Source: Ceratodon purpureus (taxonomy: Eukaryota; Streptophyta; Bryopsida; Pseudoditrichales; Ditrichaceae). From it: a DNA stretch of 64,000 bases. Position numbers and translations under genes: made by a program. The notes below the pieces were generated by a model. The model worked only from the letters and a program-made list of their open reading frames with translations. It did not search any database and was not told the DNA's origin. Positions 1 to 64,000 of this stretch are shown here, piece by piece (within the stretch, counting starts at the first letter, position 1; each line of letters opens with the position of its first letter). The stretch is from NCBI GenBank assembly GCA_014871385.1, contig CM026426.1, positions 38,843,799-38,907,798 on the forward strand, written 5' to 3'.

Positions 1-165
1 CAGTGGATGAAGACTTCCGAGTGGTATCACCTTAATTGTGCAACGGTTTTGTCCAGGAAGTTAGGATACTCTGTTGTGCGGACGTGCACTAAACACTCCT
101 GAGATATACTATTTTGCACAGAATGGGAAGAGGACTGTCATAATGCTGGAAGTACTATAGTTCCT

Positions 166-906
166 GTGGAAGACTGGATGAGAAGAAAAATTCACTCTTT
201 GAGTCTTGACTTGTTCGATCCAAATGAGGCTGACCTTCTTCTACTTTCGAATCCTCCATTGCTAACATGCAAACGATATTCGAAAATGAAAGCTTACGGG
301 AATCATTGGAGAGTGGAGGATGAGGTGAGCAGCTCCTGGACAAATTATGACTGCGGAGTGGCCTGCTTTGAAGCGAGTGACCACGTCGTGCGTTCCGGTG
401 TAGACTATGTGGGCATTTTACAGGACATTATTGTTCCAGATTATGGTGATTTAAATACACAAGTGATCATCTTCTCATGTACCTGGAAGAAGAGAACCGA
501 CAACCATAACAACAGCACCTACGTTCGTGATGGAGACGGCTTTTTAGTAGTCAACTTCAAGCACAACATCCCGAAGTCCGTTGATCCATACGCTTTCCCT
601 AGTCAGTGCACACAGGTGTTTTTCTCAGACGATGACCTTCGACCTAAAGGTTCACAGTGGAAAGTGGTTCTTAGGAAGGAAGCTAGAGGAAGGCGAAAGG
701 TAGAAGAAGATGACGATCTGTTCATAGCCACCAACGCGTCTGTGATGGGGGGACTGGTATCCGGAAGTTCACTGTTAAACCAATCAGTTGAACCTAATCT
801 AACGGGAGCTATAGTCCTCAACGACGTTGATAATGCCATAGCAATGCAGGGTTTTGATGATGATGCTACAAACACAGTTAGAGGAAAAAGGAAACGGCGT
901 ACATAG
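166..906 (+). pseudogene. CACTA (En/Spm) transposase, C-terminal part with DUF4216-like domain
   Basis: This 246-residue frame is the tail of a plant CACTA transposase gene. Residues about 60-170 follow the DUF4216 pattern: a start like VDYVGILQDIIVPDYGDL, then a hydrophobic strand with a Cys-x-Trp (IIFSCTWKK), then DGDGFLVVNFKH, then a block ending in TQVFFSDDDL and QWKVVLRK. In plant TNP2-type proteins this domain lies C-terminal to the catalytic Transposase_21 region. The frame carries upstream to position 1 but with a stop near base 100, so either an intron or decay separates it from the rest, which is outside the window. The C-terminus is acidic and then ends in a basic KRKRR run. The family call is fairly safe; whether this copy was ever active cannot be judged from the tail alone. 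Confidence 0.72.
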
Positions 907-3371
907 CGGAGATAAAGGCTATGTAACAGTAGACATAGTGAACTCAAGATAAGCAGGTGAGAGCATCTAATCTCAATGTTTAATGCCCTGATAACTGTAT
1001 AAATTATTTACGTTGTAAGCTTGAATTTGGCTTTCTACTCAATTTCAGTGAAATTGTACTTAATGTTTCCTTTTCACCGTACAGTACATGTTATATTTCC
1101 CACTTATGTAATAGAACAAGTGGAGGTAAAATGGCTTTCGTCAAAGTCGACTTAGTGACGTACATACTGTTTTGATCGTGATAAATTTATCATTTTTATT
1201 TCAAACACCTGTTGAATGATACTCAGATTGCTTTGAATACAGGAACTACTGCGGAGGTCAAACAACATCGCAATAGCGCAGTCTGCTACGAGGTAAGCCT
1301 TGCGTCATCTCCTCTGTGCAACAGACTTACAAAACTTCGAGTCTATATGGTCAGTACAAGTATTTGATGTTTCTTGATTTATATTGTTCGGATTAGACAA
1401 AGTAATTCATTGAGTAAAGCGAAATGTTCCACCTCTTCGTCATTTACTTAACTTCAGTAGAAAAAGAGTTGACATAATGTCATCGGAATATACGTTGTCA
1501 CTGTATATTTAAGAAATTTGTTATGGAAGTGGACGTCGGACTGTCTCTTAATACTTATCCAGTAGTCACGAGTCTGCGATTGTTGTTTACTGTAAACCAG
1601 ACGGTACATACTGTTTAAGACGAATCTGACATATATATTTTACTGGAACACCGACTTTATCTTTTTAATTGAGCTTACATTGATAATTTGGAACACTGTA
1701 CTCTACATTGTGAGGAAAAAAACAAAAAAAAACAGTCGATGGTGTATTTGTTCTCGAGCAAGGGTAAAACATGAGATGCTATGATCTCTGTTTTTGACAA
1801 TTACGCTAAGTTCTGAAGTTTTTTTCCGACGACGTTGTTTATCTTCAGAGAACCATATGAGTATACGTGGAAACTGATATTTTGTTTCACCGGTGAAATG
1901 TATGTACCGACAGCGCTATGTTTTTTATTCATCGGCGTACGTAGTGCATTCGTATTTGAACTGGCACAATCAAATGGCTGGCCTTATCCTTTATGCTATA
2001 CCCCTGTTGATTACTAAGTCGGTCATGAATTTTGTTGTCTTGCAGGCCGTAGATTGTTGAAGCTTCGGGAGATCAATCTAAACGCACAGCATGTTCTGTT
2101 TTTTACAGTAATCCCTTTTTTATTTTTATTTGAAAATCAACATTGATCTGAAGGTGGAGTTTGGGACAAAGATATTAATTTTTAATCAGTTAAATAATGA
2201 TATATAAGGAATACTTATTTATTTAAATAAAGATTATACAGTCTTCATTTTGTCATATGGTTTTTTGGTTTTCCACCTTCTTAGTATATTGGGGCAAATT
2301 TAATTTATAAATTCTCACTCATATTCAGATCATTTTAGCGATTCATACGATTGCAATCGATGTTTGTGCAGACCAGAACAGTCATCCAATTGGACGTATG
2401 TTTTCATCCATCGGATAAATTCATTCATATGGGGGATCCGGTGCATCTCATCAACTATCATTGAAGCAATCCGGAGAATTGACATGGTGGGTCTCCAGCA
2501 TACACATTATTGTCTTCTCAGAGCCGCTTTCTCAGTATGTCACAGCCCAGTACATCTACATAACAACTCATGATTATCGTTGGGTTTATCCAAAATGTTC
2601 GTAAATTAAAATTATGTTCCGAAATCTACTAAAATCGAGTACTATGTACAGGGTGGGAGTCGTAATGTAACCCCAGAGCACATTCGTATCATTTACAGAA
2701 ATCTCCAAATTCAGTTGAATTCCGCATGCTACTAAAGGATGAGAACACTGGCGCTGGACTTGGTTTTCTTTCTTCTCTGCGACGGAGCGCTTGCCTCTTG
2801 CGTGCATTCTCTGTGAGCATCTGCATTTCGAGGTGGGTTCTTTCTCGTAATTGATCCGTTTGTTACGTTGTAGGTGTCAATTGCAGAGGAGAGTAGTGAT
2901 GGTTAAGGAAATGTGCTAATTTGATGGAATGAGGTGGTCACAGTGATGGTGAAGATCGTGATTTCTCATGTTTTTACACTGTGTTATTTCTGGTTTTCTG
3001 TAGAAGAACATGCATACTGCGCTTTGTAATGGGTAAAAGGTTTGGCGAATGCTAATATCCATATAATATAGGGAATAAGGTTACCGAGTAGTTGCTTCGT
3101 TTCCGACTGTGACCCGGAGAAATTCACATCGCTGTGTTCGGTGACATAGTGATGTCTGAGAATTAGAGAGACTCAAGCACACGAGGCATTTTAACATTGG
3201 CTATACTAACAGTCCTCATACGAAGACAGTGTTCATGGTCGTCAATTGATCAATTCTTGACCATACGTATCCCGTGAAACCGAAAGACATGAGTTTGATG
3301 AGAGTGTGAAACAGTGTTTGTGTGATAAGAAGATGAAAAAACGTACGCGTGTATGCTAATTGGAGTTTTGC
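907..3371. other. AT-rich spacer without a supported gene
   Basis: Only short, unconvincing frames occur here on either strand. I see no RNA gene and no clear repeat. The stretch lies between the DUF4216 tail and the next plus-strand gene and is probably internal non-coding DNA of the CACTA element. Confidence 0.5.
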
Positions 3372-4748
3372 ATGACAGGTATGGGGATCCTTTGTTCGCC
3401 TGTGAGGATGGAAGGAGAAGCTGATCCGTGTCCACATGCGTCGACCGATGACGATGACGAAACTAAACCAGAAAGTAACGCAATAGACAACCAAACCAAA
3501 GGTATGTTCTCACACGCAAAAAGAAACTGTAACATATGTGCGAGGATGCGGATTGTTGTAGAGGTCGCGAGTGTTCTACAATTGTCGAATTACATATCGC
3601 AAATCACCTCTGACACTCCTGAGTAATGCTAAACACTTATTCTTGTTCTCGTGTAATTGGATTTTGAAATGGTTACGTGCAACGCGTAGTGCTCTGGTAA
3701 AACACAGTCTAAGATTTATGGGGTAGTTCATTGCTTTGCGCACATGTGTTGGTTTTGTATGTACTATTAGAAGTCTTCCTTTTTTATGGCTGTCTGTTAT
3801 TATCTAAAGTTCTTGTCATTGTATGATATGACTCAAAGTATTGAAGTGAAAGACATATTGTCACTGATGATTTCAGTAGCAAACGGTGAAACAGAGGACA
3901 GAGACACTTCTCCAAATGTTGAAGCGAATGCAGACTATGATGCAGTCCACGTCGAGATAATCCATGGCACTGAAGACGTCATAGAATCTAACCTCGCAGC
4001 AATTCAGGAGAAAGAAGATCCTGAGGGGGTTTTAAGGGCCGGGACGTCTGTGAATTCGGCACTATCAGTGGGGCCACATCGTGGCCAGGAAGTTGGTGGA
4101 GACGATGGACAAGTCTTCGTCCACTATTATGTATCTGGCACATCTGAGGTCCGCAAGTATTACACAATAAAGGTATCAAAGAAAGACTCTGCTACAGTAG
4201 AGAGTATTGATGAGGAAGACATTGGAGTGGAAGCGAAAGGAGAAACGGTGGAAGCTACTGATGAAGATGAAGATGACGAGGACAAAGATGATAGTGTGTA
4301 TATTGATGTGTCCAGCGGTGTTATGCAAGTACCTAGTCCTAAAGAGGAGGTGAATTTCGGAGGACATGTACCACGGGGCAATGTTGTAGCGCGGGGAATG
4401 GCAAATTCTGGTGTTGGTGGAGCTTGCGGAAGTTACAACGAGAAGAAAACATTCACACAATTGCAGAAGTGGGAATACGAAAATGGTCTCGATGTTGACG
4501 GAGTGACTGATATGAAACGCTGGGCCATCGAAGTTGGATTAGCGGAGGATGGAGACGATGATACACAGAAGTCAAAAAGACTGAAAAGGAACCAAGTCAT
4601 AGAACCTCCAAAGTACGGGTACTCCTCAACGCGTATAATGATTACTTCTGCACCAGAGACGGCAGATACAGAGGAAGAGGAAGAGGAGCCCAAGCTTGAT
4701 GAAGACGACGATGGCATTCGCGCACAGAAAGGAAAGAAAAAAATGTGA
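3372..4748 (+). CDS. acidic hypothetical protein, two exons, probable CACTA accessory gene
   Basis: I do not recognise the family. Exon 1 (about 3372-3501, ATG chosen because the frame before it opens with a non-ATG codon) ends at a good donor, AAAG|GTATGT. Exon 2 starts after TTTCAG at 3877, and the 375-bp intron keeps the frame (phase 1). The product of about 330 residues is very acidic: an Asp/Glu tract (DEDEDDEDKDD) in the middle and a second one (EEEEEE) near the end. Between them is a short ordered-looking block, FTQLQKWEYENGLDVDGVTD, followed by a basic KSKRLKRN signal that could act as a nuclear localisation sequence. Its place 2.5 kb after a CACTA transposase tail, in the same direction, fits a second (TNPA-like) gene of that element. 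This is inference from position and composition only. Confidence 0.45.
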
Positions 4749-6194
4749 TGTATATGGCTTTATGAGAGAGGTACGTCGTGTTTATATTTCATACCCTCAC
4801 GAAGTACCCGTCAGTATTCCAATATGTCCAATGTACCTCAATCAATCTATTTCACAGAACCAAAAGTTTTCTGCTTCTTATTTTCTCTATGTGTGCTGTA
4901 TTTGCAGAGATATGGACATTCGTCGTACAGTGCAATGGCGTTTTAATCTGATAGTTTTGCTAACAAGAAATGACAACCGCTTTTAGAAAAGAATGTCGAA
5001 ACGTTCCTCATTGCCGAAATGTTATTTTGGAAGATGCATTCTTTGTTAGAACCTTTTGAACAGTTCACTATCAAGGAATGTAGATGTGTACCGTTACAGG
5101 TGGAAGTATATGATCCTGACAAACGATATGCATCAGAAACAGTGAATAGTTAACATAAGGAGCTTTTTTTTTTAATGGCCAGTCCCTTTATTTTTTGGCT
5201 TGTGGCATGGAATAGAGTTCTGTCCACCAAAACTATGTGTGAATTGATATGCGGCCCTGCAGTAAAAAATCAATTTGAAGTGAAGTAAAATACCTTTGTT
5301 CAATTGAATCATGGAATTAACATAGCGTTTGTGAGTAGGTTACTTGTGAATGTAATTAATGTCACGATACATGACAGAATTGCCTGAGTGTTTTACATGC
5401 TCGAGAGAAAGAATATGTGCATTACTGTCTGGAATCACCATACGTCGGCATGTAAGCCAGTAAGGATTTTGCATTTAGAATGTTGTTTGATGAGTATTGG
5501 AATTGAAGGTCTATCTATTGTGCTCGAGGAAGCATTTTCACTGATGTTACGTGAAAGTTTTTGGTCGTTCAGTTGTTTAGTACTCCCGGACATTGGGAAC
5601 TGTCAGAAGTATTGTAATCAAAAATCTTTATTTCGGCAGATGTTTTCAGAGTCGGAGTCATTCTGAACTTGCGGTGTTCAATTAGAAATGATTTTTTGAA
5701 GTCTGGACACATCAGGTTTTGAAGAAAACTGCTGCTTTAATCGTAAGTGGATGAAACACCTCCATTATATGTGAAGTTTTTAATGAATCAAATTTCAACG
5801 ATGCTGTAGATGTTAAATTCTTTACGACTCTGATTTGTTTTTTATAAATCGCATTTATTATTTCTGTTTGTTAAACCGTCATCCTCGATCCTGATTGGTT
5901 ATTTGTGTATCTGGTGGTTGGTTTTGAAGGAGGTGTCCTCTTTGCTGGAGATGTGAGTGCCAGTTCGACAGACACTCGTACAGACGTTAAGTCGAATGCA
6001 TCCGATAAGAGCGTCACTTATTCTTGTTGTTATACTGTAAGTTATTGGATTACAGTTCTTATCATCCTCCGCTTTATCACGTGATCACACTGTCAGTATA
6101 TGTGTTTCATCTGATATATTGCCAAAGGTTAGTGCTGATCCACGGATAGTTTGAGTACAGTTTTAGTTGTGCGAATTGATAGAATTTTTTTACC
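4749..6194. other. AT-rich spacer without a supported gene
   Basis: The region holds only short low-quality frames. I see no conserved motif, RNA gene or repeat. It separates two plus-strand acidic genes. Confidence 0.5.
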
Positions 6195-6842
6195 ATGGAC
6201 GTCCGAAAAGAATGGGAGATAGGAACAACTGATGCAGAGTTGGAGAGGGAGGCTTCTGATGATGGGAACAATAGTAACGCGGAAGTGGAGGAGAGGAACG
6301 CGAAGAGGAAACGGTCAAACGAACCTCAGGAGAGTCGTCACACACAGGGAATTAGATCCGAAGATGACAGTGACGTTTCCAATGTTCAACGAGTGAAACG
6401 TGATGAGTGTCAGGGTCTACGGAAAGGGTCGGATACTATTCAGAATGACTGTGGTATGCATATATCTACGAGGGGGAATATGGGAATTTCTGCCTGTGAA
6501 GTAATGACAGAGGGGGAGGATGCAGGGCAATCGTCGTCTGACCCTTTAGAATACATTGCAGAGGTATGGCGGAAGTACGACGAGCACTGTGCGTTCGTCG
6601 AAGCAAATCCAGAGTGCTACGTCTTGAAGCTTACGTTAGAGGAGTTCGTTGGACAAACAGATGCTGACGAATCAGAATTCGGGCCGGAGGATACCTTAGA
6701 GACAATTTGGGAGGAGATCATTAATGCACCATTGCCGTTTGAGGAACGCATCAAAATATGGAAGCAGCGCCATAATCGTTTCGTCGAGGTAGAGTGGAAG
6801 AAAAAAAAAAGGGAAGATGAAGGAGAAGGTAGTAAACATTGA
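6195..6842 (+). CDS. hypothetical charged protein (215 aa)
   Basis: I do not recognise the family. The ATG sits in a good plant context (ACCATGG) and opens an uninterrupted 215-codon frame. The first 110 residues are low-complexity and charged, with a basic NAKRKRSNEP stretch that may direct the protein to the nucleus. Residues about 120-205 look folded, with regularly spaced aromatic and hydrophobic residues (for example EVWRKYDEHCAFVEANPECY and ERIKIWKQRHNRFVEVEWKK), and the end is a lysine run. It follows the acidic gene at 3.4-4.7 kb in the same orientation, so it may be another gene of the same CACTA element. The intact frame argues that it is younger or better kept than most genes here. 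Confidence 0.45.
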   Translation: MDVRKEWEIGTTDAELEREASDDGNNSNAEVEERNAKRKRSNEPQESRHTQGIRSEDDSDVSNVQRVKRDECQGLRKGSDTIQNDCGMHISTRGNMGISACEVMTEGEDAGQSSSDPLEYIAEVWRKYDEHCAFVEANPECYVLKLTLEEFVGQTDADESEFGPEDTLETIWEEIINAPLPFEERIKIWKQRHNRFVEVEWKKKKREDEGEGSKH

Positions 6843-8250
6843 CAGAGGCGCCCGCTCGTTCAGAACTTCAGAAGAGGTAAGCTGTTTGATCTAGAAGAGT
6901 TTTGCTATTGGTTGTAGATTATGAATTTCAAAGTTTATTGAATTTTTTACACTTTCATAACTTTTATTAGTCACTTAGAAAAGAACATATATAAACAGTG
7001 CCACATATATAAACAGTGCAACATATATAAACTTATGGTGTAACCATGCATTTAGCGACACTACTTGATAAATTGCTGTCCAAACATAGTCTTTCTGCAC
7101 TCCGGTGCGAGTAATGAGGATGCTCTTTCAGAAAGTAATGTCGTACACGTTTGAGATGTTGTAGAGTTTTTGATATCACTATACATACTTGATGAATACA
7201 TATTCACAGTTCATTCTGTCATGTTCAGTGATTTTGTCAGGAATACGAGCGGACCAATTCGGGTCTCTACGTCTGTGTGGCTTCGTTAGAGGAAGATGTC
7301 GAATTTCAGAAAGGCAACCTAAACACTGGAAAGTATGTTTTGAATTTATAGTATAACAAGAGTTTGAATCACATTTAGCTTCGACATAGAACTCTCAGAT
7401 GCGGTGAAGTTGCAAATTCCTTTCAATTGTGTACATGAGGTCACCATCGTCTGTTAGAAAATCTCTTTTCCGTGCAATGAAACAATTTTTATTATAACAT
7501 TAATCGGAAAACATATTTATATGTTTTACTGTGATAGTCGATTCAGGTTTCATGCTATGCCGTATCTCTTTCCTATGGCATCAGATTTGTAACGATTACA
7601 TATGTAGTCAATTATCCAAGGTGAAATTCAACTGTTAGTTAGCAGACCTGCCGCAGGTACTCGTATTTCAACTTTAACTCCATTTGGTGTTGTCTTCTGA
7701 AGTAACTCGATGAATACCCAACACAGTTCGATTCACCAACGACCTGTATTAAAACCGCATATCTGAGGGAGATCGAAACGATGTTGAAGTAGAAACTGTG
7801 TCATTTAGACTCGTAGATTGCTGGAAGTATGTTACAGAATTCATAAGATTCCCGACGACTACTATGTTCGCATAGATAAGATGACACCCTCGACTGGATA
7901 CGCGAACGGCAGGGTAATCCGACATCTACAAGTACGATAAGTTTGTGTTGTATGAACACATTCGATTCAATTTCGTTGAAAGCAACCTCGAAAAAATTCG
8001 TAGACCCTTCCCCCAGTACAGGTAGATTGAGAACCAATGTGGATGACAACTACATCGTCGGACGAAGTTACTACAGTTACATGCGATTGTAGACAGGCGA
8101 AGGAACAGTAAAATACGAGGAGAAGACCACCGGCGGACACGGAACTACAGTTGGCCCCGTCAGAATCTAAAAAGTGCGAGGGTCATTTTCAGGGTCATTT
8201 AAATTGGAAACCGGACATCTGGTCATTACTGCACATGCTCCAAGGACATG
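6843..8250. other. AT-rich spacer, possible 3' part of the CACTA element
   Basis: Apart from the 18-bp repeat I see no gene here. Short CTAC/GTAG-containing words are frequent between about 7.6 and 8.1 kb and could be subterminal transposase-binding sites, but I could not define a CACTA terminal repeat. Base composition turns GC-rich at about 8.2 kb, where a different sequence begins. Confidence 0.4.
6985..7034. repeat. 18-bp tandem repeat, 2.8 copies
   Basis: The unit ACATATATAAACAGTGCM occurs at 6985-7002 and 7003-7020, and a third copy is cut short at 7034. The copies are near identical, so the array is recent. No function is implied. Confidence 0.85.
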
Positions 8251-8545
8251 AATCCTACTAGTGGGTCCGAGTCCCAGTTCCGGCTGTCCCAACCAGGGAG
8301 CTGGCATAGGTTTCCGAGTCAGACCCAGAAATCGTAATGGGTCCCTTCTCCGCCTAATCCTTCCTCTTCCTCAAAACTCTCCGAGCACCGGAACTGTCAG
8401 CAGGGTAGTCCACCATTGGCGTTCCGGTGGGTGTAGGAATCACTGTTCCGGTCTGGGCTGTGGATGAAGGGGTAAGTGCCCCCTCTTGAGTCACTCGGGT
8501 CCGTCCGGTTGGTGAAATGGCCCGTCCCCATTCCGCTCCTGCTAC

Positions 8546-10111
8546 CTACCCTTGATAAGCCGGCATAATAACCGACGATCCGAGTGTTGGGAGAACAACC
8601 GGCTGCACGGGCCGGGTTACCTCTTCCGTAATCGTCCGCTCTTTGGATCGCCTAACGGTGACTGTAGTCCCTGTCACCTCCGCATGACCGGTGGGGATCG
8701 CGCAGCCTTGCTGAACCGTGCTGGCTCCGGGTGATGCCACCTGTGCTTGGTGTTCCCGGATCATCTCCGCGATCGTCTGGACCGGTTTGAAGATATCCGC
8801 GTCGACCGTCATCTGCTCGTCAAGCTGAAGGTTGCGCTCTATTGGGGTCCGGAACGCTACCCCACGAGATTCCCCTACAACGGTCCGAGAGGGAGATCCG
8901 GGGAGCGGAAGGTTCCGACCTGCGGTTCCGATACTAGGACTTCCAACTCCCGGATTGAGCAGCTGCCGAACCTTCTTCAGAATCTGGTTCATCAAGTGCT
9001 CGCATTTGGAGAGGATCGTGATGATCTTCTGCTTGTTCTCCAAATCTGCAGGCTGCAATACATTCTCGTCGAACAACCGGGCCTTGTTGACTATAGCATC
9101 CAAATTCCCTACCAACTTCCGAAGCTCACCCGAGGTCTCCTCCTGCTCGGCATGGAACTTCCGGATCTCCTCACTCTTCGTCGCCAGTTCCCTCGTAAAC
9201 TCCTGCAACTGAAGCTCCAACTGCTTCTTCTCACTCCGAAGTTTCGGGGCGTCTTTCAAAAGCTCCACCTCTCGGATCACTTCCTCCGGTAAACAGCCCC
9301 CGAGAGACGTGCAGACCCTCCTGAACAGCGTCTCGATCCGATTGTAAGAGGCCTGCGCCCGATGAGTTTCCTCCCGAATTCTCCGGAATAGTTCAACCGG
9401 AAATCCCCGCTCGGAACTGACCTCCTTCCGTTCCGCATCTCCCCGGGCCGTGGAGGGCTCCGCGTGCTGCGACGAGGCGCGTTCCGATCGTGACTTGGAG
9501 TGGGCCTTTGTATCGCCGGGATTCGGAATGATCGCCGTATCATCATCCCGTTCCGTGGACGCTGTATCCGAGGTTTTGCCGTGCGGTTCGACATCCATCC
9601 CGGGCGGGATCTCCTGAAAATTGAGGAAGTTCTTGGCCGTCGTATAATCCTCCTCCTCCTTATCCCTCAGCAAACCATACGAGTGGTAAAGGTGGTAGAG
9701 AAAAGGGGTGATCGGGGTCGGCTTCTTTCCGATCAATGGCACCATCTTCTGCACGGTTTCCGCTATGAGCGCGGCCCAATTCACCGGACGCTCCCCCGTG
9801 TACGCTCGGAAGATGGTGTTCCCGACCGTTATGGTGACCTGTTCCGGTTTCAGCGGATACAGGATTGGAACGAGGAAGGCTAAGACCTGTCTCTGTCTCC
9901 TATCCTAGCAGGCGTCTATCACGTAACCGTTGTTCTTATGGATCTTCCCGTGAAACCTATCTTGCACGTATCTATCCGTCGGGCTTGCCCAAAGGAGCCC
10001 GTTCTGCTCGAAGTCGTAAGTTTCCGCCCACCGTTCCGCACTCCACAGCGTGGGCTTGCCCCGGATTGTATTGTCCCACCTATTATCCGGTCCGTGCAGG
10101 ATCTCCGTCAC
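8546..10111 (-). pseudogene. retroelement-type accessory ORF, body (interrupted by the LTR element)
   Basis: This minus-strand coding region looks conserved, but I cannot name its family with certainty. The part nearest 10.1 kb contains a run like NNGYVIDAC and then a block resembling VNWAALIAETVQKMV and PFLYHLYHSYGLL. The middle is a long charged coiled coil (LRSEKKQLELQLQEFTRELA), and the end is Pro/Thr-rich. The layout resembles accessory proteins carried by large plant LTR elements, so I treat it as a fossil. Its beginning lies on the other side of the LTR retrotransposon, at 24,157-24,302, with GTCAC duplicated at both junctions. The region is broken. GC content is higher than in its surroundings. 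Confidence 0.5.
10107..10111. repeat. target-site duplication GTCAC, left
   Basis: The five bases just outside the left LTR match those just outside the right LTR. This is the size expected for Ty3/gypsy integrase. Confidence 0.95.
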
Positions 10112-10718
10112 TGTTAAAGGGTGATTTAGCTCACTCTTTGATAGCTAAGCTACTGTCCAAATCTAAAGGAGAACTCAAGAAATTTTAGTACCCACCTAGT
10201 ATTTCTACTTCTAGATCCTGCTCCTAGGCTGTACTCAACAAACCCAGCTCCTGCTCCATTCAGACTGCTATCAATGCAACTACCCAACACCCCATTTCCC
10301 ACAAATCCCTAGTAATCAACACACACTCCAATGTATTCAAAGGGCTCTACTTTCAGCATTAAAGTCTGTCCCATACAATCAGTCCTGCTCTAATCAGTCC
10401 TGCCCTGCCCTCCAACAACTTCCTACCATTCTAACATCATCTCCTAATCTCCATAGCCACAACAAACTCTGCAAGAGAGTGAGAGAGAGAGTGAGAGCCG
10501 CCACCCTCACTCCTTACTAACCCCCCCCAAACCCTAGCCGCCCTTCAATCTGTCCATTTTTCATCCAAGTCGATTTTTCATCCGACTGTCAAAACTTCAT
10601 CCAAAACGCAGTAACTAAGAAATCCGCAGTAACTAACTGTTTTACTGCTCCTGGCAGTTTACTGTTCCTGCTCCTGTTTTATTGCTCCTAGGTAAAAAGG
10701 CAAAAAATCCATTTAACA
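10112..10718 (-). repeat. 3' LTR (607 bp)
   Basis: It has TG...CA ends in a short inverted repeat (TGTTAAA...TTTAACA). It aligns base for base, without gaps, with the copy at 23,550-24,156 and shows 9 substitutions. A GA-rich run (GAGAGTGAGAGAGAG) is shared by both copies. Confidence 0.97.
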
Positions 10719-10737
10719 TTATCCCCCTTTTAGTCAG
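10719..10737 (-). other. polypurine tract
   Basis: On the minus strand the bases directly before the 3' LTR read AAAAGGGGGATAA. This is the purine run that primes plus-strand DNA synthesis in LTR elements. Confidence 0.8.
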
Positions 10738-10855
10738 CATCTGCCCTTAGATGCTCCAGCTTTAAGTTTTATGTAGTTAGCCAAAAATAAAAAAGGGAAA
10801 TAAAAATTAAAAAGAGTCTACTACTGGTCTTACCAGTATACCCCGTAATCCTACT

Positions 10856-11530
10856 CTAGCCACTCGTTGGTGTAGCCTCGGTAACTTTCTCCTCTAATCC
10901 TGGTGGTGTCGCCACTGGTCCTGGTGGTGTCTGTGTTGCTACTGGCCCTCCTACTACCGAGACTGGTCCTGCCTCCGAGGCTAATCCTGCTGCCGTGGCT
11001 GGTCCTGCTGCCGTGGCTGGTCCTGCACTAGTGTCCAAAGAAGACACCACTAGCCCTATGATACGCTCCACCTCCTCGAAGCCAGTAGTTGGTTCGGGTG
11101 CTCCCTGCTCCTCATCTATCCAGTAGGCAAATGTAGGAAAAGCCTCCACAAACCAAACTAAATACCTGTTCAACCGATCCTGGTCCTCGCCATAAGCTTT
11201 CAGCTCGTCACACACATGTTTCTTGGAGGTAGTTAGCAAATGCTGAGCTAGTCCTCGGGCAGCTGGAGTTGAATTGGCTTCGGCCACATCCAGTTGGCGT
11301 CTCAACTGCTGGTTCTCGAGTGCCAATCGGTCGAAGTCGTTCAACCGGGCATTGGTCTTAAGTTCTAGCTCCAATCTCCGCCTGCGGGCTTCTTCCACCA
11401 TCCCTCCTTGTGCTGCCCACCTGGCCCGCTCTTGTTGCTGCTCCTCGGTGAAGGCTGTCAGTTTCCTCCTAGTTTCGGCCCAGGTAATCTTCAATTCCTT
11501 CATCTCCTTCCCTGCCTGGCCTAGCTGCAC
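10856..11530 (-). CDS. LTR element extra ORF: coiled-coil, Ala/Pro-repeat protein
   Basis: This 224-residue frame in the 3' part of the LTR element has an N-terminal coiled coil (for example QAGKEMKELKITWAETRRKL), a short folded-looking middle with several aromatic residues, and a tail of repeated Gly-Pro-Ala-Thr-Ala-Ala units with TPP-rich sequence. It has no resemblance to gag or pol. It overlaps in position with, but is in a different frame from, the ORF at 11,469-12,260. Its function is unknown. Confidence 0.4.
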   Translation of the reverse strand: MQLGQAGKEMKELKITWAETRRKLTAFTEEQQQERARWAAQGGMVEEARRRRLELELKTNARLNDFDRLALENQQLRRQLDVAEANSTPAARGLAQHLLTTSKKHVCDELKAYGEDQDRLNRYLVWFVEAFPTFAYWIDEEQGAPEPTTGFEEVERIIGLVVSSLDTSAGPATAAGPATAAGLASEAGPVSVVGGPVATQTPPGPVATPPGLEEKVTEATPTSG

Positions 11531-12260
11531 TGTAAGCTCCTGGTTTTTGGCCTACAGTTCCTGATTGTGCTCTACTAACTCTGCATACGAGGGTTTCCGC
11601 TGATCTAAGCGTGTCTGCAGGTTCTTGATCCTCCTGGTCTCGTCTAGCCAAGTGGTCATTTGCTCCATCAAGCTCTCTAACCCTACTACCACCTCGGACT
11701 TCCCTCCATCTACTGACATGAAGGCCCCCCCCCAGATTCCGTGGTGATAGTGTCTCGGTCGTCTTGGTCGTCTTGGCTCCTTCAGCTGTCTGCCCCTCTT
11801 CTCCTGGTGGTTGTTGAGAAGTCTGGCCCTTCTCTTCTACTAGAGCCACTGGCTGAGACTGTTGCAGAGATAGCAGCGTATGGGAGGCCTCCACTCGTGT
11901 CCCTGCTGATGGCCCCTCTGTGACAATCCTCGCCCTCTCCATGCTCCTGGTGGTCGGGGTTCCTTTGGTGTCAGAGGTTATAGCGCCTCTTTCTACCTCC
12001 TCTGCCTCCTTGGAGTCTAGAGACCCCGTAGTGCTCTCCTTGTACCTCGGTCTGGTGTCGTTCCTCCTGAGCCTTTTGAAAGTTAGCCCCTGGTCCTTAG
12101 TCGTAGAGGGGGTCGCTGGCAACTTCCTCTTCCCTTTCTTGGTAACCTTCTCCTGCCTTGTTGATGACGACGACTGGTACTCCCCCTTCCTTTTCTGCTC
12201 TGTCGATCCTGGCTTCAGCTGTTTCCCTTTGGCTGTTCTGGTCCCTTCCCCGCTAACCAC
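11469..12260 (-). CDS. LTR element extra ORF: basic low-complexity protein
   Basis: This 263-residue frame is rich in Lys, Arg, Ser, Thr and Gln and includes KKGKRKLPATP, a possible nuclear localisation signal. There is no recognisable fold. It is part of the extra coding segment between integrase and the 3' LTR. I do not assign a function. Confidence 0.35.
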   Translation of the reverse strand: MVSGEGTRTAKGKQLKPGSTEQKRKGEYQSSSSTRQEKVTKKGKRKLPATPSTTKDQGLTFKRLRRNDTRPRYKESTTGSLDSKEAEEVERGAITSDTKGTPTTRSMERARIVTEGPSAGTRVEASHTLLSLQQSQPVALVEEKGQTSQQPPGEEGQTAEGAKTTKTTETLSPRNLGGGLHVSRWREVRGGSRVRELDGANDHLARRDQEDQEPADTLRSAETLVCRVSRAQSGTVGQKPGAYSAARPGREGDEGIEDYLGRN

Positions 12261-12928
12261 ATCAGGTGGAAGTTCTCCTTCTGCTCTTACAGGTGTCAGG
12301 TCGGGTGGGACCTGTTACTGCCCCAGCAAGGCCAGCGAGGATAGCCTAGGACGGTGGAACTGACAGTGCAACAAGGAGTTACAAGGAAGAAGTCTAGTTA
12401 GATTAGTATAAACAAGGTATCCAGGGTAGAGAACTCACTCCTCAGTTTTGTGGTTAGAGTCGAGTCCGGTCTCAGAGCAGCTGATTTTCCTAGGACAGTT
12501 TGCCCCCTTCATGTAAGCGCCTGAACCTTGGAGTTCGTGGACAGTCTTGGGTTACTCCGCTAATACTACACTATGCCTTCTCTACTCTCTGCCCCTCCCT
12601 ATCTCACTTGGATGCATCTTGCTTGCTGATTGTCATTGCATGTTTAAGCTTACCTTGCACTGTCCCCGCTACCAAACCCCTCTCGGAATACCTTTGCTTC
12701 TCTCTCTCTCTCTTGGTGTTCACGGAGTCTTGGTCGTGACTTCACTGGTCGGTCTTCCCCGACTGTCTTGGAGTCGAACCGCGTGCCCGTGGAAGACCCA
12801 ACGGTCCCAGGACCAGTACTCAAAGGGACACCCTGATGGCCCTATGACCGTGTCCCAAGACTAATACCCTCGGTCAGTCTTCAGTCTACCTGCTACTAGC
12901 AAACTTCTACCCTTAGCCCCTCTAGTTC

Positions 12929-14380
12929 TCAACTCAGGCAGCTCCATGTTATGACCCAGGATAACAGGACCTCACTGCCATCATCCACATCCTCAGACTC
13001 CTGGTTCAGCTCCGGGTCAGTGTAAGTCTCCTGGTCAGGGAACCAGTTCTTCAAAAGAGCATCGATTAGCTCAGCTCCCTTAATCTCCCGGGTTGGACTC
13101 GTATGGACCCTAATGAGCATCCTGCGTAGACTTGATAAAATCAAGGGGGCCCAGTTGTGATCACCCTTCTTCACCGCCTGGTACATGTTCTCGAGCAGCT
13201 CATTACTGGCATAGAGGGATTTTTTCTTCACACACATTACCTCCACCAAGGCCCTGACTCTGTCCTGGTACGGTTCATCAAACCCGTTGATCTTGGTCCC
13301 ATCCGAATTATGATCTGCCCTAGTCAATCCAAACATCCTCATGTACCTCGGGTCCATGTCATTCCTGCTCTTCGGAATGGCTGAGATCCTGGTCCCCTCG
13401 ATGCCCAAGGCCTGCTGAATGGTCCAAGCCGTGATCTCTACTGGTATCCCTCTCACCGAGGCTCTGATCGGTGTGGTGTACTCAGTCTTCTCCCCCTTCG
13501 TGTATTGAAACCCCTCCACGAAATCGGCCACCAACTCTGTCCTCGGTTTTGGCCAAGTGTACTCGTAGAAAGAGCCCAGACTCACCTTCTCAGCCCAGTG
13601 GTCATCCTTCAGGTCCCTCCACGCCTTCCAATACTCCAAAGGTATGAAAGTGAGCTTAATGATCCTGTTTCTCCTTCTGGCGATGGTGACCTGTTTTGGA
13701 GCTCTAGCCAATGTTTCCGTCTGCTTCCTCCTAGTACCTGTCCTGGTCCGCTGTAGCTCTGCCCCCTGTTCTGGTCCCCTCACCTGGTCCCTTTCCGATG
13801 CTTCTTGGGTCTGCTGTGGTGGCGCCCCTCCTTCTTCCTGTATTTCCATCTGGTCCATCTCCCCCCTGACTTCTGCCCTTGTTATGTACTCGTGTAGAGT
13901 ACCCTTTACTGCCCTTCGGCTTGGTGGTCCCGGTTCTCTTGATCTTCTCTGATCTGCGTCCCCACTGGTTACCATCCCCTCTATCCCAATTCGAATCACC
14001 CTAAGCCTGTCTTCCCTTGTTTCTACCGTTTTTTCTCTTCCCCAATTTCTAAGTGTAAGAGGTGATGCCTCAGCCTCTGTCCACTCTTCTATCAGTTCTA
14101 ATTTTTCTGGTCCTTTACCTTCTATTGCTGGCTGATTACTCTGTTCTGCTCCCCCGGCTAACCCTCCTTGTTCTGTTCTGCTTCTATCGGGACTTGCACA
14201 AACCTCTTGAATCCCTTCACCCCCGAGCTCAGAAGCTCTCCAAAAGTCTGGTATGGGTCGGGTCACCTGATGTATCAACTGCCGTGGTCCTCTGAGTTGA
14301 TGCTGCAGCTCGCCTTCCTGCTGCAGTTGGGCTGCTGCTTCGAATCGCGTCCCTCTTCCTCCGTTCAGCTCTGCGTTCAC
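12929..14380 (-). CDS. LTR element extra ORF with PF20167-like (putative plant transposon protein) domain
   Basis: The 483-residue frame has a charged, Gln/Glu-rich N-terminal half and a conserved-looking C-terminal half. The latter carries ELVADFVEGF, then SVRGIPVEITAWTIQQALGI, then a helical block with ELLENMYQAVKKGDHNWAPL. The order of an aromatic/acidic segment, a VRG-x-hydrophobic strand, an I-x-x-x-L-G helix and a final helical bundle is the pattern of the plant retroelement accessory domain PF20167 as I know it. The frame lies downstream of integrase, an unusual extra for Ty3/gypsy. Its role is unknown. Confidence 0.55.
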   Translation of the reverse strand: MNAELNGGRGTRFEAAAQLQQEGELQHQLRGPRQLIHQVTRPIPDFWRASELGGEGIQEVCASPDRSRTEQGGLAGGAEQSNQPAIEGKGPEKLELIEEWTEAEASPLTLRNWGREKTVETREDRLRVIRIGIEGMVTSGDADQRRSREPGPPSRRAVKGTLHEYITRAEVRGEMDQMEIQEEGGAPPQQTQEASERDQVRGPEQGAELQRTRTGTRRKQTETLARAPKQVTIARRRNRIIKLTFIPLEYWKAWRDLKDDHWAEKVSLGSFYEYTWPKPRTELVADFVEGFQYTKGEKTEYTTPIRASVRGIPVEITAWTIQQALGIEGTRISAIPKSRNDMDPRYMRMFGLTRADHNSDGTKINGFDEPYQDRVRALVEVMCVKKKSLYASNELLENMYQAVKKGDHNWAPLILSSLRRMLIRVHTSPTREIKGAELIDALLKNWFPDQETYTDPELNQESEDVDDGSEVLLSWVITWSCLS

Positions 14381-14524
14381 CCAATCAGCTGGTTCGCCCC
14401 CGTCGCCCTCCTTGCTGCCTCTATCTCTGTCGTCGACACCCTCTACTCCGCTCCCTTCTAGGGTTTTACCCCGTCGCAGGTTTCGAGCTTCGCCCCAATG
14501 GTGCCGCCGCTGCTCCGCCTCTAG

Positions 14525-15601
14525 CTAGTGCTGCTGGTTCTCCTGGAGCTGCTGCCACTGCTTCTCCGTTTGCCGAAGTTGCTGCTCCTCGTGAAACAAT
14601 CGCCGCCGCTCTTCTTCCAGCTCCTGCAGCCGCCGCTCCTCTTCAAGTTGGAGTCGCTGCTCTACTTGCAGTAGCTGCCGTCTCTCTTCTTCTTGTTCCT
14701 GCAGCCGCCGCCACTCTTCCTCTAACTCCTGTAGCCGTCGCCTCTTCTCTCGGAGCTGCTGTTCTTCTTGCCACAGCCGCCGCCCTCCTTCGAGTTGAAG
14801 CTGCTGCTCCTCTTGGAGCAGTCGCCGCCGCCCTTCTTCTAGCTGCCTTGCCCTGTAACTCCACTCCCTCGCTCTAGTTTCCTCCTCTCTCCATACCTCA
14901 CAGTCAGTTCTATTCCCTCGATCATTCCAAAAAGTGAAGTCTGGGTTTCCCTTTGGGTGGTGTAAGCAAACCCTAGATGTCCAAACCGGGTCGCCATTTT
15001 TCATCCCTGGACTACTGTCTTCATCCATCCGCCTACCCTCTTGGGTCTGGATGGATGAAATCGGCTGGATGGATGAATCCAGTTCTTCCTCCAACTTAAT
15101 GGGCTGCAGCCTTGACTGTCCCATCACCTTAACTGCTACTGGTACTACCTCCATTACTCCGCAGCCTATTGTCTCCAATCTTTCCTTCTCATTTGTTTTT
15201 TCTTTTTCATTTTTTTCTTTATTTTTTTCTTTTTTCTGATTTTTCTCCTTTCCATTATTTTTTTCAATCACCTCCTTTATGTCTCCTTCCCTTAACTGCT
15301 GCCTTGCTTTTTGCTCATTATCATTTTTCTTTTGGTTTTTGATTTTTCTCTCACTCTTTTCTTCACTCCTCTGCTGGTTTCCTGCTTCACTGCCTCCTTC
15401 TTCACTGTTTTTTTCACCCTCTATCTCTGTATTTTCTACCACTGACTGGACACTATCCATTTTTTGTTCGTTGACCAGTCCTCTGGTCAAATGTCCCGGT
15501 GTCCTTGTTTCCAGTACTCCCTTCTCATAAAATTTATATGGTTTTAATTTATTAATATTAACCAAGACTGGGTCTGGTTCAAAAAATTTTACCTGGACCA
15601 A
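14525..15601 (-). CDS. LTR element: end of pol followed by a Glu/Arg/Gln coiled-coil protein
   Basis: The first 30 residues (FFEPDPVLVNINKLKPYKF) are the usual C-terminal tail of this integrase family, just after the catalytic and GPY-like region. The rest is a hydrophilic Lys/Glu/Asn stretch and then a long coiled coil of repeated LEEERRR and EEQQLQ units running to the end. The coiled coil is encoded by a CTGC/CTCC-rich, repeat-like DNA tract. It may be a structural extension of pol or a separate accessory protein. Confidence 0.5.
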   Translation of the reverse strand: MVQVKFFEPDPVLVNINKLKPYKFYEKGVLETRTPGHLTRGLVNEQKMDSVQSVVENTEIEGEKNSEEGGSEAGNQQRSEEKSERKIKNQKKNDNEQKARQQLREGDIKEVIEKNNGKEKNQKKEKNKEKNEKEKTNEKERLETIGCGVMEVVPVAVKVMGQSRLQPIKLEEELDSSIQPISSIQTQEGRRMDEDSSPGMKNGDPVWTSRVCLHHPKGNPDFTFWNDRGNRTDCEVWREEETRAREWSYRARQLEEGRRRLLQEEQQLQLEGGRRLWQEEQQLREKRRRLQELEEEWRRLQEQEEERRQLLQVEQRLQLEEERRLQELEEERRRLFHEEQQLRQTEKQWQQLQENQQH

Positions 15602-15625
15602 CAGAGCAGTTTTGTTGGGGAGCCT

Positions 15626-17209
15626 CTACTGGACCCTATAAGGTCCAAACCACCCACTTTTGAATTTCCCCACATGCTCCTTGTGGCCCTTGGGATACCA
15701 GAGCACATAATCACCTACTTGAAAATCCTTTCGCTTGTAATGTTGCTGGCTCCAAAGTGCTCTGTTCCACTGCTTGGCTCCTACTGCTTCCTGGGCCTCC
15801 AGTCTTGAAGTGTCCATCTGCTCCAGGTCTGCAATCCTGGCTGCCAACACCCTTGTCGGTGTATAATCAATCTCGCTGTTGGTCTTCCTGGTCGGTACTA
15901 GGTACTCTGTTGGCATTAACGGATGTAAGCCATAGACCAGTTGAAACGGTGTGTAACCTGTAGTTACTTTGTAAGCAGTCCTGTAGGAGAGCAGTACAGT
16001 ATGAAGATGCTCATCCCAATCTGTTCTCCTATCATTGACCAGTTTACTCAGTAGGTGACCAATCACCTTGTTTGTTGACTCTGCCTGGCCATTACCCTGG
16101 GGGTAATAGGTTGTTGATGTACGATGCTGGAGCAGAAAATGCTCCACCAGGTGTTCTATAGCCTCATTTATAAAATGAGATCCGTGGTCACTTACAAGTG
16201 TCAAGGGACACCCGTATCTTGAAAGGATCTGCTCATACAAAAACTTAGCAGTGACTGCTGCTGAGTTGGTTTTGAGCGCCCTTGCCTCCACCCACTTGGT
16301 AGCATAATCTGTAGCCACCAGTATGTACCTGTTCCCTGTTCTGGATGCTCTTGGTTTAATGGGCCCGATAAAGTCCAATCCCCATTTCATAAATGGTTCT
16401 GCTGGCATACTAGCCACTAAGGTAGCTAAACCAGTATTTGCCATGCCTCCCACTCTCTGGCATCTGTCACACGCCTTGCAGTATTCTGCAACATCCCGAT
16501 GTATCGCTGGCCACCAATATCCGGCGTCCAGTATCTTCCTGCTGGTGATATCTTGTGAAAAATGACCACCTGCTAGTCCATTGTGCATCTCCTTCATCAC
16601 CACCTCTGCCTGCACTGGGTCCAGTACCCTTCTGACCACCAGATCATGTCCTCGCTTGTGCAGAACTCCCTGGACCAGTGTATAGGGCAATGACTTCAGA
16701 ATGAGCTTTCTCTGCTCCTCCTTAGACAAGTCCTTTCGTACAACACCAGATTTCAGGTAAGAACGTACATCCTCTAACCATTCTGGTTTAATATAAAACA
16801 AACTTGCATCCTTGGTCTGGTCCTCGACACCAGTTGCTGGTTCTCCGTTGGGCAGTCTTGACATCGCATCTGCCACACCATGATTCTTTCCTGGCTTATA
16901 CACCACTGTGAAATCATATTCTTGGAACAGCAGTAGCCACCTTGCTATCCTTCCTGACACCTGCGGCTTATTGACCAGATACCCCAGTGCCATATGGTCA
17001 ACATAGAAAACAAACTTATTTCCCAGCAAATAATGCCTATACTTGTTCAGAGCATAAACCATTGCCAAAGCTTCCCTTTCAATACTACTGTAGTTTCTCT
17101 CAGCAGAATTCAACAGTCTACTAGCATAAGAAATGGGCTGGTCACACTTCCCTGTTGGATTTTGGGCCAGCATCACGCCTACTGCTATATTCGAAGCATC
17201 TGTATGCAC
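15626..17209 (-). CDS. LTR element pol: RNase H and integrase
   Basis: The RNase H part opens with [15 protein letters not shown] and contains [20 protein letters not shown] and the [11 protein letters not shown] strand. The integrase follows: an HHCC zinc finger (H-N...GGHF...CKACDRC), then the DDE core with [11 protein letters not shown] (first Asp), [13 protein letters not shown] (second Asp) and [12 protein letters not shown] (Glu). It then has the family's YPQGNGQAE block and a GPY-like FGPYRV end. All catalytic residues can be seen. The order RNase H then integrase, after RT, is typical of Ty3/gypsy. Confidence 0.93.
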
Positions 17210-17386
17210 ATGGAACTCCAGGTCCCATCATGGTGCAATGAGAATTGGCGCATTCTGGTACTGCTCCTTGATTTTCTTCCATGCCTGCTCACACTGGTCT
17301 GATCAGATGAACTCCTCGGTCTTCCTCATGAGCCTGGTGATGGGCTCCATTATATGTGCATACGACTTAATGTAGCACCTGTTAAA

Positions 17387-18376
17387 CTAGGCAAAACCGT
17401 TAAAAACCTGTACATCTACTGGTTTTTCTGGTCTAGGCATGTTCTCGACTGCTTCAATTTTCTTAGGATCAGGAAATTTCCCTTCCTTAGACACAATGTG
17501 GCCTAGTATAATACCAGAGAAGACCAGTAGTAAACATTTCTCAGGATTTAGACTTATCCCATATTCCCGGCATTTCTCAAAACACTTCCTTAGCTTGACC
17601 AGATGACTAATAATGTCACTGTACACACTGAAATCATCCAAAAACAATTTCATAAAATCACCAATGAAATTACGAAAGGCTTTTTTTACTGCCCTCTGGT
17701 ATGTGGGCGGTGCGTTTTTCAGCCCAAAAGGCATGACTATCCACACAAATGCTCCCCAGTCCGTTACAAAAGCAGTCTTGTGCCGGTCCTCTGGTGCTAT
17801 CTGAATCTGGTGGTACCCAGAGTACCCATCCAGAAACGAATACATCTCATGTCCTGCCACAGAATCCAACACTTCCTCAGTAAATGGCAATGGATATGGG
17901 TCCTTTTTTGTGCCAGATTTCGGTTTACGAAAATCAATACAAATTTTCAACTTCCCATTCTTCTTAGGAACAATAACAATAGGGGATAACCAGGTAGCAT
18001 CCTCTACTGGTGTAATGAATCCGGCCTGAAGCAGTTTATCCAAGTCCTGCTTCACAATACTGGCATAATTTGGATTCATGCGATATCTGGCCTGATGGGA
18101 TGGTGGGATATCCTTCTCCAACTCAATCCTGTGCTGTGCAATTGAGGGTGGGATACCCTTCAGGTCCGTATACGTCCAGGCAAATACATCCTTGAACTCC
18201 CTGAACAGAGCCTCTGCTTCAATAGCCTGTTCTGGACTAATGGCTGCATTAATCTTCAGATACTGGGGCTCCTCCTCTGTTCCAAGGTTAATTTTTCTCA
18301 ACTGCTCCGACTCTGGTAAGGTCCAAGATGCAATCTTCAGTTTCTTCACTTTCTCCCGGGCTGGTGTCTCATCCAC
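17387..18376 (-). CDS. LTR element pol: reverse transcriptase
   Basis: The classic RT blocks are present in order: a proline-rich entry (AQHRIELEKDIPPSHQARYR), IVIVPKKNGKLKICIDFR, the dipeptide-containing DGYSGYHQI block, TAFVTDWGAFVWIVMPFGL, and the catalytic box FLDDFSVYSD (the YxDD equivalent). These are followed by YGISLNPEKC and ILGHIVSKEG. The length and order match Ty3/gypsy RT. Confidence 0.93.
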   Translation of the reverse strand: MDETPAREKVKKLKIASWTLPESEQLRKINLGTEEEPQYLKINAAISPEQAIEAEALFREFKDVFAWTYTDLKGIPPSIAQHRIELEKDIPPSHQARYRMNPNYASIVKQDLDKLLQAGFITPVEDATWLSPIVIVPKKNGKLKICIDFRKPKSGTKKDPYPLPFTEEVLDSVAGHEMYSFLDGYSGYHQIQIAPEDRHKTAFVTDWGAFVWIVMPFGLKNAPPTYQRAVKKAFRNFIGDFMKLFLDDFSVYSDIISHLVKLRKCFEKCREYGISLNPEKCLLLVFSGIILGHIVSKEGKFPDPKKIEAVENMPRPEKPVDVQVFNGFA

Positions 18377-18445
18377 CTCAATGTCGCCCTCCTCAAAGTT
18401 GTAGAAATGGTCTGGGTAGGCTCGCTGTGATCCCCCCTCTTGTCC

Positions 18446-20203
18446 CTAGTTCTGGTCCGGGTTCTTTGCCGGACTCTTGATGTCGTCCTGGTTCTTGCTG
18501 TTGTCCTGGTTCTTGTTCTGCTCCATTCGAGGCAGAGTGACTGTTCCAACTGCCAGTAAGTCCTGCTCACTAGCTAACCACAAGGCTTCCTCCTCATCTG
18601 TCAGTTCTTCAGTAAAATTATAGCAGACTAGGACTTCAGGTAACTTAGGCCTGGGCCCCTTTCTCTGACTGACTGATATCGTTTTTACAGTACCATTACC
18701 TCTGATCGTAACCAGGTTATTACCCGAGTCATGGTTTACCTTAGCATCAATTAACCAAGGTCTGCCTAGCAGCATACTATAGGCTTCATTAACTTCTTTA
18801 TTTTTAATAACAGTCAAGGTGATAAGGTAAGGAATACCGTGGATGTGAATTTTCACATTACGAATCATCCCCACCGGGTCAACGACTGTCTGGTCCGCCA
18901 TTCGTAGTCTGAAAGGAGCAGGGTGTGGGTTCTTGAGGCCCAGTCTTTTACGCTCCTCCTCAGTGATCAAGTTCACACCTGAGCCTCCATCCAGTAGAAC
19001 ATTCTCCAGAATCCCATTGCCTATCTGCACAGTCAGCACTGGCAGTTCTCTGTCAACATCAATAGCAAGACTGCCTATTAAATCAGTCTTACCTGGTTGA
19101 CTGGTTGTGAGCTTCTTGCCTGGTACTGGCTCTGGTTGAGTGGACTGGTCCTCTGCCATTTTTGGGAATACGTGGGCCTTCACAAATTCTGTCAAATTAG
19201 GGGCCATCTTCAGCAGCTGTCCTAGTGAGACTGTGATGGGACTGTCCAGTATTTTTCTTCCAACCACAGTTGCATAATGCTGCTCCTGGTTGTTCCCTGT
19301 ATTTGTCTCCCTTTCTGTCCCCAATTCCTGCTCGACGGTCTTGGAGCTGTAGGCTAGTGTATCTGAGTCTGGGAATCCTGCCCACTCATTATCCAGCACT
19401 TCGCCATCTCCTTCCTTCTCTGCTGTTTTTAAAGTCGCCCTGAGTCTCTCTGCTTCTGCCTTCTCCTGCTCCTCTTGAAGCTGGATTTCCTTCAATGTTT
19501 CTAGCATCGAATTCCTGATTTTTTCTTCCTTCTGCCAGTCCTCCTTTGTTCTGGCTTTTCTTGGTTCAGGTTCCCTTGATTCATCCTGGATAGGTAACAG
19601 TCCTGCCTTCAACCGCTGGGCTCTGGTCATGGTAGCTACCCCCACTGACTCTTCAGGTTCCTCTATTAGCTCAATCTCCACATTACTGACATGGTGATCC
19701 TGTTTCTTGTTGGTCTTCTCCTGGTCTGCTAAAAACTCGTCCCATTGTGCCTTCTTGGGGCAGTTCTTGCTTTTGTGGTCTGCTCCTCCACACAAGAAAC
19801 AGCACGGTGGTTGATCACCATAACTCCTCTGTTGACTGCTTCCTGTCCTGGGATTTGGTGGTCCCTGATATCCTTGGTTATAGCTGTAAGTTCCTGCAGG
19901 TTTAGAAGCAGAAACTTCAGTAACACCAACATGTTCTTCCCCTTCCTTCTTCGCACCTGACCCCCTCTGGTTGGCTGGGTTGTACCAACAGTTTTTGTCG
20001 TCATGGCCCAGCTTCTTACAGATACCACAGGCTTTCCTTGGAAACTCCTGGTCCGGTTCCTTCCTGGTCGCTGTGGCTGCCTTACTGCTGGTCTCCACTT
20101 TCTTCACTTCAATCTTAGTGGGTTTACCACTAGAGTCAGTGCAGTTCTCCTCGCATCTCAAGGCTGCATCCACCAATTCTGTCAAACTCCTGACTGATGC
20201 CAC
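18446..20203 (-). CDS. LTR element: nucleocapsid zinc knuckles and aspartic protease
   Basis: Two CCHC zinc knuckles lie in the first 150 residues (CGICKKLGHDDKNC and CFLCGGADHKSKNC). After a charged linker comes a retropepsin-like domain with VLLDGGSGVNLITEEERKR, whose D-G-G-S-G loop takes the place of the usual D-S/T-G. Strands LTVQIGNGILENV before it and a GRPWLIDAKV end after it fit the Ty3-type protease. It processes the polyprotein in this element family. Confidence 0.88.
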   Translation of the reverse strand: MASVRSLTELVDAALRCEENCTDSSGKPTKIEVKKVETSSKAATATRKEPDQEFPRKACGICKKLGHDDKNCWYNPANQRGSGAKKEGEEHVGVTEVSASKPAGTYSYNQGYQGPPNPRTGSSQQRSYGDQPPCCFLCGGADHKSKNCPKKAQWDEFLADQEKTNKKQDHHVSNVEIELIEEPEESVGVATMTRAQRLKAGLLPIQDESREPEPRKARTKEDWQKEEKIRNSMLETLKEIQLQEEQEKAEAERLRATLKTAEKEGDGEVLDNEWAGFPDSDTLAYSSKTVEQELGTERETNTGNNQEQHYATVVGRKILDSPITVSLGQLLKMAPNLTEFVKAHVFPKMAEDQSTQPEPVPGKKLTTSQPGKTDLIGSLAIDVDRELPVLTVQIGNGILENVLLDGGSGVNLITEEERKRLGLKNPHPAPFRLRMADQTVVDPVGMIRNVKIHIHGIPYLITLTVIKNKEVNEAYSMLLGRPWLIDAKVNHDSGNNLVTIRGNGTVKTISVSQRKGPRPKLPEVLVCYNFTEELTDEEEALWLASEQDLLAVGTVTLPRMEQNKNQDNSKNQDDIKSPAKNPDQN

Positions 20204-20332
20204 ACTGGTAGTAATCTTGATATACTCCAGCAGTCCTGCTCAAAAATTAGTGATTCTGAATACTTCTCCTGGATCAGATTGTAGACATTTAATTAATGTC
20301 ATAAACCGATCATAGTAGTCTTGTACCTTTTC

Positions 20333-22276
20333 TCAGTCCCCCTGTTTGAAGGACTTTAATTCTCTGTATACTGCCTCATCAGTAGTCTGGTCTCTGTATC
20401 TTCTCCTGAAAGCAGCTTTAACATCCTCCCATGAGCAGTAGACATGGTTCTCCAGGAAATTCTCATACCATGCGCCAACCTTGTCTAGCAAAGTGGTACC
20501 CATCAGGTTGATAATCACCTGCTCATCAGTTTCTCCGTTGTGCCATAGGGTCCTTTCAAACTGCCGTATGTGAGCATCTGGATTCGTCCCCTCCTTGTAC
20601 TTGGAGTAGGTCAGCGGCTTCCTCTGTGCCACTAGGACTGGTCCTGTCACTGGTGGTACTCTGGGTCTAGCAGGTGGTGCGTAGGCTGGTGGACCATGCC
20701 TCACTGGATAACTGCTGTCCGCTGTATCTCCTGGTACTCCTATTCCTGCACGTGGCCTAGTATCATATGGCATCCCTCTCATGATCTCCGCTGGCCTTCT
20801 GTATCCTGTTCCTGTATCAGGGACTCCTATTCCAGCTGCTGCTCCTCCGCTTGGCCAGTATGCTAGTCTGTACTCATCACCTGTGAGGTGATCCACATAG
20901 GTAGAATGTGCTCCTCCTCCTCCTGTTGGGCTCACCCGAGTCCTCGAGGTTGGGAAATGGTCTGTACCTGGCCTTCCTGGTATAGCAGATGTAGTGTAGG
21001 GTGCTCCCATCAATTCTGCTTCCCTCAGCTGACCTGGTCTGTCCCCTTGGATCACTGATTGTTCATATGCTGCCCACGGATCCGCCCTTGGTTTGGCCTG
21101 GAGTTTCTGGCTCTCTTCCCTCAGTATCTCTTGCCATTTGTAAAGGGTTGCCTGCCGGGTAGCTTCTTTCATTTCTTCCTCCTTCTTCTTCTGGTCCTCC
21201 AATCTCTGTGCCTCTTGTAATAATCGCAGAGCCTCCTGTCTTAGCAAGTCCTGCTGCATTGCTTCTTTTCTCTCTGCTGCCTGCTTCATCTCCTCCCTCC
21301 TTTGAGTCTCCTGCCAGGTTCTGAGAGCCTCCTATCTCTGCTTCTCCTGGTCCTGCTCTTCAAGCCTCTTTGTTTCCCGCCATAGCTTCATGGCTTCCTT
21401 CAGTTTGATCTCCTCCCAATTCTTTTCTTCCCAAGCCTCCATTGTCTCTCTGAACCTGGCTGCCTGGCCTAGCTCCTCCATCTGCCTCCTGTACAGGTCC
21501 TCTGTTGCCTGCTGGTTTCTTCGTTCTCTTTCTGCTTGCCTCCTAGCTTGTTCTTGGGCCTTGAACTGCTCCAGTTGTCTTCTATCTTCCTCATCTTCGT
21601 CCAGCTCCATTCCTTGGAACTGCTCTTGTGCAAAATGTACCACTGGTCTCCTGGGATTTACCTGTACTGGCTTATCCGTTATGTACATCTCTGACAGTAC
21701 TGCTGCTCCTGTCTGGACTCTGTCCCCAGCGTTAACTTCTTCCAACTTCTTCTTCAACGTTTCCAATGTCTCCACCAAATCACCTGGTGTTTTCTCCCCT
21801 GGTTTTGGTGTGTCTGGTCTGCTGCCTCCTTTCTTTTCCTCCTCCTGGTAATGGTCATATGCTGATGCCATTCTGGTCTGGGGGTTCCAGCAATACTGTG
21901 TGTCTCCTTCACCTGGCCTTGGGAATTCCCTCCTGCTGGTCCTGGGTGATAGTGGATGTCCCTCATACTTCCGAGTTTCTTCTTCATCCTCCTGCCAATT
22001 CTTGAAGCTTGGGCTTGGTTCTCCTCTTGCTGACCCTGTCCTCCTGCTTACTCCAAGTATTGTCTCCTGGCTCGAATTTTCTCCTACCAGGTCCATGTCA
22101 ATCAGGTCCCTGGTTCTCCCTTTAGCTGTACTTTCTTCTGAACTCAATTGTCCTCCCATTGGTTTTCCTACTTCTGCTGCTGCTCTTTGCTCCCTGAGTT
22201 CGTACCTTGCCAACCGTTTCGCTGCTTGTCTCCTGGCTATCTCCTCCTTGTCCCACCCTGGGTATTCTCTGTCCAT
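20333..22276 (-). CDS. LTR element gag region (capsid and long charged N-terminus)
   Basis: The part nearest the protease contains a Ty3-type gag core: a GTNPDAHIRQFERTLW-like start, an INLMGTTLLDKVGAWY block, and a YCSWEDVKAAFRRRYRDQ end. Upstream is an unusually long, Glu/Arg/Gln-rich coiled-coil region (repeated AQEQARRQAERERR-like stretches) of several hundred residues, with no counterpart in short Ty3 gag proteins. The region is broken in this copy. The capsid assignment rests on position before the zinc knuckles and on the RRYRDQ-type motif. Confidence 0.8.
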
Positions 22277-23530
22277 TGCAGTACAGTTTGCTGCTCTTCC
22301 CTTGGTACTCTCTGGTCAGGTGCTCTTCTGGTTTAGCTGGTACTTCTGGTAACTGAGTCTGCTCCTTCCAAACTCTTGGGTAGCTGCTGTCGGTTCCTTG
22401 TCCTCAGCCCTCCTCTGGTTTGTTGGATGCTAGTCCTCCTGTTTCCTAGTTCCTGTCCAGTCCATCCCTTTTTCACCCTTCCACTTTGGTTCCTTTGGGA
22501 CCTGTCAGTCTTTACTATCCTACTGTAGATAGTTTTCTACCCTTAGTTTCGCAAGTTCTAGCATAGTCTCAGTTTTTCCAAGCTTCCATACCTTACAGTT
22601 TGCAAGCTTCTCCCACAGATTTTTCCTGGTTCCTTACTGTCCATTCATTTTTGTTTTTAACTTTTCAATTTTTTCCATTCCTCATTTTTTTTCCTTAAAT
22701 TACTTACTGTTTTTCTTAACTCATTTTTACTATTCGCATTTTTACCCTCAATTTCCACTGTTACCCTTTACTGCTCCACTGTTTTTACTGACTGATAACT
22801 TTTTAACTTTTGATCGTTACTTTTTACTGCTCGAGTATGTTTTTATTGACAGGTAACTTTTTCAATCTTTTTTACCACTACTTTTTACTGGCTAGTAGCT
22901 TTTTAACTTTTTACCGATACTTTTTACTGCTCGAATGTTTTTTACTGGCCAGTAACTTTTTGATTTTTACTGCTACTTTTTACTGGTCATTTTTCACGCA
23001 AACTACTGTTCCTTTCCTGACTGTCTGAATTCAACAGTGGTTTGGAACATACCTGATACCCGTGACTATCCTCCCTTTGCTTTGGAGCTGTCCTCAGCTC
23101 CTGTGCCATTGACTGATTTGCATTGGCTCCTCTCCCATGAGATTCTTAGACTTCGCACCCTCAGTTTCGAAATGCACTCCAACTGCAGAATCTGTGGTCC
23201 TCCTGTAACGTTGACTGTTCGAACATTGGCTCCTCCTCACTGGATTCGGGAACCTGATCTCCTCAGCCATGAACTGTCCTCCTGCTGCAGCATCTGTAGT
23301 ACTTCTGCTGCTGGAATCCTGAGACTGTAATCCTATGACAGTAAATCTGTGACTGTAAGCCTGTGACTGCGAATCCTGTGACTGTAAAGCTGTAACTGTA
23401 ACCATGTGACTGTAATCCTGTGACTGTAAAGCTGTGACTGAAACTTTCTGCCTTGGCCACTGTGCCTGTCTACCTGTTCTAGACCTGTCCTGGACTGTAC
23501 AGATTCGCAGCAAGAGCCACCTGATCCGTT
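22277..23530 (-). other. LTR element leader with short tandem repeats
   Basis: Between primer site and gag is 1.2 kb without a convincing gene. Bases about 22,780-23,000 are imperfect repeats of a TTTTTACTG(C/G)-type word. Bases about 23,330-23,445 are six or so copies of a 14-16 bp unit around CTGTGACTGTAA. Such repeats are common in the untranslated leader of large plant LTR elements. Confidence 0.7.
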
Positions 23531-23549
23531 CTTGATGCATGGTCGCCAA
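23531..23549 (-). other. primer-binding site
   Basis: On the minus strand the bases directly after the 5' LTR read TTGGCGACCATGCATC. The position and TGGCGNC-like start fit a tRNA 3'-end complement, but I cannot say which tRNA. Confidence 0.6.
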
Positions 23550-24156
23550 TGTTAAAGGGTGATTTAGCTCACTCTTTGAAAGCTAAGCTACTGTCCAAAT
23601 CTAAAGGAGAACTCAAGAAATTTTAGTACCCACCTAGTATTTCTACTTCTAGATCCTGCTCCTAGGCTGTACTCAACAAACCCAGCTCCTGCTCCATTCA
23701 GACTGCTATCAATGCAACTACCCAACACCCCATTTCCCACAAATCCCTAGTAATCAACACACACTCCAATGTATTCAAAGGGCTCTACTTGCAGCATTAA
23801 AGTCTGTCCCATACAATCAGTCCTACTCTAATCAGTCCTGCCCTGGCCTCCAACAACTTCCTACCATTCTAACATCATCTCCTAATCTCCATAGCCACAA
23901 CAAACTCTGCAAGAGAGTGAGAGAGAGAGTGAGAGCCGCCACCCTCACTCCTCACTAACCTCCCCCAAACCCTAGCCGCCCTTCAATCTGTCCATTTTTC
24001 ATCCAAGTCGATTTTTCATCCGACTGTCAAAACTTCATCCAAAACGCAGTAACTAAGAAATCCGCAGTAACCAACTGTTTTACTGCTCCTGGCAGTTTAC
24101 TGTTCCTGCTCCTGTTTTACTGCTCCTAGGTAAAAAGGCAAAAAATCCCTTTAACA
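23550..24156 (-). repeat. 5' LTR (607 bp)
   Basis: It is the partner of the copy at 10,112-10,718, with the same length, the same TG...CA ends and 9 substitutions between the two. The element's promoter should lie here, but I did not find an unambiguous TATA box. Confidence 0.97.
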
Positions 24157-24161
24157 GTCAC
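24157..24161. repeat. target-site duplication GTCAC, right
   Basis: It matches the five bases left of the element at 10,107-10,111. Confidence 0.95.
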
Positions 24162-24302
24162 CATCGCCTCATCCTTCAACAACCACGGCCGTGACAGCAA
24201 ACCCTGGCACCTCATCCGGGTGAGATCATCAATCAACTCGTTCATCTCCGACTCTCTCACCGGAGTGGCGGGACTAAGGACTCTACACTGAACGTGCGCC
24301 AT
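24157..24302 (-). pseudogene. retroelement-type accessory ORF, N-terminal part
   Basis: On the minus strand an ATG at 24,302 opens a frame (MAHVQCRVLSPATPV..., ending in a run like RPWLLKDEAMV) that reaches the LTR element. It is the first part of the ORF whose body is at 8,546-10,111. The two were parted by the insertion at GTCAC. Bases upstream, 24,303-24,700, look like untranslated DNA. Confidence 0.5.
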
Positions 24303-24763
24303 TTCTACGTCTCACTTCTCTCCCTTTGCGATCCGACAGCAAGAAACCCGGCTATCCAACTGCCAGTGAATCGGAAAAGACAAGACACCTCACCGCTCTT
24401 TCACTCTCTACTCCCAGTCCGCAAAAGGAACTCCAAACCCTAACACTCTCGCTTACTTATCCAGGGCATCATAAACGCTGCGGCAGCCCGTAATTGCAGC
24501 CGCCACCGTACCGAGCTAGGCACATATTCGAGTCATGATGACTTCCGCGTCGTCTCGGATCCTAGACGCGGTTACAGTAACGGTCAGTTCTCGGATCTTT
24601 GACCCGTTCCGAGGTTTTCTCTTCCAAGTTCCGGGACCAAGGTTCCGAGTATACTTTCCTGCATTAACTGTTTTAAGGTTCCTGGGGTATCCGGTTTGTG
24701 CTAACTCTTAATGCGGCTAGTGCCTAGCTAGTTTTCACCTAATTAACCAAAAAAAATGAAAAA
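24303..24763. other. spacer without a supported gene
   Basis: I see no gene, RNA or repeat here. It separates the start of the split accessory ORF from the CACTA transposase remnant. Confidence 0.5.
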
Positions 24764-26018
24764 TCAATGGAATACTAACTCCGGATGAGGCTCTTCCGGT
24801 TTATTCTGAGTTTCTCGGATCCCACACTCTGCGCTACGGAACATCTTCTTCAGACGTGGTGTTACGGGGAAAAATCTCGCAACCTTTTGGGGTACCTCAG
24901 ACCGCCTTGTCCTTTTCTTTTGAAGTGCACGACATTTTTGGCAATTCCGGGTTGTCGCAACACTATCATGCTGAATGTCCGAAAGAGTTAATCGAGGTTT
25001 ACATTCGAGCGGTTGTGTCGCTTGCCGGAACTTAGGAGCAAGTATGTGGCTCTCATACTAGAGTGCTCTGACCCGTTATATAATAGAGTAGCCGCAGCTT
25101 CCTCGAGGGCTCCAGCTGCTGCGTCGTCGTCGTTGGTATTCTCCCCCAAGGATAAATCTTCGTCTATGACGAAATCTGCAAAGACCCCAAGCTGAAATTC
25201 TGGAATTGCCTCTATGTCAACCGCTTTCCATGTACCTGCATGGGCTCGGGTTCACGTTCTACTAGATCGTCTTCGTCGTCGCATCTGTGGAGGTCCTCCG
25301 GATTGGCACCAGCATTGTATGGTATTGGAGGCTCATCACCATGGACAACTTTGTAGAAATTTTATTCAGGGACGTCACCATACAGGGGCTACTTGGCGGT
25401 TGTTTGTGTGTCATTATTACCACCGACATCATTCTCACATGCCTCAGTCGCTTCTCTGTAAATGCGGTCGGCAAGGTCCAGTGACTCTATCAGCATTTGC
25501 TGGACATCCATGCCACAATCAAGTGGTCCTTCAACGTTCCTGCTCCCTCGTACAGCAGATTTTGCACCATAGTACCAACTGACGTGATCGTCCCACTTGT
25601 CATCGGATGTATCAGCTTTGTATCCCTGAGGAGAATTGGAAATGAATTGGGGAAAGCAGAGAGTTATGTAGCAAAATCAAATAGGCCAAACGTCGTCGAT
25701 GTAAACAATGAAAATTTTGCACATGTTCTACTAAGATGTACACGTCAAACTCGGTGAATTGAAAAACAAATTAGGGTTGGACACATACCGCTGTAGACCC
25801 AAAGGACCAAGGATGTCGTTTGTTCGAGGCCAAGCACCTTCAGTAACTTGTGAGCACTTTCAGCGAGTGCTATTCCTTCATGCACAAGTTGCAAGGGCAT
25901 CGTAATCTGCGCTGCCTAGTAGATGTCTAGCCAAACTTATCTCCCTCTCAAGTAGCTTTGCCTCCCGAGCTTGAATCGTGCGTTCATCCGTAACGGCGCG
26001 CCTTATACTCGAAGCCAT
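24764..26018 (-). pseudogene. CACTA (En/Spm) TNP2-type transposase, N-terminal part, decayed
   Basis: An ATG at 26,018 opens MASSIRRAVTDERTIQ..., followed by a GT-AG intron (25,626-25,788, donor GCG|GTATGT, acceptor CTCCTCAG). Exon 2 has SDDKWDDHVSWYYGAKSAV and ends in stop and frame changes. Further down the strand come an acidic stretch with LEEAAATLLYNGSEHSSM, the place of the TNP2 'LYxGC..S' motif, and a block with NCQKCRALQ and FFPVTPRLKKMF. This last block matches the TNP2 signature of a Cys-x-x-Cys pair followed by PLTPRLxRLF. The segment between these two blocks is missing, so there is an internal deletion, and the catalytic Transposase_21 core is absent after 24,764. I count several frame changes. 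The CACTA call rests mainly on the PRL block. Confidence 0.62.
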
Positions 26019-27815
26019 TTAATCTTGAAGAGCAAACCTTGAGAGGGCTGGGTTATTCAGATACTATAGAAATTGTCCAAGACATAGTTTGTCGCGCACA
26101 GTCCAAGAAGAATCTCTAAATATAGGGAAATCAAGATAAAAATTGGATGGAACAAACACATGCAAGGCGTATAAAAAAATGCCCCTCAAGTGAGCACAAC
26201 AACGACAATCCTTGCGTAGTGTTCTCTATAACGCCATTGAAGATCTTATCCAAACCTAACATACAATCCAATCGTTTGCAAAACTTCCAAACAGTACTCT
26301 CATAGTTAAACAAAGTAGCATCACTTTATTAACATCACTGCCAGAGATTGCCCTGCCGTGAACGAGGTCACAACGAGTGAATCACCAATCGTAGCCCATG
26401 TGATTGCATGGGACTTTCACCTATACTTTGCTGCTAAGGCGATTATAAGTACCACACCAGTCTACAGTGAGAAGAGTAGGTTGTAACCCAAACTCACAGT
26501 TTTGTGGCAGGCTCAAAGCAGGCGGACTATGTGAATAAACTAGACGTCCTTCAATGGCGTGGGTGAATTCAGGCAACTTCCGCTTTGAGGAGCTCGCACT
26601 GTCTGCGAGGTCATCCTTGACGACGGGTACAGACGATATTACAATCTCATTGGATTTAGCCCTTCCTAGTAGGGAGAATGCTAAATGCTTTGTAGGGAAG
26701 GATAAGGCGGGACAGCGCGCCTCGGCATCCACCGTGGATCGTCACCATGGACGGCCCTGTTTTCCTAGCGCTTCCTCTCCTGGGTGACTCCTCGTCCCGG
26801 TAACTCGTCACGTCGCGTAACACTGTGACATTTGTCGACTACCTAGTGACACTAAACACTGAGAACTGATGTGACACTAATTTGCCCTACTGACCGTGAC
26901 CAACGAAAATTGACGTCATGCCACGTCATTCGTTTTCCATCTCCAAGTAGCGACTAGGGTTTTCCAATATTTTGTGGGACGTACGTTTAGTTAGCATTGT
27001 GATGGAGGAATTGCGGTTTCCAATTGATTGAGAGACATGGGTTTGTAGTCTTCTATTCCGTACCTTCTAGAGTTTAGAGGGAAATCAATTGCACCATCTA
27101 GTTGTTATTGTCTGTTAATTCAGTCCAAGTTGTAAACTGCGCATTATTACGCCATCATCATGCAAATCAGCGTGGAAATGACATCTTTACTATGGCGCGA
27201 GAGCAGTGCCTTCATGTTGGAGAAAGAGCTCCTTTGCGGACATCGTTCCTATGGAGGTAAGTTTTTTTTTAATGTCAGCTTCATATTTCCCTTCAATCGG
27301 GATAGTTTGATTTTTGAAATGTCATTCTCTACTGTTCAAATCTCTGATCTTTGCATAGCATCCAAGAGCTCCGTGGAGACGTCGTCAGATGCCGAGTTCT
27401 CATTCTGGTGTATACCAAGGTGCGAGAGTATATAGTTATAAGGGTTTCATCTTTGTTTTCATTTCTTTACGGTCTACGACAATATCACGCTCTTGAAATA
27501 ATCTTATCTTTGCGGTTTAGTGTTTTAGGGTGAAAGTTATGTTCCCCTCCCGCCATATTCCATTTCTAGCTTCGAAAGTAGAGAGATGGTTGGGTTTTTT
27601 AGGTTGTTGCGTCTTGAGCCTTCGTATACTCACCTAGGGTTTCTAGCAGAGACCACTATCAAAGCGTTGAGGCAGACTGGTTCTATTCTCCTGTGCTATG
27701 CCGAAGCGGGTGCGATAGTATCGTTGGTATGGTAAATAGGTATAGATATATCTCTTTCTTTCTTACAAGTTGTGTAAAGTGTGGAGCAGGTACAGGGGTT
27801 TGCAAAGCTAACAAC
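26019..27815. other. intergenic region without a recognised gene
   Basis: Short frames occur on both strands near 26.4-26.8 and 27.2-27.5 kb, but I cannot support any of them. Bases 26,820-26,910 contain several GTGACACTAA-type words, one of which could belong to a transposon end. The stretch just before 27,816 may hold the promoter of the next plus-strand gene. Confidence 0.4.
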
Positions 27816-30800
27816 ATGGAGGAGAAACCTGTGACACTGAAGGTGGTGATCTACGGTTATTCCTACGACGTGAAGTACCCAAGTCTTTGGAGGGTGCAGG
27901 ATTTGAGTAGGGAATTTGCAACCATGTGTAAAGGAAAGGTGAAGGAGTGCGCGAGGAGGTGGTTTTTTGTATGTATTCATTGTGGCAGAGACGAATTCAG
28001 CAATAAGATGATGTTGAATCGCCATAGATACATCGACGGCTGCCTCGATGCAAAGTATCCAGACATGACTATGGCCTTGTTGCTCCCTTACCCGGATTTC
28101 AAATGTGGGGAAGGAAAAATGGTGGAAGTAATGTGCAAAAAGACACCCCCTTCGAAGAAGATACGCGTAAGTCTTCAGCGTTGCTCAGGCAATGGTGGAG
28201 GACAGCCGACGGAAGTGGGAGATAATTGTTCCGTGGAGGATGTTCACAAAGAAGAAACTAATGACAGAATTGATGGGACGATTACGCCTGAGGCAGACAT
28301 ACTTTACAAAAACGTGGGTTTTGTGAAGGCAAAGGGTAAGGAAGGTGCAAATTGGAGGAAGGGTTAGAGAATCACGTCGAATGCTGAGCCGTCACCATTC
28401 AGGAGTTGCCAAAAGAGTGCTACGCCGGATCCTTGTGATTCAACGGAGCTGAAGACTATTGACAGAGACTAGTTGGTGGCAAAAGGAGAACATGATTTGG
28501 ACGATATCAGTAACGCTGAAGACGCGGACAAAGACAAAACGTTATTAGGTGGAGAAACAAAGACAGTCATTGCTGTCCAGATGGATGTGTTGCAGAGGTC
28601 AGTGTCACTTGGAGTCTCCCCGACTCATGGTAGTGGGACAAGAGTGAGAACTGTGGCCTCGTCATGCAGCAAATTTAAAGGTGGCGTGTCGACAATATGT
28701 TGTGACACTAATGTCGAGGTTGAAATGTCACTGGATGAAGAAGTACCAAATCAATTACGGGGGCCTATTGTCAAAGAAACTCTGCAGCGTAAGGCGGAGG
28801 AGAAGAAATTGGAGAAAAATTGTCGCAAGAAGGGAAAGCCACTCAAAAACCAGATTGGCCGTGATACATTGGGTATTGAGGTAAGTATAAAACAACAAGC
28901 TATTGATACATTACATGATAGGTTTACAGTTAGGTTTAGGGATGGGGTGGAGAGGTCTACATTCGGATAAAGGGCTCCTTCTCTGGATACTCAAGGTATT
29001 CGAAGTTCTGTAGGAGAAATAGGAAATGGCGTAAAGAGTACATATTCTCTAGAGATAGAGGTAGAGAATATCAATTGTCCTAGGGGTTTGTCGTGTGACG
29101 TTGTAGATGAATTTCTGCTGTGTCACAATGGTCTTCAAATGAGAGACGATCTGCCACTACTTGACAGTCCATCACAACGACATTTGTTAGTGTCACGGTT
29201 GCAACCTGAGGAGGAACTCAGAAGTATTTAGGTATGGAAAGAGGACTTCTACCATATCGAGGACCTCTAAAATTACTAGGCGGACGGGAAAGGGTACTCT
29301 GGGCCATTCACGTACTATTCCGCGACATTGGAGAAGTTCCAGAGCCGTCGAGACCTGCTGAACCATATTGCAAAGGACCACATAACTAAGATATGTAGAG
29401 GATCAGACTCCGTTTTACGTCATCCGCCGGACCTCGTCTACCCCGAGGAGCCTCCAATGCCCGGGTTGTATCATTTGCGGGAGATGGCGGTGGACGTGAC
29501 ACTGTTCTGGAATTGGGACAGTGAGAGTAGAAACAATTTCGTGACTTGATGGAATGAAGATATCACGTGCGCTGAATTTTGAGAGAAGTTGATGCGTCTC
29601 GTATATTGGTGGATCCGAAAGAAGATTAGTGCCATGGATGAAACGAATGTGTACTTAGTAGTTTGTCTGAGTACGGTTTACGGTTGTTTTTGTATTTTTA
29701 CAATAATTTCATTTGTAATTTTGATGCAGGGAGATAAGAAGACTCCGTTGGCTCCAAGTCTCATTGACGCGATTCAGCTGGCGATTGATAATCTTGTGTT
29801 GAGTGTCTAGGAAGGGGCTCCCTACACAGACGTGGTACCGCTAGGACAATACGTCGAGTGGAAAATTGAGTACGACCAATGCCGCAATGCTTTGGATGCG
29901 TATCGCCACAAATTGCGTCAATCTGAGATTAAGCATGCGGCTGTGGCTACGATGAAATTCAAGGAGAAGAACGGCCATGTATATGAAGAGGTTCAATGGG
30001 ACTGGTCTCCCATCTGGCGCATTATATCGGCTAACGAGGAACTACTCAGCAAACTCCCTGTATTACTGTGGCGACATGATGGTAAGTTTTAACCAGGGCA
30101 TTGCAATGTCTTTTCCACTTCTTTGACAATATCGTGGAAAACTTTCTCTTTACTGGGGGGAACTATATAGGGAATAAGCTCTTTTCTTGACTACTGTCGT
30201 ATCTATCAGATTGTGACATTTTGTTCTGTGGTTTAGGTATCGAGGCGAAGGAAGTGAGGAGGTTACTATGTGAAAATTGGCTGGAAGCGAGATCACCGCC
30301 AGCGTTGGTGTACGTATTTAAGGTACTCTTTAAATGTCTCTACGGACCGTAAAGACTACTCACTTGCCTTGTTTACGGGTCAACGGACATAATCATTAGA
30401 GCGGAGTGCAGGTTCGTTCGCAATATCCAGTGCGCACTGTCTATCTTCATGGCCGAAGGGTTGTACACGTACTCCGGAGTTTCATTCAGGTTCGGTGAGA
30501 CGTTGCGATCAAAGGTTATGAGGATAGTAGATAAGATAAACAGAGGGCAAGGCGAGGATATATTTGACAGCGTACTTGGATGAATTTGTAGAGTTAGAGT
30601 GAGGGCCTTGCAATACTTGGCGGTGTATCAAGCTATGAAGTTCAACCGTGTATGAAGAAATACGTCACACGAGCAGTGGAAGGAACATATGAAGACGTGG
30701 GATAAGATACTGCGGACACGGAAGGAGCACAATGTCGGATGGGTGGCGATTGTGCACACTCCAAACTCGAATCGAGGAGTTGCCGCTTCTCGACTTAGGA

Positions 30801-31162
30801 TTCAAGAGACAGTGTGCGACATTTCAGAGACACTTAGGAGGGAATATACAACTTAATTGACAGTCTGTGCAAAGGAATTCAGTGACAAAGTGGCACTAGA
30901 AGATCACTCTATGCGGCAGGGTGGGATTTCTTCGTCCATCCACTTTGAAACTCAGTTGGTACCACTGACATATGCTATGTTGGGAGAGTATGGAACAGAG
31001 TCAGATCTGCAGAATACTATTCAGCCGCAGATACAACATAGTACAGGACTTACAGAATCAAATGTCCCAGAAACACACCACACAGAGGAGGACCCAATTG
31101 TGTTACAGGACAGAGAGAATCAAAGGTTGTTCTTGGTGGTGTCTCTTAGAATGAGGATATGA
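27816..31162 (+). pseudogene. unrecognised intron-bearing gene with C2H2-like finger, decayed
   Basis: The ATG at 27,816 (MEEKPVTLKVV...) starts a 550-bp frame with one C2H2-like finger, CIHCGRDEFSNKMMLNRHR. Further frames follow in the same direction. One ends at an excellent donor (ATTGAG|GTAAGT, 28,881). A second finger-like piece is SRRDLLNHIAKDHITKI at 29.34 kb. An exon starts after TTTGATGCAG at 29,729, and a GT-AG intron lies at about 30,083-30,235. Several stops interrupt the exons. One, a TAG at 29,808-29,810, would be CAG before a single C-to-T change. Later pieces (AECRFVRNIQCALSIFMAEG, DKILRTRKEHNVGWVAIVHT) look like a folded domain I do not know. It may be a second gene of a CACTA-type element or an old captured gene. 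Confidence 0.42.
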
Positions 31163-31661
31163 AGCACGAGTTGCCCGGGAGTAAGCCTGGTGTCGAAGAC
31201 AAGTATGGTAAGGATATCATACACCATGCATGACCATATTCGTTATTTTGAGACAATTTCAGAACTTTGAGAATTTTTGCCTACAATTTCAGCAATTGTT
31301 TTTAGACAATTTGAACTTTTTTTTGACTTTCTAATTATAGATTATCCTCGACTCGAGGAAAATCTTCCTATATATAGTCAAAAAGTTTTTGACAAATATA
31401 GAATCAATCAAGAAATCAATGAAAAAGCTATAGTCAAGCATTAAATTGAGACTATGAAAAGTCTCAATATAAAGAATATGGTGTTATGCGGGCCTTGGAA
31501 TTCATACAGAAAATTTTCAAGTGGAGGCTGGTACAGCTGCCTCAACAGTTTCCATCCCTGGCAGTGATGGCAAACAAGCTGCCCAGTATATTAGTGTCAC
31601 AGATGTAGACGGTGTTCCATCCGACGGCACACTAGTTGATGTGAGGTGCAGCGTGATTTGA
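31163..31661. other. AT-rich spacer
   Basis: The stretch is AT-rich and repeats ACAATTTCAG-like words around 31.25-31.31 kb. The sequence CTATATATAG near 31.37 kb could be a TATA element. I see no gene. Confidence 0.4.
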
Positions 31662-32057
31662 GTGTCTTCAATTCCTTCCGACGTTACTTCTGCCGATCAA
31701 AGTATCAGTGATCCTGAGGGGTATTCAATTCTACCTGACGTAACTGTCACGGAGCAGTGTGTCAGCGTCACTGTAACATCTTCGGATGTCAAGGTCTCAC
31801 AGTCACCTCGTTCCGACATCATTGAGGCTAATTGGGGCATTTGTATCACACTAGATCACCGAGAAGTTGAGGCTATTGGGAGGGATTCGGATTCTCTTGG
31901 AGGGTCCAAGGTGACTAATACGGTGACGGCAGTTGCTCATGTTACAATTCCAGGCCTTCCTACCGTGGACAGTGATTCGAAGCCCGCTGTGACACTCGAA
32001 GAACGTACATTAACTTCGCCGGGATCTACTCAGGAGAATCTTCCTCAAAAATCGTGA
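31662..32057 (+). pseudogene. Ser/Thr/Val-rich hypothetical frame
   Basis: This is a 131-codon open frame of low complexity (SDVTSADQS, TVTEQCVSVTVTSSDVKV). The same amino-acid style continues upstream to about 31.5 kb past a stop. I do not recognise it. It may be the 3' end of the gene at 27.8-31.2 kb, or it may not be coding. Confidence 0.3.
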
Positions 32058-32145
32058 CATTCTTGAGGGACAGTCTTTGCCAAGTGTTGTAACCCCTTTT
32101 TTGATATAAAGCTAGTTCTACAACACTGCACATGCAGGTGACAAC

Positions 32146-33008
32146 ATGGTCGTGGAGGAGACCATGTCCTTCCAGGACCCAAGCTTCCACCAGTGGATGA
32201 AGGGCAATCTGGATGCCAACATGCATACACCTTACAAAGGTGTCTCTATTATACCCGGCAACAATGGACCACAGGTGCCATGTGTGGAGAAGGATTCAGC
32301 TTGTAGGAATCTAAGTACTACATTTGACGAGGAGGAGTTCAACCTTCTTGAAGTTTTTGAGATGCTATATATGATGGCAAAGGAAGCTGAGAGCTTCATC
32401 GAAGCATGTTGTGAAGCTGCATGGATTCAAGCTTTTGTGAAGCTGACTTATATGTCGGAGCATGTTTTGGCAATAGGATTTAATCTGGAGTTGTGTGCAG
32501 TTGTCTTTGAGCAGGTGTCAGCAGCCACTTTGAGTTTCAACAATGTGCTCCCAGTTTGTATCTTGCACGATGGAAGATGGGTCAAGCTCAACGCTGTGTA
32601 GCAAACTTTTGCTGAAGCAGAACTTGTACACAGTAACTCTATCAATAGCTCTGCATGAAGAGCTTTCACTTTCTTGACCCAGAAGTAGGATTTGGCCGGC
32701 TGAGCGGATTAAAGCAGTGCCCGCCAATCAGAGGAAGAAGATGAGCACATCGAGGAGTATCGGAGCAAAAGAACATGAGTTCAAAACCTTTGCACTTCAA
32801 AACCACTGGAAAGAAAATGAGTTGGGCCGCTGACGTGGCCAAGCAAGCCGCCAACGAGGCAGAAAGGGATCACTGGATTCTCATCGAGGAGGCCTCCACC
32901 CTCCTCAATGAGATTTCAGTACTTGAAAAACTTCCAGTGGCTACAACTAATGAAAAAACGACACCCGTAGTCAGGGGAGGCATCAAGTGGCCACAATCAA
33001 AGTTCTGA
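32146..33008 (+). pseudogene. helical-bundle hypothetical protein, broken
   Basis: The first frame (32,146-32,601, 151 codons) contains an alpha-helical block: EEFNLLEVFEMLYMMAKEAE, then SFIEACCEAAWIQAFVKL, then ICM-like helices. The pattern resembles the N-terminal helical bundle (HeLo/MCAfunc-like) of plant kinases and NLR-related proteins, but the match is loose. After it the frame changes, and a last piece from 32,775 (MSSKPLHFKTTGKKMSWAAD...) reads 77 codons to a stop at 33,008. At least two frame changes are needed to cover the whole stretch, so it is probably a pseudogene or a captured fragment. Confidence 0.3.
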
Positions 33009-34396
33009 ACACCCCTAATGCCGCTATCGAACAACCAGAAAAGCAACCCTTCTCTTGTTTTTGACACTTTTCTCTTGATTCATAGTTGTTTCCGGACATC
33101 TTTTCTTGTATTGTATGCGTGACCTTTGTCTTCTTGTCAACTTTGCTTGCAACTCCTCATATTTCCATAAAGAGAATAGCTACACAGAACAAGGTACTCC
33201 ATGTCCACATTTAGTACAACTAAGAAGATGAATACAATAGAAAATGACCACGTGTATATCAATAGCATGAAGAATAATCGGATTTTGAGATTGAGTAATA
33301 ATGACATACTTGCAAAGCTCTTGAGTGGGTATGGAGTTCTAAGTCATATATTTGTGGATGTCAAGTACGTCCGTGTGAATATTTTAGATCTTTCGCGGCA
33401 CACTCTAGTACTTTCCCATTTATCTTTTCATCCACCTCCATATTCCACATTTGTTGTTTGATGTAACGAGATAGATTAGTGTAATCTTTAACAAATCCAA
33501 GGGCTTTGTCTGCTATGTAACCGGTTGCCATGTATGCCTCCAACTTGTACTTGTTTCTAATTGAATTTTATAATTCACAAAGGTAATCCTCCATACCGTA
33601 GCATCACCTACTATGAACATGACCCATTAGAAAAAAGTTGGGGTCTCCAAGTGCCAAACTTGCATTTCTAATTACCGTCCACAATAAATCGGAAAATAGA
33701 GCCTCTACCTTGGCGTATAAAGTGGTGACATTGGATTTTGAACTGTTGCCACCAATGAAAGCACAATGTGAAAAACAGTATATTATGTTGGTACCATTAG
33801 TCGTGGTACTGTTGAAAATAATATTAGATTAATGTACCATTGTCCCATGTCCTCCCAATATGACTTGGAAACAATATATAGTTGAGTGTACATTTGAAGA
33901 CTAGTCCTACGTTTCTTTTGTAGAGCCACCAATGATGTGATCACAAAAGGAAATGTTGTGACTACAAAAGGAAATGTTGTGACCAACAAGTGCATTTCAG
34001 ATTCGGTAGAAATCAAGAACAAGGAAGAAATGAGTGTGACACTAAATTGGAGGATTGGTGGAAACACCACTCTTAATGGATTGCTGAGATGCATTGTATG
34101 TCTGAACGCATGCCAGTATATGCTTCCAAAATGTTTGGAGGTACATAGTTGATGCATGTGCCGAGGTTGGTAGGGCAGTTTTACATCCACACTGGTTTTA
34201 ACGTGGTTAATTGTGCATTTTGTGATGGAGATTCGTAGGCTATGTTCCGAGGAGGCAGCAGTGAGCCTTTCATAAGACATACAATGTACAAGGAGAGTGG
34301 ATTCCAACAAGGTATGAGAGGTTGTCATGGGTAATGCTAAATCCAAGGAGACATGGAACATGAACAAGAGAGGTTGGCAAACATAGAGGTGAGAGC
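33009..34396. other. mostly non-coding, with a 21-bp direct repeat
   Basis: No gene is supported. Bases 33,943-33,963 and 33,964-33,984 are two tandem copies of a 21-bp unit beginning ACAAAAGGAAATGTTGTGAC. Words of the GTTGGNAACAA type begin to appear from about 34.2 kb, marking the decayed parent element described below. Confidence 0.5.
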
Positions 34397-35899
34397 ATGA
34401 GGGGGTCCTACAAAGCTGAGGTTGTAGACTTTCAATTTAAGCTTGATGGATGCAAGAATGTTTGCAACAAGCCGGAGTTGGAAGCAATGTTGGTAAAACA
34501 TGCATACCATTGGGATCAAGTGCTCCTAGATAGGAGATTTGGTACGATCATGTTTCATCTAATTGTAAGTGTATATGACTTTCTAGATGCCACCAAATTT
34601 GTTTTTCATCCAGCATCACTGCCTTTCAATTTCACATTGCACAGGCATTGCACTGTTACTTACTGATATGGTTTCTCATGTTGTCTGTTGGTAACAATTC
34701 AGTACCAATTCTTCTTTGAAGACTGGGTGGACCCGCTCTCAATATGTTCAGTAATCGTTGTCATGCATAGCGAAATTGGAAAATCAACTCAGAGTGAGAG
34801 GTTCTACAATAAACTGCTTTAGGATGGAAATTTCTTTTCTAACCCTGTCTCTGTGCCACCTACACCAAGAGTTCAATACGGATCAGTTAAGCCGCTATTG
34901 TTGCCACCATTGACTGCTCCTGATTGGTCTCTCGAAGACATGTACACCAACAAAGCGTGCCTTTTCAAGCTTCGGGCGGATTCCCAAGCTGTGACAAAGC
35001 TCACTACTAGCAGCCGCATGGGCCACCTCCAATGATTCATGATGTTGCATGTGTTTGTTGATCTTTTCAAGTGTGAAGAAGACACAATCAGACGCACGTT
35101 TGTCCTTTTTGTTATCAACACTCTCTCTAATGAGTTGTTTACAAGCCTCATGGATGCAGGTTGGCAAAAAAATATTGTCCTTGGTAAAGACATTGTGAGG
35201 TATACTATATCAATGGACACCGTAACCTTTAGATACGGAAACTTCTCTTGGCAAATGGTACTGTTGGTAGCACCTTGCTAACAACGCTATGCTGGCACTA
35301 TGTGTTGGCTAGCTTTGTTGAAAATGCATGAAACCAATGCCATTAGAGTTTTTCCTGCCCTTAAATTGTTGAAGAAATTAACTTCAGACTTGCTGAGATG
35401 TGTATTGTGGGCTGAAGGTACCACGCAGCTCGTACAACACTGTACACCAACTTCAAATACAGAACAGAATGATTGGCACAAGATGGTGTAAGTTGGCAAC
35501 AAATAGATGGAGTGCACAAGAAGGACACGGTAGTGCCTCCTTGCTTGTTCAAAGGTGTAACAGTGGCAAGGTTTCAAGTGGGTCAAACATGGCTGTTGTC
35601 ACACATTTGCAGAGAGGTTGTAATAACCTTAGGAGGTGTGGTTCCAGAAGATTTCCGCTTCAGAGTCCAATGAGAAGGGTTTTTGGACTTCTATGTGAAC
35701 CGCATGCATGAGGAAGCCAACTTGTTACCACAAGTCCTTCCTCTGCAGACATTTGAAATAGTAGAAGTTACTACCTAGTTAGAATAGCTTGAAGTTGAAA
35801 AGAGTGTAGAAAGAAATGAGTTGCCAGCAACCACGTTCATTGGACAGCTAGGAGCATCCTTTAAAAACAAAACGTTGGAAACATCGTTGTGTAATGAAG
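34397..35899 (+). pseudogene. parent-element gene C, decayed, cut by the MULE
   Basis: A series of frames in the same direction looks like one old gene. The pieces are KAEVVDFQFKLDGCKNVC, WSLEDMYTNKACLFKLRADS, RRTFVLFVINTLSNELFTSL, MDAGWQKNIVLGKDIVRY, FQVGQTWLLSHICREVV and ELPATTFIGQLGASF. They are separated by stops and frame changes. I do not know a named family. The gene runs into the MULE insertion at 35,900, and its last codons resume at 51,035 after the 10-bp target duplication. It shares the TTGGAAACAA-rich surroundings of the minus-strand remnants beyond 51 kb, so I take all three as parts of one decayed element. Confidence 0.42.
35890..35899. repeat. MULE target-site duplication TGTAATGAAG, left
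   Basis: The same ten bases recur at 51,035-51,044 directly outside the other inverted end. Mutator-like elements make 9-11 bp duplications. Confidence 0.85.
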
Positions 35900-35975
35900 G
35901 AGGGAAGCTTGTATGTGAGCGGTGAGCAGAGAGCAGAGATTTTTTGCTCTTAGAGCGGAAAATGGAGAGCAGATT
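35900..35975 (+). repeat. MULE left terminal inverted repeat
   Basis: The first 23 bases match the right end inverted at about 19 positions. After that, GAGCGG/GAGCAG words are iterated (GTGAGCGGTGAGCAGAGAGC, then AGAGCGGAAAATGGAG). Iterated hexamers next to the end could be transposase-binding sites. Confidence 0.75.
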
Positions 35976-36271
35976 CTAAAAATGGAATTTTTTATACTAA
36001 ATATAGAATATAAGTTGAGGAAAAGAGAATCTTTTCAAATATTCTAAGGAATATTCCTTGAATGTGGGATACTTTCCGGGTTTTATTAAAGGGTTTTTCT
36101 GGTCTGCACACCAACTACCGGTCTCGAAATTGTGCAGCAGGGCGTGAATGACGGGGTCTTCTCTGATTTCACTGGAATAAATGGATGACCCTGGGGCCTT
36201 TGCTCTCTCTCTCTCATTTGTTAGCTGGTGGAATGTTTAGGGTTTGGGGTGGGGTGCATATCGTTTTTGCC

Positions 36272-36715
36272 ATGGAGGAAGTCAGTTTTGGGGTTGTATC
36301 CCCAGGTGATGAGGGTGGGCCATTTGAACCCTTTCTTGAAGATGAGGGTGAGGAGTTGTTGCTCGAGCCACGACCATCGCCTCCTTAACCGGTAGAAGGT
36401 CGACATAGCAATGGTCTTGATGTACTGCCATCTACTGTTACGGAGGCGCTTGACAAATTGCCCACTAAGGAGGTTGAGTCCAAGTTCCTTCCAAGCCATG
36501 CTTATTCCAGGGTTGGCAGAATTCCTCCGGGGACTTATTCGAGATCCGCAATATGTGGACGTGTGGGGTCCAGTCCAGTCATTAAAATTCCTCGGTCTGG
36601 TCGAGGTCCTTCCTCAAGTCCACGTCTGGATGAATGCGTCGTCCGTTCGATGGAAACTAAAAGTAGCTATGTAGAAATATTAAAAGGACGGCCAAGCCGC
36701 ATCCGATTCATGTGA
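36272..36715 (+). pseudogene. MULE end-gene, about 147 aa, one premature stop
   Basis: I do not recognise it. The ATG at 36,272 opens MEEVSFGVVSPGDEGG, and a single frame runs to a TGA at 36,715, broken only by a TAA at 36,386-36,388. A C-to-T change in CAA would explain that stop. The first third is acidic. The rest is Ser/Pro/Arg-rich with SRVGRIPPGTYSR and VIKIPRSGRGPSSSPR, and the end is basic (GRPSRIRF). It lies between the left terminus and the 3' end of the transposase gene, the position of a second small gene in some MULEs. Confidence 0.45.
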
Positions 36716-36936
36716 TGTAATATTCTTTAAGAAAGTGTATGGTAATAAAGTAATTATTTGTGGAAACTGAATGGTGGACAAGATGTGCGACGACAATTAC
36801 TCGGCCAGGTGTCACTTTTTTTTAACAATAATGGCAAATCAAATCATGTATTACTGAGTCATAGTCAGACTCGATTAAAAACAAAAGCAGAGTATCACCG
36901 CGACGTCGTGACGGTCTAAATTAGAAAGGGCAAATT

Positions 36937-39900
36937 CTAGACTGTCTCGTAGGGCCCCGCCAAGGGGTGTGTCAAGATTCCACTCTCGAGGAGTAACTTC
37001 ACTTTGTTGAAGCTAAAGGTGGGTGCATGGATGAAAAGTTCCACATCCGGATCACGCAAGCATACCTTTAAGAGGACGTAATACATATGTTTGCAATATG
37101 TAAGTTGAACCCTCCCACGGAACTTTGTCATTGTTTTCTTGAATGTTGGGCATGTGTAGCCGGGGAGGGAGCTGATGGTGATCTGGTATTTCGTCACATT
37201 GGGAGGAGCCCCAGAGTCTACCACGATGATGCAGCTGTGGCCGGGATGAGGAATCATGGTGATAGACCGAAGTCGTGCTTTGAGGGAGTCGGAGGAGGCC
37301 ATGGACAGCCTCTGCTGCGGATTGGGTCGAGTCGCGGTCCGCTTGACAATCTTCCCGTCTCTCTTTCCAGGGTAGCGGGCAGCCTCTGCTGGCACCGGAA
37401 CCGAGTCTAGGTTTCGCGGAGGGGGTCGGAGGTGAAGAGCCTTCTAGGCGAGACTGGTTTCTTTTGTGGGAGCTGAAACCCTGCCTCCTCCAGAGCAAGA
37501 ATCTCACAGCCTTTCAAGTTCGTCCCAAGTTTGAAAGGCCATACTGTTGGGATGGGTGGAAATCCTTCCTTTCTCGATAAATCGTACCAGTTCACCCATT
37601 TGCGCCTTGTCCCCTTCACGCACCTCTGAATGTCGTCGGGGCAGAAGAAGAAGTCTTTGGATATGTCGAGGTTCCTCCTTCTGCTGTGCCATACACTGCT
37701 GTAGGTCGGGACAGGGGTGGGCTTAGCTCCCCAGACAATCCTCTCTGTGCATTTCTTATTGGTGACGGCCCTCTGCGCCCAACAGCATTTTGCGGAAGTC
37801 TTTGGCAGCCGAGCAATGTGCCAGTGCTTCACGTTCACTCTGGTCAACTCCACAGTCGAGACGTGACGCACGCCTCCTTCGCTGAAGGGTGAAGCGATGA
37901 CGGAATCCATCTGTGGCGATGGATGATGAGCTGCTTCAACCTCGCAGTCGCCTTCCTTGACGATGATCGGCATGGGAGCCACGCAAGCTCTGATAGGTCT
38001 AGTCTGACTCGAGGATGCGAAAAGTTTACCTTATCTGGCCTATGCAACTCTTCCTCAGCGCCAAGAGGCAAGTCGGGCTTGCGCTTCCGCGAACCAAACA
38101 GCTCCTCCCCTGGCTGATGTGGGATGCGAGTACAAAACTCATCGGCGCCGGGCATGTCCAGCATGGGGTCCTCCAGAACCTTTGGATCGCCCGTCTTTTT
38201 CGCCCTACGTTCTGCGGATTGTAGCCTCAGCTCCTTTTTGCTCGAGCCAGTGCCCCCCACGTCGCCCTTTAGGTACAAGTAGTAATTCACAACCTGTAGA
38301 AAAGCACGGATAAAGTCGTCCACGGTGGCCACGTACAGATCCCTACCATTATTGCCGGATGCTTGAAGCCACTTGTTGTGAACCGTCTCCGCGAGGTTGC
38401 AAGACGGCATCTCTGCAAGTTCCGCCTCCAAGAGTTTCTGAGATCCAACAATGGATGAACGATTAATGAATCACTACGATGAGCATGTACGGGGAAAGAG
38501 AAAACAAGAGTAGGTGGTGTGGTTACCTCGGTCATGAACCCACCCCATTGGCGATAACGATAATGCCAGAATGAGAGCCATAAGTCAAGTTTCGATAAGG
38601 CAGATTTGGACATTGCCCCCGCAGATGGCCACCAAGCCCTTATCCCGTGATAAAGAGCATCGGCCTCCACCATTGATCTTGCCATCCTATATTGCTGACA
38701 CATCTTTTTGTGTTGATCCTACAACTCTTCGGCGACGTATTTCTCGGTATGAAGCACCATGGACTGGGTCCAATGAAATTGACAGGTCCTCTCTCGGTCC
38801 TCCATTTGATCTTCCTTGTTGCCATTGCCGTATACTACCCGGACCGCATTCCAATTAGCCTAGGCGTTGTCCGCCATGAAGCCCTTAAAGTTGGGCTTCT
38901 CCACGCCATGTCTCTTCATGACTGCATTGAGGTACTTCCAGAACACCATCTGGGCTTCGGCGTCTTCAGATTGCATGTCGCAACATGCGATCGTCATGAC
39001 CCGGCAGTACGTGGAGTCATAGACGTGGCATGCCATGGTTGTCCAATTTCGCACGCGCTTGACTTGGTCAAACATCATCCACGAAAGCTCCAGATCCCCC
39101 GTCAGCTGCATTCTCTTCACAAGATTGATACTACTAGCGGGCCCAAGCTCCGACATTTTGAACACGTAGACCTTGTCAAATTCTGACCCTTGGCCAGGGA
39201 ACATGTTGTTCTGTACGAAATCCCATGTGCTGAGTCCCCGCAGTTTCGTTATGCTGTCCATTACCCCATACCGTCTAAGGTACCTAAAAGTAACGACCTT
39301 GTTCCTAATGTTAGGCGACGCCATATCTTTGCACCTATCGAGCAACGAGTAAAGCTCTTGAAGAGTGAGCGTCTTGGGTGGATCATCCTCCGATTGTAAT
39401 AAAAAACTACCAATCAGGTCCTTGCTGGCCTCTAGTACAACGGCGCTCTTCGTAGCCTTGGGTGTGTTCTCGATCTGGTTTTCTATCAAACTACTTATCT
39501 CAACCTTAATGTCCCAGTAGTCTCCCACCTTGACAGGGTGGTCGTGGGATCCTACGTGGATGCACGCCCGTGTCCTATTGCCCTTTCCCGAAACATAAAA
39601 TATCCTTGCTCTACAAGTGGCAACGCATACGGGAGGTTCCTTACATACCTTGCAGACCAAAGTGGATTCTTTCGGAGCCTCGTCACCCACAGCAAACGCC
39701 TGCAACGTGCATCTGTCAAATTCGGTCTCATTCATGTCGAAGATGCAATGATCGCGCTCAAGGTACCCGCAGTCCTTGTTTCGCACCGCAAATGGCCTGC
39801 ACATGAAGACGAATGAAAAGAGAGGCCCATATTGTTGGAGATGTTGGTGGTGATCGTCTTCGTCCACACGTGCCCATCGTACCTCTTATCCATGCCTTGC

Positions 39901-40691
39901 ATGGACTTGGCGGCTGATCGTGAGGCAGAGGATCCAACAAATGGCAGTTCAAAGATGACGTCACCGTTGAACTCCGCCGGCAGATACTCCACCCTCTCAT
40001 GTCTGATGGAATCGTAGTCTAACTTCTTCAGGAGGTTCTTCTTACCCGACCGCAAAGTAAGCTTCTTCAACAGCGATACAATACTCACGGACTCGTCCAA
40101 AGAAGCGCGCACGACCATGAGATTCGAAGCGCGAGTGTCCATGGCCGCCTCGGGACGGACAGGTTCTCTGGCGGGAATATATCCGGCTGACTTTTGAGTC
40201 CGTGGGCTCTCGTCATCGTCAGAGGAGAGATTGATAACCGGGGTATCTAAGCCCGGCTCGACTTTAACTTTGGCAATGAGAGGCGTATCTGAGGCAGAGT
40301 CGGTCTTCAACTTCACGTCTACCGCTCCTGGTGTCTGGATGGTGCAAGTGGAGGACCGTCTGGGGGTCAGGATCTCGGTGGACGCAGCCATCTGGGAATC
40401 CGTGAGACCGTAGACTCTAAACCTACCAGGCGTGAGCCTCCACATCTTACAATCCCTCTCGTCCACGAATGAGACCTGGCCTAGTGTATGTGTGATCTCT
40501 CCAGTGAGGTCATCACAAATCTCCTCCTCGACGCTAATGGTGTCTCCTTGATACAGGAACCTAAGACTAAGACGCTGACATGACACAAGAGCGTACCCAT
40601 CATCATCTACCCGAAACGTAAGCGGAATTCCAACGCCATGTGCGTAAAGAAAAATGGAACCTAGGAACTGAGCCGGGACAGGTAGCGCCAT
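36937..40691 (-). pseudogene. MULE transposase (GCM/WRKY-like zinc region, D-D-E core, SWIM-like end)
   Basis: An ATG at 40,691 opens a long N-terminus with acidic, Ser-rich linkers. A Cys/His region follows, with CGYLERDHC and then ATCRARIFYVSGKGNRTRAC and HVGSHDHPVKVG, a GCM/WRKY-like C...HxH pattern. The MULE catalytic core is visible: first Asp in HVYDSTYCRVMTIACCD, second Asp in FKGFMADNA followed by the family's C-x-F-H-W (RTCQFHWTQS), and Glu in CNLAETVHNKWLQ. A GT-AG intron (38,438-38,526) precedes the Glu exon. Near the end, YTCPTFKKTM...LTYCKHMYYVLL is a SWIM-like zinc motif. Two in-frame TAG codons (38,860-38,862 and 38,719-38,721) fit CAG-to-TAG changes, and about three frame changes lie near 39.79, 37.98 and 37.40 kb. 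The copy is inactive as it stands. Confidence 0.78.
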
Positions 40692-41208
40692 GGCGTAGGG
40701 AGTTCAGAAAGAGCGACACAATCAACGAAGTGCAGAATTGAGAGGGTTGTCGCAGCATTTTCCACTGCATTTATACGTTTGAATTTGCTAATCTGAACTT
40801 GTCATATCAGAGACAAATGTTGAAGAGAGGATGAATTCCTGACGGACTCAAAGGGGATGATGACTGGGTTTACGGGCCCCCTATGTTTACTTGAAAAGAC
40901 GATCATGCGACAAATCACCAGCCACAACAAGGCTCTATAATAAGGGCTAGCCGTCTCTTGACTGCCACTGAATATAATTAGGGCTGGTCCACCGTGTCAG
41001 AGTAAATTCCCTGACATGGGAAAAAGGGGAGGGATCTCAGCCGCCAATTCTAGGAATTTTGAGTTAAGGAAATCTTTATTTGGAAGGGCGCCAAAAGAGT
41101 TGGAAGCGTCATAAATAAGTGTACTCATCATGACGAGAGATATATTAAAGCATGGAGCGGCATTCTGCGGGATGTTTAGTATAACAAGAGAGCAAGATAG
41201 TGTCACAG
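40692..41208. promoter_or_regulatory. region between the divergent transposase and cargo genes
   Basis: About 0.5 kb with no gene separates the start of the minus-strand transposase from the plus-strand genes. Transcription should leave it in both directions. I see no clear core promoter sequence, so the call rests on layout only. Confidence 0.35.
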
Positions 41209-41469
41209 ATGCATGTCGATGATTCAACTGAAGTGGTCGCCACTCCTGTGAAAGAGAGAAAGAGAAAGAGGAAGGGGAGAGACAAGCTGTTTTCAAATTC
41301 GAAGCAGCTGACAGCTTCGAGGATGAGACAGGCTGAGGAACGGAGGCAACATGTTGAGGGGTTTGGCGAGACCGTGAAGGCATTGAGTTGGGACTTCGCA
41401 AAACTTCCCGTCATAGCAGTACCTCGAGTAGCAAAGGGAGGCGGGTTGTGTGAGACATTGCCATCGTAG
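41209..41469 (+). CDS. small basic hypothetical ORF in the MULE
   Basis: An ATG at 41,209 opens an 86-codon frame. It has a strongly basic run, KERKRKRKGRDK, likely a nuclear localisation signal, and then a helical stretch (SRMRQAEERRQHVEGFGE). No family is recognised. It could be a separate small protein or an upstream exon of the ParB-methyltransferase gene 300 bases further on. Confidence 0.35.
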   Translation: MHVDDSTEVVATPVKERKRKRKGRDKLFSNSKQLTASRMRQAEERRQHVEGFGETVKALSWDFAKLPVIAVPRVAKGGGLCETLPS

Positions 41470-41774
41470 TGTGTGACGCCGCTCCAGCAATCAATTCCCG
41501 TCACCATACCTGAGTGCTTAGAGGTACGTGTGTTAATTGTAGACATCATTAGTTTGTGCGCCCTTGTTCTTGAGGCCAGGTATAAGAAGGGGGAGAAGCT
41601 CCATGCTCAGTCTCTCTGTGCCCCCTCGTGGTGTTCTTAGCTCGCAGCCTTGCTGTGCCTGGCTTACACTGCGTTGTGGTTTTTGTGTGTGGTAGTGTAG
41701 TGCAGTCAGGGTTCTGTTTAGGGTGTCGTCGTTAGGGTTTGTAGGGTGCGGGTCGGTCTACATAGTTTGTCGCC

Positions 41775-44700
41775 ATGTTTAACCCTAAGTATGGAGGGAA
41801 GGTGAAGAAGGGTAGGTCGAAGAAGGGCCATGGGGAGGAGAGGTCGTCCAGGAATGAGAAGTCACCAGGAAGTGAGAAGAAGGGTAGAAAGAAGAAGGCT
41901 GGAGATGAGAGGTCATCAGAAAGTGAAAGGAAAAGTAAGAAGAGGCCAAGTAGGGAGGAGCGTCCCAAAAAGTACAAGAAGTCTAAGAAGGATAGAATTG
42001 CGGACTCTGCTATCCAGCGAGAGCAGGTAAGATAGTACTCCCTGAAGTAAGGGCGGGAAAAGTTATTAGGGCATCGTCAGAGCGTCCAGTTCCTAAGTAT
42101 GTATCTAGGGTTTTAGAAAGGGTTCAACTCAGCTGACTAGTTAGGTTGCGATACATTGTTGCAGGAAGACGGAGAGGAGGAGGCGCAGGAGACGGCTGTA
42201 GAGGAGACGCAGGAGGCGGCTGCAGAAGAGACGCAGGTTGTAGCTGCTGGGCTGAGGCAAGGAGGGGAGGGGCAGGACGGGAGCATGGACTTGCAGGCGA
42301 CGGAGCTGTCTGAACGGGAGGAAGTGGCAGGCAATGTCAACAAGGAGACGGCCATGGCCGAGGGCGTGAACGTAGGTGCGGCGCTTACATTGCAGAGTAC
42401 ACCTTCACCGAAGAGGGCGGAGAAAGCCGAGGTGGAGGCGAAAGAGAACGATCCACTGGTGGATGAAGAGGAGGAAGAGGAGGACCATGCAGACACGCCG
42501 CCGGCTAAGCTCACATGGCCACGGGTTAAGAAGGGGGAGGAACCGCCGAACAACCCTCTAGGAAAGGACGAGGGTGTGACATCAGCGGAGATAGAGGCTC
42601 GGATGATCAAGGAGTTCGAGAACGACACCTTTGTTGCAGTCAACCAGAGTCCGAAATTGCCGATAGAGAAGTTCTCAAGGTTGAGAATTCCTTTATGCCG
42701 GATGGTTAGTATGCCCGAAGTTAGGCCAGTGTTGGAGTCTGAGGTCTTACGGTTGCAAAGCGAGTTCCAGTCCGGGTATAGAGTAGGGTCAGCAGTGTTC
42801 TATGTGGCTCTGACCGATTCGAAAGGGAGGGAGAAGCTGGTTACAGATGAAATCAGAGAGAAATGGAGTTCTGCATGGGATCAGTTGTATAATGAATTTG
42901 AGTTAGAATTGAATTCTGACCCCGATTTGAAGCCACTTTGCGGAAAGATGTTTTTCATTTACGATGGCAATCACCGCTACACGGCCTGGAAGCGCTACAT
43001 CGATGAAGCTAAGATGGGCAACATGGACTGGCATCGCCTTCACGGTATGCCAGATTGCTTGGTCCTTGAGATCAATAAGAATCTTTATCCGAGTATTCTC
43101 AAGGCCGTGCATTCAGTTAACAAGTAAGTACCATTCCCAGACTAGAGCTTAAATTTTTTACTCAATGCTAAGTCGTGGATTTCATTAGATGAAGTTCGTG
43201 ATATCTAATATCATACGTCGTGACAGGTCAAATGAGCAGGCGCCTGTCAAGACAAATGTCTTGCACCAGATCGAGATGGTGCACAAGTATGGGCAGCTAC
43301 CTATAAAATATTTTAAGAATGTGCTCAGCAAGGAAGAGTACCTGAGGGAGAAGAACAAGTCGACCAATACTTGGTATCCATTGTTTTCTGAGACAATGGT
43401 CAACCACCTCTTCTTGGTAAATCCTTTAAACTTAGTTACTCCTATCTGATTTATAGAGTATTTCGAATTACATAATTATACTAAATTTCGGGGTTGAATG
43501 TGGCAGGAAGAAATAGCTGGTGCAAGCGAGAAAGCATGCAACAACTACAAGCAGACGACGCCGCTGAACAAGCAAACAGGGGAGCGTTTACGTGGGGTTA
43601 TATTCAATCACATTCTGAAGAAAAAAGAAGCGCTAAACAAGCTCTTCAGCAAGCTCCAAGCGGTTGCAAATCCTAAGAATGGGAAGGATTTTATCGCAAA
43701 GGTATGTAGTTGTTTGACATTTTTTAGTTAGATTTGTGTAAGTAATTTCTTTTTTCCTTATTGAGGGCCGGTTGAGGCCCTGTGGTCCAGTACCCCGACC
43801 GCGCCCTTGAGGCCGCGTAGAGCCTGTAAGAGCCTGTAAGAGCCTCCAAGGGCCCCTTGGGGCCGGATTCCCGACCGCGCCCTTGAGGCTCGGAGGGGTC
43901 TCTCGGTGCCGAGAAGCCCCTCCCGGCCTCAATGGCGCAGTCGGGGAACCGGCCCCAAGGGGCCCTAACCGGCCCCTGTTGGGTTGAGAGGGGCCCGTAA
44001 AGGTCCCTTCGGACCAGAAACTCGACCGCGCCTCTGAGGCTTGGAGGGGTCTCTCGGTGCCAAGAACCCCTTCCGGGCCTCAGAGGCGCGGTTGGGTTTC
44101 CGGCTCGAAGGGGCCAAAGATGCCCCTAATTACCAAATCCTGACCGCGCCTTTGAGGCTAGGAAGGGGCTCTCGGTACCGAGAATCCCTTCCGGGCCTCA
44201 GAGGCGCGATTGGGTTTCCGGCCCAAATGGGCCTTTACGGGCCCTTTGGCCTCCATCCTCGACCGCGTCTCTAAGGCCCGGAAGGGGCTCTCGGTATCGA
44301 GAGCCCCTTCCCAGCCTCAAAGGCGCGGTCGGGTTTCTAGCCACTTAGACATTTTTGGGTGTTATATTGCTACTTGACTGTTGCCTGATGAGTTAGCACT
44401 TTACGTAGGATGTGTTTTAACTTCAAATGATGACCAGTAGAACGTTACTATCCAAAATATTTTGACCCTCTAGGTGAGCTGCAAAGACAGGCGGCTCGTC
44501 ATGTTTGGCATTGATGAGCCGTTTGTATTTGCAGATTTCTTGGAAGGTTCGAGTGTTTCGGTCACTGACGTTCTTTATCGCCTCCAGAATGTGGTGTAGC
44601 TGCAATGGAGGAATGGCCTGATGAGCGTTTGTTATGGCATGACTTTGATTCTTACGTTGTTTGGGTTTACGTCCTTTCAGATTCGGAACCATTACAACAA

Positions 44701-46733
44701 TCGCCCTAATCAAAAGTGCGAGATGGGGCTAGACAAATTCAGCTTATTGTGACCACTAACGTAAAGGGGATCTATAAAGTGCGTTGGCTGTAGATGTGGA
44801 ACGGCTCTGATAATACTAGGGCTGCAAACAGTTTTCTGAGGTCTTCGTGCACTGAATCTCAACTTCATGCTTGGCTGCACAAAGCATGCTTCTATGCGCT
44901 GCTGGAGGACGAGATCACGGAGAAGATTGAGCCTATCCTGGTTGAAGATCCGGTTCCAGTCTGGACTAAGGAAGTGAAGTCCTGGCAAGTGTACCTAAAC
45001 TACTGGAAGAAGAAGGTTTGGCAAAAGGCTTTTCCAGCTGTCTTTGGTGGGAAACATACATTCCAGCAGAACGACACTTGGGACCAGGTGCCTAAGGGCC
45101 ATCTCATCGTCAGCCGGTTTATCTATGGATGAGTATCAAAACATTGGTCAGCTTATAGTTTTGTTTAGTTTGGCCTTTGCGCAATTAAGTAATTTGACCC
45201 AATTCCCTCTATTTTGTAGATACTACAAGAGGGAGTTGATGCCAAAGGCGGCGATCACGGAGGAACCAGATTGGATGGATACTTAGACTGAGCCTGGCCA
45301 TGACTCGTTCATCTTCACGAAGTACCTGAAGAACACATTTCCGTCGACGCATCTCAAGGAATGCGGGTGGTACATCGAGTGTGCAAAGACTTTCTGCCCC
45401 GCCGACGAGGAAGATCTGAAGAGACAACTAGGTGTTGTTAACGCCACTCCGGAGGAAGTACCTGACGTCAAAGAGGCTGCAGCGGAGGACCCGAAAGTTG
45501 GTCAGAGGAGAAAGAAATCGCAGGCGCAGCTAGGAAGACGCGTAGCGCAGAGGACCACTGCATCACAAGACGGTGGTACTGGTTCAGTTGTAGGGTCACC
45601 GGGTGATAAACGAAGAGGACAGCAGTCCCCTAAATCTCCCAAGTCCAAACGTAGACTGGATGGACCTTTGCCATCAGGGAACTCCTATACTTTCGATTTG
45701 ATCATGAATGGTATGATCAATAAATGTAAGTTCGATGCGGTGTACAAGTTCGCGAGCCAGTGCAATTATGATAGAACCTGCCGGGTTTATGGGAGGAATC
45801 AGATGAAGGACGGAATGGTGGACCTTGTAGTTGCCCAGGTTCCGGACAACTCTCCGGTACCAGGCATATCAAGAACGGCCTCGGATGTCCCTAAGTGGAA
45901 TGTCCTTCACAAAGACTCGTTCAAGAACACGTTTGTGTTTGCCCATAATTTCTTGCACGATGATGGCGCCCTTGTCTTCGTTTACACTAACGATAACTCC
46001 ACAAGGAAGACTATCAGGTCCTTCTGCCCAAGCCTCGGGTTCAAGATGTTTAAGGAGTGGACCGGCTTCAACATACTGCCACTTCGGGTTCCATCTAAGG
46101 CTCAGACCACTAACCTTTTGAGGGTGGGTCAGATGCACTCCGGATCCGAGGCCAGCATCTCTCTCCGCCTGCACTCGGAACTCTGCATTCACCCTGAAGC
46201 CAACCCACAGTGGAGATATTGACGTTGTGAAGGGAAACGTCCTTATGAACTCGGCTAACGCCAAGACTATGAAGATGAACGGCGATCGGCCTTGGCGTGG
46301 TCCTAAAGAACTTGATGAGTATTTCTGGGGCTGCATCGTTTTATCTTGCACATCCCCTGGAGGCATTGTCCTTGACCTCACGGCGGGAACAGGTCCGGGC
46401 TTACAATCTTATGATACTGACTTTCCCGTACTTCCAGATTGTAGTTTGCCTTAACACTAACTCCCTTCTTTGTCGACTTATGTAGGCGACTCCATACAAG
46501 TGTGTCGCAATCGTGGCCGTCACATTGTCGCTATTGAGGAGGACGAGGACATATTTAAGGAACTTCTTGCTCCGATGAGATCTGACTTGGTTCCCCGTGC
46601 ACCTGCCGGGGGCCATCACAGTGACCAAGAAGACGAAGACGACGACGACGATGACGAGGTTCCTCCAATCCTGCTTGGAGAAGAAGATCTGGCTTACCAT
46701 CCTCCGGAAATCCGACCGAAGAGCAGGCAGTGA
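41775..46733 (+). pseudogene. ParB-like / beta-class amino-DNA methyltransferase fusion, seven exons, MULE cargo
   Basis: The exons are 41,775-42,026, 42,165-43,123, 43,227-43,416, 43,507-43,701, 44,474-45,116, 45,220-46,392 and 46,486-46,733. All junctions are GT-AG and the phases agree, giving about 1,220 codons. Exon 1 is a Lys/Arg/Ser-rich nuclear-type tail. Exon 2 starts acidic and then holds a ParB/sulfiredoxin-type domain ending in FFIYDGNHRYTAWKRYIDEA (the GxHRxxA motif). The C-terminal third is a permuted N4/N6-type methyltransferase: a motif IV position in MVDLVVAQVPDN, then HNFLHDDGALVFVYTND, then RPWRGPKELDEYFW, then the SAM motif IVLDLTAGTGDS, and then GRHIVAIEEDEDIFKELL. Lesions are a frame change near 44.6 kb, TAA at 44,707, TAG at 44,791, TAG at 45,284 and a frame change near 46.19 kb. 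Motif IV lacks a clear DPPY. Function in DNA methylation is inferred. Confidence 0.72.
43760..44340. repeat. long-palindrome satellite in intron 4 of the methyltransferase gene
   Basis: Four units of about 118-150 bp each contain a near-perfect palindrome of roughly 75 bases centred on CTCTCGGTACCGAGAG-like sequence (centres near 43,906, 44,058, 44,176 and 44,296). The arms include CCGACCGCGCC and its complement GGCGCGGTCGG. A weaker partial unit precedes them. In RNA each unit would fold into a hairpin with a stem of over 30 bp. GC content is far above the flanking sequence. Confidence 0.85.
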
Positions 46734-47190
46734 GTGTAGTCGTCAGGTCTCGTATTAGATAGAAATTTTGAACATTTTGTGATTCTAACAGTCAGGCTTA
46801 GAATCGTCTTTTCTCAGGTACTGCCTTCGTATGCAGAGTGGCCCGAGTTCCCTTGTCGCCGGCAGCTACGGTCATCCGCATGCCTGTTTACGCTGAGCAG
46901 GCAGCAAGACACCAGGCTGCATTACCTTCCCCAAAGAAACGGAAGACGAAGCGGAGATATGACTAGGCAGTTAAGGAGTACCTACATTTGCAGGCTGCAG
47001 TTGATAATACATGGGATCCAGGTGATGAGGACTCAGAGTATTATGATACATATTGTCAATATTAAGACCAAACTATTTTATTGAATCCTATATTTCCTTA
47101 ATTTAAAATTGTGGTATTGTTGTAATTATCGGTCTTGTTGTCGTACCCCATCGAGCAAGCCCAATATTGCACATTAAATATTTGTTCTCC
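46734..47190. other. spacer downstream of the methyltransferase gene
   Basis: No supported gene. The 3' untranslated region of the methyltransferase transcript should end here; AATATTAAG/AATTTAAAA-type AT-rich sequence at 47.06-47.11 kb would suit a polyadenylation site. Confidence 0.35.
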
Positions 47191-47195
47191 ATATG

Positions 47196-47700
47196 GAAGA
47201 TGGAGAGGGAGAGTGAGAGTGACGAGTAGAGATTGCGAGGGAGAGGGACATGGACATGGAGAGGGGGTGACCACGCGTGAGAGAGAGAGGGAGTGGCCGC
47301 GAGAGAGAGGGAGAGGGAGGGAGAGGGAGAGGGAGAGGGAGAGGGAGAGGGAGAGGGAGAGGGAGAGGGAGAGGGAGAGGGAGAGGGAGAGGGAGAGGGA
47401 GAGGGAGAGGGAGAGGGAGAGGGAGAGGGAGAGGGAGAGGGAGAGGGAGAAGGAGAGGGAGAGGGAGAGGGAGAGGGAGAGGGAGTGGCTGCAAGGGAGA
47501 GGGAGAGGGAGAGGGAGAGCGACAGGGAGTGACCGCGAGGGAGAGGGAGTGGGAGAGGGAGAGGGAGAGGGAGAGGGAGTGGGACAGGGAGAGGGAGAGG
47601 GAGTGGGACAGGGAGAGGGAGAGGGAGTGGGACAGGGAGAGGGAGAGGAAGAGGGAGAGGGAGTGGCTGCGAGGGAGAGGGATAGGGGTCGGGAGTCGCG
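47196..47700. repeat. GAGGGA hexamer array
   Basis: This is a purine-rich simple repeat, perfect over about 47,305-47,485 and interrupted on both sides by GTGGC- and GACAGG-type variants. Long frames of Arg-Glu on one strand and Ser-Pro or Leu-Ser on the other are artefacts of the repeat. Such GA-rich tracts can form triplex DNA. Confidence 0.95.
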
Positions 47701-47954
47701 TTGAGACAGGGAGAGGGGGGAGGTAGGGAGGGAGGGTGGGTGGTCTTCCAAAAAAAAGTGTGTCTCTGAACTCTCTTAGACCGAGGAGGGGGGGGCCTGC
47801 CGATTCCACAGAGAGTATTATGTGGAGGAAGGGTTCCTCGGGAGCCGGCCAGGATTTCAAGGGGACTCCTTGTCCCCCGTCGCGGGGGGGACTCCCTATC
47901 CCTGCTCGCGGCGGGACTCTTTGTCCCGCGTCGCGGCGAGACTCGAGGCTCGCA

Positions 47955-48176
47955 GCTGGGGAGTCGGAAATCGGGAGTCGGGAGTCGGGAGTTGGGAGTC
48001 GGGAGTCGGAAGTCGGGAGTCAGGAGTCGGGAGTCGGGAGTCGGGAGTCGGGACTCGGGACCCGAAACTCGGAACTCGGGATTCGGGACTCGGGACTCGG
48101 GTCTTGGAACTCGGGACACGGGTCTCGGGTCTCGGACTCGGGACTTGGAACTGGGGTCTCGGGACTCGGGACTCAT
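47955..48176. repeat. TCGGGAG heptamer minisatellite
   Basis: About 30 copies of a 7-bp unit TCGGGAG, drifting to TCGGGAC. The open frames within it are by-products of the repeat. Confidence 0.92.
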
Positions 48177-48502
48177 TTAAATTACAGAACCAAAGCAAAA
48201 ATAAAAATAAAAAATAAAAGTAAAAACATTAATCAAATGACATAATAAAGGGAAAGAAAAGGAAATCAAAATCAATAATTTAAAGATTAAAATGATAGTG
48301 TGAATAAAGATTAAAAACATAACAACTTTAAGGTTGTCATTATAACTCGCATTTATAGTACTTCCAAAATGGTACACGGTTTACAAAAACCTCTACACAA
48401 GGGCATTGAACCTGCCAAAGAGGCACCACTCCACTGAGCAACACGGTACCCCAAAATTTGCACACATTCCTAGCCAATTTCTAGGCTACCATCTACAAAT
48501 GT

Positions 48503-48952
48503 CTAGGCTACTTCATCCTCAACTACATCCGCTTTGTTTTCTGGGGCAATGATCTCCTCCACACGCGTTGCATCTTCTTCCAACTTCGGCCGATAAGCCT
48601 GTGCCGCCTCTCGATCTTCGAAGCCCAACCAATAGGGATGAGAATCAGAATCATAGTCTTCAGCATCTTCCATCTGCATGTGGACAGTCTCCCCTTCATA
48701 TTCAACAATGGTGAGAATGAGGGTATCTCCCCTACATCCATAAGGCACCCATTGACCTCCAAAGAAATTGCCCTCCTCCTTCGGCTCCTCATCCTTTGGC
48801 ACCTCCACCTTGGGCATCTCCACCTTGGGAACCTCCACCTTCGACACCTCCACCATGGATCCTCCAGAACTGGATTCTCCCCTTCCCCTCTTCTTGCCAA
48901 TTGTCTTCGAGCACTGCCCCTTGGAAGCCACCTTCACCACCTTGCAAACCAT
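48503..48952 (-). CDS. small acidic hypothetical protein with VEVPK repeats
   Basis: The start at 48,952 is preferred (MVCKVVKVASKGQC...) because the frame above it runs into a Leu/Ser-rich simple-sequence stretch. The product has 149 residues: a basic head (KTIGKKRGRGES), five or six repeats of a VEVPK-type pentamer, and an acidic folded-looking tail with PYGCRGDTLILTIVEYEGET and YWLGFEDREAAQAYRPKLEE. The frame is intact. I do not know the family. The gene diverges from the plus-strand gene at 49.8 kb across a GC-rich spacer with hairpins. Confidence 0.45.
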   Translation of the reverse strand: MVCKVVKVASKGQCSKTIGKKRGRGESSSGGSMVEVSKVEVPKVEMPKVEVPKDEEPKEEGNFFGGQWVPYGCRGDTLILTIVEYEGETVHMQMEDAEDYDSDSHPYWLGFEDREAAQAYRPKLEEDATRVEEIIAPENKADVVEDEVA

Positions 48953-49808
48953 CTTTCTAAAGAGAAAAAGGAGGGAGAGAAGAGGAGAGAGAGAAGAGGA
49001 GAGAGAAAGAGAAGATAGAAGGAGAAGAGAGAAGAAGAGAAGGAGAGGAGAGACGAGTCCGAATGGAGAGGAGAGAGTGAGAGAGAGAGTGAGAGAGAGA
49101 AGTGAGGAGAGAAGTGTGAGTTGTGAGGGAGAGTGGGACCCCTTATATCGGCCCCACCAAGCCCTCACGGCCGCCTCCTCTTTGTAGGCTGGGAGGCGGC
49201 TCCCTCCCAACCCTGGAAGAAGCCCTCCCTCCTTAGGGTTGGGAAGGTCGCTCCTTCCCAATCACGAGGAAGGGAGCCTCCTCCCAGGGTTGGAAGGGCG
49301 CCACCCTTCCAACCCTCAAGGGAGGAGAGGAGGCCGCCGCCTTCCTTAGGCGGCGGCCACCGATTGGGGGCGGTGGCCACCCTCAGGCGGCGGCCTTGCC
49401 CTAAGGGCTCTCGGTACCGAGATTCCCCATGGTGATGGGGCTCTCGGTACCAAGGGTCCCTAGTAGGGACTCTCGGTACCGAGAGCCCTATCACCATGGG
49501 GGCTCTCGGTATCAGGTGGCCCTCCCGGCCATAGGGCTCTCGGCACCGAGAGCCCTCTTCAATGGGTTTTAATGGGCATCCCCCTTGATGAAGGGGGCCA
49601 CCCGGCCCTTTATAAGTAGGGCGCCTTTGCGGCGCCCCCCTTTCTGACCTAACCCTGGTGAGAGAGGCGCCCTTTATAAGGGCGTCCCTCCTTCCCCTCT
49701 TCTCACAATCTCTCCTCCCTCCCTTCTCATACTCTCTCCTTTCTGTGCTCTCCCCTCTTCTCATTCCTCTCCCTCTTTGCTTCTCTTTCTGTTTTTTCGA
49801 ACTTCAGG
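48953..49808. promoter_or_regulatory. spacer between two divergent MULE genes
   Basis: The spacer runs from the start of the minus-strand acidic gene to the start of the plus-strand gene at 49,809. It contains CTCTCC/GGAGAG-rich tracts near both genes, resembling pyrimidine-rich plant leaders, and the hairpin cluster. A TATAAG sequence occurs near 49,610 and again at 49,675 (CCTTTATAAG), and TTATATCGG near 49,143 on the other side. This is a likely two-way promoter, inferred from layout. Confidence 0.4.
49390..49556. repeat. cluster of five CTCTCGGTACCGAGAG hairpins
   Basis: Cores lie near 49,416, 49,446, 49,475, 49,508 and 49,535, spaced about 30 bp. Some are perfect inverted repeats, others have drifted on one arm. 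The core is the same as in the intron satellite at 43.8-44.3 kb, but the spacing and flanks differ. Confidence 0.85.
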
Positions 49809-50078
49809 ATGGCGGGGCCGCAGTCGGAGGTGGAGATGAAGAGCTTCTTTGGGGACGTGCGTTTCATCGAAGTCATTCTGGAGATTGAGGCTGAGGTGGA
49901 GGAGTACTCTCGGATTTTGAGGGAGAACATCGTGTATTCCAAGGACCTCACTGCAATTTGGAACTATGAGGCAGGCATTGCGTTTTCTCGACTTGTCGAC
50001 ATCTGCAAGTACACCTGGGAGCCGCCTTCCATAGAGCTTACCCGTATACGGGGTTCTTCTAGAATTAGCTTGGCTTAG
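49809..50078 (+). CDS. small hypothetical protein in the MULE (89 aa)
   Basis: The ATG in GGATGGCG context opens an intact frame: MAGPQSEVEMKSFFGDVRFI, two amphipathic helices (EVILEIEAEVEEYSRILREN), and a basic end. No family is recognised. Coding-looking pieces continue in the same direction at 50.39-50.74 kb (ESEADDDDGDEGDVQTSALV), so the true product may be longer through splicing. Confidence 0.42.
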   Translation: MAGPQSEVEMKSFFGDVRFIEVILEIEAEVEEYSRILRENIVYSKDLTAIWNYEAGIAFSRLVDICKYTWEPPSIELTRIRGSSRISLA

Positions 50079-50384
50079 CTTTGGTGTAGCTAGTAATTAA
50101 AGAGCGGATTTGTCCTAATTGTGCTAGCGCGGGTCGGCCTATATTATGTACAAGTTTTATCATCGATTAATGGAGAAGCACAATTGAACAAGATGAAACG
50201 CATGCGGCTTCATTGTTCTAGATCCGCAAGTTTCTTAGCTAATGGCTTAGTATGTGGTGAGTCCATTGCATTTTGTTTTCAGGTTTCAAGCATAATTGGA
50301 AGTTACTTTTCGTGTTGATTTTGGTGGATGAAAGATGTGCAAGCTGGTTCAAAGATATGGAAGGATACTAGAGTATCGATTGCC

Positions 50385-50790
50385 CCAAAATGAACGGATT
50401 GCACAGTAGAGACCTACGATACATGTCCATTTTCTACCTCAACAGCGAAATTATCACAGCAATGAATCTGAAGCGGACGATGACGACGGAGATGAAGGAG
50501 ATGTCCAAACTTCCGCTCTTGTGTTGACTGCCAACTTTTATATTGGCTGAGTGGAAGGTGTTCCTCGTTCAAGTAAAGAGCTTCCTCCAGATTCTACTGG
50601 CTTCCCAATTCCAAGATTGCCTTCCACATAGGAAGGTCAAGACACCATGCAAACTTCCGCTCTTGTGTTGACTGCCAACTTTTATATTGGCAAAGTGGAA
50701 GGTGTTCCTCGTTCAAGTAAAGGTATTTTGCAAGGTATTTTGCTCCTATTTCAAATCAGATGTCCATACAATCTATTCACCATGATGTCA
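50385..50790 (+). pseudogene. coding pieces near the right MULE end, with internal duplication
   Basis: One frame reads LPQNERIAQ, then an acidic NESEADDDDGDEGD run, then QTSALVLTANFYIG and VEGVPRSSK, the last two repeated. TAG and TGA codons interrupt it. A 73-bp unit occurs at 50,506-50,578 and again at 50,650-50,722 with two differences. It is probably the last exon(s) of the gene starting at 49,809. Confidence 0.4.
50506..50722. repeat. 73-bp direct duplication
   Basis: Copies at 50,506-50,578 and 50,650-50,722 share 71 of 73 bases, 144 bp apart. The near identity makes the duplication recent compared with the decay of nearby genes. Confidence 0.9.
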
Positions 50791-50959
50791 TGATGACGTC
50801 ACCCTAATTTTTGTACGAGAAAGAGAGGATATCTGCACATGAGACATCTTTTTTTATGCGGATATGTTCACAAAACCCCATACATGGGGTGACATTTCTT
50901 GAAAAATGTTTCAAAATATGAGCTTAAAATGCGCAGTCTAAGGCGACACTAAACCCTAG

Positions 50960-51034
50960 ACTGGTCCTAAAATTTCCAATTTACCGCTCACCGATTTCTG
51001 CTCTCCGCTCTCCGCTCACATACGACCTTTCCCC
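50960..51034 (-). repeat. MULE right terminal inverted repeat
   Basis: Read inward from 51,034 on the minus strand: GGGGAAAGGTCGTATGTGAG, then CGGAGAGCGGAGAGCAGAAA, then GTGAGCGGTAAATTGGAAAT. It mirrors the left end including the iterated GAGCGG words. Confidence 0.75.
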
Positions 51035-51044
51035 TGTAATGAAG
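51035..51044. repeat. MULE target-site duplication TGTAATGAAG, right
   Basis: Identical to 35,890-35,899. In the reading frame of gene C it encodes part of ...LCNE, so the insertion fell in the last codons of that gene. Confidence 0.85.
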
Positions 51045-51855
51045 ATTGTCTCATAGACTTAGTATGTTGGAAACATAATAGAACTTCAGGTAGTGCGTCT
51101 TGAAAAAAATATCACGTTGGCAACAAAGTGAGGGAATGGGAGATGGCTTTTCCGAACTGCCTTGATGAAAACACGTGCAGTGTTTTGGATAGTGTTCCTT
51201 AGAGCAGCGCGTTGGAAACAAATTGCTGTCATGTACAATGCTCGTTTGAATAGACAGTTAGAGACTAAGCAATATTTTTGAGGATCATAAGTAGAAAAGG
51301 ACTTATATGTAACCAACAGCCGTGATAGTAAATTGTGTATGGCTGTATTTCTGTATCAATAAACTTGTTTTTTAATAAATTGTGTCAACGCCTCTTTGAG
51401 ATGACCTCATCACTTTATAGATGATAGGAAGAAGTGCAAGGATGCTCTAGTGCTTTGAATGTTGGAAACAAATGTAAGTTGGAAATACGTGGTGCCAATT
51501 TGTAGCATGTTTCAAGGATATCGCTCCAATGGCAACAAGTGTGCTTTGCAAATTACAATACACATGAAGATTCTGAGCACATCATGGCTCTTATATGTAT
51601 ACATCCTCACACCAAGTGTTCATCAATACAATTAAAAAATATTGTATCCATGCAATATAGAAGAAATTACATTTCTACTCCCATCAAGGTTGATATGCAC
51701 GAAAGTGGAGTTGGGAAATTTAAACATGATGGAAACATTCATGAGTACTTCTAACGTTTAAGTCTATGTTCTAAACAAAAGGCCTAAATCATGTTTCCAA
51801 CACCATGTTCCACCACCAACCACTCTAAGTCCCAAAGCATGTCGTATGTTGGGCA
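51045..51855. other. decayed parent-element DNA without a clear gene
   Basis: The last codons of gene C lie at the left edge. After that I see only short frames. GTTGGAAACAAAT-type words occur near 51,066, 51,211 and 51,461. Confidence 0.45.
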
Positions 51856-54315
51856 CTAGGTGCTCGTAATGCTGTCCATCAATGCATCTAGTTTTGCAAC
51901 ATCAGAGGAAGATGGAGGAGACTGCTCTAAACTAGAAGAAACGTGAGATGGAGACTCTTTAGTGGCAACTTTAGTACTAGCAGCTATTATGACAGCATCG
52001 GTGGCAATTGCAACTCAAATGTTGGTGACACCTTCGGCAGCACGTATAGTGAGACCTTCGGCGTTGACAACATCAACCTCCATAGGCTGCAACTATCCAC
52101 CCCTTGACTATGGACCCACTACAAGTTGCAAACCTGCAATTGCGTCTTTCATTTCATCCTCCTTTTTTCTTTGTTGTCTCTACCTCTTTGTCCTTTGAAA
52201 TGCCTTGTCCCTCCTTTTTGCAGGCTTCATATTCGTTCTTGTGTCGGGGCATCTTCTCTCCCTTTCTTTTGGCTACATGTTCATTTGGTGTTGAATAAAG
52301 ACCACATCCATTCTCAACACTAGCAACAAGCTCTAGAAGGCGAGTCTTCAACAATTGGTTTCCAATAACAATAATAGAAACTAGTATAACAAGTTGTTGC
52401 AAACAAAGAGCCCCAAAATTGTTTGAGTTTATAAGTTATGAAGTTTCTAGCAACCATTAAAACATCCAGGAAACTAACAATAAGTTGGGAACGACAAGTC
52501 AAGCAAGTGGAGAAGACTACCAAAACTCCTTGTTGGAAAGAACTACAATACAATTGGTGGAACCAGAAAGCGCTCCAAAAAAACGTACTATGAAGAGCTA
52601 AGTATGTCACATCTTCAACGATGGCTTCAATCTTCTTAGATGCTTGCTCTCGGAATATAAAACAAAAAAATCTCCAAATGTATTTTATAGGACAAGACAA
52701 AGGAGTGGAGATTTTATGCTCATCTTTACCAACCACAGGTAAAGGTTCTAGATTCAACGTTGCCATCTTTTGAGTTGGTTTACCCTCAAATGTACTAGAG
52801 CTTGCTCTCTTCCTTATCATGAAGATGTCAGCTTGTTTGTTTGATTTACCATCTAGCTCAACAAGTGACTTGTTGTTTGCAGTGTCTTTGGTGGCTTGTA
52901 GTTTTGGTGTTGCCAATGCATCAAACCTCCAGGCTTCTATCCACCAAGAGTCGCCTTCCTTTTTTCACTGAGAACATGCACGACCTCTTGCAAGAAGTTC
53001 TGCCCACAAACACCAAGGATAGAATAAAAAACCACAAGATAAAGGAAACACGGTGTTGGCAACAAACTTGAGTTGGCACCGTGGACAAGGTTTGTCTAGT
53101 TCAAGAACTAGGGCCACAGCCGCATCCAACCCTTTATTTCCAACAGGCGCTTTCGGCTTGATGGATGCTTGAGCTGCTTTCTCGACGTTGCAGTGCTCCT
53201 CGAGTTGTGCTAGTTCTTCCTCTATCTTCTTATACTTCTCTGCAGCAACAGCCTTGCCCTCATATGCTGCAGAACTGTCGATGTCATCCGCGTCCCACTC
53301 CAGATTGTTTTCTTGAATCTTGCCCTCAAGCTTGCAACCTCCCTATTGTTAAGGATTTTCATCTCCCCATTCCCGGCTCACTGTAGTTCCTTGCCCTTGC
53401 TGCGCAAATACGTTGCTTGTGTTTGGAGGCGTTCATCCTCTGCTCCAAACTCAAATTTCTCCTCATCAAGTTGCAACGAGGCTTGTCTCCTAGTCTTTTC
53501 CTACACCCTAAGCTCCTTATTCTTTCGTAGCCTTCCTCCAGCAAATCTTTGAGCTTGCCGGTTCCACTGCCCTTTGTACTACCACCAGTATCTTGCTGGA
53601 ACAGTTCCTTCATGTTGCCAACTATAGCCGACCCTCCACCATCATCCCATGTTTTGCAAACTTCATTCATAAACGTTGCCACCTCCTTCAGTATGAATTC
53701 AAGCTGACACCTGATAGCTAGAGGCCTCAACTTCATGGGATTTTGCTGAGCGTGGGAAAAAAATTTCTCACTAAACACAGCTGGTGCTCCTACCTAATTG
53801 ACAAGGTTGCCTTTCTTGAAATGGTAGATGCATGCCTGCAAGAAGGACTAGCTGAATGCTTTGTTATCTGGTGCTTCTCCGTACACTTCCATGTAGAGTT
53901 AATTGTACTTGGCCTTTGCCTCTTCATTGCAACATTGCTAGAAGTAGTGGCAATTCTTGTTGACACCTTTGCCAAGTGGCCACACTTGATTGTACCAAGA
54001 CCTCGGAACCATGGCTTTGGAGACCTTGGTGGGCATGGGTCCTTTGTTGTTGAGCCCAAACGCATCTACAAAAATATTTGGCGGATACGTCGTGTTGTTC
54101 CTCTTCAATTGCATCCGTGCCAATGCTTAGAGGCGCTCAAGCAACTTCGGTGGAATGCCTTTCAATTCGAATGGAGTCTCCCACTCCAAGCTTGTAATCC
54201 CCTCTGGTCCTGGTTTGACCTCCTTGTTCTTTGGAGAACGCTCATGCTCCTCCTCGGCCACGGCTTTCGCTTTTACTCGGCTTTTGGATTGCAACCTCCT
54301 CTTAGACGAACTCAT
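51856..54315 (-). pseudogene. parent-element gene A, decayed coiled-coil protein
   Basis: The ATG at 54,315 opens MSSSKRRLQSKSRVKAKAV, a basic head, then SLEWETPFELKGIPPKLLER. After a stop the frame goes on with YPPNIFVDAFGLNNKG, MPTKVSKAMVPRSWYNQVWP and CHYFQQCC-like sequence. Later pieces are FSHAQQNPMKLRPLAIRCQL, EFILKEVATFMNEVCKTWDD, LKDLLEEGYERIRSLGCRKR, and a long coiled coil. The end (VATKESPSHVSSSLEQSPPS) is Ser/Thr-rich and stops at 51,856. Many stops and frame changes interrupt it. I do not know a named family. The same direction and style as gene B suggest one element. Confidence 0.42.
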
Positions 54316-56880
54316 GTTGGAAACAAGCTTGATATAGGGAAATGGAAGGACAATTAGAAAGAACAAGAGGTGCAAAAACAATGGCGGGCAATAAAAAAGG
54401 TAGACGCGGGAATGGAGAGCGAGTGAATGTTGAAAATGACGAAAGATAAAAGAAACAATAAAAACAAGCTTTGTGCAGAAACAAGCTCAAAGGAAGTGGA
54501 AAGTCAGTGAAAGTGAGTGAGGAAACTAGAAATAGTAGAAAAGTACTGGGACGGTAGGAATTGAATGCAATTGGCTTTGAAAGACGTTCAACATAAAGGG
54601 GGTGGCAACAAAGGATTGTTGAAGTAATCAAGTAAGGCAACCACATGAAAATGCAATGATGGAACCCTATGGATATGTGACTTATTGAAGCTTACATGAC
54701 ATCACCTCCATATGATGGGTAATTGTGAAAAACACTTCAAGCAATGGTGTAGATTTTGTATCCCATGTAATTCATTAAGATAATCTGAATTTATTTTGGA
54801 TGAAATTTTGGTGGATTTGCATTAAATTTTGTATATAGCCTCATTACATATACAAATCAAACCATGCTGGAAGCACAAGCTTTGTTTCCAACAAGTCATC
54901 ACTCGCAACTATTGGCTTTGTTTCCAACAAGTTGTTACTACCAACTGGTGATTACTTCTTTGACAATTTTCACACATTCCATAAAAATCATAGAATGGAA
55001 ACAAGTTTATTATATAAGCAATAATAAAATTTGTTTGATTATAAATTCAAACCTAAAAATATCGACAGATCAAAAGAGAAAACTTAACATTATTTTCTAA
55101 AGAGGAATATATAATTAAAATTAAATAACCTTTTTGTTCACATTTTTAACTTACAAAGTAGAGTTTGTTTTTGTATCTTAACATCTTGTCCAAAAAGGGT
55201 GAAAAAGTTGATTCCTCTCAATATAAAAATCTTTTAAAGATATCACATTTTTCAAATTTTATCAAATTTTTACCAACCATATTTAAATATTTAAATTAAA
55301 GGTACATATTTGATTTCTTGCAACACTATCTTGTGATTATTTAGGTAATGGGTAGAAAATTTGATATTTTTTAAAAACATTAATTTTTAAAAAAATTTAA
55401 AGTTTGATATAATTTGGAGAAAACATGACTTCAAGCACACTCAATTTGATGATAGAAAAATAAGACTATATAGCACCTTTAAAAGTAGAAGTTTGAAATG
55501 TAGGAATAGTAAAAAAATTAAAACCTCAAGAGGTTAGATAAGAAATGTGAAGAAGGATAAAATATGATAGAGGACAAGATTTATAGTTAAGAAAATAAAA
55601 CCATTCTTTTACTTATGATTTCCAAAAAGGATTGTTTGATTAAAGGTTTAAAACAACAACAAAGTTCAAGCACCTTCAAAATCTCAATCTTCACTATGCT
55701 TTGAATACCATGTCTAGTTTTGGTTATGACACTAAAGGCTTGGATATTCAAATAGCACATTCCAAAGGTTAATTCAATAAACTAGTACAAAAGTGCATTG
55801 GTTATTACATTTAAAGATTAGAAGGTAATAAAGACATTTGTCAATGTGACTTTCGTGTTTAATTTCAAACCAAAATATGCACAATTTATCCTCGATACTT
55901 TGTATAGTATTGACAGTTTCAAAGAAGTCCATTTCTTATTACACTTTTTAATGATTTATAGAGATTTCATAAAAACCATAGAATGGAAATAGGCCCAACA
56001 CATAAATAATATTATTTCAAATTTTCAAATTTTCACCGACCATAATGAAATTCTAAAATAGAAGGTACATATGTGATTTCTAGCAACACCATTATGTAAG
56101 CAGTGAATGGTAAATAGCAAATTCAAAGTCTTTAGAAAACAATTGTTTTATTTATTTATTTATTTTAAATTTAAAAATTTGATTTAACTTGAAGAATTAA
56201 AGGCTTCACGAACTCTCTACTTGACGATGCAATTAGATTTTAGATGGAACCTATTATTGTAAAAGTTTGAAAGGTATGAAAAGTAGAAATATAAAAGTCT
56301 TAATAGGTTGAATAAGACATATGAAAAAAATAGTGGAAAATTAAAAAAGAAAACAGAACGCAAAAAAACATCAAAAAACACCAAAACTAATAATATAATA
56401 AAACAAAATAAAATCTCAAAATGTTAGATTCGAAGTCTTTTGGGTTTGAGTGGTTAATTTTTGTTTTGACTTGAAAAATTATATTAATCTCATAACGAGA
56501 TCATCAATTTTGATAAAATTATTGTTTGTAGATAACTTAAAATTAAGAAGTTATAAAAATAAAACAATAAAGCAAAAAAAATATAATAATTACATTGAAT
56601 AAATCATTGAAAACTCTATGATATTTAGAGTGAATTTCTTGCAAATCTCATAGTGCATAATCTTCAATATCAAGATGTATTTTGGATGGATTTGCATTAA
56701 ATTTTGTAGATAGCCAAAATTACATATACAAACCAAACCATGATGGAAGCACATACGAAGTATTCAGCTACAAGCTCTCTTTCCAACATGTTGTTACTAC
56801 CCACTACTAAGTTGTTTCCGAAAGGTCATTTGTAGCAATTACTAACTTTGTTTCCAACACATCAACACTCCGACCATCTT
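54316..56880. other. very AT-rich spacer within the parent element
   Basis: Poly-A and poly-T runs are frequent and no frame is convincing. TTTGTTTCCAACAAG words occur near 54,881 and 54,916, in the orientation opposite to those near 51 kb. I see no RNA gene. Confidence 0.5.
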
Positions 56881-59800
56881 CTATAACCTTTGTCTCTACG
56901 TTTGACACCCAAAATCAGCCCACTCTTGATCTTCCAACCCTCCACCTTTTAGCTGATCCTTTGCACTGGAAGTGTTGTAGGCTGGCGTCATTTTCTCTCT
57001 TTCTGTAGCCATGACTACCTCGTCTTCGAGTGACCTTTCGTTGGCAACAACCATAATCCATTCTTGCTTGAAAAATCTGTATTGTATGTTTCTCTACCAA
57101 TGTTGGTATTCTTGAACGATGGAGCTTGTTATTTCTTTTGTTCCACCATGTTGAGTGTGATGCTTATTAGCACCCTTGACTACATGATGCAATTATTTCA
57201 TTCCCTGGATGTTCCAAACAACAAGGCTCTCGTACAATTCCACATACCAAGGCCCATGTTGCACCTAGTTATGCTTCAAAATACAAATCTAGGAGTAAAT
57301 CAGTTTACCCTCCACATGAAGTCGGCATCAAATGCATTGAATGTTTAAATCAACCTACGTGAAATGCATTGTATGTCTAAAGTTTACCAGTGGTAGCATC
57401 TTGCAAACATTCTATATATGTTGGCAATAACTGCGACTAATCACCTTTTGTTGGATACAAGTGTGACCTTACAAGTGCAAGCATCTGCCAGGAAAAGTGT
57501 AGACGTTGGAATCAAGAGCTGATTACCATATAAGGTGTGACGTGGTCTTCTCCAAAGCACTTCACATAATGCCTCCCCCGGGTGTGAATTTTTGTCCCAA
57601 AAGTCTCCCTTTGCTCTTGATCCAATGAAAGGCCAACCAAATATGGGAATATTGTTTCCAATGCCTTTCACATTTTGACCTTATCTTTGTATGGTCTCAT
57701 TTGATCAAGAGTGTTATTTTAAGAGCCCAAGACATCCTTCCAAACTTAATCTTGCTTGGACCAAGTCAATGGTAGGAACATCCTAGTTGTAGTACCACCA
57801 CTCATGGATGGTTTGATTGGAACGTCGTTGGAAGCACCACTGAGGGTTGGGTCTTTAATGATGCGCACATTTCCACCGTGAAGTCCAGTTGCTGACAACG
57901 TCTTCTCCATATTCTCTTTGACTTGTTGTTGATGTTCTTCATTTTGCATGATCCAAATGAACATAAAATAGAGGTGAAGAATCTTCTCTACCATTCTTGT
58001 TAGTGCATGCAAGGTACAAACATGTACCCTCTCAAGTGGAATAAGTAGAATTGGATTCCATTATGTTCCAATGTCAATGGCGAGTGGCTTCTCCCGGACG
58101 TTACCAGCAAATAAACGACCATGTCATGTATGTTTTCTTCTTTGAGCATCTATAGTAGCACATGTCCTTGTTTCCATCACTAGTTTTTTCCGCTCTTGGT
58201 TGAAATATATGCATGAATGTGTGGCATTGGCTTCGTGTTTCATTTTGTACAAGCATATTATTGTCTATATGTCTGCAGACAAGTGATATTCTACTTTGAA
58301 GTTGCCAACACCCTCAATTATAAGCAATTGACCCCCTTCTTGTGCTTTGATGAGCGTAGGGAAGCAAGTTTGTTGGAATATCCATAAGAGTACTTCATGG
58401 AACTCCTTTGCAACCTCAAAGCATGCTATAGGCAAGATATCCATTTCAGATTGGACAAAAAAATACTTGTCATCGGTTTTCTATATGCTTGTGTCTAACA
58501 CACAATTCATTAGCGATAGTCTCATCCTTTCAAATTTCCTCCCATGTAGAATCTCTGCTTTGTCCATCTTCAAGACAAAAACCAAAGGCTTGTTTCCAAC
58601 TTCTGCACATTTTGTTGGTTTCAAACGGTCAGTTTAAAGAAAGTCATAACATTAACTACTGTGTCTCCATCATACTGGCATGGTATTTTAAAATTGAAGA
58701 TTATTCACCTTTGGTAGTGAATCCGTACAGCTTCACCATAGTTCTTTGCACAACTTCAAACGGTCAACAAACAAATTATGCTAGAACAACTCTTGATATG
58801 TCTGGTTTCTTCTTTTTTACTCTTTTGATGGTGACTTGAGCTTGCATTTTGAACTCCTGCCTATTTTCAATGCGGCAATGCTCACCAACAAGATCATTCA
58901 ACTTTAAATTTTGTTCTCTTCACAACAAATTAACCTGCTCAACACAAGTCCGTTTAAAACGAGCAATCAATTTGAAACAAGTAGATGCTTAGTTTCCAAT
59001 AGGGATTCATAGAATTTATGTGTGTTCCAAGCAAAGACGTGTTGGTAACAGATTTTACTTGTGACATGAAGTTGGAATGTAGGCAACAATGTTGGTTTAC
59101 TCCATTGCATTGGAATCAAATGCAAGAGTTTATAGCATGTTCCAAGGAAAATGCTTTGTTTGCGACAAGTGTGACCAACAAGTAACGGAGTTTAAGCGTT
59201 TCTAATAGGACATATACATAATTCATTGAATGGTTTTCTACATGTAAGTACCTTGTATGGATTTGGAAGCGATGTTGGCTTCAAGCGTTTGTCAACAAGT
59301 TGCACTTGTCCTTTGATTGTCTTGAAGATCTCACCATATCCTTCGTGAGACACTCCAGTCATGTCAGATGCTACAAGTATTGCTTCTGATCCGAGCTCCT
59401 CTCCAATATTTCTAAAGTAGTAGTTAGTCATGCTGGTTGCAACATCACTGTTTTGTGAACTTGAGACAACTATTCTCTCCTTTCAACAATAGTTGTCCAA
59501 TTGCCTGCCCAATCTCATTTTAGTTATCCTTGTTCCCACATAGTTGTTCCTTTTTTTACACGTTATTTTTTCAGCTTGTATATTTTCAACAACCTCGGGT
59601 TGCAACAAACTCCGAATCTTGGCTATGCGATCCCTTGCATCGCCACCAGTCTTGGCTAAATCAAAGAGACCCTTGGATGCTCTATATTGTGGTCCTACAA
59701 GAGTATTTACAATCCGTTCCACCTTCTTTTGCATCTTCAATAAGGCCTCTCATGTTGCCATGACTTCCTGCTCCAATCGCAGCAACTCTTGATCAACAAC

Positions 59801-60434
59801 TTCTTATCCCTGTTTTATGGGAATGAGAAGGTTGATTTCAAAACCATGTTCAGTCCTTTGCAACTCTTCTTCAAGTGCTACACATCTTTACTTGAATAAG
59901 TTGGATTCCCTCTTCAATACTTCAATCTCTTCTGCACCCTGTGTGCAACTGCTATTGGCAACATACAATTCTTTTGTTAGCAACGCAATAGATTCCTGCA
60001 ATTCTAGTATTTTTTGAAAAGAATGCACTTGTGTCTCTTCAAATTGTTGTTGGAAGTCCTGCACTTGATCACATGCGCTTATGAGGTGATAACAATATCC
60101 AAGGAGTCCAAAATTACCATGACACCATAATTCTAAGTAGCTCTTCAAAGTTTGATACGGTGGTGGCTTTCCCGTAAGAGGTTCTATTGGATACAAGTTG
60201 CCAGCCAGCCATAAATCAATGTTGGTTGCTCCAGAATCCGTCAATGCTGGAAACTCCAATCAAGACCGTTGTGTATCAATTCAAACACCTTTCTTGACAA
60301 CATGGGCAAATCTATTTTCTAACACTATAGTTCCTCTATACAAAATTCCCTATCCAATATTGGTGATATCTTGTAGTGCCATATTCCTAGACATAAGCAA
60401 ACCACTTCCAAAACTACAGCAAAACAATGTTTAG
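56881..60434 (-). pseudogene. parent-element gene B, decayed transposase-like protein
   Basis: Minus-strand pieces line up over 3.5 kb. An N-terminal part has GATNIDLWLAGNLYPIEP and a coiled coil (SFQKILELQESIALLTKELY). Next are a block with MTGVSHEGYGEIFKTIKG and KPTSLPNPYKV, then EGVGNFKVEYHLSAD near 58.28 kb, then HSCIYFNQER near 58.2 kb. The series ends with RMVEKILHLYFMFIWIMQ, GLHGGNVRIIKDPTLSGASN and FGWPFIGSRAKGDFWDKNSH. A hydrophobic strand ending in LSAD, a further hydrophobic stretch and then C-x-(Y/W)-(C/F) resembles the second-Asp region of RNase H-fold cut-and-paste transposases. The superfamily is not certain. Many stops and frame changes show great age. Confidence 0.45.
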
Positions 60435-61757
60435 TGTCCAAACACACGTGACTGTTTGAAATACAGAAAGGTGGCAATAGACTAAAGTCGCAAGGTCAAT
60501 ATGGCCAGGTTGTCCGGCGAGAAAGGTTGCCAACATGTACATGGTGACCATCGTGTACAACGTAAATACCATCATGTCAACCACTAATTTCTAGTTTACA
60601 GCAAGTTAAACCAGGTTTTTGTGCTAATTTGCATGTTTTGGTACTTGAAGGGTTGCATAAAATATTTGGCTTAATATTCTATTTTAAGCAAGCATTCATT
60701 ACAGTAACCAACACAAATACATGCTGGCACTAGAAGAACTTTTGTGACTTGATTGACTACGATCTGACATAATTTTGTTAACTGTCCTCTCAATTAGGAG
60801 ACCTTGATTTGGTCACCCTGTTGATATAATATTGTCAGTTGTGCTGTCCATTAGGACATAGTTAAGAATTGAAAAATCAAAATTGAGAAAAACTAAAACT
60901 GAGACGGAAAGGCGAATCACTCCCGGAGCTGAAGCTGCCACGGGTGAACATCAGCCTTAGGATTTGAACTGCAGATCTCTCAGTAAGTGAACCTTGGCCT
61001 TGGGATTTGAATTGGAGACCTCCCAGCCACTCAACGAACGCTCTGGGATCTTCATTCCTACTTGATGCACCTGCTGGTTCTTAGAGCTGATGAACCTCCG
61101 TGAGTCGTGAGTGATTGTGATGTATTTCTGCAACTTCAATGATAGCGGATTGTGCACAGCACATGTATGGCTGATTTATTTAAAATGTTGAGTTCTTATG
61201 ATCAATGTGATGATGAGTGTATCTCAGACTAACTTTGTTGTTAACATTGATCTTGTGATTGATATATTTTTTTATATATATTGCAAGCTCATTGTATGTG
61301 AATACAAGGAGTTTCATCATGCAACTGCTTTGTTAAAACCGGCTTTGACATGTTCCTCATATTATATGGTAATTTGTGCAGTGACATACAAAATTCAAGG
61401 TTTTCTGTTCGCATTAAAACAATTGATCTATGAGCAAGAGTTCTCACCACATTGAAATCTGAGTTGCACCGTTACAATGTACTTACAATGCTATGAATCA
61501 ATGGATTGGGAATTTTAGAATTTGAAATGTGTTTGATTTGCAATGGATTGAATTTTTTTAAAATAATGGAATTTCTAGGAAAAGAATATGAATTAGCATT
61601 CTTGTTTATTTAACTTAATAAAATTATTGTTTTCAATATGCTACACTTGTCTTCTGTGTGTAAATGTTTTTATACAATTAGCTCACTTAATAGTCTCTGT
61701 CATTCACCAAAACCCTCAAAATCCATAATGCAAAAAATCTAAGAAAAAAAGAAGTTA
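60435..61757. other. AT-rich DNA without a supported gene
   Basis: A few short frames occur, none convincing. A GC-richer patch at 60.9-61.1 kb repeats CCTTGGGATTTGAATTGGAG-like and CTTAGGATTTGAACTGCAG-like sequence, a short local duplication. No tRNA or other RNA gene was found. Confidence 0.45.
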
Positions 61758-62499
61758 GGGGAGAAGCACAATAAAGTGGACCACAAAAGTGCTTAGCTCC
61801 TTGCCAATTTCAGCCCTTTTGCAAAAGTTGCACAAAAGTGCTGGAAAGATGTAATTAAAGTCATTTTTTTTGCTAATATGGATTCTCAACTTGTTTTTCT
61901 ACAACTTGGAAAAGTTTCATGCAAAGTAGATACTTTAAATTTATTGTATGAGGGCTTTAAATCCCAGCAAAGTATATGCAGTCATTTGAAAAAGTGACTA
62001 TAAAAGAATAAAAACTATCAAAAATTCACTTTTAATTAAGTGGTGCCCTCTGTATGTTTAGTAAGTATTCTAAAATAGTCAATTCATATACTCATTGATT
62101 GGTTTAGAGTTCCAAAAGTAAGGCAAGGATTTGTTTTAGGAGGGTCACTTCCGCAGCACTTTTGTGCGTCTTTTTTCACCATACATTGTTTTTTATATTG
62201 AAAAAAACATCCTCTAAAGACAATAGAGGGCACCAAATGAAGAAATCAAGGCTTTGGAAAAGTTCATTTTCATGATTTAGAACTAGTGGTCAAATTAGTT
62301 TCAATTAAGAATGTTCTTTTCACGAAGATGCGTGTAAGATACCATATGACACCCTAGAAAGTGACCAAAATGCTCAAAATCAGCTTTGAGCAATAAAAAA
62401 CAGCACACTTCATGTTCACTTCTTGGTGATCACATTTTGCACTTTGTGGTCCACTTTATTGTGCCCCCCGCCCCCCCCCCCCCCCCCCCCCCTCCCCGG
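61758..62499. mobile_element. 742-bp MITE with TTA duplication, PIF/Harbinger-like
   Basis: Inverted ends share CACAATAAAGTGGACCACAA (left near 61,767; right, inverted, near 62,445-62,465). The left end starts GGGG and the right end finishes in C-rich sequence. TTA flanks both sides (61,755-61,757 and 62,500-62,502). A second inner inverted pair uses GCACAAAAGTGCTG. There is no coding capacity. The 3-bp TTA target and G-rich start suit PIF/Harbinger-type MITEs, but the match to a known family is not tested. Confidence 0.68.
62464..62497. repeat. poly-C tract at the MITE end
   Basis: A run of 22 C after a single G interrupts what should be the outer end of the inverted repeat. It is either an expansion of the short G/C terminus or an assembly-prone homopolymer. 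Confidence 0.9.
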
Positions 62500-62502
62500 T
62501 TA

Positions 62503-63465
62503 CTGTATCAACCTAGTCAAAAATCTTGTTAAAAAATGTTGTATCTAAATTTCAATCAATAAAATCTTCTAATTTCTACGATCAATGATGATGAACTATC
62601 TTCTACCATAATTCAGTTTAAGATTTGACGATTAGAATTAGAAAATAAAGATTTTTTAGTCATTCATGCATTTTAGCTATAGAAAGGCAGTTTTGAAGTG
62701 TTTTTTTGGTGAAATATGGTTAAGGAACTTGATGGATTAATTGAGAGAAAATAAATCTGAAAAGGACTAATGTGCTGCAAAGTTTTATATTAATTTGTTA
62801 ACTCACTAAACACATGTATTCTGCAACTAAGCCAAAAAATTGGAGTTTTGTTGTTGTTCAACATTTCACACACCATTTTAGAATCAAGCGCATCATCTAT
62901 GTTGATGGAGATTGTCATTTTTACGGCTCAAGAACATTAATGCCTCGGAAATGGATAATATGTATTAGACCTACATTTGATATGGCTAAGATACATCAGA
63001 CCTAGATTTAAATTTTTTGTAGAATTAATAATATGTAAACTTACATAAGATACTATTAAAAATAAATATTTAAAAGCAATTTTCCATAAGAAGTTCATTA
63101 TATAAAATTGAATGAACTACAAGAAGTGAAACATGGAGATGATTTCAAAATAATATTTACATTATCCAATAACAACTATTATCATTAATACTTATCCAAT
63201 AAAAAATGTCATTTTGAAAAATTGAATTTTATTGATTAAAAACTATTGAAGTAATTTCTTAAATCTATCATGTTTTTGTATCAATATATTAGTTTTGCTG
63301 TCCACTAGAACATGATTTTGCACATATACAAGATCCACGCTGTTACTTGACTAAAAATTTGACAAAAAGATGACAATGATTAATAAAAAGGCCGAATGGA
63401 CAAGCCCACAGAGCACAATGTTCAAGTTATCATATTGGACATTTCGCTGTCCACTTCGGTCTCAA
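62503..63465. other. AT-rich DNA without a supported gene
   Basis: No gene, RNA or repeat that I can support. Confidence 0.5.
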
Positions 63466-63548
63466 CGTTGCCAACCGAGCCCATGATGTTGCCAACTGGG
63501 CCCATGACGTTGCGACATTGGCCCATCACAATGCCAACTTGGCTATGG
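63466..63548. repeat. 21-bp tandem repeat, four copies
   Basis: Units start at 63,466, 63,487, 63,508 and 63,529 around the pattern YGTTGCCAACYGRGCCCATG, and copy 3 and 4 have drifted. On the minus strand they would read as Val-Gly-Asn-(Val/Ile)-Met-Gly heptads, but no larger frame supports coding. Confidence 0.8.
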
Positions 63549-64000
63549 CCTCGAGTATTGATTGGCTTGCGATCCAGATTGCAACTTGCTACAGTTACCA
63601 TATATTTGCAATATTTGCCATTTTTGAAAAAGAAAAATTATTTCTAAGCCAAAAGTACCGGCCACAAAAGACCCCAAATTCTCTCTAATGGAAGAATTGC
63701 AACTTCTAAACTAGGTGAACCATTTAAATAGGCATTTTGTCAAAAAAAACCATGATAAAACCATATTTCCAATAAGCTCAAAGTCTCGGCCGTGTAAGTC
63801 ATTAAATCATCTAATTCCTCTGTATCAATGATTTTGGCAAATATCCTTTTAAACGCGTTGCTCGTGGAAATCAAAACATCGTTGGCCCATTGATGTAATT
63901 CAATACATTGTCTTTCTCTCTAAGTATGTAGCCCAACATACCCTGGTTTACATTTTCTTGCAATAGTCAACTAACGTAGACCTCAAAATGACTCTTGTTC
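63549..64000. other. AT-rich DNA without a supported gene
   Basis: No gene, RNA gene or repeat seen up to the end of the window. Confidence 0.5.

Follow-up and report, generated by a model that had tools for sequence, protein, structure and literature searches.

In the available parts of a review of Mutator-like elements (MULEs), these transposons are described as having a transposase plus a further gene, a SWIM finger and duplications of 8-11 bp (PMC6446971), and the word "methyltransferase" is absent from the main text. According to the excerpts available, the targets of VANC in VANDAL elements are frequently arranged as tandem repeats and differ from one related element to another (PMC5735166; PMC13317346; PMC10398659). 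The accessible text on Bce_0392 of Bacillus cereus presents it as a ParB-methylase, in which a ParB domain is joined to a methylase (PMC5512222). In addition, retrotransposons with their own DNA methyltransferase, namely SymbioLINE-Dnmt, SymbioDIRS-Dnmt3 and those of Klebsormidium, and the Dam-like enzymes of DIRS are covered in available passages of another paper (PMC5890265). Among the titles, abstracts and passages of open-licence papers, we found no report of a ParB-methyltransferase in a DNA transposon.

Here we describe a transposon family of the moss Ceratodon purpureus that pairs a transposase-like gene with a ParB-methyltransferase-like gene, based on a 64,000-nucleotide stretch of contig CM026426.1 (the window) and on related copies in the same genome. 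The genome examined probably includes a sex chromosome.

Element structure and transposase

One transposon with inverted ends, a 10-bp target duplication and two divergent genes spans positions 35900-51034 of the window (Table 1). Both of its ends, at 35900 and 51034, fall outside the interval 41775-46733. The terminal inverted repeats pair at 85% between 35902-35940 and 50994-51032. Ten further terminal-repeat pairs, chosen by visual inspection among those listed of 696 hits and including one with a masked flank, were tested for a duplication, and seven had an exact one of 10 bp. At the C9 copy, a second subfamily A copy whose ParB-methyltransferase gene is open, a target duplication was looked for and not found, as was the case for three of the ten. 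That the ParB-methyltransferase gene is the second gene of a transposon, as a sequence-only reading had claimed, is borne out by the terminal repeats, the target duplications and the genome-wide pairing with a transposase.

The first half of the transposase-like gene is an 833-aa open frame in the C9 copy and contains FMADSAQANW...CQFHW, which is shared with subfamilies B and C; subfamily D reads FMADSAQANF. The second half is conserved among the four subfamilies aligned, and CxC...CKH is present in all four members, one of which was hit by the Pfam SWIM model below its cut-off (0.056). No Pfam MULE model matched the transposase, either in five frames of copy A5 or in the window pieces run separately. 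The 10-bp duplications in the window and at seven of the ten other elements lie within the 9-11 bp by which MULEs are recognised. The Mutator-like label of the sequence-only reading is not supported in the form given: it depends on the duplication, the inverted repeats, the head-to-head second gene and the SWIM-like CxC...CxH, and has no Pfam MULE match behind it.

Table 1. Positions of the transposon features in the window
Feature	Position	Strand	Remarks
Left target-site duplication TGTAATGAAG	35890..35899	.	Exact 10-mer; elsewhere in the 64 kb window only at 51035
Left terminal inverted repeat GAGGGAAGCTTGTATGTGAGCGG...	35900..35940	+	Homology with the C9 copy begins here
Second half of the transposase-like gene, containing the SWIM-like CxC...CKH motif	36940..38470	-	Matches C9 frame 3477-5009
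Transposase-like gene, first half	38863..40703	-	Divided between frames 38863-39885 and 39735-40703 in the window
Small open frame upstream of the ParB-methyltransferase gene	41185..41469	+	Open in the C9 copy too
Exon 1, basic N-terminus	41775..42026	+	Direct reading, GT-AG junction
Exon 2, coding for the ParB/sulfiredoxin-type domain (residues about 170-319 of the model)	42165..43123	+	
Exon 3	43227..43416	+	Direct reading; join HSVNK|SNEQAPVK
Exon 4	43507..43701	+	Direct reading
Palindrome cluster in intron 4: CTCTCGGTACCGAGAG at four sites, each with no more than 3 mismatches	43900..44303	.	Sites at 43900, 44051, 44169, 44288
Exon 5, 3' end tentative	44474..44596	+	
Exon 6, 3' end tentative	44681..45132	+	Frame broken by 1-bp deletion after 44739
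Exon 7, running from the methyltransferase motif IV region, read as DLVVAQVPDNSPV, into the beginning of motif I	45220..46392	+	In-frame TAG 45284; 69-bp deletion after 45686, 8-bp deletion after 46127
Exon 8, remainder of SAM-binding motif I, then an acidic tail	46486..46733	+	
Sub-terminal palindrome array, four sites	49408..49552	.	Sites at 49408, 49441, 49470 (exact), 49537
Right terminal inverted repeat	50994..51034	-	
Right target-site duplication TGTAATGAAG	51035..51044	.	Exact 10-mer

The ParB-methyltransferase gene

The motifs of this gene sit where they had been placed, with FFIYDGNHRYTAWKRY in the exon 42165-43123, RPWRGPKELDEYFW and IVLDLTAGTG before the intron 46393-46485 and GDSIQVCRNRGRHIVAIEEDED after it. 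The distance between the two domains, given earlier as 1,000 codons, comes to 686 residues in the joined reading. Of the six GT-AG introns claimed, five are clean (42027-42164, 43124-43226, 43417-43506, 43702-44473 and 46393-46485), which supports a eukaryotic spliced gene; the junctions near 44597-44680 and 45133-45219 are only plausible. One further exon probably follows 46733. Relative to the open C9 copy, the window copy carries the deletions and the in-frame stop listed in Table 1, and is broken, a point that the earlier reading missed.

The joined window protein had no direct homologue at 1e-3 among 5.8 billion proteins, and Pfam, NCBIfam and PHROGs returned nothing significant for the separate window frames. 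For exon 2, a predicted model points to a ParB/sulfiredoxin-type fold. Foldseek matched this model to ParB-like nucleases of phages, among others, and to a "DNA methylase" of 479 aa from Mycobacterium phage Vincenzo (E 0.024); against the PDB no match reached E 0.001, the best being 0.025. No profile matched the ParB part at its curated cut-off, DndB (0.02, in one of seven members) and DUF1015 (0.069, in two of seven) both falling below, and a PDB sequence search with this part found neither ParB nor sulfiredoxin. The earlier claim of a ParB-like domain therefore stands for the predicted fold, but not for a sequence profile above the curated cut-off. A DGNHR motif is present in the domain.

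The methyltransferase family was recognised through sister subfamilies and alignments, from which PF01555 emerged after the window frames alone had given no match. All eight family members scanned match this profile at E up to 1, and subfamilies C (1.3e-7), E (1e-11, the best), D (1.6e-9) and F1 (3.1e-9) pass its curated cut-off of 26.7 bits; subfamily A, represented by the C9 copy, lies just below (4.4e-5, 24.0 bits) and matches over the motif I end only. SAM motif I is recognisable in all eleven members read, and HMMER aligns the D-x-P-E of the family on the DPPY of CcrM. These profile matches and the CcrM alignment support the amino-methyltransferase-family domain proposed earlier. An AF2 model of this part had a mean pLDDT of 39 and was set aside unused.

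In the beta class of N6_N4_Mtase, motif IV follows the pattern [DNS]PP[YFW], which is matched by none of the readings in this family. Subfamily A reads QVPD in both the window and the C9 copy, subfamilies B, C and E read DVPE or DIPE, and the rest read DQPF, DQPY or DTPF; D1, D3, F1 and F2 retain D-x-P-[FY]. Only the last three forms keep both the acidic and the aromatic residue; both are altered in QVPD relative to DPPY. The claim that the element carries a working DNA-marking enzyme is not supported: the window copy is defective, and the catalytic motif DPPY is also missing from the open C9 copy of the same subfamily. Self-methylation by the window element is therefore doubtful. In subfamilies with DQPY, DQPF or DTPF, the domain may have kept the ability to methylate DNA at an amino group. 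In A, B, C and E it is, to judge from these motifs, probably a domain that binds SAM and DNA but does not carry out ordinary amino-methylation.

Copies, gene pairing and selection

The ParB exon has at least 151 matches in the same genome, as listed from 1855 first-look candidates (best non-self E 7.4e-129), a recurrence far beyond chance. Pairing was counted on 150 of the 151 listed matches (69 close and 81 more distant) and on a transposase listing of 119 matches, from which one 24-residue fragment was excluded. Other elements with the same gene pair, which the sequence-only reading had proposed to look for, were found: among the matches listed, a ParB exon lies head-to-head, no more than 4.1 kb away, at 51 of 61 close transposase copies, and for the more distant ParB copies a transposase in the same arrangement lies within 4.5 kb in 60 of 81 cases. 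Many copies of A, B and C have the pair, and so does the only D locus read. As for gene copies unlinked to a transposase, which would have spoken against the association, most copies are linked, but 12 of 69 close ParB exons have no listed transposase within 20 kb. Among C/B-type transposase matches, 35 of 98 are without a listed ParB exon. Transposase copies of 65-72% identity have a listed ParB exon nearby in only 3 of 57 cases; since the ParB matches are known only as those listed, these copies may carry a more distant ParB version or none.

Full-length methyltransferase exons of subfamily A (n=39) are free of stops in 29 of 30 cases outside contig C6 and in six of nine on C6, in a count that took 58 of 97 methyltransferase rows (shorter fragments excluded) and 68 ParB rows. 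A dN/dS of about 0.3 in subfamily A indicates protein-level constraint. The dN/dS analysis covered 24 of 30 exon loci (the frame anchor was missing in six), compared in pairs that are not independent. Between two subfamily E copies the ratio was 0.115 for the ParB exon and 0.46 for the methyltransferase exon, and dS was saturated for D and F. Identity between subfamilies is roughly 30-40%, with the pairing still conserved. In addition, near-identical copies suggest very recent activity of the transposon in C. purpureus.

Palindromes associated with the element

The subfamily A palindrome CTCTCGGTACCGAGAG has 148 exact sites in the genome and none in a control that shuffled single bases in short blocks, a test that followed its discovery in the window. 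They are found beside the gene and close to an element end: 27 of the 50 listed are sub-terminal and 19 are by gene exons, as placed against gene and terminal-repeat entries selected by hand from the lists for the same contigs. Long imperfect inverted repeats flank the intron-4 palindromes. The C9 copy also has four sites in this intron, and in other A copies the sub-terminal sites are 1.27-1.5 kb from the terminal-repeat hit. In the one subfamily B copy read, arrays of GTCGGATCCGAC occupy the corresponding gene stretch, with 17 of 23 sites within the gene. Palindromes within an array arose by duplication and so are not independent.

The palindromes of A and B are subfamily-specific and built on TCGG(TA/AT)CCGA. 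Across the A, B, D3 and E loci, the TCGG half-site is shared and the flanks and centre vary. This pattern does not hold generally: the core is absent from 5 of 12 loci read (D1, D2, D4, F1 and F2, all but D1 read over less than a whole element), and subfamily C has a single one, which does not lie in the intron. The D2, D3, D4, E and F loci were read in part; three D loci are close relatives of one another, as are the two E loci.

Possible function

We propose that the ParB-methyltransferase protein serves the element as a recognition factor of its own, binding the subfamily palindromes, most likely through its ParB-like part, as ParB binds parS. It would in this way tell element DNA from host DNA. 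The bound protein would then keep the element expressible, an anti-silencing role like that of VANC in Arabidopsis VANDAL elements, or ready it for transposition. The palindromes make self-recognition more plausible than it was before, and a parS-like self-recognition factor serving one of these two ends is our best explanation, with the chances of its being right about evenly balanced. More tentatively, and with rather less than an even chance, the family may have adopted a phage-type ParB-methylase as a self-recognition system with parS-like arrays, site and protein co-diverging between subfamilies; in most subfamilies the methyltransferase would then have become a SAM-binding reader or acquired other chemistry, with a few still methylating.

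It is quite unlikely that all subfamilies, that of the window among them, have a functioning amino-methyltransferase that places 4mC or 6mA on the element ends or body. The universal PF01555 matches (8/8, at E up to 1), SAM motif I in eleven of eleven and the D-x-P-[FY] of D1, D3, F1 and F2 favour such activity, but D-x-P-E takes the place of CcrM DPPY, QVPD changes both key residues in the window and C9 copies, and the window copy is broken. Capture of a host gene fragment as Pack-MULE cargo is very improbable: MULEs often carry host-derived frames, according to the available part of the review (PMC6446971), but here the pairing is kept across subfamilies of roughly 30-40% identity, dN/dS is near 0.3 and the ParB exon has at least 151 matches.

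Two other explanations carry more weight, each being possible though clearly less probable than even. The protein could be an accessory transposition factor whose ParB-like part nicks DNA or arranges the ends with the help of NTP, without a role in silencing. This would suit the divergent genes, the sub-terminal palindromes of A (27 of 50 listed) and the nicking reported for the ParB domain of Bce_0392 in the text available (PMC5512222); the 19 of 50 listed A sites by gene exons, away from the ends, and the 17/23 B sites in the gene argue against it. With the same standing, the palindromes could be hairpin, small-RNA or transcription elements that have nothing to do with the ParB-like protein; hairpin or RNA roles would also preserve them. 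The long imperfect inverted repeats around the intron-4 sites and the several gene-bearing loci without the core are consistent with this, but not the TCGG half-site that A, B, D3 and E share despite their varied flanks and centres.

The family would be a land-plant DNA transposon in which a ParB-methylase-type gene belongs to the conserved core and is not cargo, and bacterial-style self-recognition would be a suggested way to escape silencing. The palindromes are a directly testable candidate binding site, and the subfamilies with and without the catalytic residues offer a natural test of whether methylation is needed.

Origin and comparison with known systems

An alignment search with the methyltransferase gave seven public proteins at 1e-5. 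Viral contigs matched at 14 loci, mostly over the motif I end, and phage tblastn matched 65 records, the ten listed having 29-38% identity over at most a third of the query. No close donor was found in the protein, viral-contig and phage searches.

ParB usually carries a GERR-type motif, and in contrast to ParB-parS systems the transposon protein reads DGNHR in its place. Phage and bacterial ParB-methylase fusions such as Bce_0392, as far as the available text describes them (PMC5512222), show the same union of a ParB-type domain and an amino-methyltransferase; the moss gene differs in its introns, long interdomain stretch, altered motif IV and eukaryotic transposon setting. SymbioLINE-Dnmt, SymbioDIRS-Dnmt3 and DIRS are likewise mobile elements with a DNA methyltransferase, but in the passages available these retrotransposons have C5 or Dam-like enzymes (PMC5890265), whereas the moss element is a DNA transposon that joins a ParB part to a CcrM/DpnA-type domain. 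As presented in the accessible review text (PMC6446971), MuDR with mudrB and other two-gene MULEs resemble this element in having a transposase and a further gene and a similar duplication length. Their SWIM finger may have a counterpart in its SWIM-like CxC...CKH motif, and its transposase has no Pfam MULE match. As described in the excerpts available, Arabidopsis VANDAL elements with VANC also combine a second gene with element-specific repeated motifs, which we found in subfamily A and in one copy of B. Unlike in VANDAL elements, the repeated sites here are palindromes and the partner gene is ParB-methyltransferase-like. The likeness to VANC drawn here is one of arrangement.

Pairing of transposase and ParB-methyltransferase genes

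We found that the ParB-methyltransferase gene is a regular second gene in a plant DNA transposon family, a real and unusual arrangement; genome-wide pairing bears out the sequence-only reading of a transposon carrying such a gene. A search with the transposase frame of the window matched 61 close transposase copies (71-100% identity), and a close ParB exon lay within 20 kb of 56 of these, every one head-to-head and 51 within 4.1 kb. A transposase among the matches listed was found within 20 kb of 57 of the 69 close ParB exons. More distant ParB copies (36-57% identity) numbered 81, and 61 of them had a transposase of subfamily C or B (lineages of the family; the window copy belongs to subfamily A) within 20 kb, all 61 head-to-head and 60 no more than 4.5 kb away, compared with a mean of 0.96 and a maximum of 4 under random placement. 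The single subfamily D locus read has the same head-to-head layout. In addition, a same-strand ParB exon lies less than or equal to 25 kb upstream of 37 of the 39 full-length subfamily-A methyltransferase exons. Fourteen subfamily C transposase copies (query counted) tie at the top score and are 100% identical across 427 residues, which suggests that movement was very recent. Public relatives of the ParB exon profile numbered 150 at 1e-5 or better, and the 120 listed include P0010, hypothetical protein M758_9G115400 of Ceratodon purpureus.

At C5:3956749, C7:17436946 and C4:9216924, subfamily-A methyltransferase matches lie within open frames of 3552-3776 codons, an unexpected setting for this gene that perhaps reflects fusion with a long frame of another element. 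Past the given end of the window gene, the residues following the AG at 46817 resemble the last exon (LPSYAEW or MPVYAEQ) in subfamilies C and E.

Element boundaries and content

The genome searched was a 362.5 Mb assembly of 151 contigs, in which the window's contig, C6, has 110,524,308 bases. Because homology with the C9 copy, an open subfamily-A element on another contig, spans the interval in the table, the window element is 15,135 bp long. An exact 10-bp repeat, TGTAATGAAG, is present on both flanks and absent from the rest of the window; no target duplication was found at the edges of the C9 copy. Allowing for 3 mismatches at most, the terminal-repeat core has 342 + 354 genomic matches; its backward reading has 0 + 0. 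Exact 10-bp duplications (GTGTAATACA, TTCCGCGGGG, TCCCACTCCT, TCCGGCGCAG, GCATGGCATG, GGAGGAAGCG and GGAGCCGCGG) were found at the predicted edges of seven of ten further element pairs picked among the matches listed, and in 1 of 90 mismatched left-right pairings; the other three pairs had no such duplication, one of them having a masked flank. The name Mutator-like, proposed from the sequence, is likely to be right for this family.

The C9 copy, too, contains long stretches of the (GGGAGA)n-type repeat, and it has an open counterpart of the 252-codon frame. Elsewhere in the window, one of the minus-strand frames between two direct repeats is RNase H-like by eye.

Features of the window and their coordinates
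Feature	Position	Strand or orientation	Remarks
Element, extent of similarity to C9 copy	35900-51034		
Inverted arms	35902-35940 / 50994-51032	opposite	85% pairing
ParB-methyltransferase gene	41775-46733	plus	
Probable extra exon beyond given gene end	46818-46965		GT 46730, AG 46817; tentative frame
Long tandem repeats	47200-48175		(GGGAGA)n and (GGGAGTC)n-like
Frame with repeated KVEVPK-like units	48503-49261	minus	252 codons; possible third gene
Two 300-bp direct repeats	10106-10405 and 23544-23843	direct	98% identical, 13.4 kb apart
Repeats with intervening frames	10106-23843	minus (frames)	looks like an LTR retrotransposon

Palindromic sites beside the ParB-like gene

Eight sites matching CTCTCGGTACCGAGAG (up to 3 mismatches) are split between intron 4 of the ParB-methyltransferase gene and a region close to the right end, with none in the remaining window and 0 or 1 in each of five block shuffles. 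The C9 copy has 14 such sites in the two corresponding places, in the second of which the spacing is mostly 33-34 bases. Exact CTCTCGGTACCGAGAG occurs 148 times in the genome (reversed pattern 0; chance expectation 0.08); among the 50 sites listed, 19 have a subfamily-A exon start no more than 3.5 kb away, 27 are at 1.27-1.5 kb from a terminal repeat among those listed and 4 are at 3.9-5.5 kb from a subfamily-A gene. At C1:8780207, C4:4940401 and C3:845833 an exact palindrome lies about 1.4 kb from a terminal-repeat match with no adjacent subfamily-A gene among the matches listed; these are probably truncated or non-autonomous relatives in which the palindrome array persists.

The one subfamily B element read has a different palindrome, GTCGGATCCGAC (nine exact, 23 with up to 2 mismatches), and 17 of the 23 sites were placed by eye between its counterparts of exons 4 and 6, mostly in 150-bp steps. 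A common core, TCGG(TA/AT)CCGA, had 26 hits spread over 7 of the 12 loci read, ranking first of 256 half-sites (next ATTT, 6 hits in 6 loci); the 11 other orders of the same four letters gave 0 to 4 hits. Subfamily C has one core site, outside the intron, and the core was not found in D1, D2, D4, F1 or F2 (subfamily D and F loci). Subfamily-specific sites next to a ParB-like gene would fit a parS-like recognition system or an array of VANC-like targets.

Selection and the catalytic motif

For the subfamily A ParB exon (24 of 30 loci), dN/dS was 0.34 among non-C6 copies, 0.31 among C6 copies and 0.29 across them. The methyltransferase exon gave 0.30 over 367 codons between the window and C9 copies, and 0.27 in the motif IV stretch; two subfamily E copies gave 0.115 (ParB exon) and 0.46 (methyltransferase exon), and dS was saturated in subfamilies D and F. 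We read these values as selection for the ParB-methyltransferase protein, despite the stops now present in several C6 copies of the subfamily-A methyltransferase exon.

All subfamilies have a recognisable SAM-binding motif I, with S in place of its last G in one E copy. The residues aligned to the DPPY of CcrM (motif IV) are QVPD (A), DVPE (B, E), DIPE (C), DQPF (D), DQPY (F1) and DTPF (F2). Since the open C9 copy also carries QVPD, this is not a local mutation of the window copy. Judged by these residues, subfamily A would be unlikely to perform ordinary amino-methylation and subfamilies D and F may do so; for B, C and E it is doubtful. Such a motif change has a precedent in METTL14, the m6A partner protein, which has EPPL and no activity. 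The suggestion that the element carries its own DNA-marking enzyme is not supported as regards a working enzyme: the window copy is broken, and its subfamily, with QVPD, probably does not methylate.

Comparison with known elements

In the open-licence literature searched, no description of a ParB-methyltransferase gene combined with a DNA transposon was found. As putative recognition sites, the palindromes would be comparable with the VANC target arrays described in PMC5735166. Mobile elements with methyltransferases described in PMC5890265 are retrotransposons, whereas the family here is a DNA transposon; likewise, two-gene MULEs described in PMC6446971 carry other second genes, in contrast to the ParB-methyltransferase gene of this family.
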